Source of the DNA: Hysterangium stoloniferum
Lineage: Eukaryota > Basidiomycota > Agaricomycetes > Hysterangiales > Hysterangiaceae
Assembly (NCBI GenBank): GCA_015178975.1
Contig: WHVD01000119.1
Span: 62,001 to 126,000, forward strand
Direction: 5' to 3'
Length of the DNA: 64,000 bases
A model generated the notes under the pieces. It made no database searches. It was not told where the DNA came from and saw nothing but the letters and a program-made list of their open reading frames with translations. Positions within the stretch are counted from its first letter, which is position 1. Every line of letters begins with the position of its first letter. Shown here piece by piece: positions 1 through 64,000 of the stretch. The position numbers and the translations under genes are program-made.

Positions 1-3000
1 TAATAAATGTCGTGACCATGACCTGAGACCTTGGCGGAGTTCAGCTGAACATGAAAGTTCAATGTATAGTCGGTTAGGTTAAAGTTCGCAGCCAGTGTCG
101 TGATAAACTTTCTTCCGTTGAATTACCGTAGTCTACTTTCGGGGTCTGACCGGAACCACTTATCGTGTTTCTCCGCAATTGATCGTCCACGTTAGGCTAG
201 ATGATATTCAGGTTAATACCCCCCAAATCAACCTACACAACACATATTCTCACTCCGAATAATGATTGTGGATCGAGGGACATCTTGCCTTTTGCCAGGG
301 CCAGAGCGTGGTTAAATCCCGGGACGTCTATTTTAATAAAGTTGCCTATCTTCATAAACGCCTTTTACTGGTGCCCGGTGAATAAACAACAGAGAACATA
401 TTTGCATTTCCCCGAGTCAACGGTGCCGTAATCTTTTACCTAAACCCGCAAGATCTTGGGTCCAATTCCAATCCCATGTGAAGCGCGAGCATATTCTGAC
501 CACTGGCAGGGGAGGGAGGAAATCATCTAACGCAAAATCTTCACAATTCGGTATTTCAATTAAGAAGCGTGTAAATGTGTTACTAGCTGTATTAAATAAA
601 ACCATCAAGTCTCAAATGAACAATGGGCTTCTTCCTCTCGAAAAACTGTCTGATAAATAAATATAGGACCGTCCCGTCGTCACATCTCGGTCGAGTCCAG
701 CACGTATTGCTTTCGTTATTATGCTGATTGTTCCTTGCCGATTTAAGGAGAAGCCCCAACATGAATTCGATGACATCGGATATCGGCATCCATCGGAGAA
801 TTCTCATTAATATTTTACATGGATGTGAGCTCCTACTAGGAAGCTTGTGCACGGATTATTCTCGCTGTATGCGCGTCTCCTATATATAGCGGATAAACAG
901 CGAACAAATAACTCTATGGTGGTCCTGTTATTATGTTCGACGACGATTTTTGGACGGGATAGGTAGCTCCTACTTTGCGTGACTGATGGATGTATTCACG
1001 CGGTCAGAGGTCAAGTCGCTTCGCCGGATGCACGATATGCCCATCGCCCATCTAAATCGAGATCGTGCTGGGATCACATTCAGTCCAGATCTCATCGATG
1101 CAAGCAGGCAGGGACCGTAATACCCCCTCCCCCGTGAAAGCAAGCGAGTCAGCCTCCAGACCTCCAGCGAATCGATCAAAAAGCACCAGCTACCGAACAG
1201 AATGGCGCACAATAAATGGGGCCAGCATGCATTATGGGGATTCGCGAACGGGCTGGCCAGGGTCTTCTATCCTGGCCAAACCGTATCTGCAGCCGGGATC
1301 TAATTCGCCATTTCCCGAAACCTTAATGAATCTGAGCACTGACGAAATCTGAATTCCGAGGTAACTATAATGGGCCTGTTTCGTCGACCCTGCAGTTTCG
1401 GGCTTCGAAATTCAGTCGCTACGGAAAATTCGCCTCTTGTGCTGGGCGGTGTGGCTATAGCAATGGGGATACGCTGCTCTCTATTCTGTTGCCATCACGG
1501 GTAACACGAACGAAAAACGATCTCGGTCGCTGGCGTGTTGAGCCAACTCATCATGACGTCACGCGTTACTTGATGGGGCTTTTTTTTTTGCTCGGTTCTT
1601 AATTTTGGGATAGGGGCTGTGCGTTGGGGACAGATGGAATAGTGTTTCGGATATGTATCAGGCGACCCTGCAATTATATGGTAGATTTCCGCACTACAAA
1701 GCCCACTTCCATTGTATTTCGTTTCAAGTTGACTGTTGGGCTGTGTATATGGCTAGTGGGTTTGGGTTTAGAATGTGGGCTGGATTAGGCTTTGGAATAC
1801 TCGTTGTGCTTCGCCTCCACCCTTGTTCTTCCCATATGGGATACGACAATAAGAGTTGCAGCAGAGCGATCAGTCGGGAACCACGAATCAGGAATTGAGC
1901 TCAATGTGTCATTCCGTGGGGCCTGAGGGGCTGACCCCAGTTCTTAGATTGAAATTTGTCGTGCCGGGCTCTTCCTCGGTCCTTGCCAGGCTCGGTCGGC
2001 TGATTAAAGTTTTAAGGTTCAATTTCGGTACAGAACCCAGAGAGGCCAATATAGCCATATGATCCCGCTAGTGGCAGACCGGAGGAACCCAGGGCGGGGG
2101 TCCAGGCGGTCACGCGGGTGACCATCTTGATCGCAGTGGCGGAAAAGAAATGTATTGGGCCCATCAGCCGAGAGTGTGTTATCAGGCAGGGGCGGCGTGG
2201 ATCCAGGGCCGCGAGCCAGAGCGACCGGGTTCGGGAGGCCGAGGAAGGCAGAGGATGCGCTCCCACACGCTGCGAGCATGGGTGTGCGACCGGACGGTGC
2301 TCTCCACTCAGCAGGCTGGGCTCCATAAATGCCCGAGATACCAGGAAATCGATGATCATGATCTGCTCGATCGGGAATAGGCGGATAAGGCGCGATATTA
2401 TTGGCATCAGTGTATCCTACTTCTATTCAGTTTGCGATCATCTGGAGAAAAAACCCCGCTGCGCCAAGCAAAGCCCTCACGAACGTGGCTGGCCCGCAGG
2501 CAGCATGCACTGGGGCGAGAGCATCGTCACGCTCGGGTTGGACGACTAGCGACGGTGGCAGGGATCGGAGGGGTGCCGTAGGGCCGGAAATGAGGTGAAT
2601 GTAGGGCTTCGCAAACGTCGAAGGAAGACGAATGTGTAGTCATTTCCAGGTGACGCGCATGATAGTGATCTTCCTAATATGGGGTCCTTACGTTATTATT
2701 GAATTCACTCGCTTCTTTTCTGATTATGATCCGCCCTTTATGGGTAGCGTGATTAAGGAATCGGGGATTCCACGGCTGTACCCAGCTTCTCGGATCGATA
2801 GGGACGTGGCTCGATGATACGGAAGTCGTGTGATTATTCAAACTTTCGTCAGGCTAATATATTTATTTACGCCGAGCACACCATTCTCGTGTAAATTGCA
2901 AACGCACTTTGTTGAAGCACTGTGCCATGGTGTGACTCCCTCTTAGCGACACTCATGTGCCATGGCAACCAACTAGGCTCCGCCGAGTGGCTCGACTCAG

Positions 3001-3648
3001 TTCCATGGCTGCTGTCGCTTTGCATGGCTCAGCTCGCACATCATGGGGGACCCGGGAACAAGCCGAGTGCGCCACATGGGAGGGAAAACAGATTGGCCAC
3101 AAAAAAGAGGGCAGCCGCATTGTTTGGTGTCAGGCACTTCGGTTCGAGAAGATTCTTCGGCTATGCGCCAGCCTTCCCGGTGACCTACCCATATTGCAAC
3201 GCGAACACGTGTAGGTGGCTACAAGGGGATTACCGGGGATACCCATGATTACCACCCCGACCGTCTGGCCCGGAGATAACGGGCGCTACGCTTCATCCGG
3301 TTTTCGGGGTCTCTTTTTTCCAGCGACACCCAAAACGGAGGCCAACGTCCGAAAACCCCCCCTTTGTCTCTCCCCAACACCTCCCCAACAGAAGCTCGCT
3401 CCCCTTCTCTCCACCGCTCCCAGCCCATGTCCACCAACGCGAAGTATGTGGGAGGAGGAGGGGCTCATTCACCCAATGTGTAAGTGTCAAGCTTTTCTGA
3501 ATAAGATCTAGTCGGGCCAGTCGGACCCAGGATATCGGCACGCTCAAAGTTCGAAACGTGTGGCCGGGCGGCCCAAAATGGGTACTTAGGAACTCTTCAT
3601 TCTTTCCTGGTGCCCCATCCTCAACCGCACTTTTCACTGACCAACGGT
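1..3648. other. Intergenic, no supported gene
   Basis: I see no conserved domain or convincing exon chain here on either strand. Open frames are short (mostly under 145 codons), overlap in several frames and match no family I recognise. The last few hundred bases are pyrimidine-rich on the plus strand and should hold the promoter and 5' leader of the velvet gene that starts at 3649. I could not single out a TATA box or start site. Confidence 0.5.
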
Positions 3649-6422
3649 ATGTCTGCCAACAGGGAGTACGAGCTCACCGTCAGGCAGCAGCCCAAGCAGG
3701 TGTGTTTCCCCCTATCTCGCTCACCACCCACGCTCTGCTGACCCACGACCGCTTTCCAGGCGCGCATGTGCGGAGTGGGGGGAAAATGTGCGCTCCAGGT
3801 CACTCACTGCCAAAACGCGTCTTCCGACTGATCCTCTCCACTCTAGCTGACCGCCGCCCCATCGACCCGCCCCCCATTGTGCAGCTGCGCGTCATCACCC
3901 ATGCGACCCCAAATCCCCCGGCCCCGCCCCAGCCCAACGGGCTCAATTCCTATCTGCAAAACCCGTATTACTTCATGTTTGCGTCCCTCGCTGCCCCAGA
4001 CACAGACGAGGAGCTGCATCTTCTCAAGGACGGAAAAACTCGCTGCACAACTGGTTCAGTCGTCTCCAGCCTCTACCATCTCAAGGACTCAGAGAACGGA
4101 GGCCAGGACGCCGGTTTCTTTGTGTTCCCGGACTTGAGCGTAAGAACGGAAGGCAGCTATCGACTCAAGTTGACGCTATTTGAAGTTATTGGGTATGTCA
4201 GACAAATCTTCATCGTCCGTTGAAACAGCCTGATGGTGCATGAGGAGCAGTGGCCAGGTGCATCACTGTAAGTCAATTTTTTCGAAACCGTTCTATGTCT
4301 TCACGGCAAAGAAATTTCCCGGTATGGAGGGTACGTTGCTTTCCATCAAGTGTATCCGCTGCTGCTAATGCCACGTCCAGAGTCCACCAACCTATCATGT
4401 TCCCTCGCAGACCAGGGAATCAAGATCCGCATCCGCAAAGACATTCGCGTGCGGAAGCGACCGTCTCGGGATGACGATTCTGATTCCGAGGACGACGAGG
4501 ACAATGATTCGGACGACCCCAAAACCAAGCGGCGCGGAGGGAAGAGCTCCCGCAAGTCCAAGCGCGCCCGCGTCGGCTCTGTCAATGATGGTCCTACACA
4601 AGCTGCTCCTGGTGCACCCACCGGACCCTCTGGCAGTAGCGAGTGGAACGTCATTGACCCGGCTCTTGGTCCCTCTTCTGCGCCACCTCACTCTGCGCCG
4701 TACTATCCCCCTCACTATGGCTACCCACCCCCTGCCCCCGGCGCACCTTATCCTGATCCTCGTGGACCGCACCCTCACGATCCGGCGTACCATCATCCGC
4801 CGCCTCCACACGCGCCGCCACCCCACTATGCATATAACGCAGGTGCTGGATGGGACTACCACCGCCAACCCCCTTATGACATGAGCAGGGGTTACCCGCC
4901 ACCTGGCGCGCCCGGCTATGGCTACCCTCCTCACTATGAAGGGTACGCTCCTCCACCTCCCCCCCACCAAGGGCCACATCCACCGCCTGCACCCGCGGCA
5001 GAGGTTGCACCCCCCGCGCCTCCGGCAGCAAAGTCCTCCGCGACCGGAGGAGCATCTGCTCCTGCACCTCCACCTCCTCAAGGACATTACCCAAGTAGTG
5101 CGCCGTCACAATCAGCTCCACCGTCTGGTGCAGCGCCGGCCTCTGGTGCCTCTGCGGCACCGACAACGCCGACGACTGCGCCGCCTGCAGCTCCTTCAAG
5201 TGCCCCGCCCCCACCTACGCCTACGTATCCAACCCAGTGGGGGCAGCAACCGCCACCCTCCAGCCAGCATTATCAATACCAGTACCCTCCACCGCAATAC
5301 GGCAGCAGTGCCGCGTACGGACACTATCCCCCTCCGCCCCCGCATCAGCAACCCTACCCGCCTCCTCCTGGTGGAAGCCAGTCGTCGTACCCGCCACCGC
5401 CGCCGGCTGGAGCCGGTCAGCCACCCTACCCGCCACCGACCCAACAGGGACCGTACCCTCCGCCCCAGCAGCAACCACACCAGCAATACACCCCTCCGAC
5501 CGGCCAGCAGCCCTCAGCCCCTCCGGCTCAGCCAGGAGGGCACCAGCAGCAGAGCGGATATCAGTATCCGCCTCCTGGAGCGCCGCAGCAGCAGCCCCCA
5601 CAGCAGCAACAGCAGCAGCAAGACTGGTATGCGTATCAGCGGGGCGGGTACTACGACAACCGCTATCCCCAGGGCCAGCAGCCGCCGAGCGGCAGCGAGA
5701 GCCCCGACAGGCAGCAGCCGGGGCAGCCGCACTCGGGCCAGACGGGCCAGCAGCAGCATTCGGCGCAGCCGCGACCGGCCAACGGCGAGGGGGGGCAGGG
5801 CGCGGACGGCAAGAAGCTGCATCTTGCGCCTATTAGGGACGGCTCGCCGAGGAGCGCGGGGGGCAGCGGCGAGACGAACGGGTATGCGGTGCCGCATGCC
5901 TCTGCGCAGAATGGGCATCATAAGGAGGGGGCGGCTGTGCAGGGTCCAGTGCCAGGGCAAGGGCAGGGACCAGGGCAGGGGCAAGGGCAAGGGCAAGGGC
6001 AAGGGCAAGGATCGGGCCAGCCACAGGGCCAGGGGCCGCAGGATGCGCGGTACGCAGCGGGGAAGCGCAGCGGGGGGTACGAGACGCGCTCGCAGGGCCA
6101 GCAGCCCCCGCCCCCGCCGCCGTCGCAGCAGCAGCAGCAGTCCCCGCCCCAGACGCACCGCGAGTATTCGGGCAGCTCGGTGTCGCGTGTGCCGCCGCAC
6201 CCGCAACAGGTCGCGCCGCACCAGCCGCAGGTGCCGCGGCACCAGTACGAGACGCGTGCGAGGGGGTATGAGCCGTATCCTGCTGCGCCGTATGCGCAGG
6301 ATGGGCGGGGACGCTACAGGACGCCGCAGGAAAATGGGGCGGCGGCAGCAGCTGCGGCTGCGGCGGGGAAGAAGAACCCGCTGAGTATTGGGAGTATTAT
6401 CTCGGAGAGGCGAGATAATTAG
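3649..6422 (+). CDS. Velvet-domain transcription factor (VosA/VelB-like) with long Pro/Gln-rich tail
   Basis: Velvet proteins are fungal nuclear regulators with an NF-kB-like DNA-binding fold. They form homo- and heterodimers (VosA, VelB, VeA) that link sporulation and development to secondary metabolism. I read five exons, 3649-3699, 3760-3787, 3847-4192, 4251-4330 and 4381-6422, with four GT-AG introns of 50-60 bp. Together they give 848 residues. The velvet domain covers about residues 5-190: VRQQPKQARMCGVGGK, then DRRPIDPPPIVQLRV, HHCKSIFSKPFYVFTAKKFPG, and the closing IRIRKDIRVRKRP. A basic/acidic segment follows (DDDSDSEDDEDND next to KTKRRGGKSSRKSKRARV) and is a likely nuclear localisation signal. 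The remaining ~600 residues are low-complexity P/Y/Q/G with poly-Q, a GQ run and poly-A, ending in LSIGSIISERRDN. The RRPIDPPPIVQL core favours VosA-type over VelB, but I do not assign a symbol. The start lies right at the velvet domain, as is usual. Confidence 0.93.
5952..6010 (+). repeat. 6-bp tandem repeat coding for Gly-Gln in the velvet tail
   Basis: About ten imperfect copies of a gggcaa/gggcag unit run in frame inside the last exon of the velvet gene and encode alternating Gly-Gln. Such coding microsatellites often vary in length between strains. The reading frame stays open through it. Confidence 0.8.
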
Positions 6423-8811
6423 GGGGCTGTTGTTGCTTGTGTGTGTGATTATCCTCAGTGAGTGGGTGCGCCCCTTGTTTCTCCGGGGAAGGGTAGCAGG
6501 TGCTGATTGTTTTGTTTTTTCCCTGTTTCGCTCTTTTATTGTAGATTAGTTTTGTACAGTACCATGCAACACCGTTTCTGTGACCTTGTGAAAATATTAT
6601 ACCGTATGGCCCCCCTTTTCGTGTATTTCCTTCCTTGTGTGTTTTGTCGCTCTTCTCGACCTTCTCATCTCGTCTCGTTCTCGCTTCCTCGTATTGCCAT
6701 CCTTGTTTCACACGCTACTCGAATGATATCTCTTTTGTTTTTTGTTTCTTCTTTTCTGGTCTGCTACCTCGATTTCTCAGGTGTGTGCTGTCTCCCTTTT
6801 TTCATATCTATCATCCTGAATCACTCGCCTCTAGTCTCGAACCCAAGACGGTCGTCCGGTATAACAAACCACAGCCGACAACTGACAATACAATACCGCC
6901 GCGCTATACTTTCAGACTGTTTACTCACCCCCCAAAAAATTGTCGGCGCGCGTTTTTGCTTATTTCGTCTCGTCTCGTCCCCTCACGTTTCTCCTCTTCT
7001 TTTTAAGTACTGTGGGTACATACACAGTGTTGTCGTGTTTGTTGCGGCCTCGTCGAATATATCATATTCTTCTTCTAAAAGGTATCCCTGCGTTCTACCT
7101 GGGCCCGTCCATTGCTATGCTCCACGCTATCAGACTCTGCCTGGCTGTCTCTATCTTATTGGAGTCAGTTTAATACTGCGTTCGTGTGTTGGCGACACAT
7201 TCGATTTGAAGACATGGCGTGACGCGACGTGAATTCATAATTCTCTTGTGTCTCCATCTAGTTGTCGTGAAATCGAGTGCTACAATATATACTACTCTAA
7301 CGTGACTATGTAATACAATGGGCAGGACGAGACAAAAGCAAAGGGACAAAAAGGCGTGTTGGGTCACGTGCCTCCTTCACAATGCACCATCAGCTTTCCT
7401 TTCTGTCCTTATACCACGATTTATCTTTCTGTACTGTGCCTCGATACACGACTCTTACGAAACCCGCGCGCTCCGCTGTGAGGATCCACGTTACGCGATG
7501 CGCAATTATGCGCACCTCTGCTTCCATCATGGGATTTTATCTAGCCTTAGCCACGTATGTGACTTTGGTTTCTCAGGAGTCAGATCTTATTTTATTGATT
7601 TGACTGGGTTGATGACAGTATGAAAGTGAAGGCTCCGTCGACATTCTCCGGAAAAGGGTCGTGTTACATGCCTATCTTTGTTTTTTTCGCACCCTTGTTT
7701 GTCTCAGTTGACCGAAACTGCCTCTTACTCATCCTCGTATGTCACTGGCTCTCATCTGAGTGATTGATCACATCTTCCTGGTTTAGTTTCGGCACCATCA
7801 TCACTGTGCATGTCACATATACCTAACACGAAGCTGCTTTGGCACATCTTGGTTTGGTCTGTCTGGTTGGGTGTTGACAGGCGATCTCTATCGTGACATG
7901 CGTGAAAGACGAGATACCGCAGCCTCGGCCGTGAGCGACGAGGTGCCTCTCTTTCCGTAAGCAAGTCCAGCCCTTGTCCATCTTGCCGTGTCTAGTTCTT
8001 TCTTCATGAACTAACGTGGGCCGCCGCATCGGGTGTCAGCACCGGCAACTATGTGTGTCTGATAGTGACGTCATGTATACTTGTTGTAATCGGCCGGCTT
8101 TGCCGCTATGCTCATCATCATCATCATCATCCTCGCCGATCGTGACCATGCGAACACAAACACACACTCGGATCCTTGTCCCTCGCCAGGTATTCGACTC
8201 CAGGCATTCCTCCCGACGATGTCCACATTGGGTTGAGGAACATCCTGGCGATCGAGAGGACCCGGTCTTTCTCAAATCGCCATGGGCGTTCCTTGCCTTT
8301 GGTGTTGGCCAACTGTACCTAGACCGTGGCACGGAGTCATGACCCAAGACGATCGTCGAGGGTCATTTCTCCTTGTCACGACTGGACTCCATCTACTGAC
8401 AGCCCTACAAGACTCGCTTGCATCTCCGTCATGTTTCCCGAGCATTCCCACTCCCATCGGCTCAGGCGGGATTGATCCTCGTCACCAAGTGAGAAGGATC
8501 AAAATGATGGCATGTGAGCAGTCCCAGTTAACGTCTTCAAGGATATATGTGAAATTTACATCTCAGGACCACCCACGGGAAATATCCCCGTTTTCCCAAG
8601 AAGAAGCAATTCAGCTTGCGTTCTCCGCACGCTTCACAGGCAATGCCGCTTTTATCAATATTGAACCGGATCGTTTTCCGAATCTTCGCTTTCTTCCATC
8701 TGCGTCGCTTCTCTGGGCGAATAAAAGTGTGTCCGTATCGCGTTTGTCTGTACGTTGTACGCTAAAATTGCCCATGTTGTTAACGCAAAATGCGCAGTTC
8801 TAATAATAACT
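6423..8811. other. 3' flank of velvet gene, no supported gene
   Basis: T-rich, pyrimidine-rich plus strand after the velvet stop, probably 3' UTR and spacer. The longest frames (6507-7232 and 8282-8803, plus strand) translate to compositionally odd peptides with no domain I recognise and no exon chain. A (CAT)6 microsatellite lies at 8113-8130. Confidence 0.5.
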
Positions 8812-8948
8812 CTTAGTGAGTGATAACTCCACTAAGTATATATAAGTATCTACCTAATAATAACTATAGGTAGAGTAAGTATCATGACTAGTGACTAATA
8901 GAATAATCCTTTACATACCTCTTAGTGAGTGATAACTCCACTAAGAGG
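8812..8948. repeat. Two copies of a short hairpin-forming palindrome
   Basis: An imperfect unit occurs at 8812-8836 and again at 8918-8948. Each copy has arms reading cttagtg and cactaag around the same 11-base loop (agtgataactc). In the second copy the arms extend to 10 bp (cctcttagtg / cactaagagg). Between them, 8850-8872 is another small inverted repeat (ctaccta / taggtag). The AT-rich setting and repeated hairpin suggest a decayed MITE-like insertion, but no target duplication is visible. Confidence 0.55.
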
Positions 8949-10653
8949 TTACGCGTTTGAAGGTATAACTATATATAGTATGCCTCGCTTAGTGGGAACT
9001 ATACAGTTCCCCAATATGTACTATGTTCCAGCTTACCAAATATGGCTTATGTAACGCCATTACTTCAACACATGTGCCCTTGAATGCATGTGTCGATTAA
9101 ACGTGACATGATACATACTTTTTTCTATTTTAAACTGCATCCTCACACCTTACACTGTCAATTTTCAGACCAACTTGAATATGAGTGATGTCTGACAAGG
9201 GCTGTTATATTACGTAATACGAATGACAAATAAGTGATCTCTGAAATGTCTAACAAAGCTTCCGTTGACTTGGGATAGCGAGGGATTGCAGCCATTAGGG
9301 CCCAGGGCTGCCGCGGTGTGGAATTACTGCGTAGTTTGGCTATTTGGATATGTTTAGACTTTTATCCGTTTACAACGAGTACCGTCATTTCACTCGGACA
9401 AACGGAAAGTTATTCGGTCTAGGAACAGCACCACGAAAATTTTACATCTTGGGCTTATTGGTAGTAATCTCCACCGTGATGACGTTATAGCAGCTTGGTG
9501 ATCTAACTCGCGTCGGCGTATACGCCTGCGTCAAAGCAACTCTAAAAACGACATCGATGATTTTCGTTTGCAGCAGCACGACAGTTAGGCAACTACGGCT
9601 CAGCGCTGGCCGTCAGTATATTTTGAAACTGGCGGTACACCGTATAAAAAAGAACACGAGGAACGATTATTGTTCGGGATGGGCGTATCTCAGATTTATT
9701 GCTACAGTGAGATCGGATTTTTTTCTTTTAGAGTGATAGGTTCAACTAAAGGCGTGTGTAATGGGTTGAGCTGATAAGGGATGCATGTTTCTTTAAAGAC
9801 GATGATACTTTCTGGCTAATATCGAATAAGAGTTTTTTGCAGCCGATTATACGCTTAGCTATGGAAAAAGGGGAGTTTACTCCATGCAACGATAGAACCT
9901 GCGAGCGAACTCCTAATTCTTAGCCACGCTGCAAATATTAGTGTTGAGACACTACACTATTTTTCACCCGGAAACCGAAATTGTCGACCATATATATTAC
10001 AATCGTCACGGAGCTTGCTTGGCCTGAAACGGCAGCCATGTGTTAATGAACCTCCTAAAGTCTTGCATAGGCTTTGATACACTCACTGGCTCCGAGTGTG
10101 AGTATCTATCTATTCTCATTAGCAATCAGTCGCGAACTCGGGCGGAACGTCATATGTGAAGGAACAGGAGGGATGGGAGGATGGAGTTGGCGAATGTGAG
10201 TATACATGTCGCTATGACCTGGTTGGTTGGGGTTTGACTCGTGATGGTCTTTTGTTTTCTTTTTTAGAAAATCTGCATTATTTTTACAATGCACTGGGTG
10301 TTTTGAGGATACTCTTCAGACAAGTCGGAAGACTTTGAAGGACCTGGAACACATCCGTTGTATTATTTTTCACCATCATACCTGATTTTGTCATCAGAGT
10401 TTGGCTCGGGAGCAGACTTTTTGTCTAGGCAGATATGAAATGCTCACTGGGATACTTGGGTCGAAGAGTGTTGAAATAGACTCGTGCGCCCAAGCTTAAG
10501 TTTATTTAAACTAACACAAGGACACTAAACAACACTGTCCCATCCCGTATCAAGCTTATATGACAGTACCCAGCCATACCGTACCTTAGAACATGTATTA
10601 CCATCTCAGCTGTATGCTAACCGAAGAGTATTTAACTACGACAGTTACACATC
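8949..10653. other. AT-rich spacer, nothing identified
   Basis: No frame longer than about 60 codons has coding character and I recognise no repeat family. A 12-bp perfect palindrome (ggcgtatacgcc) sits at 9515-9526 but has no context that gives it a role. Confidence 0.45.
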
Positions 10654-10695
10654 CATACCTCAGTCGAATCACCCTTACATGTCGACTGAGGTATG
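10654..10695. repeat. Perfect 14-bp stem-loop
   Basis: Arms catacctcagtcga (10654-10667) and tcgactgaggtatg (10682-10695) are perfectly complementary around a 14-base loop. It is not followed by a T tract and lies in gene-free DNA. It could be a relic transposon end or a small fold-back rather than a terminator. Confidence 0.6.
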
Positions 10696-11699
10696 TTATT
10701 ATCTTCTTGATTATAGTCACAATAGCTTAACAAAAGCATGTCATAGTATATTTGTTATAAAGAGTCAATTACTCCTTGAAGCTGTGTCCAAATTCCTTGG
10801 CCTCAATTTCTGAACTCCTGAGTAAGACCTTACGTACAATTTTCCCAGACATTGATCTGTACTTCTTTTAACCATGTGGATCATCAATTTTCATGAACAC
10901 TCTTGTATACCACCTCCTCACCTCGAATGAACCTATCTAAGTAAATGTATAAGTTTTGGTATCTCAGATGGTTATTGTATCACCGACAGTTGGGCCAATA
11001 AAAAGGGAGGCAATCCATCATGATAGGGCCATATATTGCCATTTTGACCAGACACTAGATATTAATATTACTCAAGGAAGGGCTAAAACTAAGGATGTGC
11101 CAATTTGAGTGGTGCACAAGGTATATTTGACCAGGAAACTGTACACTAATTGTAACAGTTCTCATGTTTTGAGGATCTAATGTCCAATATAATTTTATTT
11201 TGATAATTTCCAATACAAAATTGATGAAGTATCTACTTATTTGGAAAAAAGAAACATGTTGTGGCAGCACGACACCCTGCACAGCACTTTCCTATAGCCC
11301 CCAAAAGAGGAACCATCAGACTGTTGGACAAATTCAAATGTATATGTATGAAACCCGACAGGGAATTATCAGAAGAAAAACAGAGAGAGATCTGGTCGTG
11401 AAAAGAAATGGTATTGTGTTCAATGTGTTGCATGAGCGAAATGACTGTATCTTTTTATTGCCATGCTTCTCACACACACACACACTCTGCTGATCCCCCA
11501 CTCTCCCATTTTTTTGTCATCTTCACACCTCATCAATGGATCTGCCCTTTGCATCCCCTATCACTACATACCCCAGGCCTGTCGCCACAAAAAGTTACGG
11601 GGTGACAAAGAAAGCCCTGGGGTGCTTGGATTGATAAAGGGAGGGTAGAGACATGCATGGATAGGTGCAAGGGATGTAGACAAAGGAAACTAGTGTGAG
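10696..11699. other. Spacer without a supported gene
   Basis: Sequence is CpG-poor and resembles old repeat DNA. A (CA)n tract lies near 11469-11486. A minus-strand stretch around 10790-10870 faintly recalls the C-terminal end of an acyl-CoA ligase, but it is too short to call. Confidence 0.4.
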
Positions 11700-12425
11700 C
11701 CGCTTATCGGATTCTGTGATCTTTCATACTCTGTCCATACTTACCCACATGTACAAAGCTGTGACGGCAACCGGCACCTGTTCTCCAATACTTCCTTTTT
11801 TTCTCAGAATTAACGTAATATTTGTATGAGGCTGACTGTTTCTTTTTGCTTTTGTTACATGCTGCGAAGTAGACGTCCATTCGCTTTGACATGTTTGGTG
11901 CATCAAAGTGGCTGTAAGACTTGAAGGCATGTAATCCAACAATGTATCAAAACTCAGACTGGAATTTATTTGACTTCCCAGTGTCACTCCGTATAGCTAT
12001 ATAGAACCTGTATCCAAAAGCAAAGCAATCAAAGTAGTGTACTAAGCATAATATATCTTAGCTTCTGAGCATGATTGCATATTGCATTGATCCAAAGTGG
12101 GAGTGGCCATATTCTAATTGTCCTTGGATAATTGCAATATATGCAGAGGTATCCTTCCAAAGTTTGATTGACACATTCAGTTTGTCTGTCACCTTCTGGA
12201 TGGTATCTGGATGTCAAGACCACTGGGGTTAGTCAGGATCTGTGGGGTTGTCAAGATGAGCATTATAGAATCTAGTGGAATTGCTAATAGAATGACTTGG
12301 TGTAGTTTCTTGGTGTCCATAATGATAATACCATACATGACTAGATGAATAAGTGTTAAGTTCTGAACAAAGCTCCATGGATAGTCCCGTGGAGGTTTCC
12401 AGTAATTATTCTGAACACACACTTG
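11700..12425 (-). mobile_element. Ty3/gypsy retrotransposon relic (integrase region)
   Basis: Minus-strand peptides read like the linker before integrase and the integrase core of a Ty3/gypsy polyprotein. Examples are a SRYHPEGDRQTE-type segment near 12190-12220 and, upstream of it, an LHQ..LLAIPLD segment near 12300. The fossil is short, CpG-poor and badly broken, so it is old. Its internal sequence around 12240-12330 resembles the relic at 52135-52413, so both probably come from the same family. Confidence 0.7.
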
Positions 12426-12504
12426 CTTCCGGGAATTGTCCCATGGAGTCCCCGGGAAATAAGTCTAGGGAAAGTTCCGGGGATATTAGTACAAGGAACG
12501 GTGG

Positions 12505-14169
12505 TGTCAGATAATTACCAGAAAGGTATGGTACGGGCTGAATGGACTTGGCTTCAGCTTATAGGCTGCGCCCTCATACACTCATTCAGGTGTCCATATT
12601 TCGAGCTGACAGAATGCATACAGGAAGATGTAGATTCCGGAGTTCCTGTGGGAGTTCCGGGAATCAAGTGTGCAGACAGACAAGAGGACTAGAGACTGGA
12701 TCAGGATGGAGGGTCAAACTTGTTTGGGGGAAAACTTGTTTGAGATTGAAACTGGATTCTAAGTACATGAAAGTAGCAGACTTATATAGACTTTGAAATG
12801 TAATAATACCAAATCCGGTATTAATAAGGGGCAGAACTATTAAACATAAAATGAAACAAGTAAATACTAAACTGGGAATTAGGGACAGAACAGAACGGGA
12901 GCAGAGAACGAATCATGACAGGTCATTTAACCATAACTGGAGTGGGGCTCAGTTAGAGGGGTTCCAGAAGTCTGGTCGGAGTCTGGTGACTTGGTGCACA
13001 AGATAGTGTCAGGTTGTTAGGATACGTACAGGGCGGGTTTCCGGAGAAACCCCCGGAATATCTGGTAGGACTTGGCTTCAGCTTATAGGCTGCACCCTCG
13101 CTAGATCATGTGGTCCAATTTCAGACGGACAGATGGGAATCCCGGGGAGTCCGGGAAGGGGTCATGGTCGAGGGGTCGTAGGTCGGAGGTTGTGGGTCGT
13201 GAGTCGAGATTAGTGAGAGAGATAGATGTGCCGGAGCCTGTGGGCTCCGACTAGTGCGAGCAGGGTGATTCAAGTAGGGTTTTAGAGTGGAAAATGTATT
13301 AGATTACTGGGGGGAATCTAAGCTGATTTTCTGACTGGATTGTATGTACAACATCTGCCAGTTTAAATAGACCATGGAGTGAATGTCATACCGAATCCAG
13401 TAATAATGAAATGAAATGAGCAAAACATAAAACGGGAATAGTAAACACCAATTTGGTGTTAGGAATGGGATGGAACGGAGCAGAGTCCAAATAGTGACAA
13501 ATCATAAACCATAACAGGAAACGGAGCGGGAGTGGAGTCTGAATCATGACAGGTCATTTGACTAAAACAGGAATGGGGCTTGGTTAGAGGGATGACGGGT
13601 TTTCTGAGCAGGGTCCAGTGACTGATGCACGGGATGAGGTCGGCAATAGACATAGACGGAGTCCGGTGGGTTTTCCAGTGACTGAAACACAACGTAATGA
13701 AGACGAATGTAGACGAGTCTGATGTACGGAGTCCGGTGGGAATTCCGGTGAACTGATAATGGGTGCGTATAGGGTGCGGGTGCGTATAAGTTAGTGCCTG
13801 GAGTCTGGCAGGATTTCCGGTCATAACACAGGTATAGATAGGTTTGATGTGCAGGAGGTCCAGCAGAGTCCGGTGGGTTTTCTGATGACTGGTGTGTGAG
13901 ATGCAGAGACAGATCATAACAGGAGTGGGGTTCTATGCTCTGTTATAGGGGTTCCAGGAGTCCGGTTGGAGTCCAGTGACTGGTACATAAGACACAGAGT
14001 GTCGGGTGTATATAGGGTGGAGTCCAGAGTCCGAGAGAGTCAGGCATAAACAAGTTGACGTGCAGGCTCTGGCAGGAACTCCAGTTGTAACTATACAATA
14101 TAGAGGGTCGGGAGTATGTAGGATGGGGTCCGGGGGCCCAGAAGCTGGCGGGTTTTCCAGTTCCTGACA
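12505..14169 (-). mobile_element. LTR of family A2, split by a family A solo LTR
   Basis: The two parts 12505-13014 and 13834-14169 belong to one LTR related to but distinct from family A. They share the ggcttcagcttat block (12550-12562), the aggtcattt and ggggctcagtt stretches, and a TG...CA-like outline. The boundaries are approximate and I found no target duplication for the outer LTR. The orientation given is the inferred sense of the parent element, by analogy with the LTR at 48643-49186. Confidence 0.65.
13015..13828 (-). mobile_element. Solo LTR, family A (Ty3/gypsy-type)
   Basis: An 814-bp unit begins tgttagg and ends ataaca, and is flanked by a perfect 5-bp target duplication, caggt (13010-13014 and 13829-13833). 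It is inserted in the A2 LTR. It keeps many CpG sites and contains the shared ggcttcagcttat block at 13074-13086. It is a solo LTR left by recombination between the two LTRs of a full element. Confidence 0.9.
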
Positions 14170-14239
14170 ATAAGGTAAGTAGCATAAATTGATGTGGACA
14201 GTTTTATAGTGATGAAAGTAGGTTTCAGATTATGTAGAT

Positions 14240-14960
14240 TTACCATGATAGACTACTCCCCTCTATGCTGGTGCTGATCTCCTTGATCTCACAGGAGTTC
14301 TATAAAAAGTTAGATGATCAACCCAAGCTGAAACAAGGCCTTAAACTATGTCTTATTCATCTTACAGGCAATGTCAAGGCATTAGAATATATTAAGATTT
14401 TGGTTTACCTCAAGGACAATGAATGAATGCTATTGCAATTCACTGTGGAAACATATATTGTTCATGAAATGATTGTCCTGATCCTTTTAGGGGAAGATTT
14501 CCATGTCAACTATGAAATAGGAATGCTCAGACCAGCCATTGGGTTTGCAATTGATTCTCCCAAGAAGGTCAGGGTTTATCCCTGCTATTTCCTTAAAGGA
14601 ATTGCAACCTTTAACTTTCTCAGTCCATAAGACTCCCTCTGAGAGTAACTTGACTAGCCAATTGACTCTAACTTTGAAGCCAGATAAAGGAGTGTACACT
14701 GATAGAGTCACATGAGCATTAGAGGACTACACTATATATGAACCAGAATCCATTAGGTTAATACATATTTACACTGAGGATTTAATCAGTGATGAATGGA
14801 TCATTGAAGGAGTTATTCTGCAAAACAACAATGGTACCATACTAACTGCCTCCACTCCCATCATTTCAAAGGATAACACTGTTCTTTTAAGAGCAACCCC
14901 TGCTGCCTGTGGTACTCATACTAGGCTAGCAGGGGGGAATCCAAAGCTGTATTAGAAATG
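14240..14960 (+). mobile_element. Ty3/gypsy relic, protease region
   Basis: Plus-strand peptides such as VHEMIVLILLGEDFHVNYEIG (14463-14525) match the retropepsin-to-RT linker type seen in fungal gypsy polyproteins. The fossil is CpG-poor and much broken. Its far end runs into the repeat at 14886-15110. Confidence 0.55.
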
Positions 14961-15110
14961 ATATATATATATATATATACAAACAGTTGTCTAACTCACC
15001 TAGCAGGAGGAAAACCAAAGAGAAATTGTCTAAGGACTCCCCCCTGCAAGGTGTGGCCCATAGGCACCCAGTAGTCTAAAAATAACTCTACCTACTGTAA
15101 TAGGGAACAA
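14886..15110 (+). repeat. Inverted dispersed repeat, copy 1
   Basis: This ~225-bp stretch (core: gctagcagg ... ctaactcacctagcagg ... gcaaggtgtggcccataggcaccc) is matched in reverse complement by 18990-19215. It contains a (TA)n tract at 14960-14979. I do not know the family. The paired gctagcagg/cctgctagg motifs suggest internal sequence of a degraded retroelement. Confidence 0.6.
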
Positions 15111-15858
15111 GGATCCTTCTACCAGAGAAACATGGGCACTACAAGCCTCTGGAGGCTCCCCAAACATCAGGCTACTAAAGCATGATTCTAGAGTTAGTCA
15201 CCTACTCCTCAGAGGTATTAGCAGGAGCAACTGATAACCATAATGAAAGGGAAGGTGATGGGAAGAAATAGGAAGGCCCAACATGGGACCAGAAGGTCTG
15301 GAAAGGGACCATCAGACTTGAAAAGCAGAGGGGTTGGGCTGTGGACTCAGGGGAGGCTTCAATAAGATGAGGAAATCATGGTTTGGAGGAATTGATGATG
15401 TTCTTGAGGGAGTCAGGATTTGTAACAATGCTACTCAGGGGCTGAACAGAGGGTCCACTTACATACAGTCCCATCTTTAACTAACCCTTCACTAGTCTCT
15501 TGTACTATTAGGCAAGGAGAGGCTGTGGTCTAATTCATGATGCAAAATACTGGGTGCAGAAGCCCAGATCACTAGCTGAAGGGAAGGAAATGGAATCAAT
15601 GGCTACAAAAATTGCACATCTTATAGAGACTCTCTTGAAGTTAGAAGAGGATTGTACCTCTACATTCAAGCAACCAGTACTGAGCTCCAAAAATGACTCA
15701 ATAGATGATTTCAGTCTAAGACTGCTAAACTCACAACTAATGAGGAATTCAGTGCTGAGGATCTTCATGAGTTAGTCAACTTGGGGCCATGTCACAAACA
15801 TAACTGTCATGAATGTATAAGCTCAAATTTTGATAATATTCAATTTAACTTTCTTCAA
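15111..15858. other. Degraded repeat DNA, possible gag-like remnant
   Basis: The frame 15554-15775 (plus) encodes a short helical, charged peptide with no recognised domain. It lies between retroelement relics, so I treat it as possible retroelement remnant only. Confidence 0.3.
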
Positions 15859-15863
15859 CATTC

Positions 15864-16680
15864 TGTTACAACCAGAAAACCCATCAGACTCCGGGCACTA
15901 CTCTATATGCACCTGCACCCTATACACACCAGTTATCAGTTTACCGGAATACCTGCCAGAACCCAGATGTCAGATCTGTCCTTGCCCAACCTTTGTTACT
16001 TCATGTATCAGTCACCGGAATACCCATGCACATTGTACCTGTCTATCTCCGACCCTGTCCCATGCATCAGTCACCGGACCCTGCTTGGAAAACCCGACAG
16101 CTCTCTAACTGAGCCCCATTCCCATTATGGTCAAATGACCTGTCATGTTTCAGACTCTGCTCCCACTCCATTCCTGTTATGGTTTAATGACCTGTCATGT
16201 TTCAGACTCTGCTCTGCCCCATTCCATTCCTAACACCAAATTTGGTATTTACTTATCTTGTTTCATATTTACTAGTTTGGATTTCATTATTACTGGATTT
16301 GGTATGACATACATTCCACAGTCTATATAGCCTGGCAGATGTTGTATGTACATACAATCCAGTCAGAAAATCAGCTTAGATTCTCCCCAGTAATCTCAGT
16401 ACATTTTCCACTCTAATCTCCTCTTTGAAACACACCACTATTTACCTTGTTGGGGCCCACAGGCTCCAACCTATCTAATACTCAACCTCTGACTCATCAG
16501 CACCTGACCCCTCAACCTCCACAGGATTCCTGCAGTCAACTCTCTGACCTCTCAACCCACCAACTACTCCTGGACTCCCTGGGATTCCCATCCACCCATC
16601 TGAAATTGGACAACACAATCTTGTGAGGGCACAGCCTATAAACTGAAGCCAAGTCCTACCAGCTTTCCCACAGGTTTCTC
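15864..16680 (+). mobile_element. LTR, family A, old copy
   Basis: Begins tgttacaacc and follows the reverse complement of the 13015-13828 LTR over its length, including the ataaactgaagcc block (16638-16650). It is CpG-depleted compared with the younger copies and its last ~25 bases differ from theirs. The pentamer cattc lies on both sides (15859-15863 and 16681-16685), a possible target duplication. Confidence 0.8.
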
Positions 16681-17843
16681 CATTCTGACTTGACTTCTGA
16701 CTTGACTATTCTTCGACAATCTCAAATATCTTTGACTTGTCTCAGTTTGATATCATTGATGACTTCACTCTGATATCATATTATCATCATAGGTAAAAGA
16801 TATATAGTATAAAAGGGCAATGATAGGAGCAAGGGAAGTCAATCAGAAAACGTGTACCATAATTATATTATTAACTGTATTATATAATCATCAAACTTTT
16901 CCGAGACCTTCTTTGACTTACTGTAATTATTTGTGAACCTCTGTGTCCTATATTTGCCTCATGCTTTATCAACGGGACAAATTAATACTTCATCAAATGA
17001 GGCCTCTGTATTCAATATTGTTGAAAATTCTTTGATTGTTTATTCGACTTTATTGAGTAAAATCTGATTCATTTCACCATACCAACGGACATTCTACCTC
17101 CTCTTAGTTCAGTACTGATGTCCAAGCCTTCAAAGTTCATGGATGATTAGGACAGGTCAATGTCAGAGCTGCTGTTCCCTTAAAGGATGGTGCTCAACCA
17201 ATATCAGGCCTCACCAGTGAGTAGAAGGGTCATAGATGAACAGATGGATACCTGGTTTCAACAAGCATCATCAAACCTTCTAAGAGTACCTGGGGAGCTC
17301 TCACATTGATTGTCTATCACAATGGAAAGCCAAGGGTAGTTATTGACTACCAGAAAATTAATGCTCTCACAGTTCCAGATGAATTTCCACTACCATGCCA
17401 ATCTGAAATCATATGAGTGCTGTCTGGATTGAGTATCTTGTCATCATTGCCCTGACAGGGTTCACTTGGTTAGAAATGCTAGAAGAGGATAAACCCAAGA
17501 CTGCCTCACCAAGGATAATGGCAGTTCAGACAAATGCCACTCAGACTGAGAAATGGATCTCTGATCTTTCAATGAATAATGCAAACAGTTTTAGCTCCTT
17601 ACTTATAGCTTTTCTGCTTAGTTTACATCAATGAAATTGTCATCTTTTCAAAAATGTGGGATCAACATTTACAACACTTACTGTAGATCAGGTGTTGCAA
17701 GCCATAGCTTTTGCTGAAATCTCTCCATTATCTCCAAGGAAGTGTTACATCAGTTACAACTCAATCCACTAGTGGACAAATGGACCACCACTCAGACACA
17801 AACACAGACTTGTCACCAGAAGTGCCTGAACTCAGATGGATGG
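16681..17843 (+). mobile_element. Ty3/gypsy relic, reverse transcriptase region
   Basis: From about 17150 to 17760 the plus strand shows RT-like segments: a WGALTLIVYHNGKPRVVIDY stretch near 17285-17350, a TVPDEFPLP stretch, and further on VYINEIVIFSK-like sequence. The fossil is old, CpG-poor and has many breaks. The first part, 16690-17100, is unassigned AT-rich DNA. Confidence 0.7.
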
Positions 17844-18680
17844 CTGCTATTATAACTGGAAAACCTGCCAGACTCTCCGCACTACCCTATATGCACCTGC
17901 ACCCTACACACACCAGTTATTGGTTTACCGGAATACCCACTGGAACCCGGACATCAGACCTGTCCTTGCCCAACCTTCATTATCTCATGTACCAGTCACC
18001 AGAATACCTGCCCGGACCCCATGCATGTCATCCCTGTCTATCTCCAACCCTGTCCCACGCATCAGTCACTGAACCCACTTGGAAAACCTGACAGCTCTCT
18101 AACTGAGCCCCATTCTTGTTATGGTCAAATGACCTGTCACATTTTGGACTCCGCTCCTGCCCCGTTCCCATTATGGTCTAACAACCTGTCACATTTCAGA
18201 CTCTGCTCTGCTCCATTCTGTTCCTAACACCAAATTTGGTGTTTACTTATCTCATTTCATGATTACTAGTTTGGATTTCATTATTACTGGATTTGGTATG
18301 ACATATATTCCACAGTCTATATAGTCTGGCAGATGTTGTACATACAATCCAGTCAGAAAATCAGCTTAGATTCCCCCCAGTAATCTCAGTACATTTTCCG
18401 CTCTAATCTCCTCTTTGAAACACACTGCTATTTACCTCATTGGAGCCCACAGGCTCCAACCTATCTATTACTTGACCTCTGACTCATCACTGCCCGACCC
18501 CTTGACCTCCACAGGATTCCCACAGTCAACCCTCTGACCTCTCAACCCACCAACCACTCCCAGACTCTCTGGGATTCCCATCTGCCAGTCTGAAATTGGA
18601 TGACATGATTTTGTGAGGGTGCAGCCTATAAGCTGAAGCCAAGTCCTACTGGCCTTCCCACAGGTTTCTCCGGAAACCCT
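17844..18680 (+). mobile_element. LTR, family A, old copy
   Basis: Similar along its length to 15864-16680 and in the same orientation, with the ataagctgaagcc block at 18628-18640. CpG sites are largely lost. No target duplication is evident. It and the 15864 copy bracket the RT relic, but they need not be its two LTRs. Confidence 0.8.
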
Positions 18681-18989
18681 TCGATAAGCTCTGCATGCAC
18701 TCCTTAATAGTTGCATGGTAGACAGAACCGAAGCCATGGATAAAGACTACTATGGATACATTTAGGTACTTAGGCATCCAAACCACAGTTGCATGGATGT
18801 AGACATGGAGTCTGATTCAAGTCAATGTTATTATGTTGAAGATCAATAGAAGAAGGTTACTGTAACTTATATTCAAAACACATGTGGTGCTCATTGTTTG
18901 TTTTACTTTTACAAAAAAGAAATTATGGCATGAAGCCCCTGGTACTATAATACCAAAAGGCTTTGTGTCTGTGGAGAATAATAATCCTA
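18681..18989. other. Unassigned repeat DNA
   Basis: AT-rich, CpG-poor sequence between an LTR and an inverted repeat copy. No feature recognised. Confidence 0.4.
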
Positions 18990-19215
18990 AATAATGACTC
19001 AGTCATGGATATTATATAGTATATTGGACAGAGGTGTAGCTACTGGGTGCCTATGGGTCACACCTTGCAGGGGGAATTCCTTAGACTGTTTCTCTTTGGA
19101 TTCCCTCCTGCTAGGTGAGTTAGGTAGTTGTTTTGTAGATATATTAGTTCTAATATACCTTCAGATTCCCTCCTGCTAGCCTAGTGTGAATATTAGGTAG
19201 CAGGGGTTGCCCTTA
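18990..19215 (-). repeat. Inverted dispersed repeat, copy 2
   Basis: Reverse-complement match of 14886-15110: gggtgcctatgggtcacacc, cctgctaggtgagttag and cctgctagcctagtg all recur in mirrored order. The two copies are about 3.9 kb apart. Confidence 0.6.
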
Positions 19216-19318
19216 CAACAATGGGCTGATCATTAACAAGATGGTGTTTTCATTCTTAACACTCCTCACCATAGTGCATCCAATACATTCCCCTCACTGC
19301 TGTAACACTTTAGCAGTG

Positions 19319-20040
19319 TGTTACGACCGTGTCGCAACCCTATCAGTCCCGAGGTTATCGCCACTTGTCAACGTTTCAAGTCATCCTCTCGGAAACCATC
19401 GGTCCCGAAGCTGACGAATGTTTTCGCGAAGATCAAACTCTGTTTACGCCCACGTCAAAATAACTCGTATTGTCTGGTCAAACTTTGATACGTCCCCTTT
19501 ATTATGTTGATCCGTCCAATCTTATGTTTCGCATATGTCTATCTATATTTGTAGTCCTTGAACTATTTCCTTTTATCGTAATCCCGCTCTCGGTTATCAT
19601 CGGCCTCCGAACTAATCATAAACTTCCCGTTCCTAGTCAAGCTTATTGTTAATACCGTGTTCTGCCCTTCTCCCCATTAGTATTTTCCAGACGCCTGTTA
19701 CTTGTATATGAACCTGCTGTAGTTGTAGTCACTAGGCAATCAGAATATCGACTCAGAATACCCTCATACACCTGTATCAGTCTCATACTAAGAATCCCCC
19801 CATCCGCCTTCGCGTGCGCTCACCCACTCCCGGCCCCGACCCCTTGGCCCGACGCTTGACTTGTCCTTCAATTCCGATCGGTATCACGCCGAAAGGTACT
19901 CATTAGGATTAGTCTTCACCCGCCCGAAATTTAAGGACATCCTACGGATATTTGCGAGGGCGCAGCACATAAGCTGAAGCCAAGTCCTTCCAATCGGTCC
20001 CTGTCGGCCACCGACATTAGTCAGTTTTCAGTTCTTAACA
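19319..20040 (+). mobile_element. Solo LTR, family B
   Basis: A 722-bp unit starting tgttacgacc and ending cttaaca, with perfect 5-bp target duplication cagtg (19314-19318 and 20041-20045). CpG-rich against CpG-poor surroundings, so it is relatively young. It carries the ataagctgaagcc block at 19969-19981. No internal element sequence lies beside it. Confidence 0.92.
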
Positions 20041-20045
20041 CAGTG

Positions 20046-21630
20046 GCATTACTGCCACAGTGAATTATAGTCATATTGAGGTTGTAATTGTTGAATCCAT
20101 TAAGGATGCTAATGGATGCTTACAGGGACTTCAGATCTGAAATGGCTCCACTAAGAGTCTCTCGAGTTATTGGAACCAAGGATCTTTTCAGTGTATGTGA
20201 TATATGTGTCTTCCTCTGAGCATGTGGAGAACAAAAGGGACTTTATATTTGGTGAGCAGCTGGAACAAAGGAGAATTTAATCAGTTATGGGTTGCCTACC
20301 AGATACTATATTGTTTTCTAATTCTGGCAAATTAAGGGATGTGTATTGGATTTTAAATTGACTGAATAGACACATGTTCCATGTGATGTTATATCTTGCA
20401 GCCACATCCAGCAGTTTTGTGAATTTTGAATTATATTGTGCTCTGTTCAATCACAGGAAAGATAAAGAGATACAGAATCCCACTAGACTATACAAATTTG
20501 AAAGAGTTTATATTTAGCAATATGGTAGATGCTTAAAAATGGTATGTACACCTGATCACCTTCCACCCACATTTTGGATCCTTACACAACTTTAACTCCT
20601 ATAAGGCAATGAATGAACATGGAGTCTATATAAAATAAGTCTCTACTAAGGATCAGAATTTTAGAGCGGGTTTCTTTTCCGATGTGTGTCTCATAGGAGG
20701 CGGGGGGAGAAAGTAAGTACATGAGTGGTAAGCTACTTACCTGTGAATTGATGATGGTAATCAGCCTTACTCGGTTGGTAGCAGACAGGACAAGACTAAG
20801 TTTTCTGGACAGTAGTGCTCGGTATTGTGTGAATACACGATGTAAAAGAGTAGATGTGGCGTGACGCCGAAGTAGAAGTACTAGAGATGGGAAATTTATA
20901 AGAAACGATCTTGATACCTTCAGAGCCACATATTTTGGCTATAAAATCTTTGGGTAGGAGAAATCTCGGTCGGGGGCAGTAGCCTGTACTAGGGCTTAAG
21001 GTGGAACGCACCTGCACCGAAAATACGTCCAAGACAACAATCTATACGAGATGCAACCGATAGCACCCAAACAACTTACTGTACAACCAATTGACGATAC
21101 CTCTCAGGAGCGGTAGCAACATATAATCCCTAGTAAGAGGATTTTTTCGAAATCTCTTTGCACGATCAGAGCCTGGCACCATATCTGTTCATTTAAAGCG
21201 TTTTCCAACTTCTCTCTGACAGCCTCTGCGACATAAAATAGAGAATCGCAAATAATTGTTGAAGCGGGGGGTATCCTTAAGATAGTACACGGGGCTCCAC
21301 TGGATTAGGCATATTTGTGATCTAAAAAATTGAAGGACTGTTTTAGCTCTGTTATTAATCTGAGGAACGATTTAGATGCATTCTTGGAAGGTGTTACCTT
21401 CAAGCTGCGTGGACCATCAGAGCACTAATAGTAGCACTTGCGCCAAATAGACAAAAAAGTGAAAAATGAAAGGAATTCCCTGGAATATAATAAATTCCAC
21501 ATATATATAATATCGTCCAAAGCCATGGCAAAGCGCGCATACTTCAAACACCTCTATAGATACCTCAACTGTTATACTCAACTTCCCGGGGCAAGGGGCA
21601 CTTCCATTCCTCAAAAAAATAGCTCTTAAT
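20046..21630. other. Repeat relics, then unassigned spacer
   Basis: 20046-20580 is CpG-poor old repeat DNA. From ~20580 CpG returns and the sequence looks single-copy. Short frames such as 20582-20929 (minus) show no known domain. I see no supported gene before the deaminase stop codon at 21631. Confidence 0.45.
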
Positions 21631-23448
21631 TTACATGTGTATCACGCGAGTTGTAGTATCAAACTTCTGACCACCAACGAGCCTCCCGTGAACGTATACA
21701 GCTGACACATTCCGATCATCGCCGCAGAAGAAGAACTTCTCCAGGAAATCCTCCAGCTCCGCATTACGATCTGGAGCACCATCCATCGACTCGTCATCCC
21801 ACCAAACATTAGGGTTTCCTGTTTCAGGGAGCAGATTGATTAGCAAGGCGTCAAACGCTTTCCCTGGTGAAATTGACCCCGTTAGGTCTTCGATACTACA
21901 CAATTGGGCCCCTCCCAGAGTGGCCATATGAAGCAACGCGGTATTAGGGAGAGGGCGCCCAGTGAAACCATAAGTTGTGGATTGGCCGTCGGGTCCATTG
22001 AGCTGGACGATCTCTTTGGGTGTCGAAATGGCCTGGGACGCGACGATTTTAGACGCGATACTGGCATGTTGTATAGCCGTGATTAAGGAAGGAGAATAAC
22101 CGCCCGAAACATCGGTTCCCAGACCAACCTAATTGGATCTATATTTAACATATTTGTAGGAGCTAATTGTGGGATATCCACATACTTTGATACCCTTGTC
22201 GAGCCATTCGCCGACCCTTGCTATGCCAGACCTAAGATTGAAGTTACTGGTCGGACAATGGCTTAACCCTGCCCCTGTCTTCTTAATCAGTGCTGTCTCT
22301 TCCTCAGTGAGCTGGCAGCCGTGCGCCAGAATAGTCGCGGGCCCTAAAATGCCATGATCGTCATAAATATGCGTATACGACGCACTTGACGGATATAAAG
22401 AGCGCGTGAACTCAACCTCAGCTTTGTTTTCGGAGACATGAGTCTGGACAAGGAGGGGAGTGGTCGTTGTCGAGAATTCCCCGACAAGGTTACCAAGGCC
22501 ACCCAACAGTTCACTTGTACAAGTGATCGCAAATCTCGGGGTTAAAATAGGTCGAACGAGGGGTGATTTCAGAGATGCAATGTAGGATATAATTTGTCGG
22601 GAATGTTCAATAGATTTCGAGGCGTCGAGACCCTTCAGATAGGATTCTGGGGCATTACGGTCCATATTGCAATTCTTTATGGATGTAAGTGGACAATGTA
22701 GTGGAGGGAGGGAGTACGTACACCAATAAATGCTCGTTGCCCTTCAAACAAATGATTAATAACTGCGAATATGATGATGCGGAAAGATAAATTACCACAC
22801 GCAACAACAGCTTTAGCCAAAACTTCCGTTCCGACAACATGAGCAGAGCTAAAATAGCAACACGTGGTTGTCTACAGGATTGTTGAATATTTAAGCATGC
22901 TGTGAACTGTCGAGACAGTCAAGATCCACCCACCCCACAATCTAGTAGCTTTCTGACAACCTTTGTATATACCTTTTCCGCAAATTGTCTGTCTCCAAAC
23001 TTGGATTCAGTTGGAAAGGTGAGATTGGACAGCCAACCCAATAATTCATATTGACCACCTCTGAAAAAGAATCAGAATGAGAATTTGAAAGACGTGCCAA
23101 GGAGAGATTCATCACCTTCCAATATTAGGAAACTGGGGGGCGTGCTAGTTACTCTGATAATGAGAATCGTATAATTCAGAGATATCGTCGGCGTACTGTA
23201 TGAGTGTCGATTAAACCAGGCATTAAAAATTGCCCTCGTCGAAGCTTGATCGCTGGGACACCCTGTAAGCCTTTGGACACTAGTATGTCTTCTCTAAGAT
23301 TATCCGTAGTAACTGCTTCTTCCATCCACTGGATAGTACCACCCTGGACGAAGACCAGAGCATCAGGTATAAATCTCGCATAGTGAATGGTTTCTGGTGT
23401 GATAACTGCCCCGTGAAAAAGTAAGGAAGTTGCCTCTGGTTGAGCCAT
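21631..23448 (-). CDS. GUD1: Guanine deaminase (amidohydrolase family)
   Basis: Guanine deaminase hydrolyses guanine to xanthine and ammonia in the cytosol, feeding purine salvage and catabolism. Seven exons on the minus strand: 23448-23197, 23144-23116, 23060-22934, 22871-22796, 22741-22722, 22674-22186 and 22128-21631. All six introns are GT-AG, 47-62 bp, and the phases fit throughout, giving 496 residues, near the usual length. Metal-binding motifs are in order: PGLIDTHTHAPQ (HxH), then VQTHVSE, ILAHGCQL, and SHCPTSNFNLRSG followed by VGLGTDVSGGYSPS with the catalytic Asp. The NCNMDRNAPESY segment is also typical of this enzyme rather than other amidohydrolases. An in-frame Met lies 26 codons upstream (23526), but the chosen Met gives the usual N-terminus. 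The neighbouring carboxypeptidase is on the same strand, about 0.5 kb upstream. The gene appears intact. The symbol follows the yeast orthologue. Confidence 0.95.
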
Positions 23449-23965
23449 TATATTAAGGATTGTCGTTAAAAAGGGGGTGAAAGAGAGTTGTATTTGATTT
23501 AGAGCTGGTATTTGTACAAGAGTCAATAGGAGCTGACCAATCTCCTGCTATTTATTGGCTCGGCGACTCTTGTGCCAGCGCTTCTAAGATTTGACCTCTG
23601 CACAGACCTCAAGCCACTTGGAAGGAGACATGAAGTTGGTTTAAGTCAATCCTGGATTTTCCTGATGCCTACCTAACATAATATATATTAGTTGCAAATA
23701 CTCTCTAATACTATTTGATTAAATATTGAAAGAGACAAGAGTCTTGGGACAACAACTATCCTGGCACGTGCTATGGATACCGGCCTAGAACTCAAACGAT
23801 CCGTTAAGTAGCCATAAGCGCCCATTGTGACTACTTAAGGTCCAGAACTTTCCCGTGAGAAACCTCAGTGCCTTAGTTATAAAGTATTTGCCAATACCCG
23901 GATAAAGAAATACCCATCTCGCATAGTTAATTGCATCGCTCGATAATTACAGTGACTGGGATCCC
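23449..23965. promoter_or_regulatory. Intergenic spacer upstream of guanine deaminase
   Basis: 517 bp between the carboxypeptidase stop and the deaminase start, both minus strand. It must contain the 3' end of one gene and the promoter of the other. I could not identify a specific element. Confidence 0.4.
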
Positions 23966-26379
23966 CTAAGTGGATGAAATAGACTGGCCGGCCATAATTT
24001 GTGAGAATATCTGCAAGGCAGCTTGCCCTGTGCCCAGTGTACCATACTGATATGCTGGGACTTCATGTCCAGCACCAAAAATGCGAACCTGTAGAATGGT
24101 CAGGTGCGTTTCTCAAGGAGACATCTTAATTCAAGACGTACATAAGAGAATGTACCCGCGTTCTTAAACATACCGGTGAGTTGTCCCGCTACTGTGAGAT
24201 CCGTGAAAGATTGCGCGTGATATTGCGTCGTAAATTGAGTTTGCAGCGCGTCAACCTTTTCAAGGGGGATGTCAACAAAGCGGATCAGTTGTGCCCGATT
24301 ATCTGTCAAGAAGTCCTGCCACGTACCATGGCTTCCACACCTTGATAGTTCAAGATATAGTCGGCATCTCCATCGTAAATAATGGTTTGAACCTTTAATA
24401 ATAATGGATATTAATTTATGGGTAAATATCAGGTATGAAGTTGACGTACGCCCGCCTTGATAACAGTCTCCAATTGGATTCGTGAATTCGTCATCCAGTC
24501 ACCTGTGGCTGCGAAGTGGTTGTAAACAGTATTGCTAGTCTCTTGCCATGTAACCTCTGCACCGATCGTTGTCCTAACTTGAGATAGAAAAGAATCGATC
24601 GGCGGGGGGTACCTGGACTCGGTGCAACATATTAATCAGCTGTACATAAGACGGTTGGCAATTTATTTACGGATCGGGATTGGCAGTTGGGACATAGTAA
24701 ACATCCCAGTTTCCTGCAAGAGGGGACAGGATTCTGAAAGATCGAGATAGTAAATAAACGGAAAAGAACATTTAGAACCGTGTATTCCCACCTGTTGTTG
24801 CAAAAAGACTGGGCATTGGAGCATACAGAAGTGCCTCCACCGTTATAACAACTTGTAATCTGATTTATCCCAACATTAGAACCACGACAATCGAACTAAG
24901 CGTTAGCTGACCTGGTCTTTGCAGCCGCCACTTTCGAAGAAGCTAGTATTGGCACTTCTAATGGTATTGGAAGATACGAGCGGATGGTAACGATTGGTTG
25001 AGGCATATGTGATATAACCTTAAAATTGCGCATATTATAATTTCAGATAGAATGATTAGGCAATATATATCCGAACCTGGGTATTGGGTAAGTGGATCCT
25101 AGCATGATGTAGATTAGGATTCAAGGATAGTGAGAGAGGACTAGGGACAAACTGTCAGACCATCCCCTACTCCAAGGACTTGAAGGTTAATTGGAATGCC
25201 TGTAATGCTGCCACTGGCAATGGCTGCATTTTGCTGCAAGAAATATCTATAAACAAATGATTTAGACAGACAGACTACATAAATAAAAAGGGAGGTGCTG
25301 ACGCCGCGAAGACCGGTCCATAATGGCCTGTGATAGCCATAAGATAACAATCAAAAAACTACTTGTATTTCCCCATACCTCCATATGACTCTGTCCAGAT
25401 CGCAAACTTGTTTGTCGCGAGCTGAGAGAACCTCGAATCTGCAAAGAATATTTGCAAAAACTATACGTACAGTTGTGAATAAGTGTCTTTGCTAATAGTT
25501 AAGAGATTCACCTTCCACACGTCCTGTGCTGCTGCCAAAGATGTCCCGACTGTCGTAGTTCCATGAGAGAAGCCAACTCCAACTATAATGGACGGAGACA
25601 GTGTCAGATGTATAACTGGTGGAAAGGGAGTACCCGCACGAACTGGGCTGGTCAATGAAAAGCATATTTGATACTTGGTTCCAAGAGTTTGGATTGAGCT
25701 TAACACCGCTACTATCGTTGGTAATACGGCAGGGTCCGTTCTCTTGGAGTAGACCAATCATACTGGAGCTACCCGGCTATGAATTGATCAAGGTTGAATA
25801 GGAGGTACTATGCAAGTATAGTTGACTCACGCCGCCGTTCAGCCAGATAGATAAAGGAGCTGAATTTAGTGACATCAGCACAAAAACACAATATTGGGCT
25901 AAGTACGGTGCAGACCTGAGTTGGGATTGGCGGTTCGAGCAGCAAAGAACCAAAACCTGTATAACAGTTAAATATAGTGATGAAGCCACCTAGGGTATAT
26001 ATACTCGCCACATGCTCTCCGATGAAGTGAGGTCACCATATCTGTTGATGTAATTCGTCTGCAAGTCCAGATTAACAGTAAAGCAGGCGACTGTCTTACC
26101 CTGAAGCTTGAAAAACGCCTGGGGTGGTCTCTGAAAAATTGACACGCTATCAGAGCTGTTTAACTGTCCCGTAAATATTTGCATACCACAGACACCAGAG
26201 TTCTCCGTAACCCGTAATTTTCCTGGGGTAGTTGCCAGGGGTGTCACTGGGGGAGGCTGGACCGCTGCTTGCATCACCTTGTCGGAGGGGACACCACCGA
26301 TTACGCCATCTACAACGGGAATCTGCCTTGCTATCGCTGACGAGGCTGTCAAAAGTGCTAGTATAAATTTGAAAATCAT
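23966..26379 (-). CDS. Secreted serine carboxypeptidase, family S10
   Basis: S10 enzymes remove C-terminal amino acids from peptides in the vacuole or outside the cell at acid pH. I read 18 exons on the minus strand: 26379-26187, 26130-26100, 26041-26009, 25956-25916, 25859-25831, 25776-25644, 25582-25512, 25460-25379, 25327-25303, 25246-25153, 25098-25077, 25018-24912, 24859-24792, 24733-24671, 24612-24450, 24392-24327, 24255-24142 and 24088-23966. All phases agree and give 485 residues. The N-terminus [17 protein letters not shown] is a signal peptide. The oxyanion segment WLNGGPGSSSM, the nucleophile TESYGG, the Asp in [11 protein letters not shown] and the His in [10 protein letters not shown] make up the expected machinery, and Cys pairs are present (SGVCETTPG, NGPC, GCKDQ, ITSC). 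Intron 3 (25957-26008) begins GC rather than GT. The gene looks whole. Confidence 0.95.
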
Positions 26380-26438
26380 TACTGAAACGCAAGTTGTTTA
26401 CGTTGATGATTATCCTAGGCATAGCGTGCTGTTTTGAC

Positions 26439-26450
26439 TTATATATATAC
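26439..26450 (-). promoter_or_regulatory. Candidate TATA box of the carboxypeptidase gene
   Basis: On the minus strand gtatatatataa lies 60 bp upstream of the ATG at 26379. Position and sequence fit a TATA element, but there is no transcript evidence. Confidence 0.4.
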
Positions 26451-29251
26451 CCAACATCCAATCTGTGATAAATTTGGAATTTGGCATGCATATAAATAGG
26501 CTATCGTAGCGAAGTCCCAATCAGCCATGCCGCATGCTCTAAGTTTGTGTCCTTGTGCAGCACCTAACAAAAGTGCCTTTACCGAATCACATGGCTACAT
26601 AGCTATCACGCTGTAAAGTGAGGACCAACCCGCGCCAACCATATAAAGAGTAGTGAAAGGTCCGTTTGACAGCCTTATCAGTACTACGCCATCATTAGGA
26701 GAGTGCTACAGGATATTAGCCAGAAGACGGTCAGAAATAGAACCATCTCAGGTCTGTACATTATCGCATGCTTGCCGCTCGGCCTCCCCCACGCGGGTCT
26801 TAACCGAAGCTTAGTAATCTCCATAAATCAACATGAGTCGATTCCCAGAAAACAAGAATTCGGAAGAAAAATTTGCAAGTCAATGAAATTGCTGTAAATT
26901 TCTTCGCCACGTCACCTGGAATAACGCTTGAAAATTTTTAGTCATATGTCAACAAATAGTGTCGAAAATGCGATTTATCTTTTTTATTATATATATATTC
27001 AGATTTGTTGCGCCACCGGCGGTAAGACTGCTTCACGGGCAATGCACAATCACAAGTACGAATAAGGTCAAAAAAGTCGATATAAAACATCTTTATGATT
27101 AATTTCACAAAATGGACCAAATCAGCTGGGAAACTCATAACATCTTCAATAAGAAAATGGCGGCAAGGGCAAACATCGAGAATTGTATCTCAAAATTGGA
27201 TAAAACATAATAGCCAAAACTCCCGAGAAACACTTCTGTCGGTAAAGAGTTTGTAGACTTTGAAGTGGTCATTTAGTGCTTTAGTGACATGATTCAGGAT
27301 GAGCCGAGACACACTTTTCTTTTTGCATTTACATGAATTAATTTAAGGAGATCTTGTCTTTCTAAGCAAGGGAGAAAACCTCAGTGTCCTGGCTGGTCAC
27401 ATTCCTGCGCAAATTTGGAAGTTCTTCCGATATCGAAGCAGCTGGAAACTGGCATGTCTGTGGCGTGTTCGTGGGTATCCGTACCCGGCATTTATATTAG
27501 CCAGGGCGAGCCTTTCTGAAGAAGGCCATGCTCTATGATAGAAGCAGCGTCACCGTGATGGGACAGATGCCAGTGCACTCCAGGGACGCGATTTGGCAGT
27601 TAGAAATCCATGTGGTGCTGCCGATATCATGTCCGGGCCGCCTTACGAAAAACTTGTGGAATCGTGTGTTACGCCTCCTAAAGGACCCAAGGTCTCTGTG
27701 CCTCGGGCTCGGTCCTTTGGGTTGCCGTGCCGAACAGCATTTAGAAATTTACTTTTGGACAGATTTTGGAATAATCTGGGAGATTAAGAAACTGACAATA
27801 TACCGAGTTGATTGAGCTGATCAATGTATAGAGCCTCCCATACAGAAGACGCCTCCTTGAATTATCGTAATACACGGATGTGAAGCGTTCCTTGGGATAG
27901 GTAGAATTCCTTTTTCCCCGGCGAGCAGTCCTATCAGAGTCTGAACAACACCAAGGTGATAATACCGTTTGATGCGGAAATTCGGTTGACATGTTGTTTG
28001 CAACGTCCATGATGGGGCGAATTCGAGCTATAGCTTGAGGTATATATGTCACGTAGCTTATTCGCTTCGTTGAATGGTGACGCCCATGTGGATTTTAAAG
28101 TCATGTAACCTGAGATCATTTGAAATAGGAGACAGCGGTATGATAATGAATACCTATGAGAACGCACAGGATATAGCGGAGTCGTAAATGACCGCTTTCC
28201 GTGGTACATCGAAAAGAGTTAGGAAAAAAAAACGAGACCGATATTGGGAAGCTCGTAACTGAACATTTAAAAGATGAATCCGGCCGCGGCACGGTCGAAA
28301 GAGTAGACAACATCTGGATATGTTAATCCAGGTATGTAGTATTTATGATAAAGTCAGTACCATCTTAACCTGCATAACTATCCCCAATGCACCAAGTGTC
28401 TACTAAGAGTGATTGATTGTGTTGGACATTATGCGGTGCGGTTCGACGAAGCCGGGATATCGATGTCGTCGTGAAATTCCCAGGTGTAAAATACTGACTT
28501 GGTTTCGACTCCAATACACCAGAATCACGAAATAAACAATGCACCTACCAGCTTGCACAATCCGACACGAACGATGTTTCTTGTCACTTTTTTGCTTGGT
28601 GAAACTTTGACGTATAAAATGTGGTACGTATTGCAACTTGAACACATGTAATATCAACTTTACTTTTGTCCCCATAATAATGACTCGATGTCAAGATTCA
28701 TTGCATATTTTCGAAATCTTTAAAAACACATCTCTCTCACCACTAAAATATTACTTCACTGCCTTATTTATGTCATGCATCAGACTTAACGCGAACGTCC
28801 CACGTTCCCACATCTCCAGAAATATTTATGATCGAGCAATGTGTTATAACTCCCTCATATTTTCCTGGTCCCTGATATCCCCTTAGAACATAATGGCGAG
28901 TACTTTGGCATTTGCTAGGCACGTATTTGGACATCGTTCTATTAATATATACTATGGTACAGTTCACTTCGTATCACCTTCGTATTCCATGCACAGTATA
29001 CACCTAGATTGTATAATCCCACTCTGTCAATTTCGAACATCGTTATTTTGAGACTTCAAACTTCAGCCTAACACCGCGAAATTTCGGTCAGCAATTTCTA
29101 CTCTGTGAAATAATTCGACGCAGCATCTCAACACAAGCGCCAAAATTAACACTATAAATACCCGAGGCTGTACACTAAGCAAGTCACAATTATCGCTCTT
29201 TTCCATCGATCTACGTACTCAAGACTCTGTTATTAGCACTATTCCATCAGT
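26451..29251. other. Intergenic, no supported gene
   Basis: Frames here are short (up to ~103 codons) and I could not link them into an exon chain or recognise a domain on either strand. CpG content and lack of repeats suggest ordinary single-copy spacer. The last part carries the promoter of the NLR gene; a plain ctataaatac lies near 29151, about 100 bp before its ATG. Confidence 0.45.
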
Positions 29252-31318
29252 ATGTCGTCTACTCTAAAGCCCATTCATTATCCTGCTGCAAGGAAGCTGG
29301 AAAGCGCTGATTCTACTTCTACCGTGGAGCCACAAGGAGATACATACAATGAACCCGGTTTCGGAATTAAAGAACTTTCACTGGGAACGTCTTCTATAAT
29401 CGAGTAAGTTGTTTGAACTTCAAATATAACACTCTTAACAGGTTATTCCTTTCGAATTTCGCAGTGTTGTCGCCATTCATGGCTTCGATGGCCATCGCGA
29501 AAAATCCTGGACAGGCGATAACGGAAAGCTCTGGCTTCGGGACTTCCTCCCGCAGGCTATACCTACAGCGCGAATTTTGTCCTACGGTTATGATGCGTAT
29601 ACAGAGAGTTCGTCGTCTCAGCAGACTTTGCATGGTCATGCGCAGGATTTTCTTGCACGACTTTCCATGTTTAGAGAGGCGGATGGCACCACGGTTCGCT
29701 GACTGAATATCACCGGTACCCGTCTTGCTTTACTCATCAATTTTTTCGACGTTCTCTAGAAGCGCCCAATAATCTTCATCGCACATAGCCTAGGGGGTAT
29801 TATTCTTAAAAGTGTAGTTCATTTTAAAATAAGAATGGTATCTTTTATTCACGCATGGTAACAGGCCCTGATACAAGCTGCTGCTGCCCATAAGGGACAT
29901 CTCCTGCTACATAAAGGGATTCATTTGTCAACATATGGCATTCTCTTTCTCGGTACACCTCACCGAGGCACAGACATAGTGTTGAAATTCATTTCGTTGT
30001 GCAGCCGGCCTAACAATATCTTGTTGAAACATCTCACATCTCACTCCGAGTTATTACAGCATCAAAACTCTGATTTTAACCTCATTACTGCCGATTTTCA
30101 GATGAAGTTCTTCTACGAAAATTTACCAACTCTGCTCCCTGATGCTATTTCCGAAATTGTGAGTTTTACCATTCTGATATATGATAAATGCATCCCTTTA
30201 TTGTATACCTACAGATTGTTCCCAAAACTTCCGCTATTGTTCCCGGTATTGTGAATGTGGAATCAATAGGCATGCATAAGGCTCACATTGGGATGGCCAA
30301 ATTTCAATCTATTGATGATAATGACTTCAAGTCTATATCATTAATTGTACAAGACATGATCCGGAAAGCTCCATCTGCAGTGCAAACCCGGTGGACCAAA
30401 TTTGATCAACAAAGTGGTCAGTGTCATTATAGATAGAAATACTTTAGCTAATCTTTTTAAGCAGGGGAAACTTCCAAAAGACCTATGTACATTGCCAAGC
30501 TCCGGCCTAGCCCAAGGTTTGTGGGACAGGAGAAATATCTCATGAGACTCCAGAAATTTTTTGCCCCTCAGAGTTCACACTCTGGGTGGAAACATTTCCT
30601 TTTGTATGGTATGGGAGGGGTTGGGAAAACTCAGATTTGTTTGAAATTCATTGAAGAACTTTTAACTAATGACTAGTAAGTTGCCAATCATTTGGTTATT
30701 CCTCCTAGCACTCACTGAAGAATGTTTAGTGGCTTTTTCCAGATTTTCTGGATAGATGCTTCGAATGCAGAGACTCTGGTAAATGACTTCTCAATCATTG
30801 CAGATGATCCTGTTGCAAAATCACAGGGTGTTGAAAATTCTGTTGAGGCTGTGTTGGGATGGCTTGCACTGATTCAAAAGAAATACCTCCTCATCTTTGA
30901 CAATGCTGATGAGATGGATGGAGTGGTCAAAGACTATCTGCCACACATCTGCCAGGTTCATGTGTTAATCACTAGCCGTAACCCTACACTATGCAACCAT
31001 GTGACAGAGTCCCTGCATATTGACCCAATGGGAAGGGACCAAGCAGTTCAACTCTTTAAATATGCAGCTAAATTTGCTAATGAGGCAAATATTGCTCAGG
31101 CAGAATTATCTGAGAAAATTGTTACTAAACTTGGCTTCCTGCCTCTTGCTGTAGATGTTGCAGGAGCTGCCATCTCAAATAGACTCTGTACAGTGACAGA
31201 GTATGTTATCATGTATGAAGAACATCAGGCAGAATTCTTTGATGCAGACAATCCATTTATGAAAGGGGCACCAGGATATAATCAGTCAATTTGTAGCACT
31301 TTACAATTGTCATCAATA
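29252..31318 (+). CDS. NLR-like protein, 5' part: lipase-like hydrolase plus P-loop NTPase (split by Helitron)
   Basis: Fungal NLR/STAND proteins are signalling switches in non-self recognition. Exons 29252-29403, 29465-29693, 29760-29813, 29865-30158, 30215-30413, 30465-30675 and 30730-31318 with introns of 51-66 bp give 576 residues. Residues ~50-300 are an alpha/beta hydrolase of the lipase/DUF676 type: AIHGFDGH, nucleophile elbow FIAHSLGGIIL, and FLGTPHRGTD. A P-loop NTPase follows: Walker A YGMGGVGKT (~357-365), Walker B KYLLIFDNAD (~431-440), VLITSRNP, and GFLPLAVDVAGA. The frame then runs into a Helitron. The gene's 3' part resumes at 41070 in the same codon phase, so the ancestral protein would have been 925 residues. 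The intron before 30730 is my least certain junction. Exons 1-5 are CpG-normal; from ~30500 on CpG nearly vanishes. Without removal of the Helitron this half would end in a short Helitron-derived tail. Confidence 0.88.
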
Positions 31319-31344
31319 TATAGTAAAGTTGCTTGGTGGGTGGT

Positions 31345-31470
31345 GGGCGCTTTTTGGCGCCGAAGGCGCCCTAATCCGTGAGGGCGCGGAGCGCCCGAGC
31401 TTCTTCCCCCATCAGGGTCGAAAAATCCCAATGAGGGCGCGTCAGCGCCCGAAGCTTCTGTGTGGGAGAG
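31345..31470. repeat. GC-rich hairpin cluster at Helitron 5' end
   Basis: Several small perfect stems occur in a row (ggcgc...gcgcc; gggcgcggagcgccc; gggcgcgtcagcgccc). The block is far richer in GC than its neighbours. A similar style of hairpin cluster occurs at the other end (40955-41050). Confidence 0.6.
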
Positions 31471-31529
31471 TCTGACTAATATTGGCGCCGGGACGTTATT
31501 AGTCATCACGGGAGCAAATACAGGCATTC

Positions 31530-31770
31530 GCGGGAGCATTTCTACACTCGCGGGAGTATTTCATAGCGCCGCGGGAGTATTCCTGCACTCGCGGGAGTGT
31601 TTTTCGCGCCGCGGGAGTATTTTGTAACAGGCGCAGAAGTATTATGTGATGCGCGGAAGTATTTTGTCACTCGCGGAAGTATTTTGTCACTCGCGGAGGT
31701 ATTTTGTAATGCCACGGGAGTATTTTGACAGAGGCGGGAGTATTTCTCACATTCGTGGAGCCAGTTCACA
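31530..31770. repeat. Tandem array with gcgggagtattt core
   Basis: About nine copies of a 25-30 bp unit built on cgcgggagtatttt, with loss of exactness toward the right. Subterminal array of the Helitron. Confidence 0.75.
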
Positions 31771-31799
31771 TGCCCTAATGGAGATATTTCCCACGACTC

Positions 31800-31970
31800 T
31801 CTCCCCTGCCGTTCACATAACCATTTCCCGCGCCGTTGACATAACCATTTCCCGCGCTGTTGACGTAACCATTTTCCGCGCCGTTGACGTAACCGTTTCC
31901 CACGCTGCTCACGGGACCATTTCCCGCGCCCTTCATATCAGCATTTCCCGCGAGCCGCGGGAAGCCCGGA
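31800..31970. repeat. Tandem array with catttcccgcgc core
   Basis: About seven units of ~24 bp built on accatttcccgcgccgttgac. It follows the previous array directly. Confidence 0.75.
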
Positions 31971-31989
31971 AGCCCGCTGTAAAGCCTTG

Positions 31990-33046
31990 AGGCTGCCACA
32001 GCTTCTCCTTTCCCCTCTCCCTCCCACAGCTTTTTGCTCCTTAATTTGTGAGGGGTTACTTTTTGGAATATTTCTCAAGGGATTTGGGCTCATACCAAGG
32101 TGTGTTGAGGCCTCTATTTAATTGTATTAAATTTCGCTGTTTTAATAATTAAATATATTATTCTGCAGTTAAAGTCTGGCCATCCACTGGCCCTGGACCC
32201 TCCATATTGAACATTTATCATCTCTGAAGCTTTACTCAACTCCTCAGGCAATATAGAAGCTGTGGTGAGCTCCTATCTATTATTATTTAATTTTCGCTTT
32301 TTTTAATGATTAAATAATCTATTTGCAGTCAAATTACCCTTTCCTGGGTATTATTATCATTGGAATATACAGTCTGAAGGCTCCCCTACAATCTCAGGTA
32401 TGTTTTGGGCTTTATCATGCTGTTTTAATTTATTTATGCATTATTCTTCATGCCTTTGGGCTATTTTAGACTTATTTCTCTGAATTTTGGTTCCCTGAGA
32501 CTTTCCATTACTTCTTTGAGTCCTCTCTGTGAGTATAGGTGGAGTACTGAAGGTGAGTCCTGTCCCTGTAATTAAGTTTGTCTTTTTTTGACTTAAATAT
32601 TATTCATACAGTGAAGTTGACCCTCTATTCTGTGCCTTTTTGTGTTTCCATTCTTATTGGAAGATATAACATACTTCCAGGTTAGTATTAGTACTTTCTC
32701 TCATGCTGTTAAAAAAAATTATTTATGCATTATTTTTCGCGTTTTTGGGCTATTTTAGACCTATTTGTCTGAACTCCCTTTCTCTGGCACTCTCTACTGT
32801 TTTTGTGACTGCTCCTTATAAGTATAAGTGGAGTATTGAAAGTGTGTCCTTTCCCTTTAATTGGTTTCACTATTTTCTACTTAGATATAATTTAACAGTT
32901 AAAATTGACCTTCCATTCTGTGGCTTTTGAAACAGCTCCAGGTTAGTATTAATACCTTCTCTGAGGCTATAAAAGATTATTCATGTTTTTGACCTATGTT
33001 AGCCTAATTCACTCCAAGTCACTCCCCCTGCTCTCTTCCCCCTCTT
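31990..33046 (+). other. Helitron leader upstream of the Rep ORF
   Basis: AT-rich, pyrimidine-tract-rich sequence without coding frames. A block beginning tcatgctgtt (32414 and 32701) is repeated once at a spacing of 287 bp and a partial third copy follows near 32960. Several cag and gtaag-like sites suggest introns or 5' UTR. A plausible acceptor (ttttgcag) lies just before 33054. Confidence 0.5.
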
Positions 33047-33094
33047 TTGCAGGCTTTGTGTCTCTGCTGCTACTGTTGTCATTGCTGTATTATT

Positions 33095-36000
33095 ATGGAT
33101 CGAACACCTGAGCGTGATCGGGAGGAGGAGCGAAGGCAGTGTAGGGCACAATTGCAAATGACATCTCCATCTGATCGTCATCGACGTTTAGCTGTGAATT
33201 CTAATATACCACTCCCTCCTCGACCATTTGGAGATCTCCCTGTTGGTAGAGGTCAACCTGATAATCCATTTTTGGTTGCTCAGCCAGGTGGCTCTGCTGC
33301 AGGTGGCTCTGCTGCAAATGGCTCTGCTGCAAGTGGCTCTGCTGCAAGTGGCTCTGCTGCAAATGGCTCTGCTGCAAGTGGCTCTGCTGCAAGTGGCTCT
33401 GCTGCAAGTGGCTCTGCTGCAAATGGCTCTGCTGCAGGTGGCTCTGCTGCAAGTGGCTCTGCTGCAAATGGCTCTGCTCCAGTTGGCTCTGATGCAATGA
33501 CTGACTTGCTTAATCGGTATAGAGATTTGCCACCATTAATACCTGTTCGGCAGAGACAGAGGCAGAGGCATGGACAGGGAAATGCAGCTACTCAAATGCA
33601 GCAACCAATTTTGCAGGTAGCACCACATATACAGCAGGGTCATCAACCAGCAAATGCACTTATTCAGCCACAGGCACCAGGTCGTATACAAGGCAATGTA
33701 GCTGTAGCTGCTCAGCTGCAGCAACCAATTTTGCAATTAGCACCTGAAGCTGTCCAGCCTGTAGTTGGCTCTGCTGCAGTAGCTTCTCTGTATGCTCAGC
33801 ATAATCCGTTACCACAATTACATCAACCTGCTCAACTGCAGCCACCAGTTTTACAGTCAGCATCACATGCACAGCATGGTCATCAACCAGGAAATGTACC
33901 TGCACCAGTACAGCAAGGTCATCCACAAGTCCAGGCACAGCTACCCATTTTGCAGTTAGCACCACTACAGCATCACCATCTACCTGGAAATCAAGCTGCA
34001 CAACAGCAACAACTACCTATTTTGCAGTGGGCACCACTACAGCATCACCATCTACCTGGAAATCAAGCTGCACAACAGCAACAACTACCTATTTTGCAGT
34101 GGGCACCACCACAGCTTCACCATCCACCTGGAAATCCAGTCCCACAGCTTCAGGCACAGGTACCCATTTTGCAGTGGGTACCACCACAGCTTCACCATCC
34201 ACCTGGAAATCCAGTCCCACAACATCAGGCACAGGCACCCATTTTGCAATTAGCTCCACCACAGCCCCACCATCCACCTGGAAATCCAGTCCCACACCTT
34301 CAGGCACAGGGACCCATTTTGCAGTTAGCCCCACCACAGCCCCACCATCCACCTGGAAATCCAGTTCCACAACAACAACAACCACCTATTGTGCAGTGGG
34401 CACCACCACAGATTCACTATCCACCTGGAAATCCAGTTCCACAACAGCAACAGCTACAGTTAGCCCTACCTCCAGCTATTCCCCTACCCCCAGCTATTTT
34501 ACAGCCTGCAGCTATGCCTCCACCTCCACCTCCACCTCTCATTCCACAATTACCCATTGGACGGCAACCAGTTGTGGAGGAGAGATTCTCAAGACATAAC
34601 TTGGGACGTATGAACATACAGTGTCCAGACTGTGGAGCTTTGCACTGGATGGATGAGCGTGTGGCAAATAGCTCTAAGACACATCCAAAATTTGGCAAGT
34701 GTTGCAAGCAAGGAAAGGTGGCCCTTCCAATACTTGAGCCAGTCCCTCACACTTTAAGGTCTCTTATAGAGGGTAATACAGATAATAGCAGGGAATTTCT
34801 CAAGAATATTCGTGCCTATAATAATGCTTTTGCATTTACATCACTGGGTGTCAATTTGGATGAGTCTGTCTTGCAGGGTGGTGGTGGCCCATATGTCTTC
34901 AAAATCCATGGGGAATTGTATCACCAGCATGGTTCCTTGATTCCTTATGGAGAGGGTGTATCACGTAGTTATGCTCAGCTTTACATCCATGATCCTGCAT
35001 TGGCACAGGAGCATGGACTGATGCAGGCATTGCAGCAGAGGCAGAATCACAGGGCAAATAGAAGCCTAAACAACCAAACCTTTTCTGACTTGCAGGATAT
35101 GATGGAGCAATATAATCCCTTTATACAACTCTATCGCCAGGCACATGAGCGATTGAGAACACAGGCAGAGACTCCAAGGTTGCATGTCAGGCTGAGCTAC
35201 AAGGCTTTTAATGATCCCAGACGGTACAACCTTCCAACTGGTGATGAACTTGCAGTTATTCTTCCTGGAGAGGGTGACACAGGTCGTGGTGATCCAAGGG
35301 ATATTATTGTTCAGAGGAGGGGGGGCCAGTTCCATCATGTCCATGATGCACAGGCCATTTATACACCCCTTCATTATGTCATGCTCTTCCCCAGGGGTGA
35401 GCGAGGTTGGTCATGGGATATTCCCTATGCAAATCAAAATTGGCAGCCCCAGCCTGGACAGCAGGATGAAGGTGAAGATGAAGAAAAAAGTCGGAAAGTG
35501 ACCCAATGTGAATATTATGCCTATCGCCTATTTCCCAGAGCATATGAAGCCATGACCCTTTTTTATGCACAAAAGCTATTCCAGCAGTATATTGTCAATG
35601 CCTGGGCAGTAACAGAGCAGCGCAGATTGAGATTTCTCAGGGATAATCAACCAAGGTTACGTGCAGAACTCTACAACCAGGTGGTCGATGCATTTACAAA
35701 TCAGGATGTCAGTACAGATGCCAATAGTATCGGCCAGAGGGTCATACTCCCTTCCACATTTACTGGCGGTTCAAGGGATATGAGACAAAGTCTACAAAAT
35801 TCATTTGCAATTGCACGCAAGTATGGCAATGCCAGCTGCTTCATCACCATGACAGCCAATCCCAAGTGGAAGGAGGTTACTGATGAATTGCTTCCTGGAC
35901 AGACTGCTGCTGATCGTCCTGATTTGGTCTCCCGTGTCTTTGCTGCCAAGAAGGCTAAGTTGCTCAAGATGATTACAGAGGACCAGATCTTTGGGGGAAC

Positions 36001-37603
36001 AGTAGCCCATATCCATGTCATTGAATTCCAAAAGCGGGGTCTTCCACACATGCACTGCCTTATATGGTTTGATGACCAGAATAAGCCAAGGACACCAGAA
36101 GATGTTGACTCATTTGTTTCTGCCTGTTTTCCAGATCCTGAAACACATCCCAGACTATTTAATTTAGTAGGACAACTCATGACCCATGGTCCCTGTGGAG
36201 CTGAACATCCAAATGCTGCCTGTATGGTTGACAAGAAGTGCAGTAAATACTATCCAAAGGATTGGTGTGAAGCCACCATTGTCAATGAGGAAGGCTATCC
36301 AACATATGCTCGCCCCAACAATGGAAGAGTTTATGAAACTCCCAAGTTTACATATGACAACAGACATGTTGTCCCTTACTCCCCCATTTTGATTCTCACC
36401 TTTGAATGCCACATCAATGTTGAGTTGACCTTTACCAATAGGTCAATGAAGTACATGCATAAATACTGTTACAAAGGGCATGATCGTACAACTATGGAAT
36501 TTGGAAGGACACCAGATGAGATTCAACAGTACCTTGATGCACGTTATGTCAGTGCACATGAGTCTGTCTGGCGGTTAATGCGTAATGAACTCCACACCCA
36601 GGTTCCTGCAGTAATGGCACTTGGTGTCCATCTCCCTGGGGAAAACACTGTACTTTTTGATGGTGATCAAGGTCCTGCTGAGGCTTTACAAAGGGCAGAG
36701 CGTTCAGGGACAACTCTCATGGCCTATTTTGAAGCTAATGCCAAAGGTCTCATTGGTTATAATGGACAGCGTGCCCAGGATACATTTTATATGGATTTTC
36801 CTGAGTATTTCACATTTGTACCCAAGAAGAAATCATGGAAGCCACGTCAAAGTGGCTTTTCAATAGGGCGTATTCATTTTGTCAATATTGCCAGTGGGGA
36901 AAGATTCCACCTACGTACTTTGCTCACTGTTGTCAAAGGTGCCACCTCATTTGAACAGCTCAGGACCTTTCAGGGTGAGACTTATCCTACATTTCAACAA
37001 GCCTGTGTGGCACGTGGTTTGCTTGAAGATGACCGCCAGTGGCATATGTGCCTCAGAGAAGCCAGTGGTATACAATCTGGGTTTCAACTGCGGAGGTTAT
37101 TTGCCATCATTTTGACCATGTCCTCCCCTGCACAACCCCATGAACTCTGGAATGACTTCAAAGTATTTCTTTGTGATGATTTGGAGTTCATACTTAAGCA
37201 AACACAGAATTATTTTATACATGCGCGGCATTTTCAACCGCGTACCCATCCACCCGCTCCCATCCACCGCGCACCCGCTCCACCGCGCACCCGCTCCACC
37301 GCGCACCCGCTCCACCGCGCACCCGCTCCACCGTGCACCCGCTCCACCGCGCACCCGCTCCACCGCGCACCCGCTCCACCGCGCACCCGCTCCACCGCGC
37401 ACCCATCCACGACGCACCCCATCCACCGCGTACCCATCCACGACGCACCCATCCACGACGCACCCACTCCCAACGCACCCACTCCCATCCACGGCGCACT
37501 CACTCCCATCCACGGCGCACTCACTCCCATCCACGGCGCACCCACTCCCATCCACGGCGCACCCACTCCCATTCACGGCGCACCCTCTCTTTCCTCCAGG
37601 TGA
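33095..37603 (+). CDS. Helitron Rep protein (HUH nuclease), helicase domain missing
   Basis: Helitron RepHel proteins nick and transfer single strands through an HUH nuclease and unwind DNA with a Pif1-type helicase. This open frame of 1502 residues from the Met at 33095 (the frame is open from 33047) begins with a charged segment (MDRTPERDREEERR). A GSAAS repeat and P/Q/H-rich repeats follow. A Cys-rich motif (CPDCGALHWMDER ... GKCCKQGK) lies near residue 510. The Helitron-like N domain runs from ~660, the HUH motif GLPHMHCLIWF lies near 982, and the paired Tyr motif YMHKYCYKGHDR near 1119. It reaches the conserved inter-domain segment LWNDFKVFLCDDL, where the helicase should begin. Instead the frame enters a GC-rich tandem repeat encoding HRAPAPPRT-like peptides. 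An intron ending shortly before the Met is possible. Confidence 0.9.
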   Translation: MDRTPERDREEERRQCRAQLQMTSPSDRHRRLAVNSNIPLPPRPFGDLPVGRGQPDNPFLVAQPGGSAAGGSAANGSAASGSAASGSAANGSAASGSAASGSAASGSAANGSAAGGSAASGSAANGSAPVGSDAMTDLLNRYRDLPPLIPVRQRQRQRHGQGNAATQMQQPILQVAPHIQQGHQPANALIQPQAPGRIQGNVAVAAQLQQPILQLAPEAVQPVVGSAAVASLYAQHNPLPQLHQPAQLQPPVLQSASHAQHGHQPGNVPAPVQQGHPQVQAQLPILQLAPLQHHHLPGNQAAQQQQLPILQWAPLQHHHLPGNQAAQQQQLPILQWAPPQLHHPPGNPVPQLQAQVPILQWVPPQLHHPPGNPVPQHQAQAPILQLAPPQPHHPPGNPVPHLQAQGPILQLAPPQPHHPPGNPVPQQQQPPIVQWAPPQIHYPPGNPVPQQQQLQLALPPAIPLPPAILQPAAMPPPPPPPLIPQLPIGRQPVVEERFSRHNLGRMNIQCPDCGALHWMDERVANSSKTHPKFGKCCKQGKVALPILEPVPHTLRSLIEGNTDNSREFLKNIRAYNNAFAFTSLGVNLDESVLQGGGGPYVFKIHGELYHQHGSLIPYGEGVSRSYAQLYIHDPALAQEHGLMQALQQRQNHRANRSLNNQTFSDLQDMMEQYNPFIQLYRQAHERLRTQAETPRLHVRLSYKAFNDPRRYNLPTGDELAVILPGEGDTGRGDPRDIIVQRRGGQFHHVHDAQAIYTPLHYVMLFPRGERGWSWDIPYANQNWQPQPGQQDEGEDEEKSRKVTQCEYYAYRLFPRAYEAMTLFYAQKLFQQYIVNAWAVTEQRRLRFLRDNQPRLRAELYNQVVDAFTNQDVSTDANSIGQRVILPSTFTGGSRDMRQSLQNSFAIARKYGNASCFITMTANPKWKEVTDELLPGQTAADRPDLVSRVFAAKKAKLLKMITEDQIFGGTVAHIHVIEFQKRGLPHMHCLIWFDDQNKPRTPEDVDSFVSACFPDPETHPRLFNLVGQLMTHGPCGAEHPNAACMVDKKCSKYYPKDWCEATIVNEEGYPTYARPNNGRVYETPKFTYDNRHVVPYSPILILTFECHINVELTFTNRSMKYMHKYCYKGHDRTTMEFGRTPDEIQQYLDARYVSAHESVWRLMRNELHTQVPAVMALGVHLPGENTVLFDGDQGPAEALQRAERSGTTLMAYFEANAKGLIGYNGQRAQDTFYMDFPEYFTFVPKKKSWKPRQSGFSIGRIHFVNIASGERFHLRTLLTVVKGATSFEQLRTFQGETYPTFQQACVARGLLEDDRQWHMCLREASGIQSGFQLRRLFAIILTMSSPAQPHELWNDFKVFLCDDLEFILKQTQNYFIHARHFQPRTHPPAPIHRAPAPPRTRSTAHPLHRAPAPPCTRSTAHPLHRAPAPPRTRSTAHPSTTHPIHRVPIHDAPIHDAPTPNAPTPIHGALTPIHGALTPIHGAPTPIHGAPTPIHGAPSLSSR
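33287..33490 (+). repeat. 15-bp coding tandem repeat (GSAAS/GSAAN)
   Basis: About 13 copies of ggctctgctgcaagt or its variants are read in the Rep frame as Gly-Ser-Ala-Ala-Ser/Asn. The frame is kept throughout. Confidence 0.9.
33940..34450 (+). repeat. ~63-78 bp coding tandem repeat, H/P/Q-rich
   Basis: Seven to eight units of the pattern PILQWAPPQ-HHPPGN-PVPQ in the N-terminal half of the Helitron Rep frame. Neighbouring copies are close in DNA sequence, implying recent duplication. Confidence 0.85.
37240..37600 (+). repeat. GC-rich minisatellite replacing the helicase region
   Basis: Units of 15-24 bp such as ccgcgcacccgctcca, later tcccatccacggcgcac, run from just after the Rep domain to the end of the frame. 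The base composition differs strongly from the CpG-poor Rep sequence just before it, so a sharp junction lies near 37225-37240. Confidence 0.85.
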
Positions 37604-39745
37604 TGTGTGTACTCTTTCCTTCTCCCTCCGTCCTGCGCTAATCCGCCTCCTATCTCTTTCCTCCAGCGAGTGTGTGTACTGTTTCCTTCTCTCTTCGTCC
37701 TCCACTGATTGACCTCTTCTCTCTTTTGTCCAGCTGGTGCGTGTACCATTTCCTCTCTCTTTGTCCTCTGATCATCCTCCTCTCTTTCCTCCAGGTGTGT
37801 GTACCATTTCCTTCTCTCTCCATCCTCCTCTCATTGGGACCCTCTCTCTTTCCTCCAGCCGGTGTGTCTACCATTTCCTTCTTCCTCTGTCCTGCGCTGA
37901 TTTGCCTCCTCTCTTTTTCCTCCAGCCGGTGCGCGTTCCATTTCCCTCTCTCTCTGTCCTCTTCTGATTGGCCCCCTCTCTTTCCTCCAGCCGGTGCGCA
38001 TTCCTCCAGCGAGTGTGTGTACCCTGCTCTGATTCGGCCCCTCCAGTTGGTGCGTGTCCCCTTTCCTTCTCTCTTCATCCTCCTCTGATCGTCCTCATCT
38101 TTTTCCTCCAGGATGTGTGTCCCCTTTCCTTCTCTCTTTGTCCGTCTGTCTTTCCTCCAGTTGGTGTGTGTCCCCTTTTCTTCTCTCTTCGTCCTCCTCT
38201 GATTGCCTCCTCTCTCTTTCCTCCAGGACGTGTGTGTACGCTTTCTTTCTCTCTTCGTCCTCCACTCATGGGCCTGCTCTCTTTCCTCCAGGAAGTGCAT
38301 GTACCCTTTCCTTCTCTCTTTGTCCTCTGATGGCCTCCTCTCTTTCCTCCAGCAAGTGCGTGTCCCCTTTCCTCCTCTCTTTGTTCTCCTCTGATCGTCC
38401 TCCTCTCCCTTTCCTCCAGCGAGTGTGTGTACCCTTTCCTTCTCTCTTTGCCCTCCTCTGATCGTCCTCCTCTCTCTTTCCTCCAGGAGTTGCATGTAGC
38501 CTGTCTTTCTCCCTTTGTCCTCCTCTCTTTCCTCCAGGCGGTGGGTGTACAGTTTCCTTCTCTCTTCATCCTCCTCTGATTGGCCTCCTCTCTCTTTCCT
38601 CCAGCCGGTGCGCATTTTCTTTCCTTCTCTTTCTGTCCTCCTCTAATCAGCCTCCTCACTCTTTCCTCCAGGCGGTGCGTGTCCCCTTTCCTTCTCTCTT
38701 TGCCCCCCTCTGTCTTTCCCCCAGATGGTATGTGTCCCCTTTCCTTCTCTCTCCATCCTTCTCTGATTGGCCTCCTCTCTTTCCCCCAGCCGGTGCGCGT
38801 TTCCTTTCCCTCTCTCTCTGTCCTCTTCTGATTAGCCCCCTCTCTTTCCTCAAGCCGGTGTGTGATCCCTTTCCCACTCTATCCTCCTCTGATCGGCCTC
38901 CTCTTTCCTCCAGCCGGTGCGTGTTCCTTTTCCCCCCTCTCTCTGTCCTCCTCTGATTGGCCCCCTCTCTTTCCTCCAGCCGGTGTGCATTCCCTTTCCT
39001 TCTCTCTCTGTCCTCCTCTGACTGGCCTCCTCTCTCTTTCCTCCAGTGTGTGCAGGTACTGTTTCCCTCTTCCTCTCTCCTCTGACTGGCCCTCTCTCTC
39101 TTTCCTCCAGCCAGTGTATGTACAGTTTCCTTCTCTTTCCGTCTTTCTCTGACTGGCCTCCTCTCTCTTTCCTCCAGCTGGTGTGTCTACTATATCCTTC
39201 TTCCTCCGTCCTCCTCTGATCACTGATTGGCCCTCTCTCTCTCTCCCCTTCAGCCAGTCTGTGTTCTGTTTCCTTCTTCCTCCGTCCTCCTCTGATCAGC
39301 CTCCTCTTTCTTTCCTCCAACGAGTGCGTGTATCATTTCCTTCACCTTTGTCCTCCTCTGATCGTCCTCCTCTCTTTCCTCCAGCCAGTGTGTGTACCAT
39401 TTCCTTCACTCTCCGTCCTGCTCTGAATGGGCCCCTCTCTCTTTCCTCCAGATGGTGCGTGTACCATTTCTTTCTCTCTCCATCCTGCTCTGATTGGCCT
39501 CTCTTTCCTCCAGGTGGTGCATGTACCATTTCCTTCTTCCTCCATCCTGCTCTGATCAGCCCCATCTCTCTTTCTTCCAGGGGGTGCCTGTGCTGTTTCC
39601 TTCTCTCTTTGTCCTCTGATTGACATCCTCTCTCTTTCCTCCAACGAGTGTGTGTACTGTTTCCTTCTCTCTTCCTCCCCATCTGATTGGCCTCCTGTCT
39701 GTCCTCCCGGAGGTGCGTGTCCCCTTTCCTTCTCTTTTTGTCCTC
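37589..39745 (+). repeat. Large polypyrimidine tandem array, ~33 units of ~65 bp
   Basis: Each unit contains a ctctctttcctccag tract followed by a g-ggtgcgtgtacc-like stretch, ttccttctctctc and cctcctctgatt. Unit length varies between about 40 and 80 bp. On the plus strand the tract looks like a strong polypyrimidine/AG 3' splice site repeated in every unit. The minus-strand frames in this array (for example 37650-38615) are only translations of the repeat. Confidence 0.9.
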
Positions 39746-39954
39746 TGATCACAGCAATCCTAAAATAAAAATAATATACATTAAATAAAAATACAATGGA
39801 ATAAATTAAAATAAAATGGCAGTAAATTAAAGTGAAATTCAATAAATTAGAATAAAATACAATAAATCAAAATAAAATACATGAATCATGATGAAATAAG
39901 TAAATCAAAATAAATAAATCAGCTACCCACATTAATTAGTTGACTGTCAATTCA

Positions 39955-40240
39955 ACCATTGGAACCATTCTTCCTTTGGTAACCATTGTTCCATTTGTGA
40001 CCATTGTTCCTTTGGTAACCATTTTTCCTTTTGTAATGATTCATCCTTTTATACATTGTTCCCTTTGTAGCTGTTTGTTCTTTTATAAGTGTTGTTTACT
40101 TTGTAACCATTGTTTCCTTTGTAACCATTGTTTCCTTTGTAACCATTGTTTCCTTTGTAACCATTGTTTCCTTTGTAACCATTGATCCATTTGTAACCAT
40201 TGATCCATTTGTAACCATTGTTCCTTTTGTAACTGTTATT
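39955..40240 (+). repeat. 18-bp tandem array, aaccattgtttcctttgt unit
   Basis: Perfect 18-bp copies at about 40097-40190 with degenerate copies on both sides. It follows an AT-rich stretch (39750-39940) of aataaaat-like sequence. Confidence 0.85.
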
Positions 40241-40930
40241 TCTGTTCTTTACACAGTTTCCATTCTTTACAGTTTCCGTTCTTTACACAGTTTCCGTTCT
40301 CTACACAGTTTCCTTTCTTTACAGTTTCCACATTTTTTGTTCTGTAAACACTTTCCATTCTTTACATGGTTTCCACATTTTCTGTCCTCTGAACACTTTC
40401 CGTTCTCTGAACACTTTCCGTTCTCTGAACACTTTCCGTTCTCTGAACACTTTCCGTTCTCTGAACACTTTCCGTTCTCTGAACACTTTCCGTTCTCTGA
40501 ACACTTTCCGTTCTCTGAACACTTTCCGTTCTCTGAACACTTTCCGTTCTCTGAACACTTTCCGTTCTCTGAACACTTTCCGTTCTCTGAACACTTTCCG
40601 TTCTCTGAACACTTTCCGTTCTCTGAACACTTTCCATTCTCTGAACACTTTCCATTCTCTAAACACTTTCCGTTCTCTGAACACTTTCCGTTCTCTAAAC
40701 ACTTTCCATTCTCTGAACACTTTCCATTCTCTAAACACTTTCTCTAAACACTTTCCGCTCTCTGAACACTTTCCATTCTCTAAACACTTTCTGCTCTCTG
40801 AACACTTTCCGTTCTCTAAACACTTTCTGCTCTCTGAACACTTTCCGTTCTCTGAACACTTTCCGCTCTCGGAATACTTTCCATTCTTGGAACACTTTCT
40901 GTTCTCTGAACACTTTCCATTCAAACAATG
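40240..40930 (+). repeat. 18-bp tandem array, acactttccgttctctga unit
   Basis: About 30 near-identical 18-bp units (best between 40385 and 40720), with a looser set of tttccgttctttacacag copies leading in. Frames on both strands are open only because 18 is a multiple of three. Confidence 0.92.
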
Positions 40931-40954
40931 AGTCTCAGAAATACTTAAAAGTTG

Positions 40955-41060
40955 TCGACGCGGGGGGGTTTGGGGGGCGAAGCCCCCCAACAAGCTGGAG
41001 CCCGCAGCGAAGTTGTGGGGCCGGTCGCAAAGCGACCGCCCCGCAGCGTAGCAAGGGTTC
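40955..41060. repeat. GC-rich hairpin cluster at Helitron 3' end
   Basis: Stems include ggggggcgaagcccccc and ggtcgcaaagcgacc. A 3'-terminal hairpin is a family trait of Helitrons and marks the termination site of rolling-circle transfer. The element edge follows within ~15 bases. Confidence 0.65.
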
Positions 41061-41069
41061 CTAAGCTTG

Positions 41070-42119
41070 TATACCCTGATTGAAAAGAGGGCCACAGTGT
41101 CAAGAAGTGCAGAGGATGCATTATTCATTCTGAAAGTTCTAGGGTTCTTCCATCATGAGAACATCCTGGAAGCCATTTTTAAACAAGCAGCAGAATTACT
41201 ACCAGCAAATACATATGATGGGAAATTACCAACTACCACATCAGATCTTCCACATCAACTACTCCAGTGCAATAGTGATGGAGAGTGGCTGAGTCTGCCA
41301 TTCAGACAGGCCATGCAGGTCCTTTGTGATTATTCACTTATATCCAGAGGTCCTGCTACATTCCAGACTTTTTTGTGGACAATACACCCAGTCATTCACA
41401 TGTGGATAAGAGACCATGCACTGGGTATTGACAATATACCTCATTTGTGTGCAGCCAGAGCATTATTAGCAGGGTGTATCAATGTATATGATAATACACA
41501 GAATGGCAGATTGTTTAAGCGAGAACTTTTGCCTCATTTTATAGCAAGTAATGCAGCAGCTAGTGACAAGAAAAAAATGTACTATGATGATCTCTTCATA
41601 AGGACTTCCATGGTATACAAGGAGACTAGCAAATGGTCAGATGCAGAACAACTTGAAAATGAGGTGATAGATGCCAGGGAGAAAATACTAGGGGCTGAAC
41701 ACCCAGTTACTCTGACCTCCAAGGGCAACTTGGCAATGACATACTCCAAGATGGGAAGATGGCTGGATGCACAAAAACTGCAGATCCAGGTGCTTGAGTC
41801 CAGGGAGAAAATTCTAGGGACTGAACACCCAGACACCTTAACCTCCAGAGGTGACTTGGCAATGACATATTCCAATATGGGAAGATGGGGAGATGCAGAA
41901 AAGCTGCAGATTCAGGTGTTGGAGGCTAGTGAGCAAATCCTAGGGACTGAACACCCAAGTACCCTGGTATCCAGACATAACTTGACATTCACATATTTCA
42001 ATATGGGAAGATGGGCAGATGCAGAAAGGCTGCAGGTCCAGGTGTTGGAGGCTAATGAGAGAATTCTAGGGACTGAGCATCCAAACACCCTGGTATGCAG
42101 GAACAACTTGGCAGAATGA
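41070..42119 (+). pseudogene. NLR-like protein, 3' part: helical region and TPR repeats
   Basis: This is the continuation of the NLR gene (29252-31318) beyond the Helitron, in the same codon phase. The first ~170 codons (LIEKRATVSRSAEDALFILKV...) are the helical region that follows the NTPase. Four 42-residue tetratricopeptide repeats then run to the stop: units of the form NLAMTYSKMGRWLDAQKLQIQVLESREKILG-EHPDTLTS. The copies are very alike in DNA, showing recent expansion. The stop at 42117-42119 falls inside what looks like a fifth, decayed repeat (cacctatgcaccctggcatcc), so the gene may have lost its end. This part is almost free of CpG. Cut off from its promoter by the Helitron, it is probably not expressed alone. 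Confidence 0.85.
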
Positions 42120-42769
42120 ACACCTATGCACCCTGGCATCCAAGGCTAAGTTGGTAGCCTCACATTGTCATTTGGGAAAGACAGAAGCAGAAGGTTATAC
42201 ATATGGCTAATTCTACTTTTCCCAGTTTGTTTGTTTCTCTTATTTAAATTCATTGTGCAGTTTGTGTAGATTGTATCCTATATTACTTATAAATATGTAC
42301 AACCTTTCTTGTGGATATCATCTGAATTTAAATGATTCATATTGATTAACTTCAGCATTGGCATCTAATATTCAGAGGGCCACAATGCTTGGTTGAGGAA
42401 GGAAAGAAAGACTCCAGGATAATGATTATGTCCATTTTTGTAATATTAGCAGGTGAAACTTACTGTGTACTATTACACTTCATTTCTGAAGAAAGCCTTG
42501 TCTTTGCTTTGAGGTATTTGGTAGTTTAATGTGAGCTGTATATAAGTAAATATTGCCTCCTTGTAATGTTCATAATAAATTAGGGCATAACATGAGTATG
42601 ATTTACCACAGTGAAGTTCCCTTAGGTGAAGTACATAATGGTCACAAAAATATGAAGAAAGTACTGACAGTTTCATTCATGGGCTCTTTCAGATCCAATA
42701 AATAGCAAAATATTATGACAAGATATGTCAATAAGGGGAGTCATTTTTATATTGTTATTAGTACATACA
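42120..42769. other. 3' flank of NLR gene, AT-rich, no gene seen
   Basis: CpG-free AT-rich sequence. Apart from the decayed TPR copy at its start I recognise nothing. Confidence 0.45.
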
Positions 42770-43270
42770 ATACTGCCACCTGACTTCAAGATTGGCAACT
42801 GTGTTTTTGTTAAATCTCAGTTCTTCCAGACAACCTGACCTTCCAAGAAACTTGCTGAAAAGTATATAGGACCTTTTGAAATTATAGCACAAGCAGGCTC
42901 AGTATTATGGACCCTTTGGCTTCTGGATAGCATGTGAGTGGTACACCCAGTATTTCATGTCTCTATGCTAGAGTCATGTACAACTAACACTATCCTGGAC
43001 CACACACAACCCCTGCCCCCTCCAGTCATTATTGATGGAGAACCCAAGTTTGAAATCTCACAAATTTTAGACTCAAAAATTGATAAATGTTGGTGCACTT
43101 GTAAACTGCTTTACTTAGTCAAGTAGGCAGGCTATGAGAACACTGATGAAGAAACCTCTTGCATTTTAGCCACAGAACTTGGAAATGCCACAGAAATTGC
43201 ACTTGATTTCCATACAGCTTACCCAGACAAACCTGGTCCATTGTCCTCTCTCTAGCCACACTACCCATGG
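42770..43270 (+). mobile_element. Ty3/gypsy relic, C-terminal end with chromodomain-like region
   Basis: Plus-strand peptides KLAEKYIGPFEI, HPVFHVSMLESC and FEISQILDSKID ... CKLLYLVK match the end of a chromovirus integrase and its chromodomain. The fossil is CpG-poor and carries several breaks; only the tail of the polyprotein is present. Confidence 0.8.
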
Positions 43271-43493
43271 ACTCTGTACTTGGGACTCACAAAAATTTTC
43301 CCTGCCTCCCTATGTCTCTCTTTGCTTTACAAGTTTTGACTTGTCCCTTTTGTTTGCTTAAGTGGATTTCCTGCAGATTTTTCCATTTTTCACATTTTGA
43401 TTGAAGCTTTCTTAGAATATATATATTATCAACTACTCTAAAGTTTCTTCTGCCACATTTTTCTTGCTCTCCTCAACCAGCTCATCTACCTCT

Positions 43494-44344
43494 TGTTAGG
43501 ATACACACACAGGCCGGGTTTCCGGAGAAACCCGTGGGATATCTGGTAGGACTTGGCTTCAGCTTATAGGCTGCGCCCTCGCTAGATCATATTGTCCAAT
43601 TTCAAACAGACGGATGGGGATCCCGGGGAGTCTGGGCGGGGTTCATGGGTCGTAGGTCGTAAGTCGGAGGTTGTGGGTTGTGAGTCGAGATAGTTGAGAG
43701 GGATAGATGTGCCGGAGCCCACAGGCTCCGACTAGTGCGAGCGATGTGAATTAAGTAAGGTTTTAGAGTGGAAAATGTTATTAGATTACTGGGGGGAATC
43801 TAAGCTAATTTTCTGACTGGATTGTATGTACAACATCTGCCAGTTTATATAGACCGTGGAATGCATGACATACCAAATCCAGTAATGACGAAACGAAACT
43901 AACAAAACATGAAACGGGAATAGTAAACACCAAATTGGTGTTAGGAACGGAACAGAACAGAACAGAACAGAACAGAACAGAACAGAACAGAACGGAGCGG
44001 AGTCCAAATCGTGACAAAGCATAACCCATAACAGGAAACAGAGCGGGAGCGGTCCTAAATCGTGACAGGTCATTTGACTAAAACGGGAATGGGGCTCAAT
44101 TAGAGCAGTGATGGGATTCTAAGCGGGGACCGGTGACTGGTGCGTGGGACGAAGACGGACATAGACAGAGACAGAGTCTGGGGAAGTCCAGTGACTGATA
44201 TGTGTCATAATGAGGTCAAATGTAACAAGTCTTGACGTAATGGAGTCCGGGTGGGAAATCCTATAAACAGACGATTGGTGCTTGTAGCGCATGGGGGCGT
44301 ACGGGTTAGTGCCTGGAGTCCGGCAGGATTGTCCAGTTGTAACA
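43494..44344 (-). mobile_element. Solo LTR, family A
   Basis: An 851-bp unit starting tgttagg and ending gtaaca with perfect 5-bp target duplication cctct (43489-43493 and 44345-44349). It keeps most CpG sites and has the ggcttcagcttat block at 43555-43567. A microsatellite of eight aacag units lies inside at 43951-43990. It lies just beyond the recognisable 3' end of the gypsy element but belongs to a different LTR family. Confidence 0.9.
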
Positions 44345-45624
44345 CCTCTTCAGTCCCCACAAACACCCTGAACTCTTCTGTCTCCTCAGACCCCTCAGAT
44401 TCTCCATCCAGGGTCTCCAAGCTCCATGCCTGGTTCTCAAGGAGAACCTGGAACTCCCCACAGAGTCCCGAGGTGAAGTGTAGTTTCATGTCGAGGGCTT
44501 TTCCAAGGGCCTGGAAGAAATGGGAGATGAACTTGGAGCCTCGATCGGAAGTTACGTGAGACGGAACTCCATGTTTGGAAAATACGTGAATAATGAAAAG
44601 TTCCACTAATTGTAAGGACGTGATTGTATCGTGAGTGGGTATGAAAATGCCTTGTTTTGAGAATCGATCCACAACAACTAGAATGGATGTAAAGCCTTCG
44701 GAAGTCAGGAGTTGTTCGATAAAATCCATGGAAATTGAGTTCCAGGGTTTTTCCGGTATCAGAAGTTGCTTGAGAAGGCCGTACGGCTTATGCCTCTGGG
44801 TCTTAGAGTGTAAGCAGGTGGTGCATGACTTACAGAACTGGGTTACAAAATCTCGGAGGTTGGGCCAAGTATATTCTCTATGGATTAAACCAAGAGTATT
44901 GTTAATGCCGTAATGTTCAGAGATTGGATGATCGTGTTTGTACTGAAGTATGCGGAGTCAGAGATTGTTGGAATCTGGAACGTAGATACGTCCATCGAGA
45001 CAGATAAAACCTTGAGAGTCCTGTGACCATTGGGGTTGGTCGGGATTATCAAGAACTTCTAGATGTGGCTTAAGAGCCGGATCGGAAGTGAGTGCGGAAA
45101 GGATATCTTGATGTAATTTTTCAATGTCCATAATCATAACGCTATGCATAATTGGATAGTAGAGGGAAGTCGCTCGAATAGATGTGGAAAGTTGTTGCAT
45201 TGTAAAAACTGGTTTCAAGTTATGTGGATTAACAATGGCATAGTTACTTTCCCCCTCTTTAGGATAGATGTCCCATCATCGAGTCATGGCATCTGGTTTT
45301 CCACCAAGACATCCAGGTCGGAAATGGATAATCATGTTGAAAGCGGAAAGGAATTCGGACCAGTGGGCTTGCTGGTGGGTTAAAAGTTTAGTGGTAGAAA
45401 AATATTCGAGATTTTTGTGATCGGTAACAACATCAACGGGAGTTGTGGAACCTTCGAGATAATGGCGCCAATGTTTGAAAGCTTCAAAAATAGCCAAAAG
45501 TTCCTTATCATGAACGTCGTAGTTGAGTTCGGACACTTTCAGTGTCCGAGAAAGGAATGCGACCGGATGAATTTCACCGTCGGAATCTTGAATGGAAAGA
45601 ATCACAGCAATTGCATAATCAGAA

Positions 45625-47136
45625 TCACAGCAATTGCATAATCAGAATCACAGCAATTGCATAATCAGAAGCATCGGTTTTCACAATAATTGGAACATCA
45701 GGTTTCCAATGGGAAAGAATCGGGGCAGAAGTAAAAGCATTTTTCAAAGTCTGGAAAGCAGAGCAGCATTTGTCGTCAAAGACCCATGGTTGAGTTTTAC
45801 GGGTAAGACAAGTGAGCGGTACTGTAATATCTGAGTAATTCTGAATAAAACGACGGTAAAAGTTGGTGAAACCTAAAAATGACTGAATATCCTTGACTTT
45901 CCGTGGTTCGGGCCAGTCACGGACAACTTGAACCTTGGTTTCATCCATACGGAGACCATCAGGTCCGATAATGAAACCTAAGTATTCAATAGAATCCATG
46001 TCAAAGTAGCATTTTTTACCGTTGGTGAAAAGACCGTTTTTACAGAGTCTTTGGAAAACTTCACGGACTTGTTCGTCGTGAAGAGCGGGATCCTCGGAAA
46101 ATACCAAAATGTCGTCCAAATAGACTATAACACATACATCAAGCATGTCGGAAAATATATCATTAACAAAACGTTGAAAAGTGGAAGGGGCGTTGGTAAG
46201 GCCAAATGGCATAACCAACCATTCAAAGGATCCATAGCGAGTCTGAAAAGCAGTTTTCCATTCATCGTCCTCGACAATTTGAACCAAATGATAAGCATGT
46301 TTGAGGTCTATTTTGGTGTAGATTCGAGCTTTCCGTGGGGTGTCGAGTAAATCGGTAATGAGTGGAAGTGGATACTTATCTTTCCGTGTGATGGAATTTA
46401 ATCCTCTGAAATCGACACAGAGTCGAAGGGAGCCATCCTTCTTTCTGACGAAAAGGACAGGTGCTCTGTACGGAGACTTTGAGGGACGGATAAAACCTAT
46501 CGACAGATGTTCATCCAGGAACTCCCGAATGGACGAAAGTTCCAATTGGGATAATGGGTAAATAGGTCCTAACGGAGGGTTTGAACCAAGCTCAATATCG
46601 ATTTTTAAGTCGTAGGGCCTATGTGGTGCAAGCCTGTCAGCTTTTTGCTTACTGAAAATGTCCGCGAAATCATGATATTTTTCGGGAACTTCTTCCAGGT
46701 TGGCTTTTAGCTCAGATAATTCTGGAGTCACAAAACCTCCAGATGCTTCATCAACTTTTAAGCTGATCGAAAAACACTGCGAACCATCCAGTTTACTCAC
46801 CCTAACAAATGCCGAAGCATTGATGAGAGAGATTTTTGGAGGCATGGAGGTTTCGGTAGAAGCCGGAGATGCTGTTGATGCTGAAAAGGCATTGGCTGGA
46901 AAAGATGCTGCAGGAGGAACCGAAGTGTCAGGAATTCGGAAATTAATACTGCCCAATACCCAGTCAATCAACAGATTATATCGGGTGAGCCAATTGTATC
47001 CAAGAACTACCGAACAGCTAGAGTCCAACTGTGTTACGAAAAAAGTAACCGTCTGGGTTGTTCCACAAGGGAACCAGATAGACATGTCGCAGGCTTGGGT
47101 AATTGCCGTATTGCTAGTGCCGTCAAACAAATGCAA
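45625..47136 (-). CDS. Gypsy pol fossil: protease end, reverse transcriptase, start of RNase H
   Basis: Open stretch of 503 codons from a Ty3/gypsy polyprotein. A TYNLLIDW-type retropepsin tail is followed by the RT domain: [46 protein letters not shown] and the catalytic [20 protein letters not shown] and [15 protein letters not shown] lead into RNase H. Further RNase H (45276-45605) and integrase sequence (44475-45220) lies downstream on the same strand. This is part of a broken element; the neighbouring parts are not in one continuous frame. Confidence 0.9.
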
Positions 47137-47378
47137 GGAAATTGCAGGAACAGAATGGAGTTTCAGATTATGTTTTGTGGCAAAGGTGGTATCTACAAAA
47201 CAGTGTGTGGAGCCGGAATCTATCAGAGCTCAGAACACTAAATTTCCAAGAAAGTCAGAGATGAGTTTTACAAATAATGAATCGGGATTAGAGAGAGCGG
47301 ACGCATTGAGACGGATAACCTCGGAAACACGGAGAGAGTCAACGCAACCCTCTGTCCATGCAGATTCCGGAGGGTTGC

Positions 47379-48608
47379 TTACTCTTTTTTTGACTCCGTG
47401 GCGGGTTTTTCCTTAGATGTTGTAGTCATAGTGGAAGTTGCTGCACAGGCCTTGGAAAAGTTAGATTTAACAGTACAGTCAGAAACCTTGTGTCTGCCTT
47501 TCCCACAGAAAAGGCAGAGGTCGTTGTCCATACATTGTTGTTTCTCCTTCGGGGTGAGTTTACCGTCAGTACCCAACAAATGGGAAATGTCGGGTTTGTC
47601 GGAAGTTGACTGTTTTTCCTTGTTGGATTTCTTGTCTTTCTTCCAGTTGGAGTTTGATTTGCCAGTATTAGTGCCAGAGTTGCCGGTGTTATTGCCTGAG
47701 TTGTTGCCGGAAGACTTGCTAGTCAACACCTTGTTATTCTGAGAACGTTCCATCGGGTTCTCTCGAGAGACCTCGGCTTTTCGTTCCCAATAACGGGCAT
47801 CAGATGTTTGAGCTTTAATCCACATGAGTTGGAGAGTTTTTGGCTTCCCATCTTTGCAGATCTCATCTTTAAGGTGTGACGGAAGTCCCATATAGAAATG
47901 ATGCCTGAGGGTGGAATCGTCCCATCCACATCGTGTGGCGAGGGTATTGAACTTGACGAGATAATCGGAAACTTGTTGATTGTCCTTCATATTAAGCATC
48001 ATTAATTCATTTTCCACTTCACCGGATTGATCGTAAGGTCCAAAATTAGTTTCTAGTTCTTCCACAAAAGCATCCCAGTCATCGAGCCATACAGGTGTCT
48101 TGTCAGATATTCCAGATAGTCCGGGTTTGAACCAATCTTGAGTGGTATCCTTGAGATAAGAGAGCGCGAAATTGACTTTTCGACTGTCGGATTTAAATGC
48201 AGCGGGTCGATCATGGAAACTGAAACGGCATTGGAGAAGGAAATTTTTCAATTTTTTTGGATGCTTGCTGGTAAATGGTTTGGGTTCTTTGACTCCGGTG
48301 TGGGATGATTCTTTACTATCCTCAGCGGATTTCAAGTAGTCAGTGAATTTCACAATGGAGTTGATAAACAACATTTCAGTCAGTTCATCGGAAGATTTCT
48401 TTTTCAATGATTCCAGCTGATCTTCTGCTTCGTTGTCAGAAGTGTGGGGAATATTGGGGTCCTTCGTTACCTCCGTAACCTCCTCGGTAACTTCTTCGAC
48501 TGAAGCTGATGTTGTCAGCTGAATTGGGGTTTCGGGTTGAGTGGTGTAAAGTTGCAACGGGGATTGAAGTTGGGATGGTCCTTCGGCAGCTTTGCATTTG
48601 GGACCCAT
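47379..48608 (-). CDS. Gypsy gag-like protein with zinc knuckle
   Basis: A 409-residue frame starting 35 bp inside the 5' LTR. After an acidic N-terminus (residues 1-110) comes the retrotransposon gag domain (FLLQCRFSFHDRPAAF ... DWDAFVEELETNFG ... YLVKFNTLATRCGW ... FYMGLP). Near the C-terminus is a CCHC knuckle, CLFCGKGRHKVSDC. Length and domain order are normal for gypsy gag in basidiomycetes. Confidence 0.9.
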   Translation of the reverse strand: MGPKCKAAEGPSQLQSPLQLYTTQPETPIQLTTSASVEEVTEEVTEVTKDPNIPHTSDNEAEDQLESLKKKSSDELTEMLFINSIVKFTDYLKSAEDSKESSHTGVKEPKPFTSKHPKKLKNFLLQCRFSFHDRPAAFKSDSRKVNFALSYLKDTTQDWFKPGLSGISDKTPVWLDDWDAFVEELETNFGPYDQSGEVENELMMLNMKDNQQVSDYLVKFNTLATRCGWDDSTLRHHFYMGLPSHLKDEICKDGKPKTLQLMWIKAQTSDARYWERKAEVSRENPMERSQNNKVLTSKSSGNNSGNNTGNSGTNTGKSNSNWKKDKKSNKEKQSTSDKPDISHLLGTDGKLTPKEKQQCMDNDLCLFCGKGRHKVSDCTVKSNFSKACAATSTMTTTSKEKPATESKKE

Positions 48609-48642
48609 GATGAGCGAGTCGCAGAGTTGAGATCTGATATAC

Positions 48643-49186
48643 TGTTAAGTGCCGTGTCGGGAACTTATTCCAGAACTATCGGAAAGTCACCGGGAAGTCG
48701 GGAACTATTGGATAGGGTCAGGACGTCGGCTTCAGCTTATGTGCTGCACCTCTATGCAAACGCTCAAAGTCCTTAATTTCAGAAGTGAGACTTATGATGG
48801 AAGATACGGATATTCAGAGTTCCAAAGAGTTCCGAATATCGAGCATACAGAAAGATGGAAGAAGGAATAAGAAACTAAGTCGATATCAGATCTAAGGTAA
48901 AGTACAAATTCACGGAAACTAATATAAGTCTTCTCGTTATTGTACTACAAACTGAGACCATAATAAGATGGAAACAGAAGTATTCTTAAAATGGAAATAC
49001 AATAAGACATATTGGGGAGACAATATTCCAAAACGGGAATATAATAGACAAACGAGTGAATACTTGTCAGCGGACAAATTACCAAATGCGGAACAAGGGA
49101 AGAATGCGGAAGATACGGTAACTATGATGTTCCATAGTCGGGGATCAGGAGTCGGATATTAAAGAATCCAGGAATGGGTCGTAACA
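48643..49186 (-). mobile_element. LTR of the gypsy element (family C), 544 bp
   Basis: On the minus strand it begins tgttacgacc and ends cttaaca. Just beyond its end, 48629-48642 reads (minus) gtatatcagatctc, close to the tRNA-Met-type primer site tggtatcagagc of many gypsy elements. This fixes the sense orientation of the LTR families in this window. The shared block ggcttcagcttat lies at 48729-48741. Confidence 0.85.
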
Positions 49187-49208
49187 GGTCTTTACATTAT
49201 TATTGTTA

Positions 49209-50767
49209 CAGTAGGCAACAAAACCATTTGGATGTTTCTTTGTTTTGGAAAGACCCTTTAGCATTAGCCCAAAATAAATTCTAAAGATTCTGAATAAATT
49301 ATAATAGATGCTCTAATATTACAAAATGTTGATTACATAGCCATGATGTCATATGTCCATTTATGGCAATGTAATAATAGGATTAATGAAGCTTGTACAT
49401 CTGAACAGTTTTGTTACCTGTATTTTATAAACCCTAAACTAGTACTTGGTATACCCTCCCTTGGCCTTAATTACAGCTTCAACTCTTCTAGGCATACTTT
49501 TTATCAAGTTCTGACATACCTCTTTTGGTATCTTCTCCCATTCCACTTGACAGTGTTCCCAAAGCTCCTCCACTCCACTAGGTAGTGTGTTGTACTCAGT
49601 TAGCCTCCTTTTCAAGGGTCTAGATCTGGAGACTGTGCTGGTCATTGCATAACAGTATAGCCATGGTCATCAAACCACTTTTGAGCAGTTTTCTGGGATG
49701 CTTTGGCCCATTATCCTGCTGGAAGATGGTATCAGATGGAGTTTCTTTGTAAAACTCAAGGGATTGCTGAAGTTCATCCTCCAAGATGGAGCAGTAAAGC
49801 TGTGAATCCATCTTCCCTTCAATACTAGTGACATATCCAATGCCTTCCCAATGCATGCAACCCCACATCATCACACTACCACCATCAAACTTCAATCCTT
49901 CCTCCACCTCACAGGAGGGAGAGGCTACAGTGGGCAGAGAGACATCAGGGGTACACTCTGGAGGTCTGGAAGAGTGTTGTATTATCTGATGAGACCAAAA
50001 TCAATTGTCTTGGGTCAGATGGAAGGAAGTGGTTGTAGAAAAAGGTGGGGGAGGGGTTGACTGATAGGCAGGTGGAGGGATCATTGAGATTTGGTGGTGG
50101 TAGTGTGATGATGTGTGGTTGCATGCATTGGGAAGGCATTGGATATGCCATTAGGTTTGAAGGGAAGATGGATCCACAGCTTTACTGCTCCATCTTGGAG
50201 GATGAACTTCAGCAATCCCTTGAGTTTTACAAAGAAACTCCATCTGATACCATCTTCCAGCAGGATAATGGGCCAAAGCATACCAGAAAACTGCTCAAAA
50301 GTGGTTTGATGACCATGGCTATACTGTTATCCAATGACCAGCACAGTCTCCAGATCTAAACCCTTGAAAAGGAGGCTAACTGACTACAACACACTACCTA
50401 GTGGAGTAGAGGAGCTTTGGAAGCATTGTCAAGTGGAATGGGAGAAGATACCAAAAGAGGTGTGTCAGAACTTGGTAAAAAGTATGCCTAGAAGAGTTGA
50501 AGCTGTAATTAAGGCCAAGGGAGGGTATACCAAGTACTAGTTTAGTTTATAAAATACAGGCAACAAAACTGTTTGGATGTACAAGCTTCATTAATCCTAT
50601 TATTACATTGCCATAAATGGACATATGACATCATGGTTATGTAATCAACATTTTGTGATATTAGATATCTATCATAATTTATTCAGAATTTTTAGAATTT
50701 ATTTTGGGCTAATGCTAAAGGGTCTTTTCAAAACAAAGAAACATCCAAACAGTTTTGTTGCCTACTG
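49209..50767. mobile_element. Palindromic (fold-back) Tc1/mariner element
   Basis: The element starts and ends with the same terminal sequence (cagtaggcaacaaaac...) in inverted orientation and is flanked by TA (49207-49208 and 50768-50769). Its two arms each carry the 3' half of a Tc1-type transposase, facing outward: minus strand 49907-49440 and plus strand 50045-50540. Both show GGSVMMWGCMHWEGIGY (MMC in the right arm), FQQDNGPKH and the C-terminal PRRVEAVIKAKGGYTKY. The right arm is longer by ~150 bp and includes the first catalytic Asp segment (LSDETK). The 5' half of the gene is absent. Neither arm could give an active enzyme. Confidence 0.9.
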
Positions 50768-50769
50768 TA

Positions 50770-52134
50770 CCTCTCACACTGGGATATAGCTGCTTCACAT
50801 CATACTGTAGTATTTATACTAAGAGCAGAGGGTCATTCTACAAATTGAGAGACAAAGGGTAGACTAAAAGTAAGGACAAAGAAATAGACAAAATGAATCT
50901 AATTGTAAGGTACAGTTTAGTCAGGTAGTTGGAGGAAAGTACTAAACTAGAGACAAAGGAAGGTCAGAGGGATGTCCCAATTTGGAGTCAAGGAATTGTC
51001 CTAGAAGGAAATACTTATGACTTACCATATTTTCAGAGAGGCTTTTGGTTCCCAGGCAGAATAAAGGAAATGAAAGTATTTTCAGAGATGCCTCAGGTTC
51101 TATGGTGAAGAGCAATATAACTTAGAAAAGTGACTAGAGTCAAAATGGGAAATGGAGTCAGGTCCTGAGCAGAGTCTGGGCATGGGTCTTAACAGATACT
51201 GTAGGTGGTTAGCTGCTGAAAATAACTGTACTACTTAAATCTGACAAGTAGTTATTTCATGGCTGCATGAAATACTCAGTTTATTGTAGTTTGTGCCATC
51301 TAGCTGACTGTCTGGCTAATGAGGATTGTTGCAAACTGGCCTACTCTGAACTGCAATACTTGGCATGGCTTGCAGCAACCATTTAGGCAACAGTTATGTA
51401 TCTTTCCTCATAGTGATACACATCTAAATCCATTGATGGCTTGTACTATTATTTATACACAGCCAGTCTCTGACTATGGAACCCTGAAACACCATGATTG
51501 TGAACTTACTGGTAATCCTCTCCCAGAAACCCACTCTATTGCAACATAATTGGAAGAGAGAAGGGTAAGGGTAAGGTGATTATTACAAAGGGAACACAGA
51601 TGAAAAGCTACTGCAAGAAAGGGACATGACCACAGAGTAGTGTTTTTCCATTGTTGGGGGACTTGGGAGAGAAGAGCAGCTTAAGGGGTCAGGGCTAAGA
51701 AAAGGTAGCATTGGAGGCATTATAATGTATGTACAAACAAATTGCCCAGAGTTATCAAGCAAAATGCATAATTGGAAAGCATGTGAATGGAATCTCCCCT
51801 TCACTTTTAAAGTTGTCCTCTCTATGCTCTTATAAATGCATTTGTCTCCACCTTTCCCCATTTCACATTCTGTTGCTCTCTCATACCATTATATAGTTAA
51901 CTTGTTGTGGTGGAAGCAACTTATTACATAGACCACTTTTTAGAGATGAAACATATTTATTATAGGGGATAGCATGAGTATGACTTGTGAGTATTTTCAC
52001 AGTTATGTACTTACCTTAATAGGAAGCAACAGAATTACCAAAAAATATGATATTGGTACCAGCATATGGCTTGTGTCACTGTGATTCATATGTAAACATG
52101 TAATGCATGATTTACAATAGTGCTTAACAAAGTC
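50770..52134. other. Old repeat DNA, no gene recognised
   Basis: Almost CpG-free sequence between transposons. Short frames such as 51319-51549 show no domain. Probably decayed retroelement sequence. Confidence 0.45.
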
Positions 52135-52413
52135 TCAGAATGTGGGCCAAGTATATTCTCTGCAAATCATTGATAAAGTCTTGTTGAGCCTGAAATGTCC
52201 TGAGAGTGGATGATCATGTTTGTACTGGGTGACTCTGAGGTGGAGGCCATTGGAGTCTGGTACACATGTATATTGATTGTCAAGTCTAATCAAAACTTGC
52301 AAGTCTTGAGACCACTGGGGTTTCCCAGAGTCTGTGGGATTGTCTAGGTGTGCCTTGGTTACAGGGTCTAGTGGAATTGCTGATAGAATATCTTGGTGTA
52401 ATAATAACACACA
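52135..52413 (-). mobile_element. Ty3/gypsy relic (pre-integrase and zinc-binding region)
   Basis: Minus-strand peptide with LHQDILSAIPLDP, WSQDLQVLIRLDNQ, and H-x-H/GHFRLNKTL...REYTWP, typical of the H2C2 zinc-binding segment before the gypsy integrase core. The fossil is cut at 52414 by the Tc1 element; related sequence is seen near 12240-12330. Confidence 0.75.
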
Positions 52414-52460
52414 TACAGTGAGGGACAAAACCTTTCCAATGATTTTTAGTTGTGCAAAGA

Positions 52461-53183
52461 TGTTACGACTGTGTCGTAACCCTTCGCAAACCGACGGCCC
52501 CCGACGGAATACCCTCGTTATACGTCTCCGACAATACAACACCTCGGAAGCCGTCGGACCCCCGACGCTGACGTATGCTCTCCGGTCAATCAAACCCGAC
52601 TACGCCTTTCTGTCTGGTTATGTTTTGATATGTCCCTTTCATCATGTTGATCCGTCTCATCTTATGTTCCACATATGTCTAACTATATTTGTAGTCCTCG
52701 AACTATTTCCTTTTATCGTAATTTCCATTCTCGGTTATCATCGGCCTCCGAACTAATCATAAACTTCCTGTTCCTAGTCAAGCTTATTGTTAATGCCGTT
52801 TTCCGCCCTCCTCCCCATTAGTACTTTCTAGACGCCTGTTACTTGTATATGAACTCGCTGTAATTGTAGTTACTAGGCAATCAGAATATCGACTCAGAAT
52901 ACCCTCATACGTCTGTAGCAGTCTCATACTAGGAGAATCTCTCTTCCGCCTTCGCGTGCGCTCGCCCACTCTCGGCCCCGACCCCTTGGCCCGACACCTG
53001 ACTTTTCCTTCGGTTCCGATCGGTGTCTTGCCGAAAAGTTCTTCTTAGGATTTAGTCTTCGCCTGCCCGAAATTTAAGGACAACCTACGGATATTTGCGA
53101 GGGCGCAGCATATAAGCTGAAGCCAAGTCCTTCCGATCGGTCCCCGTCGGCCACCGACATTAGTCAGTTTCTAGTTCTTAACA
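52461..53183 (+). mobile_element. Solo LTR, family B
   Basis: 723 bp, tgttacgact ... cttaaca, with perfect 5-bp target duplication aaaga (52456-52460 and 53184-53188). It lies within the left terminal inverted repeat of the Tc1 element and is CpG-rich. It is very similar to 19319-20040. Block ataagctgaagcc at 53111-53123. Confidence 0.92.
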
Positions 53184-54429
53184 AAAGATTCTTGAATAAC
53201 TCAAGAACCACTGTAGCTACAGACCTGAAATTTGGTGGGTGGTTAGGTATATATGTTATCTATATGCCCTTAAAATATTATGACAAAACCATTGGTATTT
53301 CCCATGCTATAAATAAAATAATAATAAAATCACATTGGAAGGGTTTTGTCCCAATCACATGATTAGCACAAAACCTTATTGATTATCTGCAAATAAGGTT
53401 TTGTTTAATCATGTGACTTTGTCAAAATTAGATATATAAATAGCTGTTCACTTTCTAGTTCAACAACATCCCCACAACTCAACATTCTACACCATGAAAG
53501 CTTTTATGTACTTCTGCTCAGGTTAGCCGCATTCTCACTTTGCTCAATAAGGGCAAGTCTGCTTCTCAGATCTCTGCAATCACTGGCAGAGGCCTGTCCA
53601 CTATATCCAGAATTTGCTTTACCCAGTGCCCATCGCTTGCCAAAGCACCTGGTGGCCATCCATACAAGCTTTCTCCCTCAGATATTCATTATTCCATCCA
53701 ACAAATCACTTCTCAGAAGCAGAACATGCCACTGAGATCACCAAAATCCTTCAAAATATGACTGGAGAGTCCATTTCAGTGAATATTGTTCATAGGGCAC
53801 TCAAGAAGGCTGGAATGAGGGCTGTGGTGAAGAGAAAAAGGCCTTTACTCACTAAGAGGTATAGGAAGGCAAAGATGGACTTTGCACTGGCACACAAGGA
53901 CTGGACTGTGGATGATTGGAGGAGGGTTGTTTGGTTAGATGAGACAAAATCAACCATTTGGGGTCAGATAGGAGGAAGTGGGTGTGGAAAAGGGCAGGAG
54001 AGGGGCTCAGTGCTAGGCTGGTTGAGGGTACAGTCAAGTTTGGAGGAGGAAATCTGATGTTGTGGGGCTGTATGTTGTGGGAAGGACCAGGATATTCTAC
54101 CAAGATTGATGGAAGGATGGATGCTGACCTTTATGTTGGCATTCTGGAAGATGAACTTCAAGCAACCATAGAGTATTATGGCAAGAACACAGAAGATGTG
54201 GTCATTCAGCAAGACAATGACCCCAAACACAAGAGCAAGAAAGCCACCAATTGGTTTACAGACAATGGATTTGTGGTCATGGTATGGCCACCTCAGTCTG
54301 CTGACCTCAATCCAATTGAACACCTCTGGTATTACCTCAAAAAGAGGCTGGGAGAGTATGAAGTGGCACCCAAGAGTATTCATGAGTTGTGGGAGAGGGT
54401 TCAGACAGAGTGGGAGAAGATCCCTGCCT

Positions 54430-54606
54430 AGTATCGAGTGCCGCACGATCCCTGCATGCCGGGAGTAGTTTGGCACTTAACGTCCAGCCGAGCGTATGAA
54501 GGAGTCGCACACCTTTTGTTTCCTACAACATCTCTGTCAGTACAGTATCTGAAAATTTCGCATCCTTTCATGGATTATCATTCATTAATTCTTTCTTTTA
54601 TTTCTC
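54430..54606 (+). repeat. Ngaro-like repeat A1
   Basis: 177-bp left terminal repeat; the direct copy A2 is at 59115-59291. Only about ten differences by eye. Confidence 0.9.
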
Positions 54607-54615
54607 TTTGCACTT

Positions 54616-55857
54616 ATGACATCTGGAGCCTTGCCACAAGGGGTGTTTGCGCACTTAGGTATAAATCTGAATGGTGAGACGAACCCACCTCCCACAGGAG
54701 CACAAGTGGAGACTGCCCCAGTGGATGTGAATCCAGGGCCAGATCCTTCATCATTACTGCTATCAGAAGGGGCTGGCACCAACTGCGAATCACAAAGGGC
54801 AGGCCAACACCCACCACCTTCCGAGATTGAGCTACTGGATGTGCAAATAGCCCAGCTAATGGCGCACAAACATAGTCTAACAAGTGATGCTAGCCCTGGT
54901 GACCTCGATAGACGAAGTGCAGCAGAAGCAGCGCCAGCTGTGACAAGGTTATTCCTCGACCCAGAGGCACTACAATGGGCCAGGAACATACCTTCACCCA
55001 CTAGCGAGTCCCGAGGCAACAGGAAGGCCCCGATTCCTGAGATTATACCCGGGTTTAAGGCCAATTCTTTAGAGATCCGTAAGTCCACCCTTTCCTTATC
55101 TCACAGATGGACGGCCGGTCCGCATGATTTCACATGTGGGCCGTCCAGACAGTCCAACGGCATTGCGGAAGGCATGTCGCAGTTCACGGACAGTGCGGTG
55201 GCATTGTGGAATGCATGCCATATGCTACAGCAGTTTGACGGCATTGTGGAATGCATGCCGTGCATTGTGACAGCTTCGATTCTGTGGTGTCTATGCAATC
55301 ATCATGCTCATACTCCCCCTCCCTTTTTATTTTTTCAGCAATTCCACGCAAGGTGGAGGAAGCCTTTAAGAACCTTCACTATGTTCCTTACATCTCCCTC
55401 ACCTCCGAGGTGTGGCGAAGAGCAGAGAAAGGAGCAGAGGAGTTTACCATTTCACCATCTGGTGGCATCATTGCCAGAGGGCTGGACTGTGAATGAGAAA
55501 GGCATCAGTATAATTGACTGGTTAGCAGCAGCAATGGCGGCAGTTGACCGCACTCGAGTCCATGGTGGTGTCCAAAGAGCCAATGCATTAGCAGCCCACC
55601 ATGCGATTGTGATGTCGATTGCGAAGTCACATAGTTGGGATGTTGCCATGGACTATGACGTTCAACAATGGGAGGCGGCTGCCCGCAACTTGTCTCATGA
55701 CTTGGGCTGTTTAGATCCCGAGGCGCTGATGATCATATCGACTCGAACAGCACTTTGGTCAACAAAGGTGTCCCAGACCTCAATGGCACCACCCAAGTGC
55801 TCATGGCCAGCAGAGTCCCCCTCCAGCCGGATCACTGCGAAAGAGACCATGCACTGA
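54616..55857 (+). CDS. Gag-like ORF1 of the Ngaro-like element
   Basis: A 413-codon frame beginning 10 bp after A1. The N-terminal half is acidic/proline-rich with a helical stretch (EIELLDVQIAQLMAHKHSL). The middle, about 55085-55338, looks like an intron (gtaagtcc ... ttttcag) containing a repeated ggcattgtggaatgcatgcc motif. The C-terminal half (DWLAAAMAAVDRTRVHGG...) resembles gag-like proteins of fungal DIRS elements. A Cys/His cluster (CFGWALESQCRWGTNC...) lies downstream near 55995-56110 in an overlapping frame. Confidence 0.65.
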   Translation: MTSGALPQGVFAHLGINLNGETNPPPTGAQVETAPVDVNPGPDPSSLLLSEGAGTNCESQRAGQHPPPSEIELLDVQIAQLMAHKHSLTSDASPGDLDRRSAAEAAPAVTRLFLDPEALQWARNIPSPTSESRGNRKAPIPEIIPGFKANSLEIRKSTLSLSHRWTAGPHDFTCGPSRQSNGIAEGMSQFTDSAVALWNACHMLQQFDGIVECMPCIVTASILWCLCNHHAHTPPPFLFFQQFHARWRKPLRTFTMFLTSPSPPRCGEEQRKEQRSLPFHHLVASLPEGWTVNEKGISIIDWLAAAMAAVDRTRVHGGVQRANALAAHHAIVMSIAKSHSWDVAMDYDVQQWEAAARNLSHDLGCLDPEALMIISTRTALWSTKVSQTSMAPPKCSWPAESPSSRITAKETMH

Positions 55858-56304
55858 CAGGGACTCCTCACATTGTTTTCGATGTGGAGTCCAAGGCCAC
55901 CTGCCCGCTGACTGCCAGTCAAAGCATACTACAGCAGGAAAGAATCCCCCCTCAATCGCACGAGGAGCCAGAAATAAACACGCCCTCACAGCCCCTGACG
56001 GCAAGCAGTTTTGTTTCGGCTGGGCACTTGAGTCTCAGTGCAGGTGGGGCACCAACTGCACCAACACCCACATGTGTAGCATCTGCTTCGAGGATACCCA
56101 CGGAGCAGGAGCCTGCAGGAAGCTCTGACCTGAGATGGGTCACAATGCTGCTCGACCCTGTCGGCACGGCACGTATATTGAGTAAATATGGTATATTGCA
56201 GGACTGGCAGAATATTATAGCAGGTTTGGGTAATGGATTTGACATCGGACTGAAAGAGCACATATCATGTACAGCCATTTTTCGAAAATCACAGATCTTC
56301 CTTA

Positions 56305-57483
56305 GTGGACACAGAATTTATAACCAAGTATATAGCAAGCGAGCAAAAGATTGGCCCCTACTCCAGGGGCTTTACGCCAGAGGAACTGGAGCAAGCCATA
56401 GGACCATTTCAGACATCTCCCCTGGGGCTGATCCCAAAACCGAATTCAAGCACGTACCACATGATACAAGACCTATCATTTCCCCGAAATGACCCGATAC
56501 ATTCCTCCATAAACAGTTGCATAAATCCCAATGACTTCCCGACAGAATGGGGTACCTTTGCAGATGCGGCAGCATTGATATTATCTCTGCCAGAAGGTTC
56601 CATGGCCGCCACCTTCGACATTTCTGCAGCTTACCGTATGACACCCATACGACCAGATCAGCAGAACACATGCTGCGTTTTCTGGGATGGCCTAGTATAC
56701 GTCGATCGGGCAGTCACATTTGGCTTGGCCTCGAGTGCAGGCGTATTCGGGAGTATTGCAGACATGCTGATTGCCTTATACCGAAAGGCAGGCTTCGGGT
56801 GGTTGCTAAAGTGGGTTGATGATTTCCTGGCCATTCGTTTGCCAGGGCAGGTTTGGACAGAAGATGACTTCATTGCATTGACAGCACAATTTGGTGTACC
56901 CTGGAGCGAGAGCAAAACAAGACCTTTTCCGTCAGTACAGAAATACATAGGCTTCATGTGGGACCTGGATGCCAAAACCGTAGCAATGCCGAAGGAGAAA
57001 CTCGAGGCGACACTGGAGCTAGTCAAGCGATGGTCCCAGGAGGAGCATCAATTCTCAGTGAACGAGGTGGAGAGGCTACATGGGAAGTTGGTCCATGTGG
57101 CGTCCATCTTCCCATGGATAAAACCTTTTCTACACTCTATAACCGCATTCGCACATGGTTTCACATCACGAAGAGCATCATTCCCCCCAAGCCCAGCATT
57201 GCAAGCAGATATGTCATGGGTTTACTTCATATTGCGACACTTGCCAAACGAGCTGCCCATCATGATCAGATCCGATCGACATAGGATGGTGGGGGGACGC
57301 CAGTACATCATTCGGATTGGGCATCATAGTAGGCACCCAGTGGGCAGTGTGGAAGTGGGCCCCTGGCTTCGAAGTGGGCCCACATCGCCAATGCGACATC
57401 GGATGGGCAGAAGCAATTGCTGTAGAGTTGGGGCTGAGGATGGTGTTACAGTCTGGGGTGATGCATCGACGCAACCCATCTGA
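56305..57483 (+). CDS. Reverse transcriptase/RNase H of the Ngaro-like element
   Basis: DIRS-type RT: SPLGLIPKPNSSTYHMIQDL, FDISAAYRMTPI, RAVTFGLASSAGVFGSIADM, the catalytic KWVDDFLAIR, and SVQKYIGFMWDLD. The RT thumb is followed by the start of an RNase H region (FPPSPALQADMSWVYFILRH), which continues in another frame (57317-57607, VRSDNSGVVAVVNKG). RT homology also begins somewhat before 56305. It copies the element's RNA into DNA in a virus-like particle or nucleus. Confidence 0.85.
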   Translation: MDTEFITKYIASEQKIGPYSRGFTPEELEQAIGPFQTSPLGLIPKPNSSTYHMIQDLSFPRNDPIHSSINSCINPNDFPTEWGTFADAAALILSLPEGSMAATFDISAAYRMTPIRPDQQNTCCVFWDGLVYVDRAVTFGLASSAGVFGSIADMLIALYRKAGFGWLLKWVDDFLAIRLPGQVWTEDDFIALTAQFGVPWSESKTRPFPSVQKYIGFMWDLDAKTVAMPKEKLEATLELVKRWSQEEHQFSVNEVERLHGKLVHVASIFPWIKPFLHSITAFAHGFTSRRASFPPSPALQADMSWVYFILRHLPNELPIMIRSDRHRMVGGRQYIIRIGHHSRHPVGSVEVGPWLRSGPTSPMRHRMGRSNCCRVGAEDGVTVWGDASTQPI

Positions 57484-57546
57484 TTCGGTTTTCTTGGTGC
57501 GTTCGGACAACAGTGGTGTCGTTGCAGTGGTGAACAAAGGCCAGTC

Positions 57547-58968
57547 ATGCAACAAGGAGACAAACATGATTCTAAAAGAAATTTACAAACTGTTAGCCAC
57601 GAATTGAATACAACTAAGAGCCGAATTTGTACCATCCAGGGAGAACATCGCAGATGCCCTCTCCCAAAACCATATCACCGATTTCCTCAAAGGCTTCCCC
57701 GGAATACAATCACAGGCCACATTAGACATCCCCAACCACTTGTTACACCAGATCCAATCACGGTAGCACCTGCAAGGGTGTCAGCACCCTTCGCCTCATC
57801 ATTGCAGACATTACCAGCTGGACAATTGCACCTCATTCCATCAGTACTGAGGCCTACATGTAGAGCTAAAGAGAGACTCTTCAGGTGGAAAGGAATCAAC
57901 ACACCACCTCCATCCACTGTACAGCACCCGGTACTGCAGTTACTAGCGTCCATAGCCTCTGAAGCATCACTGCAGGATGCAAATAGCTACGGATCGGGTC
58001 TCTGCAAGTTCCATGTATTTTGCGATATCTTCTCTATAGCTGAATCGGAAAGATTGCCGGCATCCTTCCCAATTTTACATTCTTTCGCACTTTGGGCAGT
58101 GGCAGACTCATTGTTGCTCAGTCAGGAGCTAACTGCTGGGACGGCATTTGAGACTGTGTCAGTTGGGGTTACTTGGAAATACCTAGTGGCAGTTAGAGCA
58201 TGGCACATAGCTCAAGGTTGGCTGCCACCCCTGTCAGATGACGAACGAACGAGAATCGAATGGTCACTAAGGGGGCTGGAGAACTTACAGGGCAATACAT
58301 GAAAGCGGCCCCCAAGTCCACCGATAAAATTGAGGATGCTATTCACATTGAAGGCGTCATTGGATTTGAACAACTCCTTCAATGCCTGTGTATGGGCCAT
58401 ATCTACGTGTACCTTTTGGGGTTTGATGCATTTTGGGGAGGTCACGGTATCATCCAGAACACAGTTTGATGGCAAAAAGCATTTGAAGCGGAAGGACGTC
58501 CTAATTAGCCATGACAATGACGGCAGGAGGTATGCACGTTTGGACTTACCTGTGGCTAAAACGGCCAAATCTGGTGTAACCCAAGCGGTATACCTAACAG
58601 ATCAGCAAGGGACATGCCCAATAGACGCACTAATCAATTTATCAAAAGTCGTACCGGCCAGACCTGATGAACCACTTTTTTGCTGGCTAGACGACAGAGG
58701 TGCAGTAAGACCGATAGTCAAAAAAGCTGCACTCGAACGAATAAATTTCATTCTTAACGCATGGGGATGGAGAACAACCTTCAGACATTCATTTCGTATC
58801 GGCGGCACATCTTTCTTTCTAGCACAAGGAGTTGATCCTGAAATCATGAGATTAGCAGGCAGATGGAAGTCATTAGCATATGAAACATACATCAAGGCCT
58901 TTGAACAGATAGCATCACGGCATTTGGAGAACCTTTCAACAAGGAATGCAATTGCCTTGGTTGGGTAG
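57547..58968 (+). CDS. Tyrosine recombinase of the Ngaro-like element
   Basis: Region covered by two frames, 57547-58302 and 58330-58968. The first shows the N-terminal core-binding helices (YGSGLCKFHVFCDIF). The second carries the catalytic domain: CTFWGLMHFGEVTV (usual box I with Arg is atypical here), RHSFRIGGTSFFLAQG with the H-x-x-R pair, and LAGRWKSLAYETYIK with the nucleophile Tyr. It replaces the DDE integrase of LTR elements and explains the absence of a target duplication. Confidence 0.82.
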
Positions 58969-59013
58969 GCGGCATAGCCTCGCTGCATTTGGCAGGCAGT
59001 TGTTCTTTGTGGG

Positions 59014-59518
59014 TGAGCAGTGAGTCTTCCCACACATACGCGGAGAGCTAAGCTCTCCCCCTACCCAACCATACAGCTCTCCGCTCTCATCACGATACAT
59101 AGACGAAGCTGGATAGTATCGAGTACCGCACGATCCCTGTGTGCTGGGAGTAGTTCGGCACTCAACGTCCAGCTGAGCGTATGAAGGAGTCGCACACCTT
59201 TTGTTTCCTACGATATCTCTGTCAGTACAGTATCTGAAAATTTTGCATCCTTTCACGGATTATCATTCATTAATTCTTTCTTTTATTTCTCCCACCCACC
59301 CTCCCCCCATATTGAGGATTTGGGTTAATCAATGAATCAAGTTTGATAATTATTGATTGTTTAATCTATTGTTAAGTGAGAGTGAGAGCTGTACTGCGAG
59401 AGAGGACCCGCCCTCCTGAGCGGTGAGTCTTCCCACACATACATGGAGAGCTAAGCTCTCCCCCCTACCCAACCATACAGCTCTCTGCTCTCATCACGAT
59501 ACATAGATGAAGCTGGAT
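59014..59518 (+). repeat. Ngaro-like 3' repeat block B1-A2-B2
   Basis: B1 (59014-59114) and B2 (59417-59518) share tgagc(a/g)gtgagtcttcccacacatac ... gaagctggat. A2 (59115-59291) lies between them and copies A1. A 125-bp spacer (59292-59416) separates A2 and B2. B contains an internal ggagagctaagctctcc palindrome. Confidence 0.9.
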
Positions 59519-59861
59519 CTACTTGTCAGAAGTTGATAGAGAGTATGCCTAGAAGGGTTGAGGCTGTTTTGAAGGCCAAGGGAGGCTATACTATGTATTA
59601 GATTGTTTGATTTGTGTTCTTTTTATACCAGGGACAAAACCCTTCCAATGTGATTTTATTAGTGTTTTGTTTATAGCATGGGAAATACTAATGATTATGT
59701 CATAATAGAGAGTATCTGCAACTAATATCTTAAGGGAATATAGATAACATATAGACCTAACCAATCACCAAATTTCAGGTCTGTATCTACAGTGGTTCTT
59801 GAGTTATTCAAGAATCTTTGCACAACTAAAAATAATTGGAAGGGTTTTGTCCCTCACTGTA

Positions 59862-60424
59862 ACTGGATGAATGAGGTAAGATACATGGTGGCAGCCAGGA
59901 ACTGGCACCTTTATGTAAGCAGTGACAATGACAACTACTCCTAGCTACCACAATTGCTTGAAGCTATTCTGAGTGCAGGGAAAGGTGTCTTAGTTGCTTG
60001 GGAAGAGGCCTCTGAAGTCAGAATCTTCATATCTGTTATCTATTTTGTGTAGTAGGTCTTTTTTTCTCTGAATTTCCTTTGAGCCCCAAATGCATTGCTT
60101 GGTCAAACTGACTGTACATATTCAGAAAAGGATTTCATAGATTTGACTGCTTATTAATAGATCACATGATTCATTATGTGAGAAAAGAATGTAAAAAGGT
60201 GCTGCCTTTCAAGCAGAATGCCCTGGAAGACCTGTGCAAATCATGCTTGAGCTGAAAATCTTTGGAAAAGTCAGAAGCAAACCACAAGTCTAACAGTCAA
60301 TCAGGATTCCACCAAGCTGCAACCTTGTTGATGACCTGGAACTTCTTGACATCATTGGTGCCCTCAGAGGGACAGCAATGGTTGATGACAAAGACAGAGA
60401 ATATTAAGGAGTGCACACAGAGCT
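59862..60424. other. Continuation of gypsy relic and unassigned repeat DNA
   Basis: CpG-poor sequence. The first bases (actggatgaatgaggtaagatacatg) should continue the retroelement relic interrupted by the Tc1 element at 52414. No domain recognised. Confidence 0.45.
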
Positions 60425-61982
60425 TATTGGAGGGTTTCCAGAGAAACCCGCAGGAAAGCCAGTAGGACTTGGCTTCAGCTTATAGGCTGCACCCTTGTGA
60501 AATCGTGTCATCCAATTTCAGATGGGCAGATGGGAATCCTGGGGAGTCCAGGTGTTAAGAACTGAAAACTGACTAATGTTGGTAGGCCAACGGGGACCGA
60601 TCAGAAGGACTTGGCTTCAGCTTATATGCTGTGCCCTCGCAAATAACCGTCGGGTGTCCTTAAATTTTGGATGGGCAAAGACTAGTCCTAACAAGTACCT
60701 CTCGGTGAGTTACTGATCGGGACCGAAGGATAAGTCAAGTGTCGGGCCAAGGGGTCAGGGACCGAGAGTGGGCAAGTGCATGCAAAGGTGGAGAGTGGGA
60801 TGCTTATAGTAGGACTTCTAGAGATGTATGTGGGTGTTCTGATTCAATATTCTGATTGCCTAGTAATTACAACTACAGTGGGTTTATATACAAGTATTCA
60901 GCATCAAAATACTAACTAAGGGAAGAGCAGAAAATGTTATTGACAAATAAACTTGACTAGGAATGGGAAGGTTACAATAAGTTTGGAGGCCATGATTAAC
61001 CAAGAGTGGAATTACTAGAAAAGGAAATAGTCTGAGGGTTACAAGTATATATAGGCATATGTGAAACATAGAGTAGAACAGATCATCATAATAAAAAGGG
61101 ACATATCAGAGTATAACCAGATAGTACAAGTATATTTTGATGGGGGCATAAATGGGGTTTGATCACCGTGAAAACATACGTCAGCATCAGGCAACCAATG
61201 GTTTCTGATGTGATGACTTGAGCGATAACTTGAAACCTTGATAGGCAGCAATATCCTCAGGGACCGTTGGGTTGCAACACGGTTGTACCACCAGGAGTAG
61301 TTGGTGGGTTGAGGGGTCAGAGGGTCGACTGCATGAATCCCACGGAGGTCAAGGGATTGGGTGGTGATGAGTCGGAGGTTGAGTAATAGATAGGTCGGAG
61401 CCTGTGGGCTCTGACAAGGTAATAGTGGTGTGTTTCAAAGAGGAGATTAGAGCAGAAAATGTACTGAGATTACTGGGGAATCTAAGCTGATTTTCTGACT
61501 GGATTGTATGTACAACATCTGCCAGACTATATAGGCTGTGGAATGTATGCCATACCAAATCCAGTAATAATGAAATCCAAACTAGTAATCATGAAACGAG
61601 ATAAGTAAACACCAAATTTGGTGTTAGGAATGGAACAGAGTGGAGTGGAGTCCGAATCGTGACATGGTGCAGGAGTGGAGTCTGAAATGTGACAGGTCAT
61701 TTGACCATAACAGGAACAGGGCTCAGTTAGAGGGCTGATGGGTTTTCCGAGCAGAGTCTGGTGACTGATGTGTGGGACAGGGTTGAGAATAGACAGGGAT
61801 GACGTGTGCAGGGTCCAGGTGGGTATTCCAGTGACTGGTACATGAGATAACAAAGGTCGGGCATGGACAGCTCTGACATCCAGGTTCCAGCAGGTATTCC
61901 AGTAAACTGATAACTGGTGCATCAAGGGTGTGGGTGCATATAGGGTAGTGCCCAGAGTCTGGCAGGTTTTCCAGTCGTAACA
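60425..61982 (-). mobile_element. LTR, family A, split by a family B LTR
   Basis: The two parts 60425-60552 and 61291-61982 follow the family A LTR in order, with block ggcttcagcttat at 60471-60483 and the end gtcgtaaca at 61982. The first ~25 bp of the LTR are diverged or missing, so the left boundary is approximate. Partly CpG-depleted, thus of intermediate age. Confidence 0.8.
60553..61290 (-). mobile_element. Solo LTR, family B, inserted in LTR A
   Basis: 738 bp, tgttaagaac ... ttgtacca, with perfect 5-bp target duplication ccagg (60548-60552 and 61291-61295). Block at 60613-60625. Opposite in orientation to the other three family B copies and more diverged, hence older. Confidence 0.9.
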
Positions 61983-62186
61983 GTACCCTCCCTTTATGCC
62001 AAAGTCCCAAAGAGGCTCTAGAACTTTATAAAGTTTGTCAGTTCTGCACATGTATCAGAGAATCATGTCAGTTACATGTATGTGTCAAAGAGTCACATGA
62101 TCTGGAAGGTAAGGTTCAGATACGATGAGCCTATATAAAAAATTGAAAAAATAAAAATTTCTTCTTCTTTATTACCCCCATCATCA
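61983..62186. other. Spacer before the coiled-coil gene
   Basis: Short CpG-poor sequence. It may hold the promoter of the next gene (tataaaa at ~62134), but this is not shown. Confidence 0.35.
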
Positions 62187-63832
62187 ATGGGTCCTAAGCC
62201 AATGCCTCACAGACTGATGCCCACTGCCAGGCCCTCCACAGGCTCCCCATATCAGGCTCTACTCACCACTGCCCAGATCTTGGTGCAGTGGAATGAGCAG
62301 CATCAACAAAGGGAGGAAGTGGAAAGACAGGCAAAAGAGGCCAAGGAGGACTTGGATAGGGAGTACCAGGTGGCCCTGGTCATGGAGAAAGAGGCTGAGG
62401 AGCAGAGGAAAAAAAGATGAGGAGGAGGCAGCATGGGTTGCCATGGAGCAGGCCAAAGCAGCCATGGAGAGAGCCACAGTTGCCGTGGGAAAGGTAAGTC
62501 CCAATGAGTTGTGTAGTCAGTTTACTGATTCTGCTCTTAGTGCAAAGTGGTAGAGGCCAAGTCAGAGTCTAAGGGAGCCAGAGAGTCCTCAAAAGATAAG
62601 TCTCAGATCTGTGGGATTTTCTCTGGAGACTGACCATTTCAACAGAAGGCAAGGAAAGTGGCTCCAGTCCACTTGCAGGTGAAAAACAACCCATGGTGTT
62701 CTGGTTGTAATGACCAGAACACTGATTGTCATCAGAAGTCTGGGCAGGGACTGGGCTGTTGGCAATGTGCAAACCTCAAAGCAAGGTGCTCACTTGTTCA
62801 CGAGCCCACTGTTACGACTGTGTCACAGCCATTTGGCCCCAAGGTTAGCACCACCTATCGACGATTCAAGTTATCGCTCAAGTCACCACATCAGAAACCA
62901 TCGCCCCCGATGCTGACGTATGCTTTCGCGATGATCAAACTCCATTTATGCCCACGTCAAAATATACTCGTACTATCTGGTTAAACTTTTGATACGTCCC
63001 TTTTATTATCATGATCTGTTCTATCCTATGTTTCACATATGTCTATATATACTTGTAACCCTCGAACTATTTCCTTTTCCCATAATTCCGCTCTCAGTTA
63101 TCTCTTCGGCCTCCGAACTAATCATAAACCTCCTGTTCCTAGTCAAGCTTATTGTCAATACCTTGTCCCACTCTTCTCCTAGTTAGTATTTTCTAGACGC
63201 CTGATACTTGTATATGAACCCGCTGTAGTTATAATTATTAGGCAATCAGAATATCGACTGAGAATACCCTCTTACGCCTCTAGCAGTCCTGTACTAAGAA
63301 TTCCCTCATCCGCCTTCATATGCGCTCGTCCACTCTCAGTCACTGACCCTTGGCCCAACACTCAACTTAACCTTCGGTCCCAATCGGTATCTTGCTGAAA
63401 GGAACTCGTTAGGATTAGTCTTTGCCCGCCCAAAATTTAAGGACACTCAATGGACATTTGCGAGGGTGCAGCACATAAGCTGAAGCCAAGTCCTTCCGAT
63501 CGGTCCATGTCGGCCAACCAACATCAGTCAGTTTTCAGTTCTTAACACCCACAGGGTCTGTGACATGGGATGCAGGTAGTTCAGACAAGCCTGCGGGCTT
63601 GGAGGAAGTCTTGGGGCAGATAGCCATGGGCATAGAGGCCCAAAACCAGTTGCTTGAAGAGGGTTACTGGATGCAGGAGAGTATGGTGGAAACGCTCCAG
63701 GAGCTCTGCAGGGAGTTCTGGGTGTTTTTGGCAGAGTATGGTGGGTATGTCTATGTTGGACCACAGATTGGGAGTTCCAAGGAGCCCAGTGAGGATGAGG
63801 ATGGGGTACCTGAGGAGGTGGAAGAACTCTGA
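62187..63832 (+). pseudogene. Coiled-coil and Cys-rich protein gene, split by LTR B
   Basis: The frame from the Met at 62187 has a long charged helix likely to be a coiled coil (REEVERQAKEAKEDLDREYQ ... EKEAEEQRKK). A run of A near 62408 shifts the frame. The helix continues (DEEEAAWVAMEQAKAAMERA) to a probable intron (62494-62540, gtaagt...ttag). Next comes a Cys cluster, WCSGCNDQNTDC ... CWQCANLKARCS, zinc-finger-like. At 62810 a solo LTR cuts it, and an acidic C-terminal part (ALQELCREFW-like, then SEDEDGVPEEVEEL) resumes to the stop at 63832. I do not recognise the function. This coiled-coil/CxxC/acidic layout is repeat-like, and the gene may belong to an expanded family rather than a core gene. 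Confidence 0.55.
62810..63547 (+). mobile_element. Solo LTR, family B, inserted in the coiled-coil gene
   Basis: 738 bp, tgttacgact ... cttaaca, with perfect 5-bp target duplication cccac (62805-62809 and 63548-63552). Block ataagctgaagcc at 63475-63487. Confidence 0.92.
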
Positions 63833-64000
63833 AAGGAGCATAAGGAAGTTGGGCAGAAACATAGCCCCATAAATATAGATTGAGAAATAATAATATTTTT
63901 TTTTAAAAAAATAAAAGTAAAACATGAAAAGCATAAAAGTCTGCAGGAAGATCCACTAGGACTTGAAAACATGTCAGAAACCTGTAAAAGCAAAGAGAGA

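What the first reader, a model, noticed from the sequence alone, without database searches (positions are those of the whole stretch)
29252..42119. Helitron inserted seamlessly into an NLR-type immune-receptor-like gene
The coding phase on the two sides of the 9.75-kb Helitron agrees exactly (TCA ATA | TAT ACC). Both halves are otherwise open: 576 codons before and 349 after. The host gene was therefore functional until, or shortly before, the insertion. A Helitron beside a rapidly evolving receptor with recent TPR duplications is a candidate source of gene-fragment capture or allelic variation in self/non-self recognition.
Basis: partly seen in the sequence, partly recalled or inferred. Interest (0 to 1): 0.75.

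Follow-up and report, generated by a model that had tools for sequence, protein, structure and literature searches.

The report
Rep-only Helitron splitting fungal receptor gene
A mobile DNA element of the Helitron kind, missing its usual helicase, has landed inside a fungal immune-receptor-like gene and cut it in two; this looks like ordinary gene disruption, useful mainly as a clean marker for comparing strains.

Summary
The core observation holds: an NLR-type gene is interrupted by one ~9.76-kb Helitron-class element, and the reading phase agrees across it. Upstream, hydrolase (DUF676) and NB-ARC coding is open over seven inferred exons; downstream, 349 open codons carry kinesin-light-chain-like TPRs.

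Four corrections. (1) The element most likely spans 31313-41069, not 31319-41069. (2) The Rep nuclease part is complete: 39% identity to bat Helraiser with all four catalytic His/Tyr residues. The similarity stops before the SF1 helicase, and tandem repeats follow. (3) The TPR duplications are not recent: third-codon-position identity is 0.60-0.80. (4) The host ORF ends inside a TPR with an apparent out-of-frame repeat remnant, so 'functional until insertion' is unproven.

Phase agreement alone is weak evidence (1 in 3 by chance). No gene capture was seen. A CTTG-ending, AT-inserting fungal Helitron family (HELPO2) is already published. Verdict: insertional disruption, a new member of a known kind.

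The parts
29252..31312 (+). 5' part of the split NLR-like gene: seven inferred exons (29252-29403, 29465-29693, 29760-29813, 29865-30158, 30215-30416, 30465-30675, 30730-31312), 575 codons; alpha/beta-hydrolase-like N-terminus and NB-ARC with P-loop GMGGVGKT
   Evidence: exons set by hand, no stop; coordinates there run to 31318; DUF676 20.8 bits vs cut-off 20.3; NB-ARC E 1.9e-14, residues 354-548
31313..41069 (+). Helitron-class element, 9757 bp, A|TC...CTTG|T, no target-site duplication under these edges
   Evidence: only A|TC among edges 31285-31344; in phase with CTTG|T; profile of relatives: 32.6 bits for left edge 31312 vs 27.2 for 31318 with 17 relatives; 32.4 vs 28.5 with 9, where 31300 scored 33.3
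33008..37207 (+). Rep coding stretch of the element: zinc-finger-like N-terminus, HUH nuclease, two catalytic Tyr; Helraiser-like up to the codon at 37181
   Evidence: H593/H595/Y727/Y731 of Helraiser = H at 36047 and 36053, Y at 36452 and 36464
37237..40922 (.). tandem-repeat arrays (16-, 21-, about 67-, 20-, 18-bp units) lying where the SF1 helicase would be encoded and on towards the 3' end
   Evidence: arrays; no Walker A motif in six frames, no Pfam helicase in the stretches scanned
31528..31952 (.). tandem repeats near the element's 5' end (about 20-bp and 24-bp units)
41017..41042 (+). subterminal hairpin (GGGGCCGGTCGCAAAGCGACCGCCCC), ending 27 nt before the element's 3' end
   Evidence: position; last 130 nt folded as DNA: z -5.03, 0 of 200 shuffles as stable
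31379..31381 (+). first in-frame stop met by the receptor frame inside the element, after 22 element codons
41070..42119 (+). 3' part of the split NLR-like gene: 349 codons and a stop; weak DUF7779 match and TPR units of 126 bp; first Met at 41313
42110..42210 (+). apparent out-of-frame TPR remnant (EHLCTLASKAKL...) just past the stop, suggesting a deletion with frameshift in the last repeat
   Evidence: translation in the next frame; local alignment to a TPR unit; weak

Best explanation
A fungal NLR-like gene (alpha/beta hydrolase, NB-ARC, TPR) has been disrupted by insertion of a Helitron-class, HELPO2-like element between an A and a T, in the linker that joins the NB-ARC domain to the following winged-helix/TPR part. 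The element keeps a complete HUH/Y2 Rep nuclease but has no detectable SF1 (PIF1-like) helicase; tandem repeats follow the Rep instead. It is therefore expected to be unable to move by itself: it would have needed a helicase supplied in trans, or lost its own after landing. Shown here: domains, open frames, terminal motifs, no helicase found. Inferred: the exact edges, rolling-circle insertion without target duplication, relative recency, loss of receptor function. A transcript of the 5' half would give a receptor lacking its TPR sensor, with 22 element-coded residues added before a stop.
For: NLR domains on both sides in the usual order. 575-577 open codons upstream and 349 downstream in matching phase. 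A single A|TC edge that pairs in phase with a CTTG|T edge. Rep matches Helraiser residues 119-967 with 39% identity and all four catalytic residues. No Walker A pattern in six frames of 31319-41069 and no helicase in the stretches given to Pfam. Strong fold at the 3' end. HELPO2 of Pleurotus ostreatus has AT insertion and a CTTG 3' end (PMC4289320, passages and section 5 seen).
Against: Only one copy of the element was available: nothing else in the window matches it, and scans for the Rep in viral contigs, genome contigs and phages found no relative. The ends are therefore inferred, not proved by an alignment of copies or an empty site. With nine of the 17 relatives the profile ranked left edge 31300 (33.3 bits) above 31312 (32.4). 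The relatives are bacterial and distant (22-45% identity in the rows listed). The hairpin lies 27 nt from the end, not the 10-12 nt of canonical Helitrons. The 3' end of the receptor ORF may have been damaged independently.
Confidence: 0.85

Rival explanations
1. The receptor gene was already a pseudogene, with a frameshifting deletion in its last TPR, when the element landed; the insertion had no further consequence. (Compatible with the best explanation of the element itself; it differs on the state of the gene.)
For: The ORF stops inside a TPR, and a TPR-like remnant continues in another frame.
Against: The rest of the host coding sequence is open, 575-577 plus 349 codons. Repeat arrays may end at many points, and the remnant alignment is weak.
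Confidence: 0.25
2. The truncated 5' half (hydrolase plus NB-ARC, 22 element codons, stop) is kept as a functional short receptor or regulator.
For: The NB-ARC P-loop and hydrolase-like motifs are intact, and the frame meets a stop only 22 codons into the element.
Against: No expression data; loss of the sensor part usually gives an inactive or misregulated receptor (general knowledge). No short fungal form could be sought because no fungal collection was available.
Confidence: 0.1
3. Assembly error joining a receptor fragment, an element and another receptor fragment.
For: Tandem arrays from 37237 to 40922 are places where assemblies can break; no reads or second genome could be checked.
Against: The halves fit in domain order and phase, and the junctions carry Helitron terminal motifs.
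Confidence: 0.05
4. The insertion is processed as an intron, so the receptor still works.
For: A GT lies near the left end (31323) and an AG near the right end (one search prints both junctions).
Against: The six inferred introns of this gene are 48-66 nt; a 9.7-kb intron would be far outside that range.
Confidence: 0.03

Closest known systems
HELPO2 Helitron family of Pleurotus ostreatus (PMC4289320; passages and section 5 seen)
   Same: Fungal; AT insertion; T[C/G] 5' end; CTTG 3' end; subterminal hairpin; Helitron_like_N Rep; elements of 3.9-10 kb
   Different: HELPO2 putative autonomous copies encode Rep plus PIF1-type helicase in about 1400 aa; here no helicase was found and long tandem arrays are present. 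No HELPO2 sequence was available for alignment.
Helraiser, reconstructed bat Helitron (PDB 7lcc; PMC4778049 passages seen)
   Same: 39% identity over the region matching Helraiser 119-967; HUH and both Tyr residues conserved
   Different: Helraiser (chain of 1496 residues) has an SF1 helicase with Walker A K1068, reported as required for transposition; the window ORF lacks it
Fungal NLRs with alpha/beta-hydrolase N-terminus and with TPRs (PMC9815663; passages seen)
   Same: Hydrolase-like N-terminus, NB-ARC and TPR in that order
   Different: Here split by the element
FoHeli elements of Fusarium oxysporum (PMC5148889; passages and section 13 seen)
   Same: Fungal Helitrons of about 5-11 kb with Rep
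   Different: FoHelis are Helitron2-like with asymmetric terminal inverted repeats and other end sequences; no inverted match of 9 nt or more between the ends was found here

Membership tests
Helitron (Helitron1, HELPO2-like) | HUH/Y2 Rep nuclease | tested here: met
Helitron (Helitron1, HELPO2-like) | SF1/PIF1-type helicase in the same ORF (autonomous elements) | tested here: not met
   hence filed as a helicase-less, presumably non-autonomous Helitron-class element, not as an autonomous Helitron
Helitron (Helitron1, HELPO2-like) | 5' end TC | tested here: met
   TC at 31313 if the edge is 31312|31313; edge inferred
Helitron (Helitron1, HELPO2-like) | 3' end CTRR, or CTTG as in HELPO2 | tested here: met
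   CTTG at 41066-41069; strict CTRR is not met
Helitron (Helitron1, HELPO2-like) | Hairpin 10-12 nt before the 3' end | tested here: inconclusive
   strong hairpin present, but 27 nt from the end
Helitron (Helitron1, HELPO2-like) | Insertion between A and T without target duplication | tested here: met
   under the inferred edges; no empty site seen
Helitron (Helitron1, HELPO2-like) | Several copies with the same ends | not testable with these tools
   no whole genome held
Helitron2 / Helentron | Asymmetric terminal inverted repeats | tested here: not met
   no inverted match of 9 nt or more between the first 170 and last 130 nt
Fungal NLR | Central NB-ARC or NACHT with P-loop | tested here: met
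   P-loop at 30608
Fungal NLR | N-terminal effector domain | tested here: met
   DUF676 20.8 bits vs cut-off 20.3; marginal
Fungal NLR | C-terminal repeat sensor | tested here: met
   TPR_10 E 4.8e-46, TPR_12 E 2.3e-38; separated from NB-ARC by the insertion
Fungal NLR | Role in immunity or self/non-self recognition | not testable with these tools
   no functional or population data

The most novel reading that the evidence does not exclude
A helicase-less, Rep-only Helitron lineage with minisatellite arrays in place of the helicase is mobile in trans in this fungus, and its insertion between the NB-ARC and the sensor part creates a heritable switch: a short hydrolase/NB-ARC allele segregating with an intact receptor allele.
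Probability: 0.06. Interest if true: 0.6.

Novelty: new member of a known kind. Interest (0 to 1): 0.27.

Why it matters
[quoted passage not shown] If an empty-site allele exists, this locus would give exact termini for a CTTG-type fungal Helitron and a natural loss-of-function allele of an NLR. The missing helicase matters because helicase mutants of Helraiser, a reconstructed bat Helitron, did not transpose (PMC4778049, passages), so copies like this one would show whether Rep alone can be mobilised in trans.

Tried and rejected
Tried without result. (1) Own-genome search: no genome held. (3) Relatives of the Rep in viral contigs, genome contigs and phages: none. (4) Relatives of the receptor's 3' half in viral contigs and of its NB-ARC exon in genome contigs: none. 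(5) Rfam at gathering threshold and a tRNA scan of the window: nothing.

Considered and rejected. The 9.7-kb insertion as an intron: the gene's inferred introns are 48-66 nt. Helitron2/Helentron membership: no terminal inverted repeat. Recent TPR amplification: third-position identity 0.60-0.80. RIP as an age marker: the element and both receptor halves show no RIP-like dinucleotide bias, but two dispersed repeats come near or past the usual cut-offs, which I recall as TpA/ApT above 0.89 and the second index below 1.03 (19376-20041: 0.90 and 0.88; 62878-63548: 0.93 and 1.04). With one copy of the element this dates nothing.

Weak points. Exon borders were set by eye; intron 2 has an unusual donor (GTTCGC). 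The relatives for the edge test were those BLAST listed: 14 of the 27 records and 6 of the 10 rows listed (179 records matched) were fetched as 20 loci. 17 of the 20 gave a usable segment by a GxLPLA-type pattern (L005, L006 and L021 dropped out), and a subset of 9 of the 17, chosen by me for having a W-motif-like region, ranked another edge first by 0.9 bit. Helicase search: of 36 open stretches of 100 codons or more in 31200-41200, Pfam saw the Rep ORF and ten others; the other 25 were not given to Pfam, but the Walker A pattern search covered all six frames.
Full report
What is there. On the + strand, 29252-31318 can be read as seven exons separated by six short GT-AG introns (48-66 nt), giving 577 codons without a stop; 41070-42119 gives 349 codons and a stop in matching phase. 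Exon borders were set by eye. The upstream product matches DUF676 marginally (20.8 bits against a cut-off of 20.3) and NB-ARC clearly (E 1.9e-14, residues 354-548); the downstream product matches TPR_10 (E 4.8e-46), TPR_12 (E 2.3e-38) and, weakly, DUF7779 (E 0.011, below cut-off). Among solved structures its TPRs are most like kinesin light chains, with a protein named 'Anserina putative kinesin light chain' (4y6c) also in the list. Fungal NLRs with an alpha/beta-hydrolase N-terminus, a central NB-ARC and C-terminal TPRs are published kinds (PMC9815663, passages seen). So the two halves most likely belong to one NLR-like gene.

The element. Between them lies a Helitron-class element. Its ORF, open from 33008 to 37600, contains Helitron_like_N (E 5.7e-57) and matches Helraiser, PDB 7lcc, over Helraiser residues 119-967 (E 3.8e-176), with 39% identity in the alignment. 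The residues whose mutation abolished Helraiser transposition in the nuclease part, H593, H595, Y727 and Y731 (PMC4778049, passages seen), are all conserved.

No helicase found. The similarity ends at Helraiser residue 967 (window 37181), about 100 residues before the Walker A lysine K1068. Tandem arrays start at 37237. A Walker A pattern (G..G.GK[ST]) occurs in none of the six frames of 31319-41069; its only occurrence in the window is the receptor's own P-loop at 30608. Ten of the other 35 open stretches of 100 codons or more listed were given to Pfam and showed no helicase; the single row was DUF6097 at E 0.09. In Helraiser, mutation of K1068 led to loss of transposition (PMC4778049). The copy is thus expected to be non-autonomous. 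In a published data set of fungal gene models and Repbase proteins, 416 sequences carried the Rep domain, 672 the PIF1-like helicase and 125 both (PMC4289320, passage), so Rep-only models are not rare on paper; many may be fragments (inference).

Where it starts and ends. I listed all edges in 31285-31344 and 41040-41084. There is one A|TC edge, 31312|31313. There are three CTRR or CTTG matches on the right: CTAA|G, CTTG|T (41069|41070) and CTGA|T. The pair A|TC...CTTG|T keeps the coding phase; A|TC...CTGA|T does not. A profile of the segment after GxLPLA from 17 bacterial NB-ARC/TPR relatives scored 12 candidate junctions: 31312 came first with 32.6 bits, 31318 had 27.2. With nine of the 17, 31300 came first (33.3), 31312 second (32.4), and 31318 had 28.5. 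The evidence favours 31313-41069 (9757 bp) but is not proof. In both versions the phase is kept, because they differ by two codons. Phase agreement therefore cannot fix the edge, and by itself it has a one-in-three chance of arising at any junction.

Comparison with known Helitrons. HELPO2 of Pleurotus ostreatus has AT insertion, a T[C/G] start, a CTTG end and a subterminal hairpin (PMC4289320). The window element shows the same set under the edges above; its hairpin (41017-41042) ends 27 nt from the 3' end, and the last 130 nt fold far better than shuffles (z -5.03, 0 of 200). FoHeli-type (Helitron2-like) inverted repeats were not found: no inverted match of 9 nt or more between the ends. No second copy was found in the window, and no relative of the Rep in the collections searched, none of which is meant to hold fungi.

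Consequences for the gene. The receptor frame runs 22 codons into the element and stops at 31379. The 3' half has no methionine until 41313. So the predicted 5' product is a hydrolase/NB-ARC protein without its sensor. The four TPR units have pairwise nucleotide identities of 0.65-0.80 and third-position identities of 0.60-0.80, with first and second positions more conserved in all six pairs; these repeats look old and constrained, not recent. Just beyond the stop at 42119 another frame reads EHLCTLASKAKL..., resembling a TPR. This suggests a frameshifting deletion in the last repeat, which may precede the insertion; the alignment is weak.

What is not known. The species, copy number, age, expression and empty site could not be examined: no genome is held. 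That the host is a fungus rests on the Velvet gene, the short introns and the NLR architecture. Literature: searches combining Helitron with NLR/NB-ARC (20 of 34 papers listed), NOD-like receptor (15 of 93), heterokaryon incompatibility/NACHT (12 of 114) and gene disruption (10 of 648), and transposon insertion with NLR (12 of 12), showed no listed paper whose title or abstract start describes a Helitron inside a fungal NLR. I opened only passages of two NLR papers from these listings, besides passages and single sections of the two fungal Helitron papers and passages of the Helraiser paper, so a report in an unopened or unlisted paper is possible. [quoted passage not shown]

Verdict. A real and well-formed insertion of a helicase-less Helitron-class element into an NLR-like gene; ordinary disruption is the best reading, and the gene-capture or variation idea has no support here.

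Noticed in passing
44205-52593: Gypsy-like retrotransposon pieces on the minus strand downstream of the receptor: integrase core (44205-44729), RT and RNase H (45625-47136), gag (47379-48608), a further integrase zinc-binding piece (52135-52593).
   Followed up: partly
49207-50769: Large palindrome: two arms of about 700 nt, 95% alike, around a 160-nt spacer.
   Followed up: no
54429-59291: Direct repeats of 178 bp (94% identical) flank + strand ORFs without meaningful Pfam matches (one row, DUF2631 at E 0.23). Two of them read like a reverse transcriptase and a tyrosine recombinase of DIRS/Ngaro type; that label is recalled, not from a tool.
   Followed up: partly
3558-7232: Velvet-factor gene region (Pfam Velvet, E 2.5e-23, for 3558-4220) in a stretch of GC 0.60 against 0.46 for the window.
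   Followed up: no
22129-22665: Amidohydrolase piece on the minus strand (Pfam Amidohydro_1, E 9.2e-15).
   Followed up: no
12777-20041, 43493-44345, 52610-53183, 60402-63549: Dispersed repeat families, about 73-89% alike, in both orientations, around the receptor locus.
   Followed up: no
19376-20041 and 62878-63548: Two copies of one repeat with RIP-like dinucleotide indices (0.90 and 0.88; 0.93 and 1.04), unlike the Helitron and the receptor; cut-offs recalled.
   Followed up: no
33240-33539 and 33932-34457: 15-bp and about 75-bp tandem repeats within the N-terminal part of the Rep ORF, coding low-complexity sequence before the conserved zinc-finger-like region.
   Followed up: no
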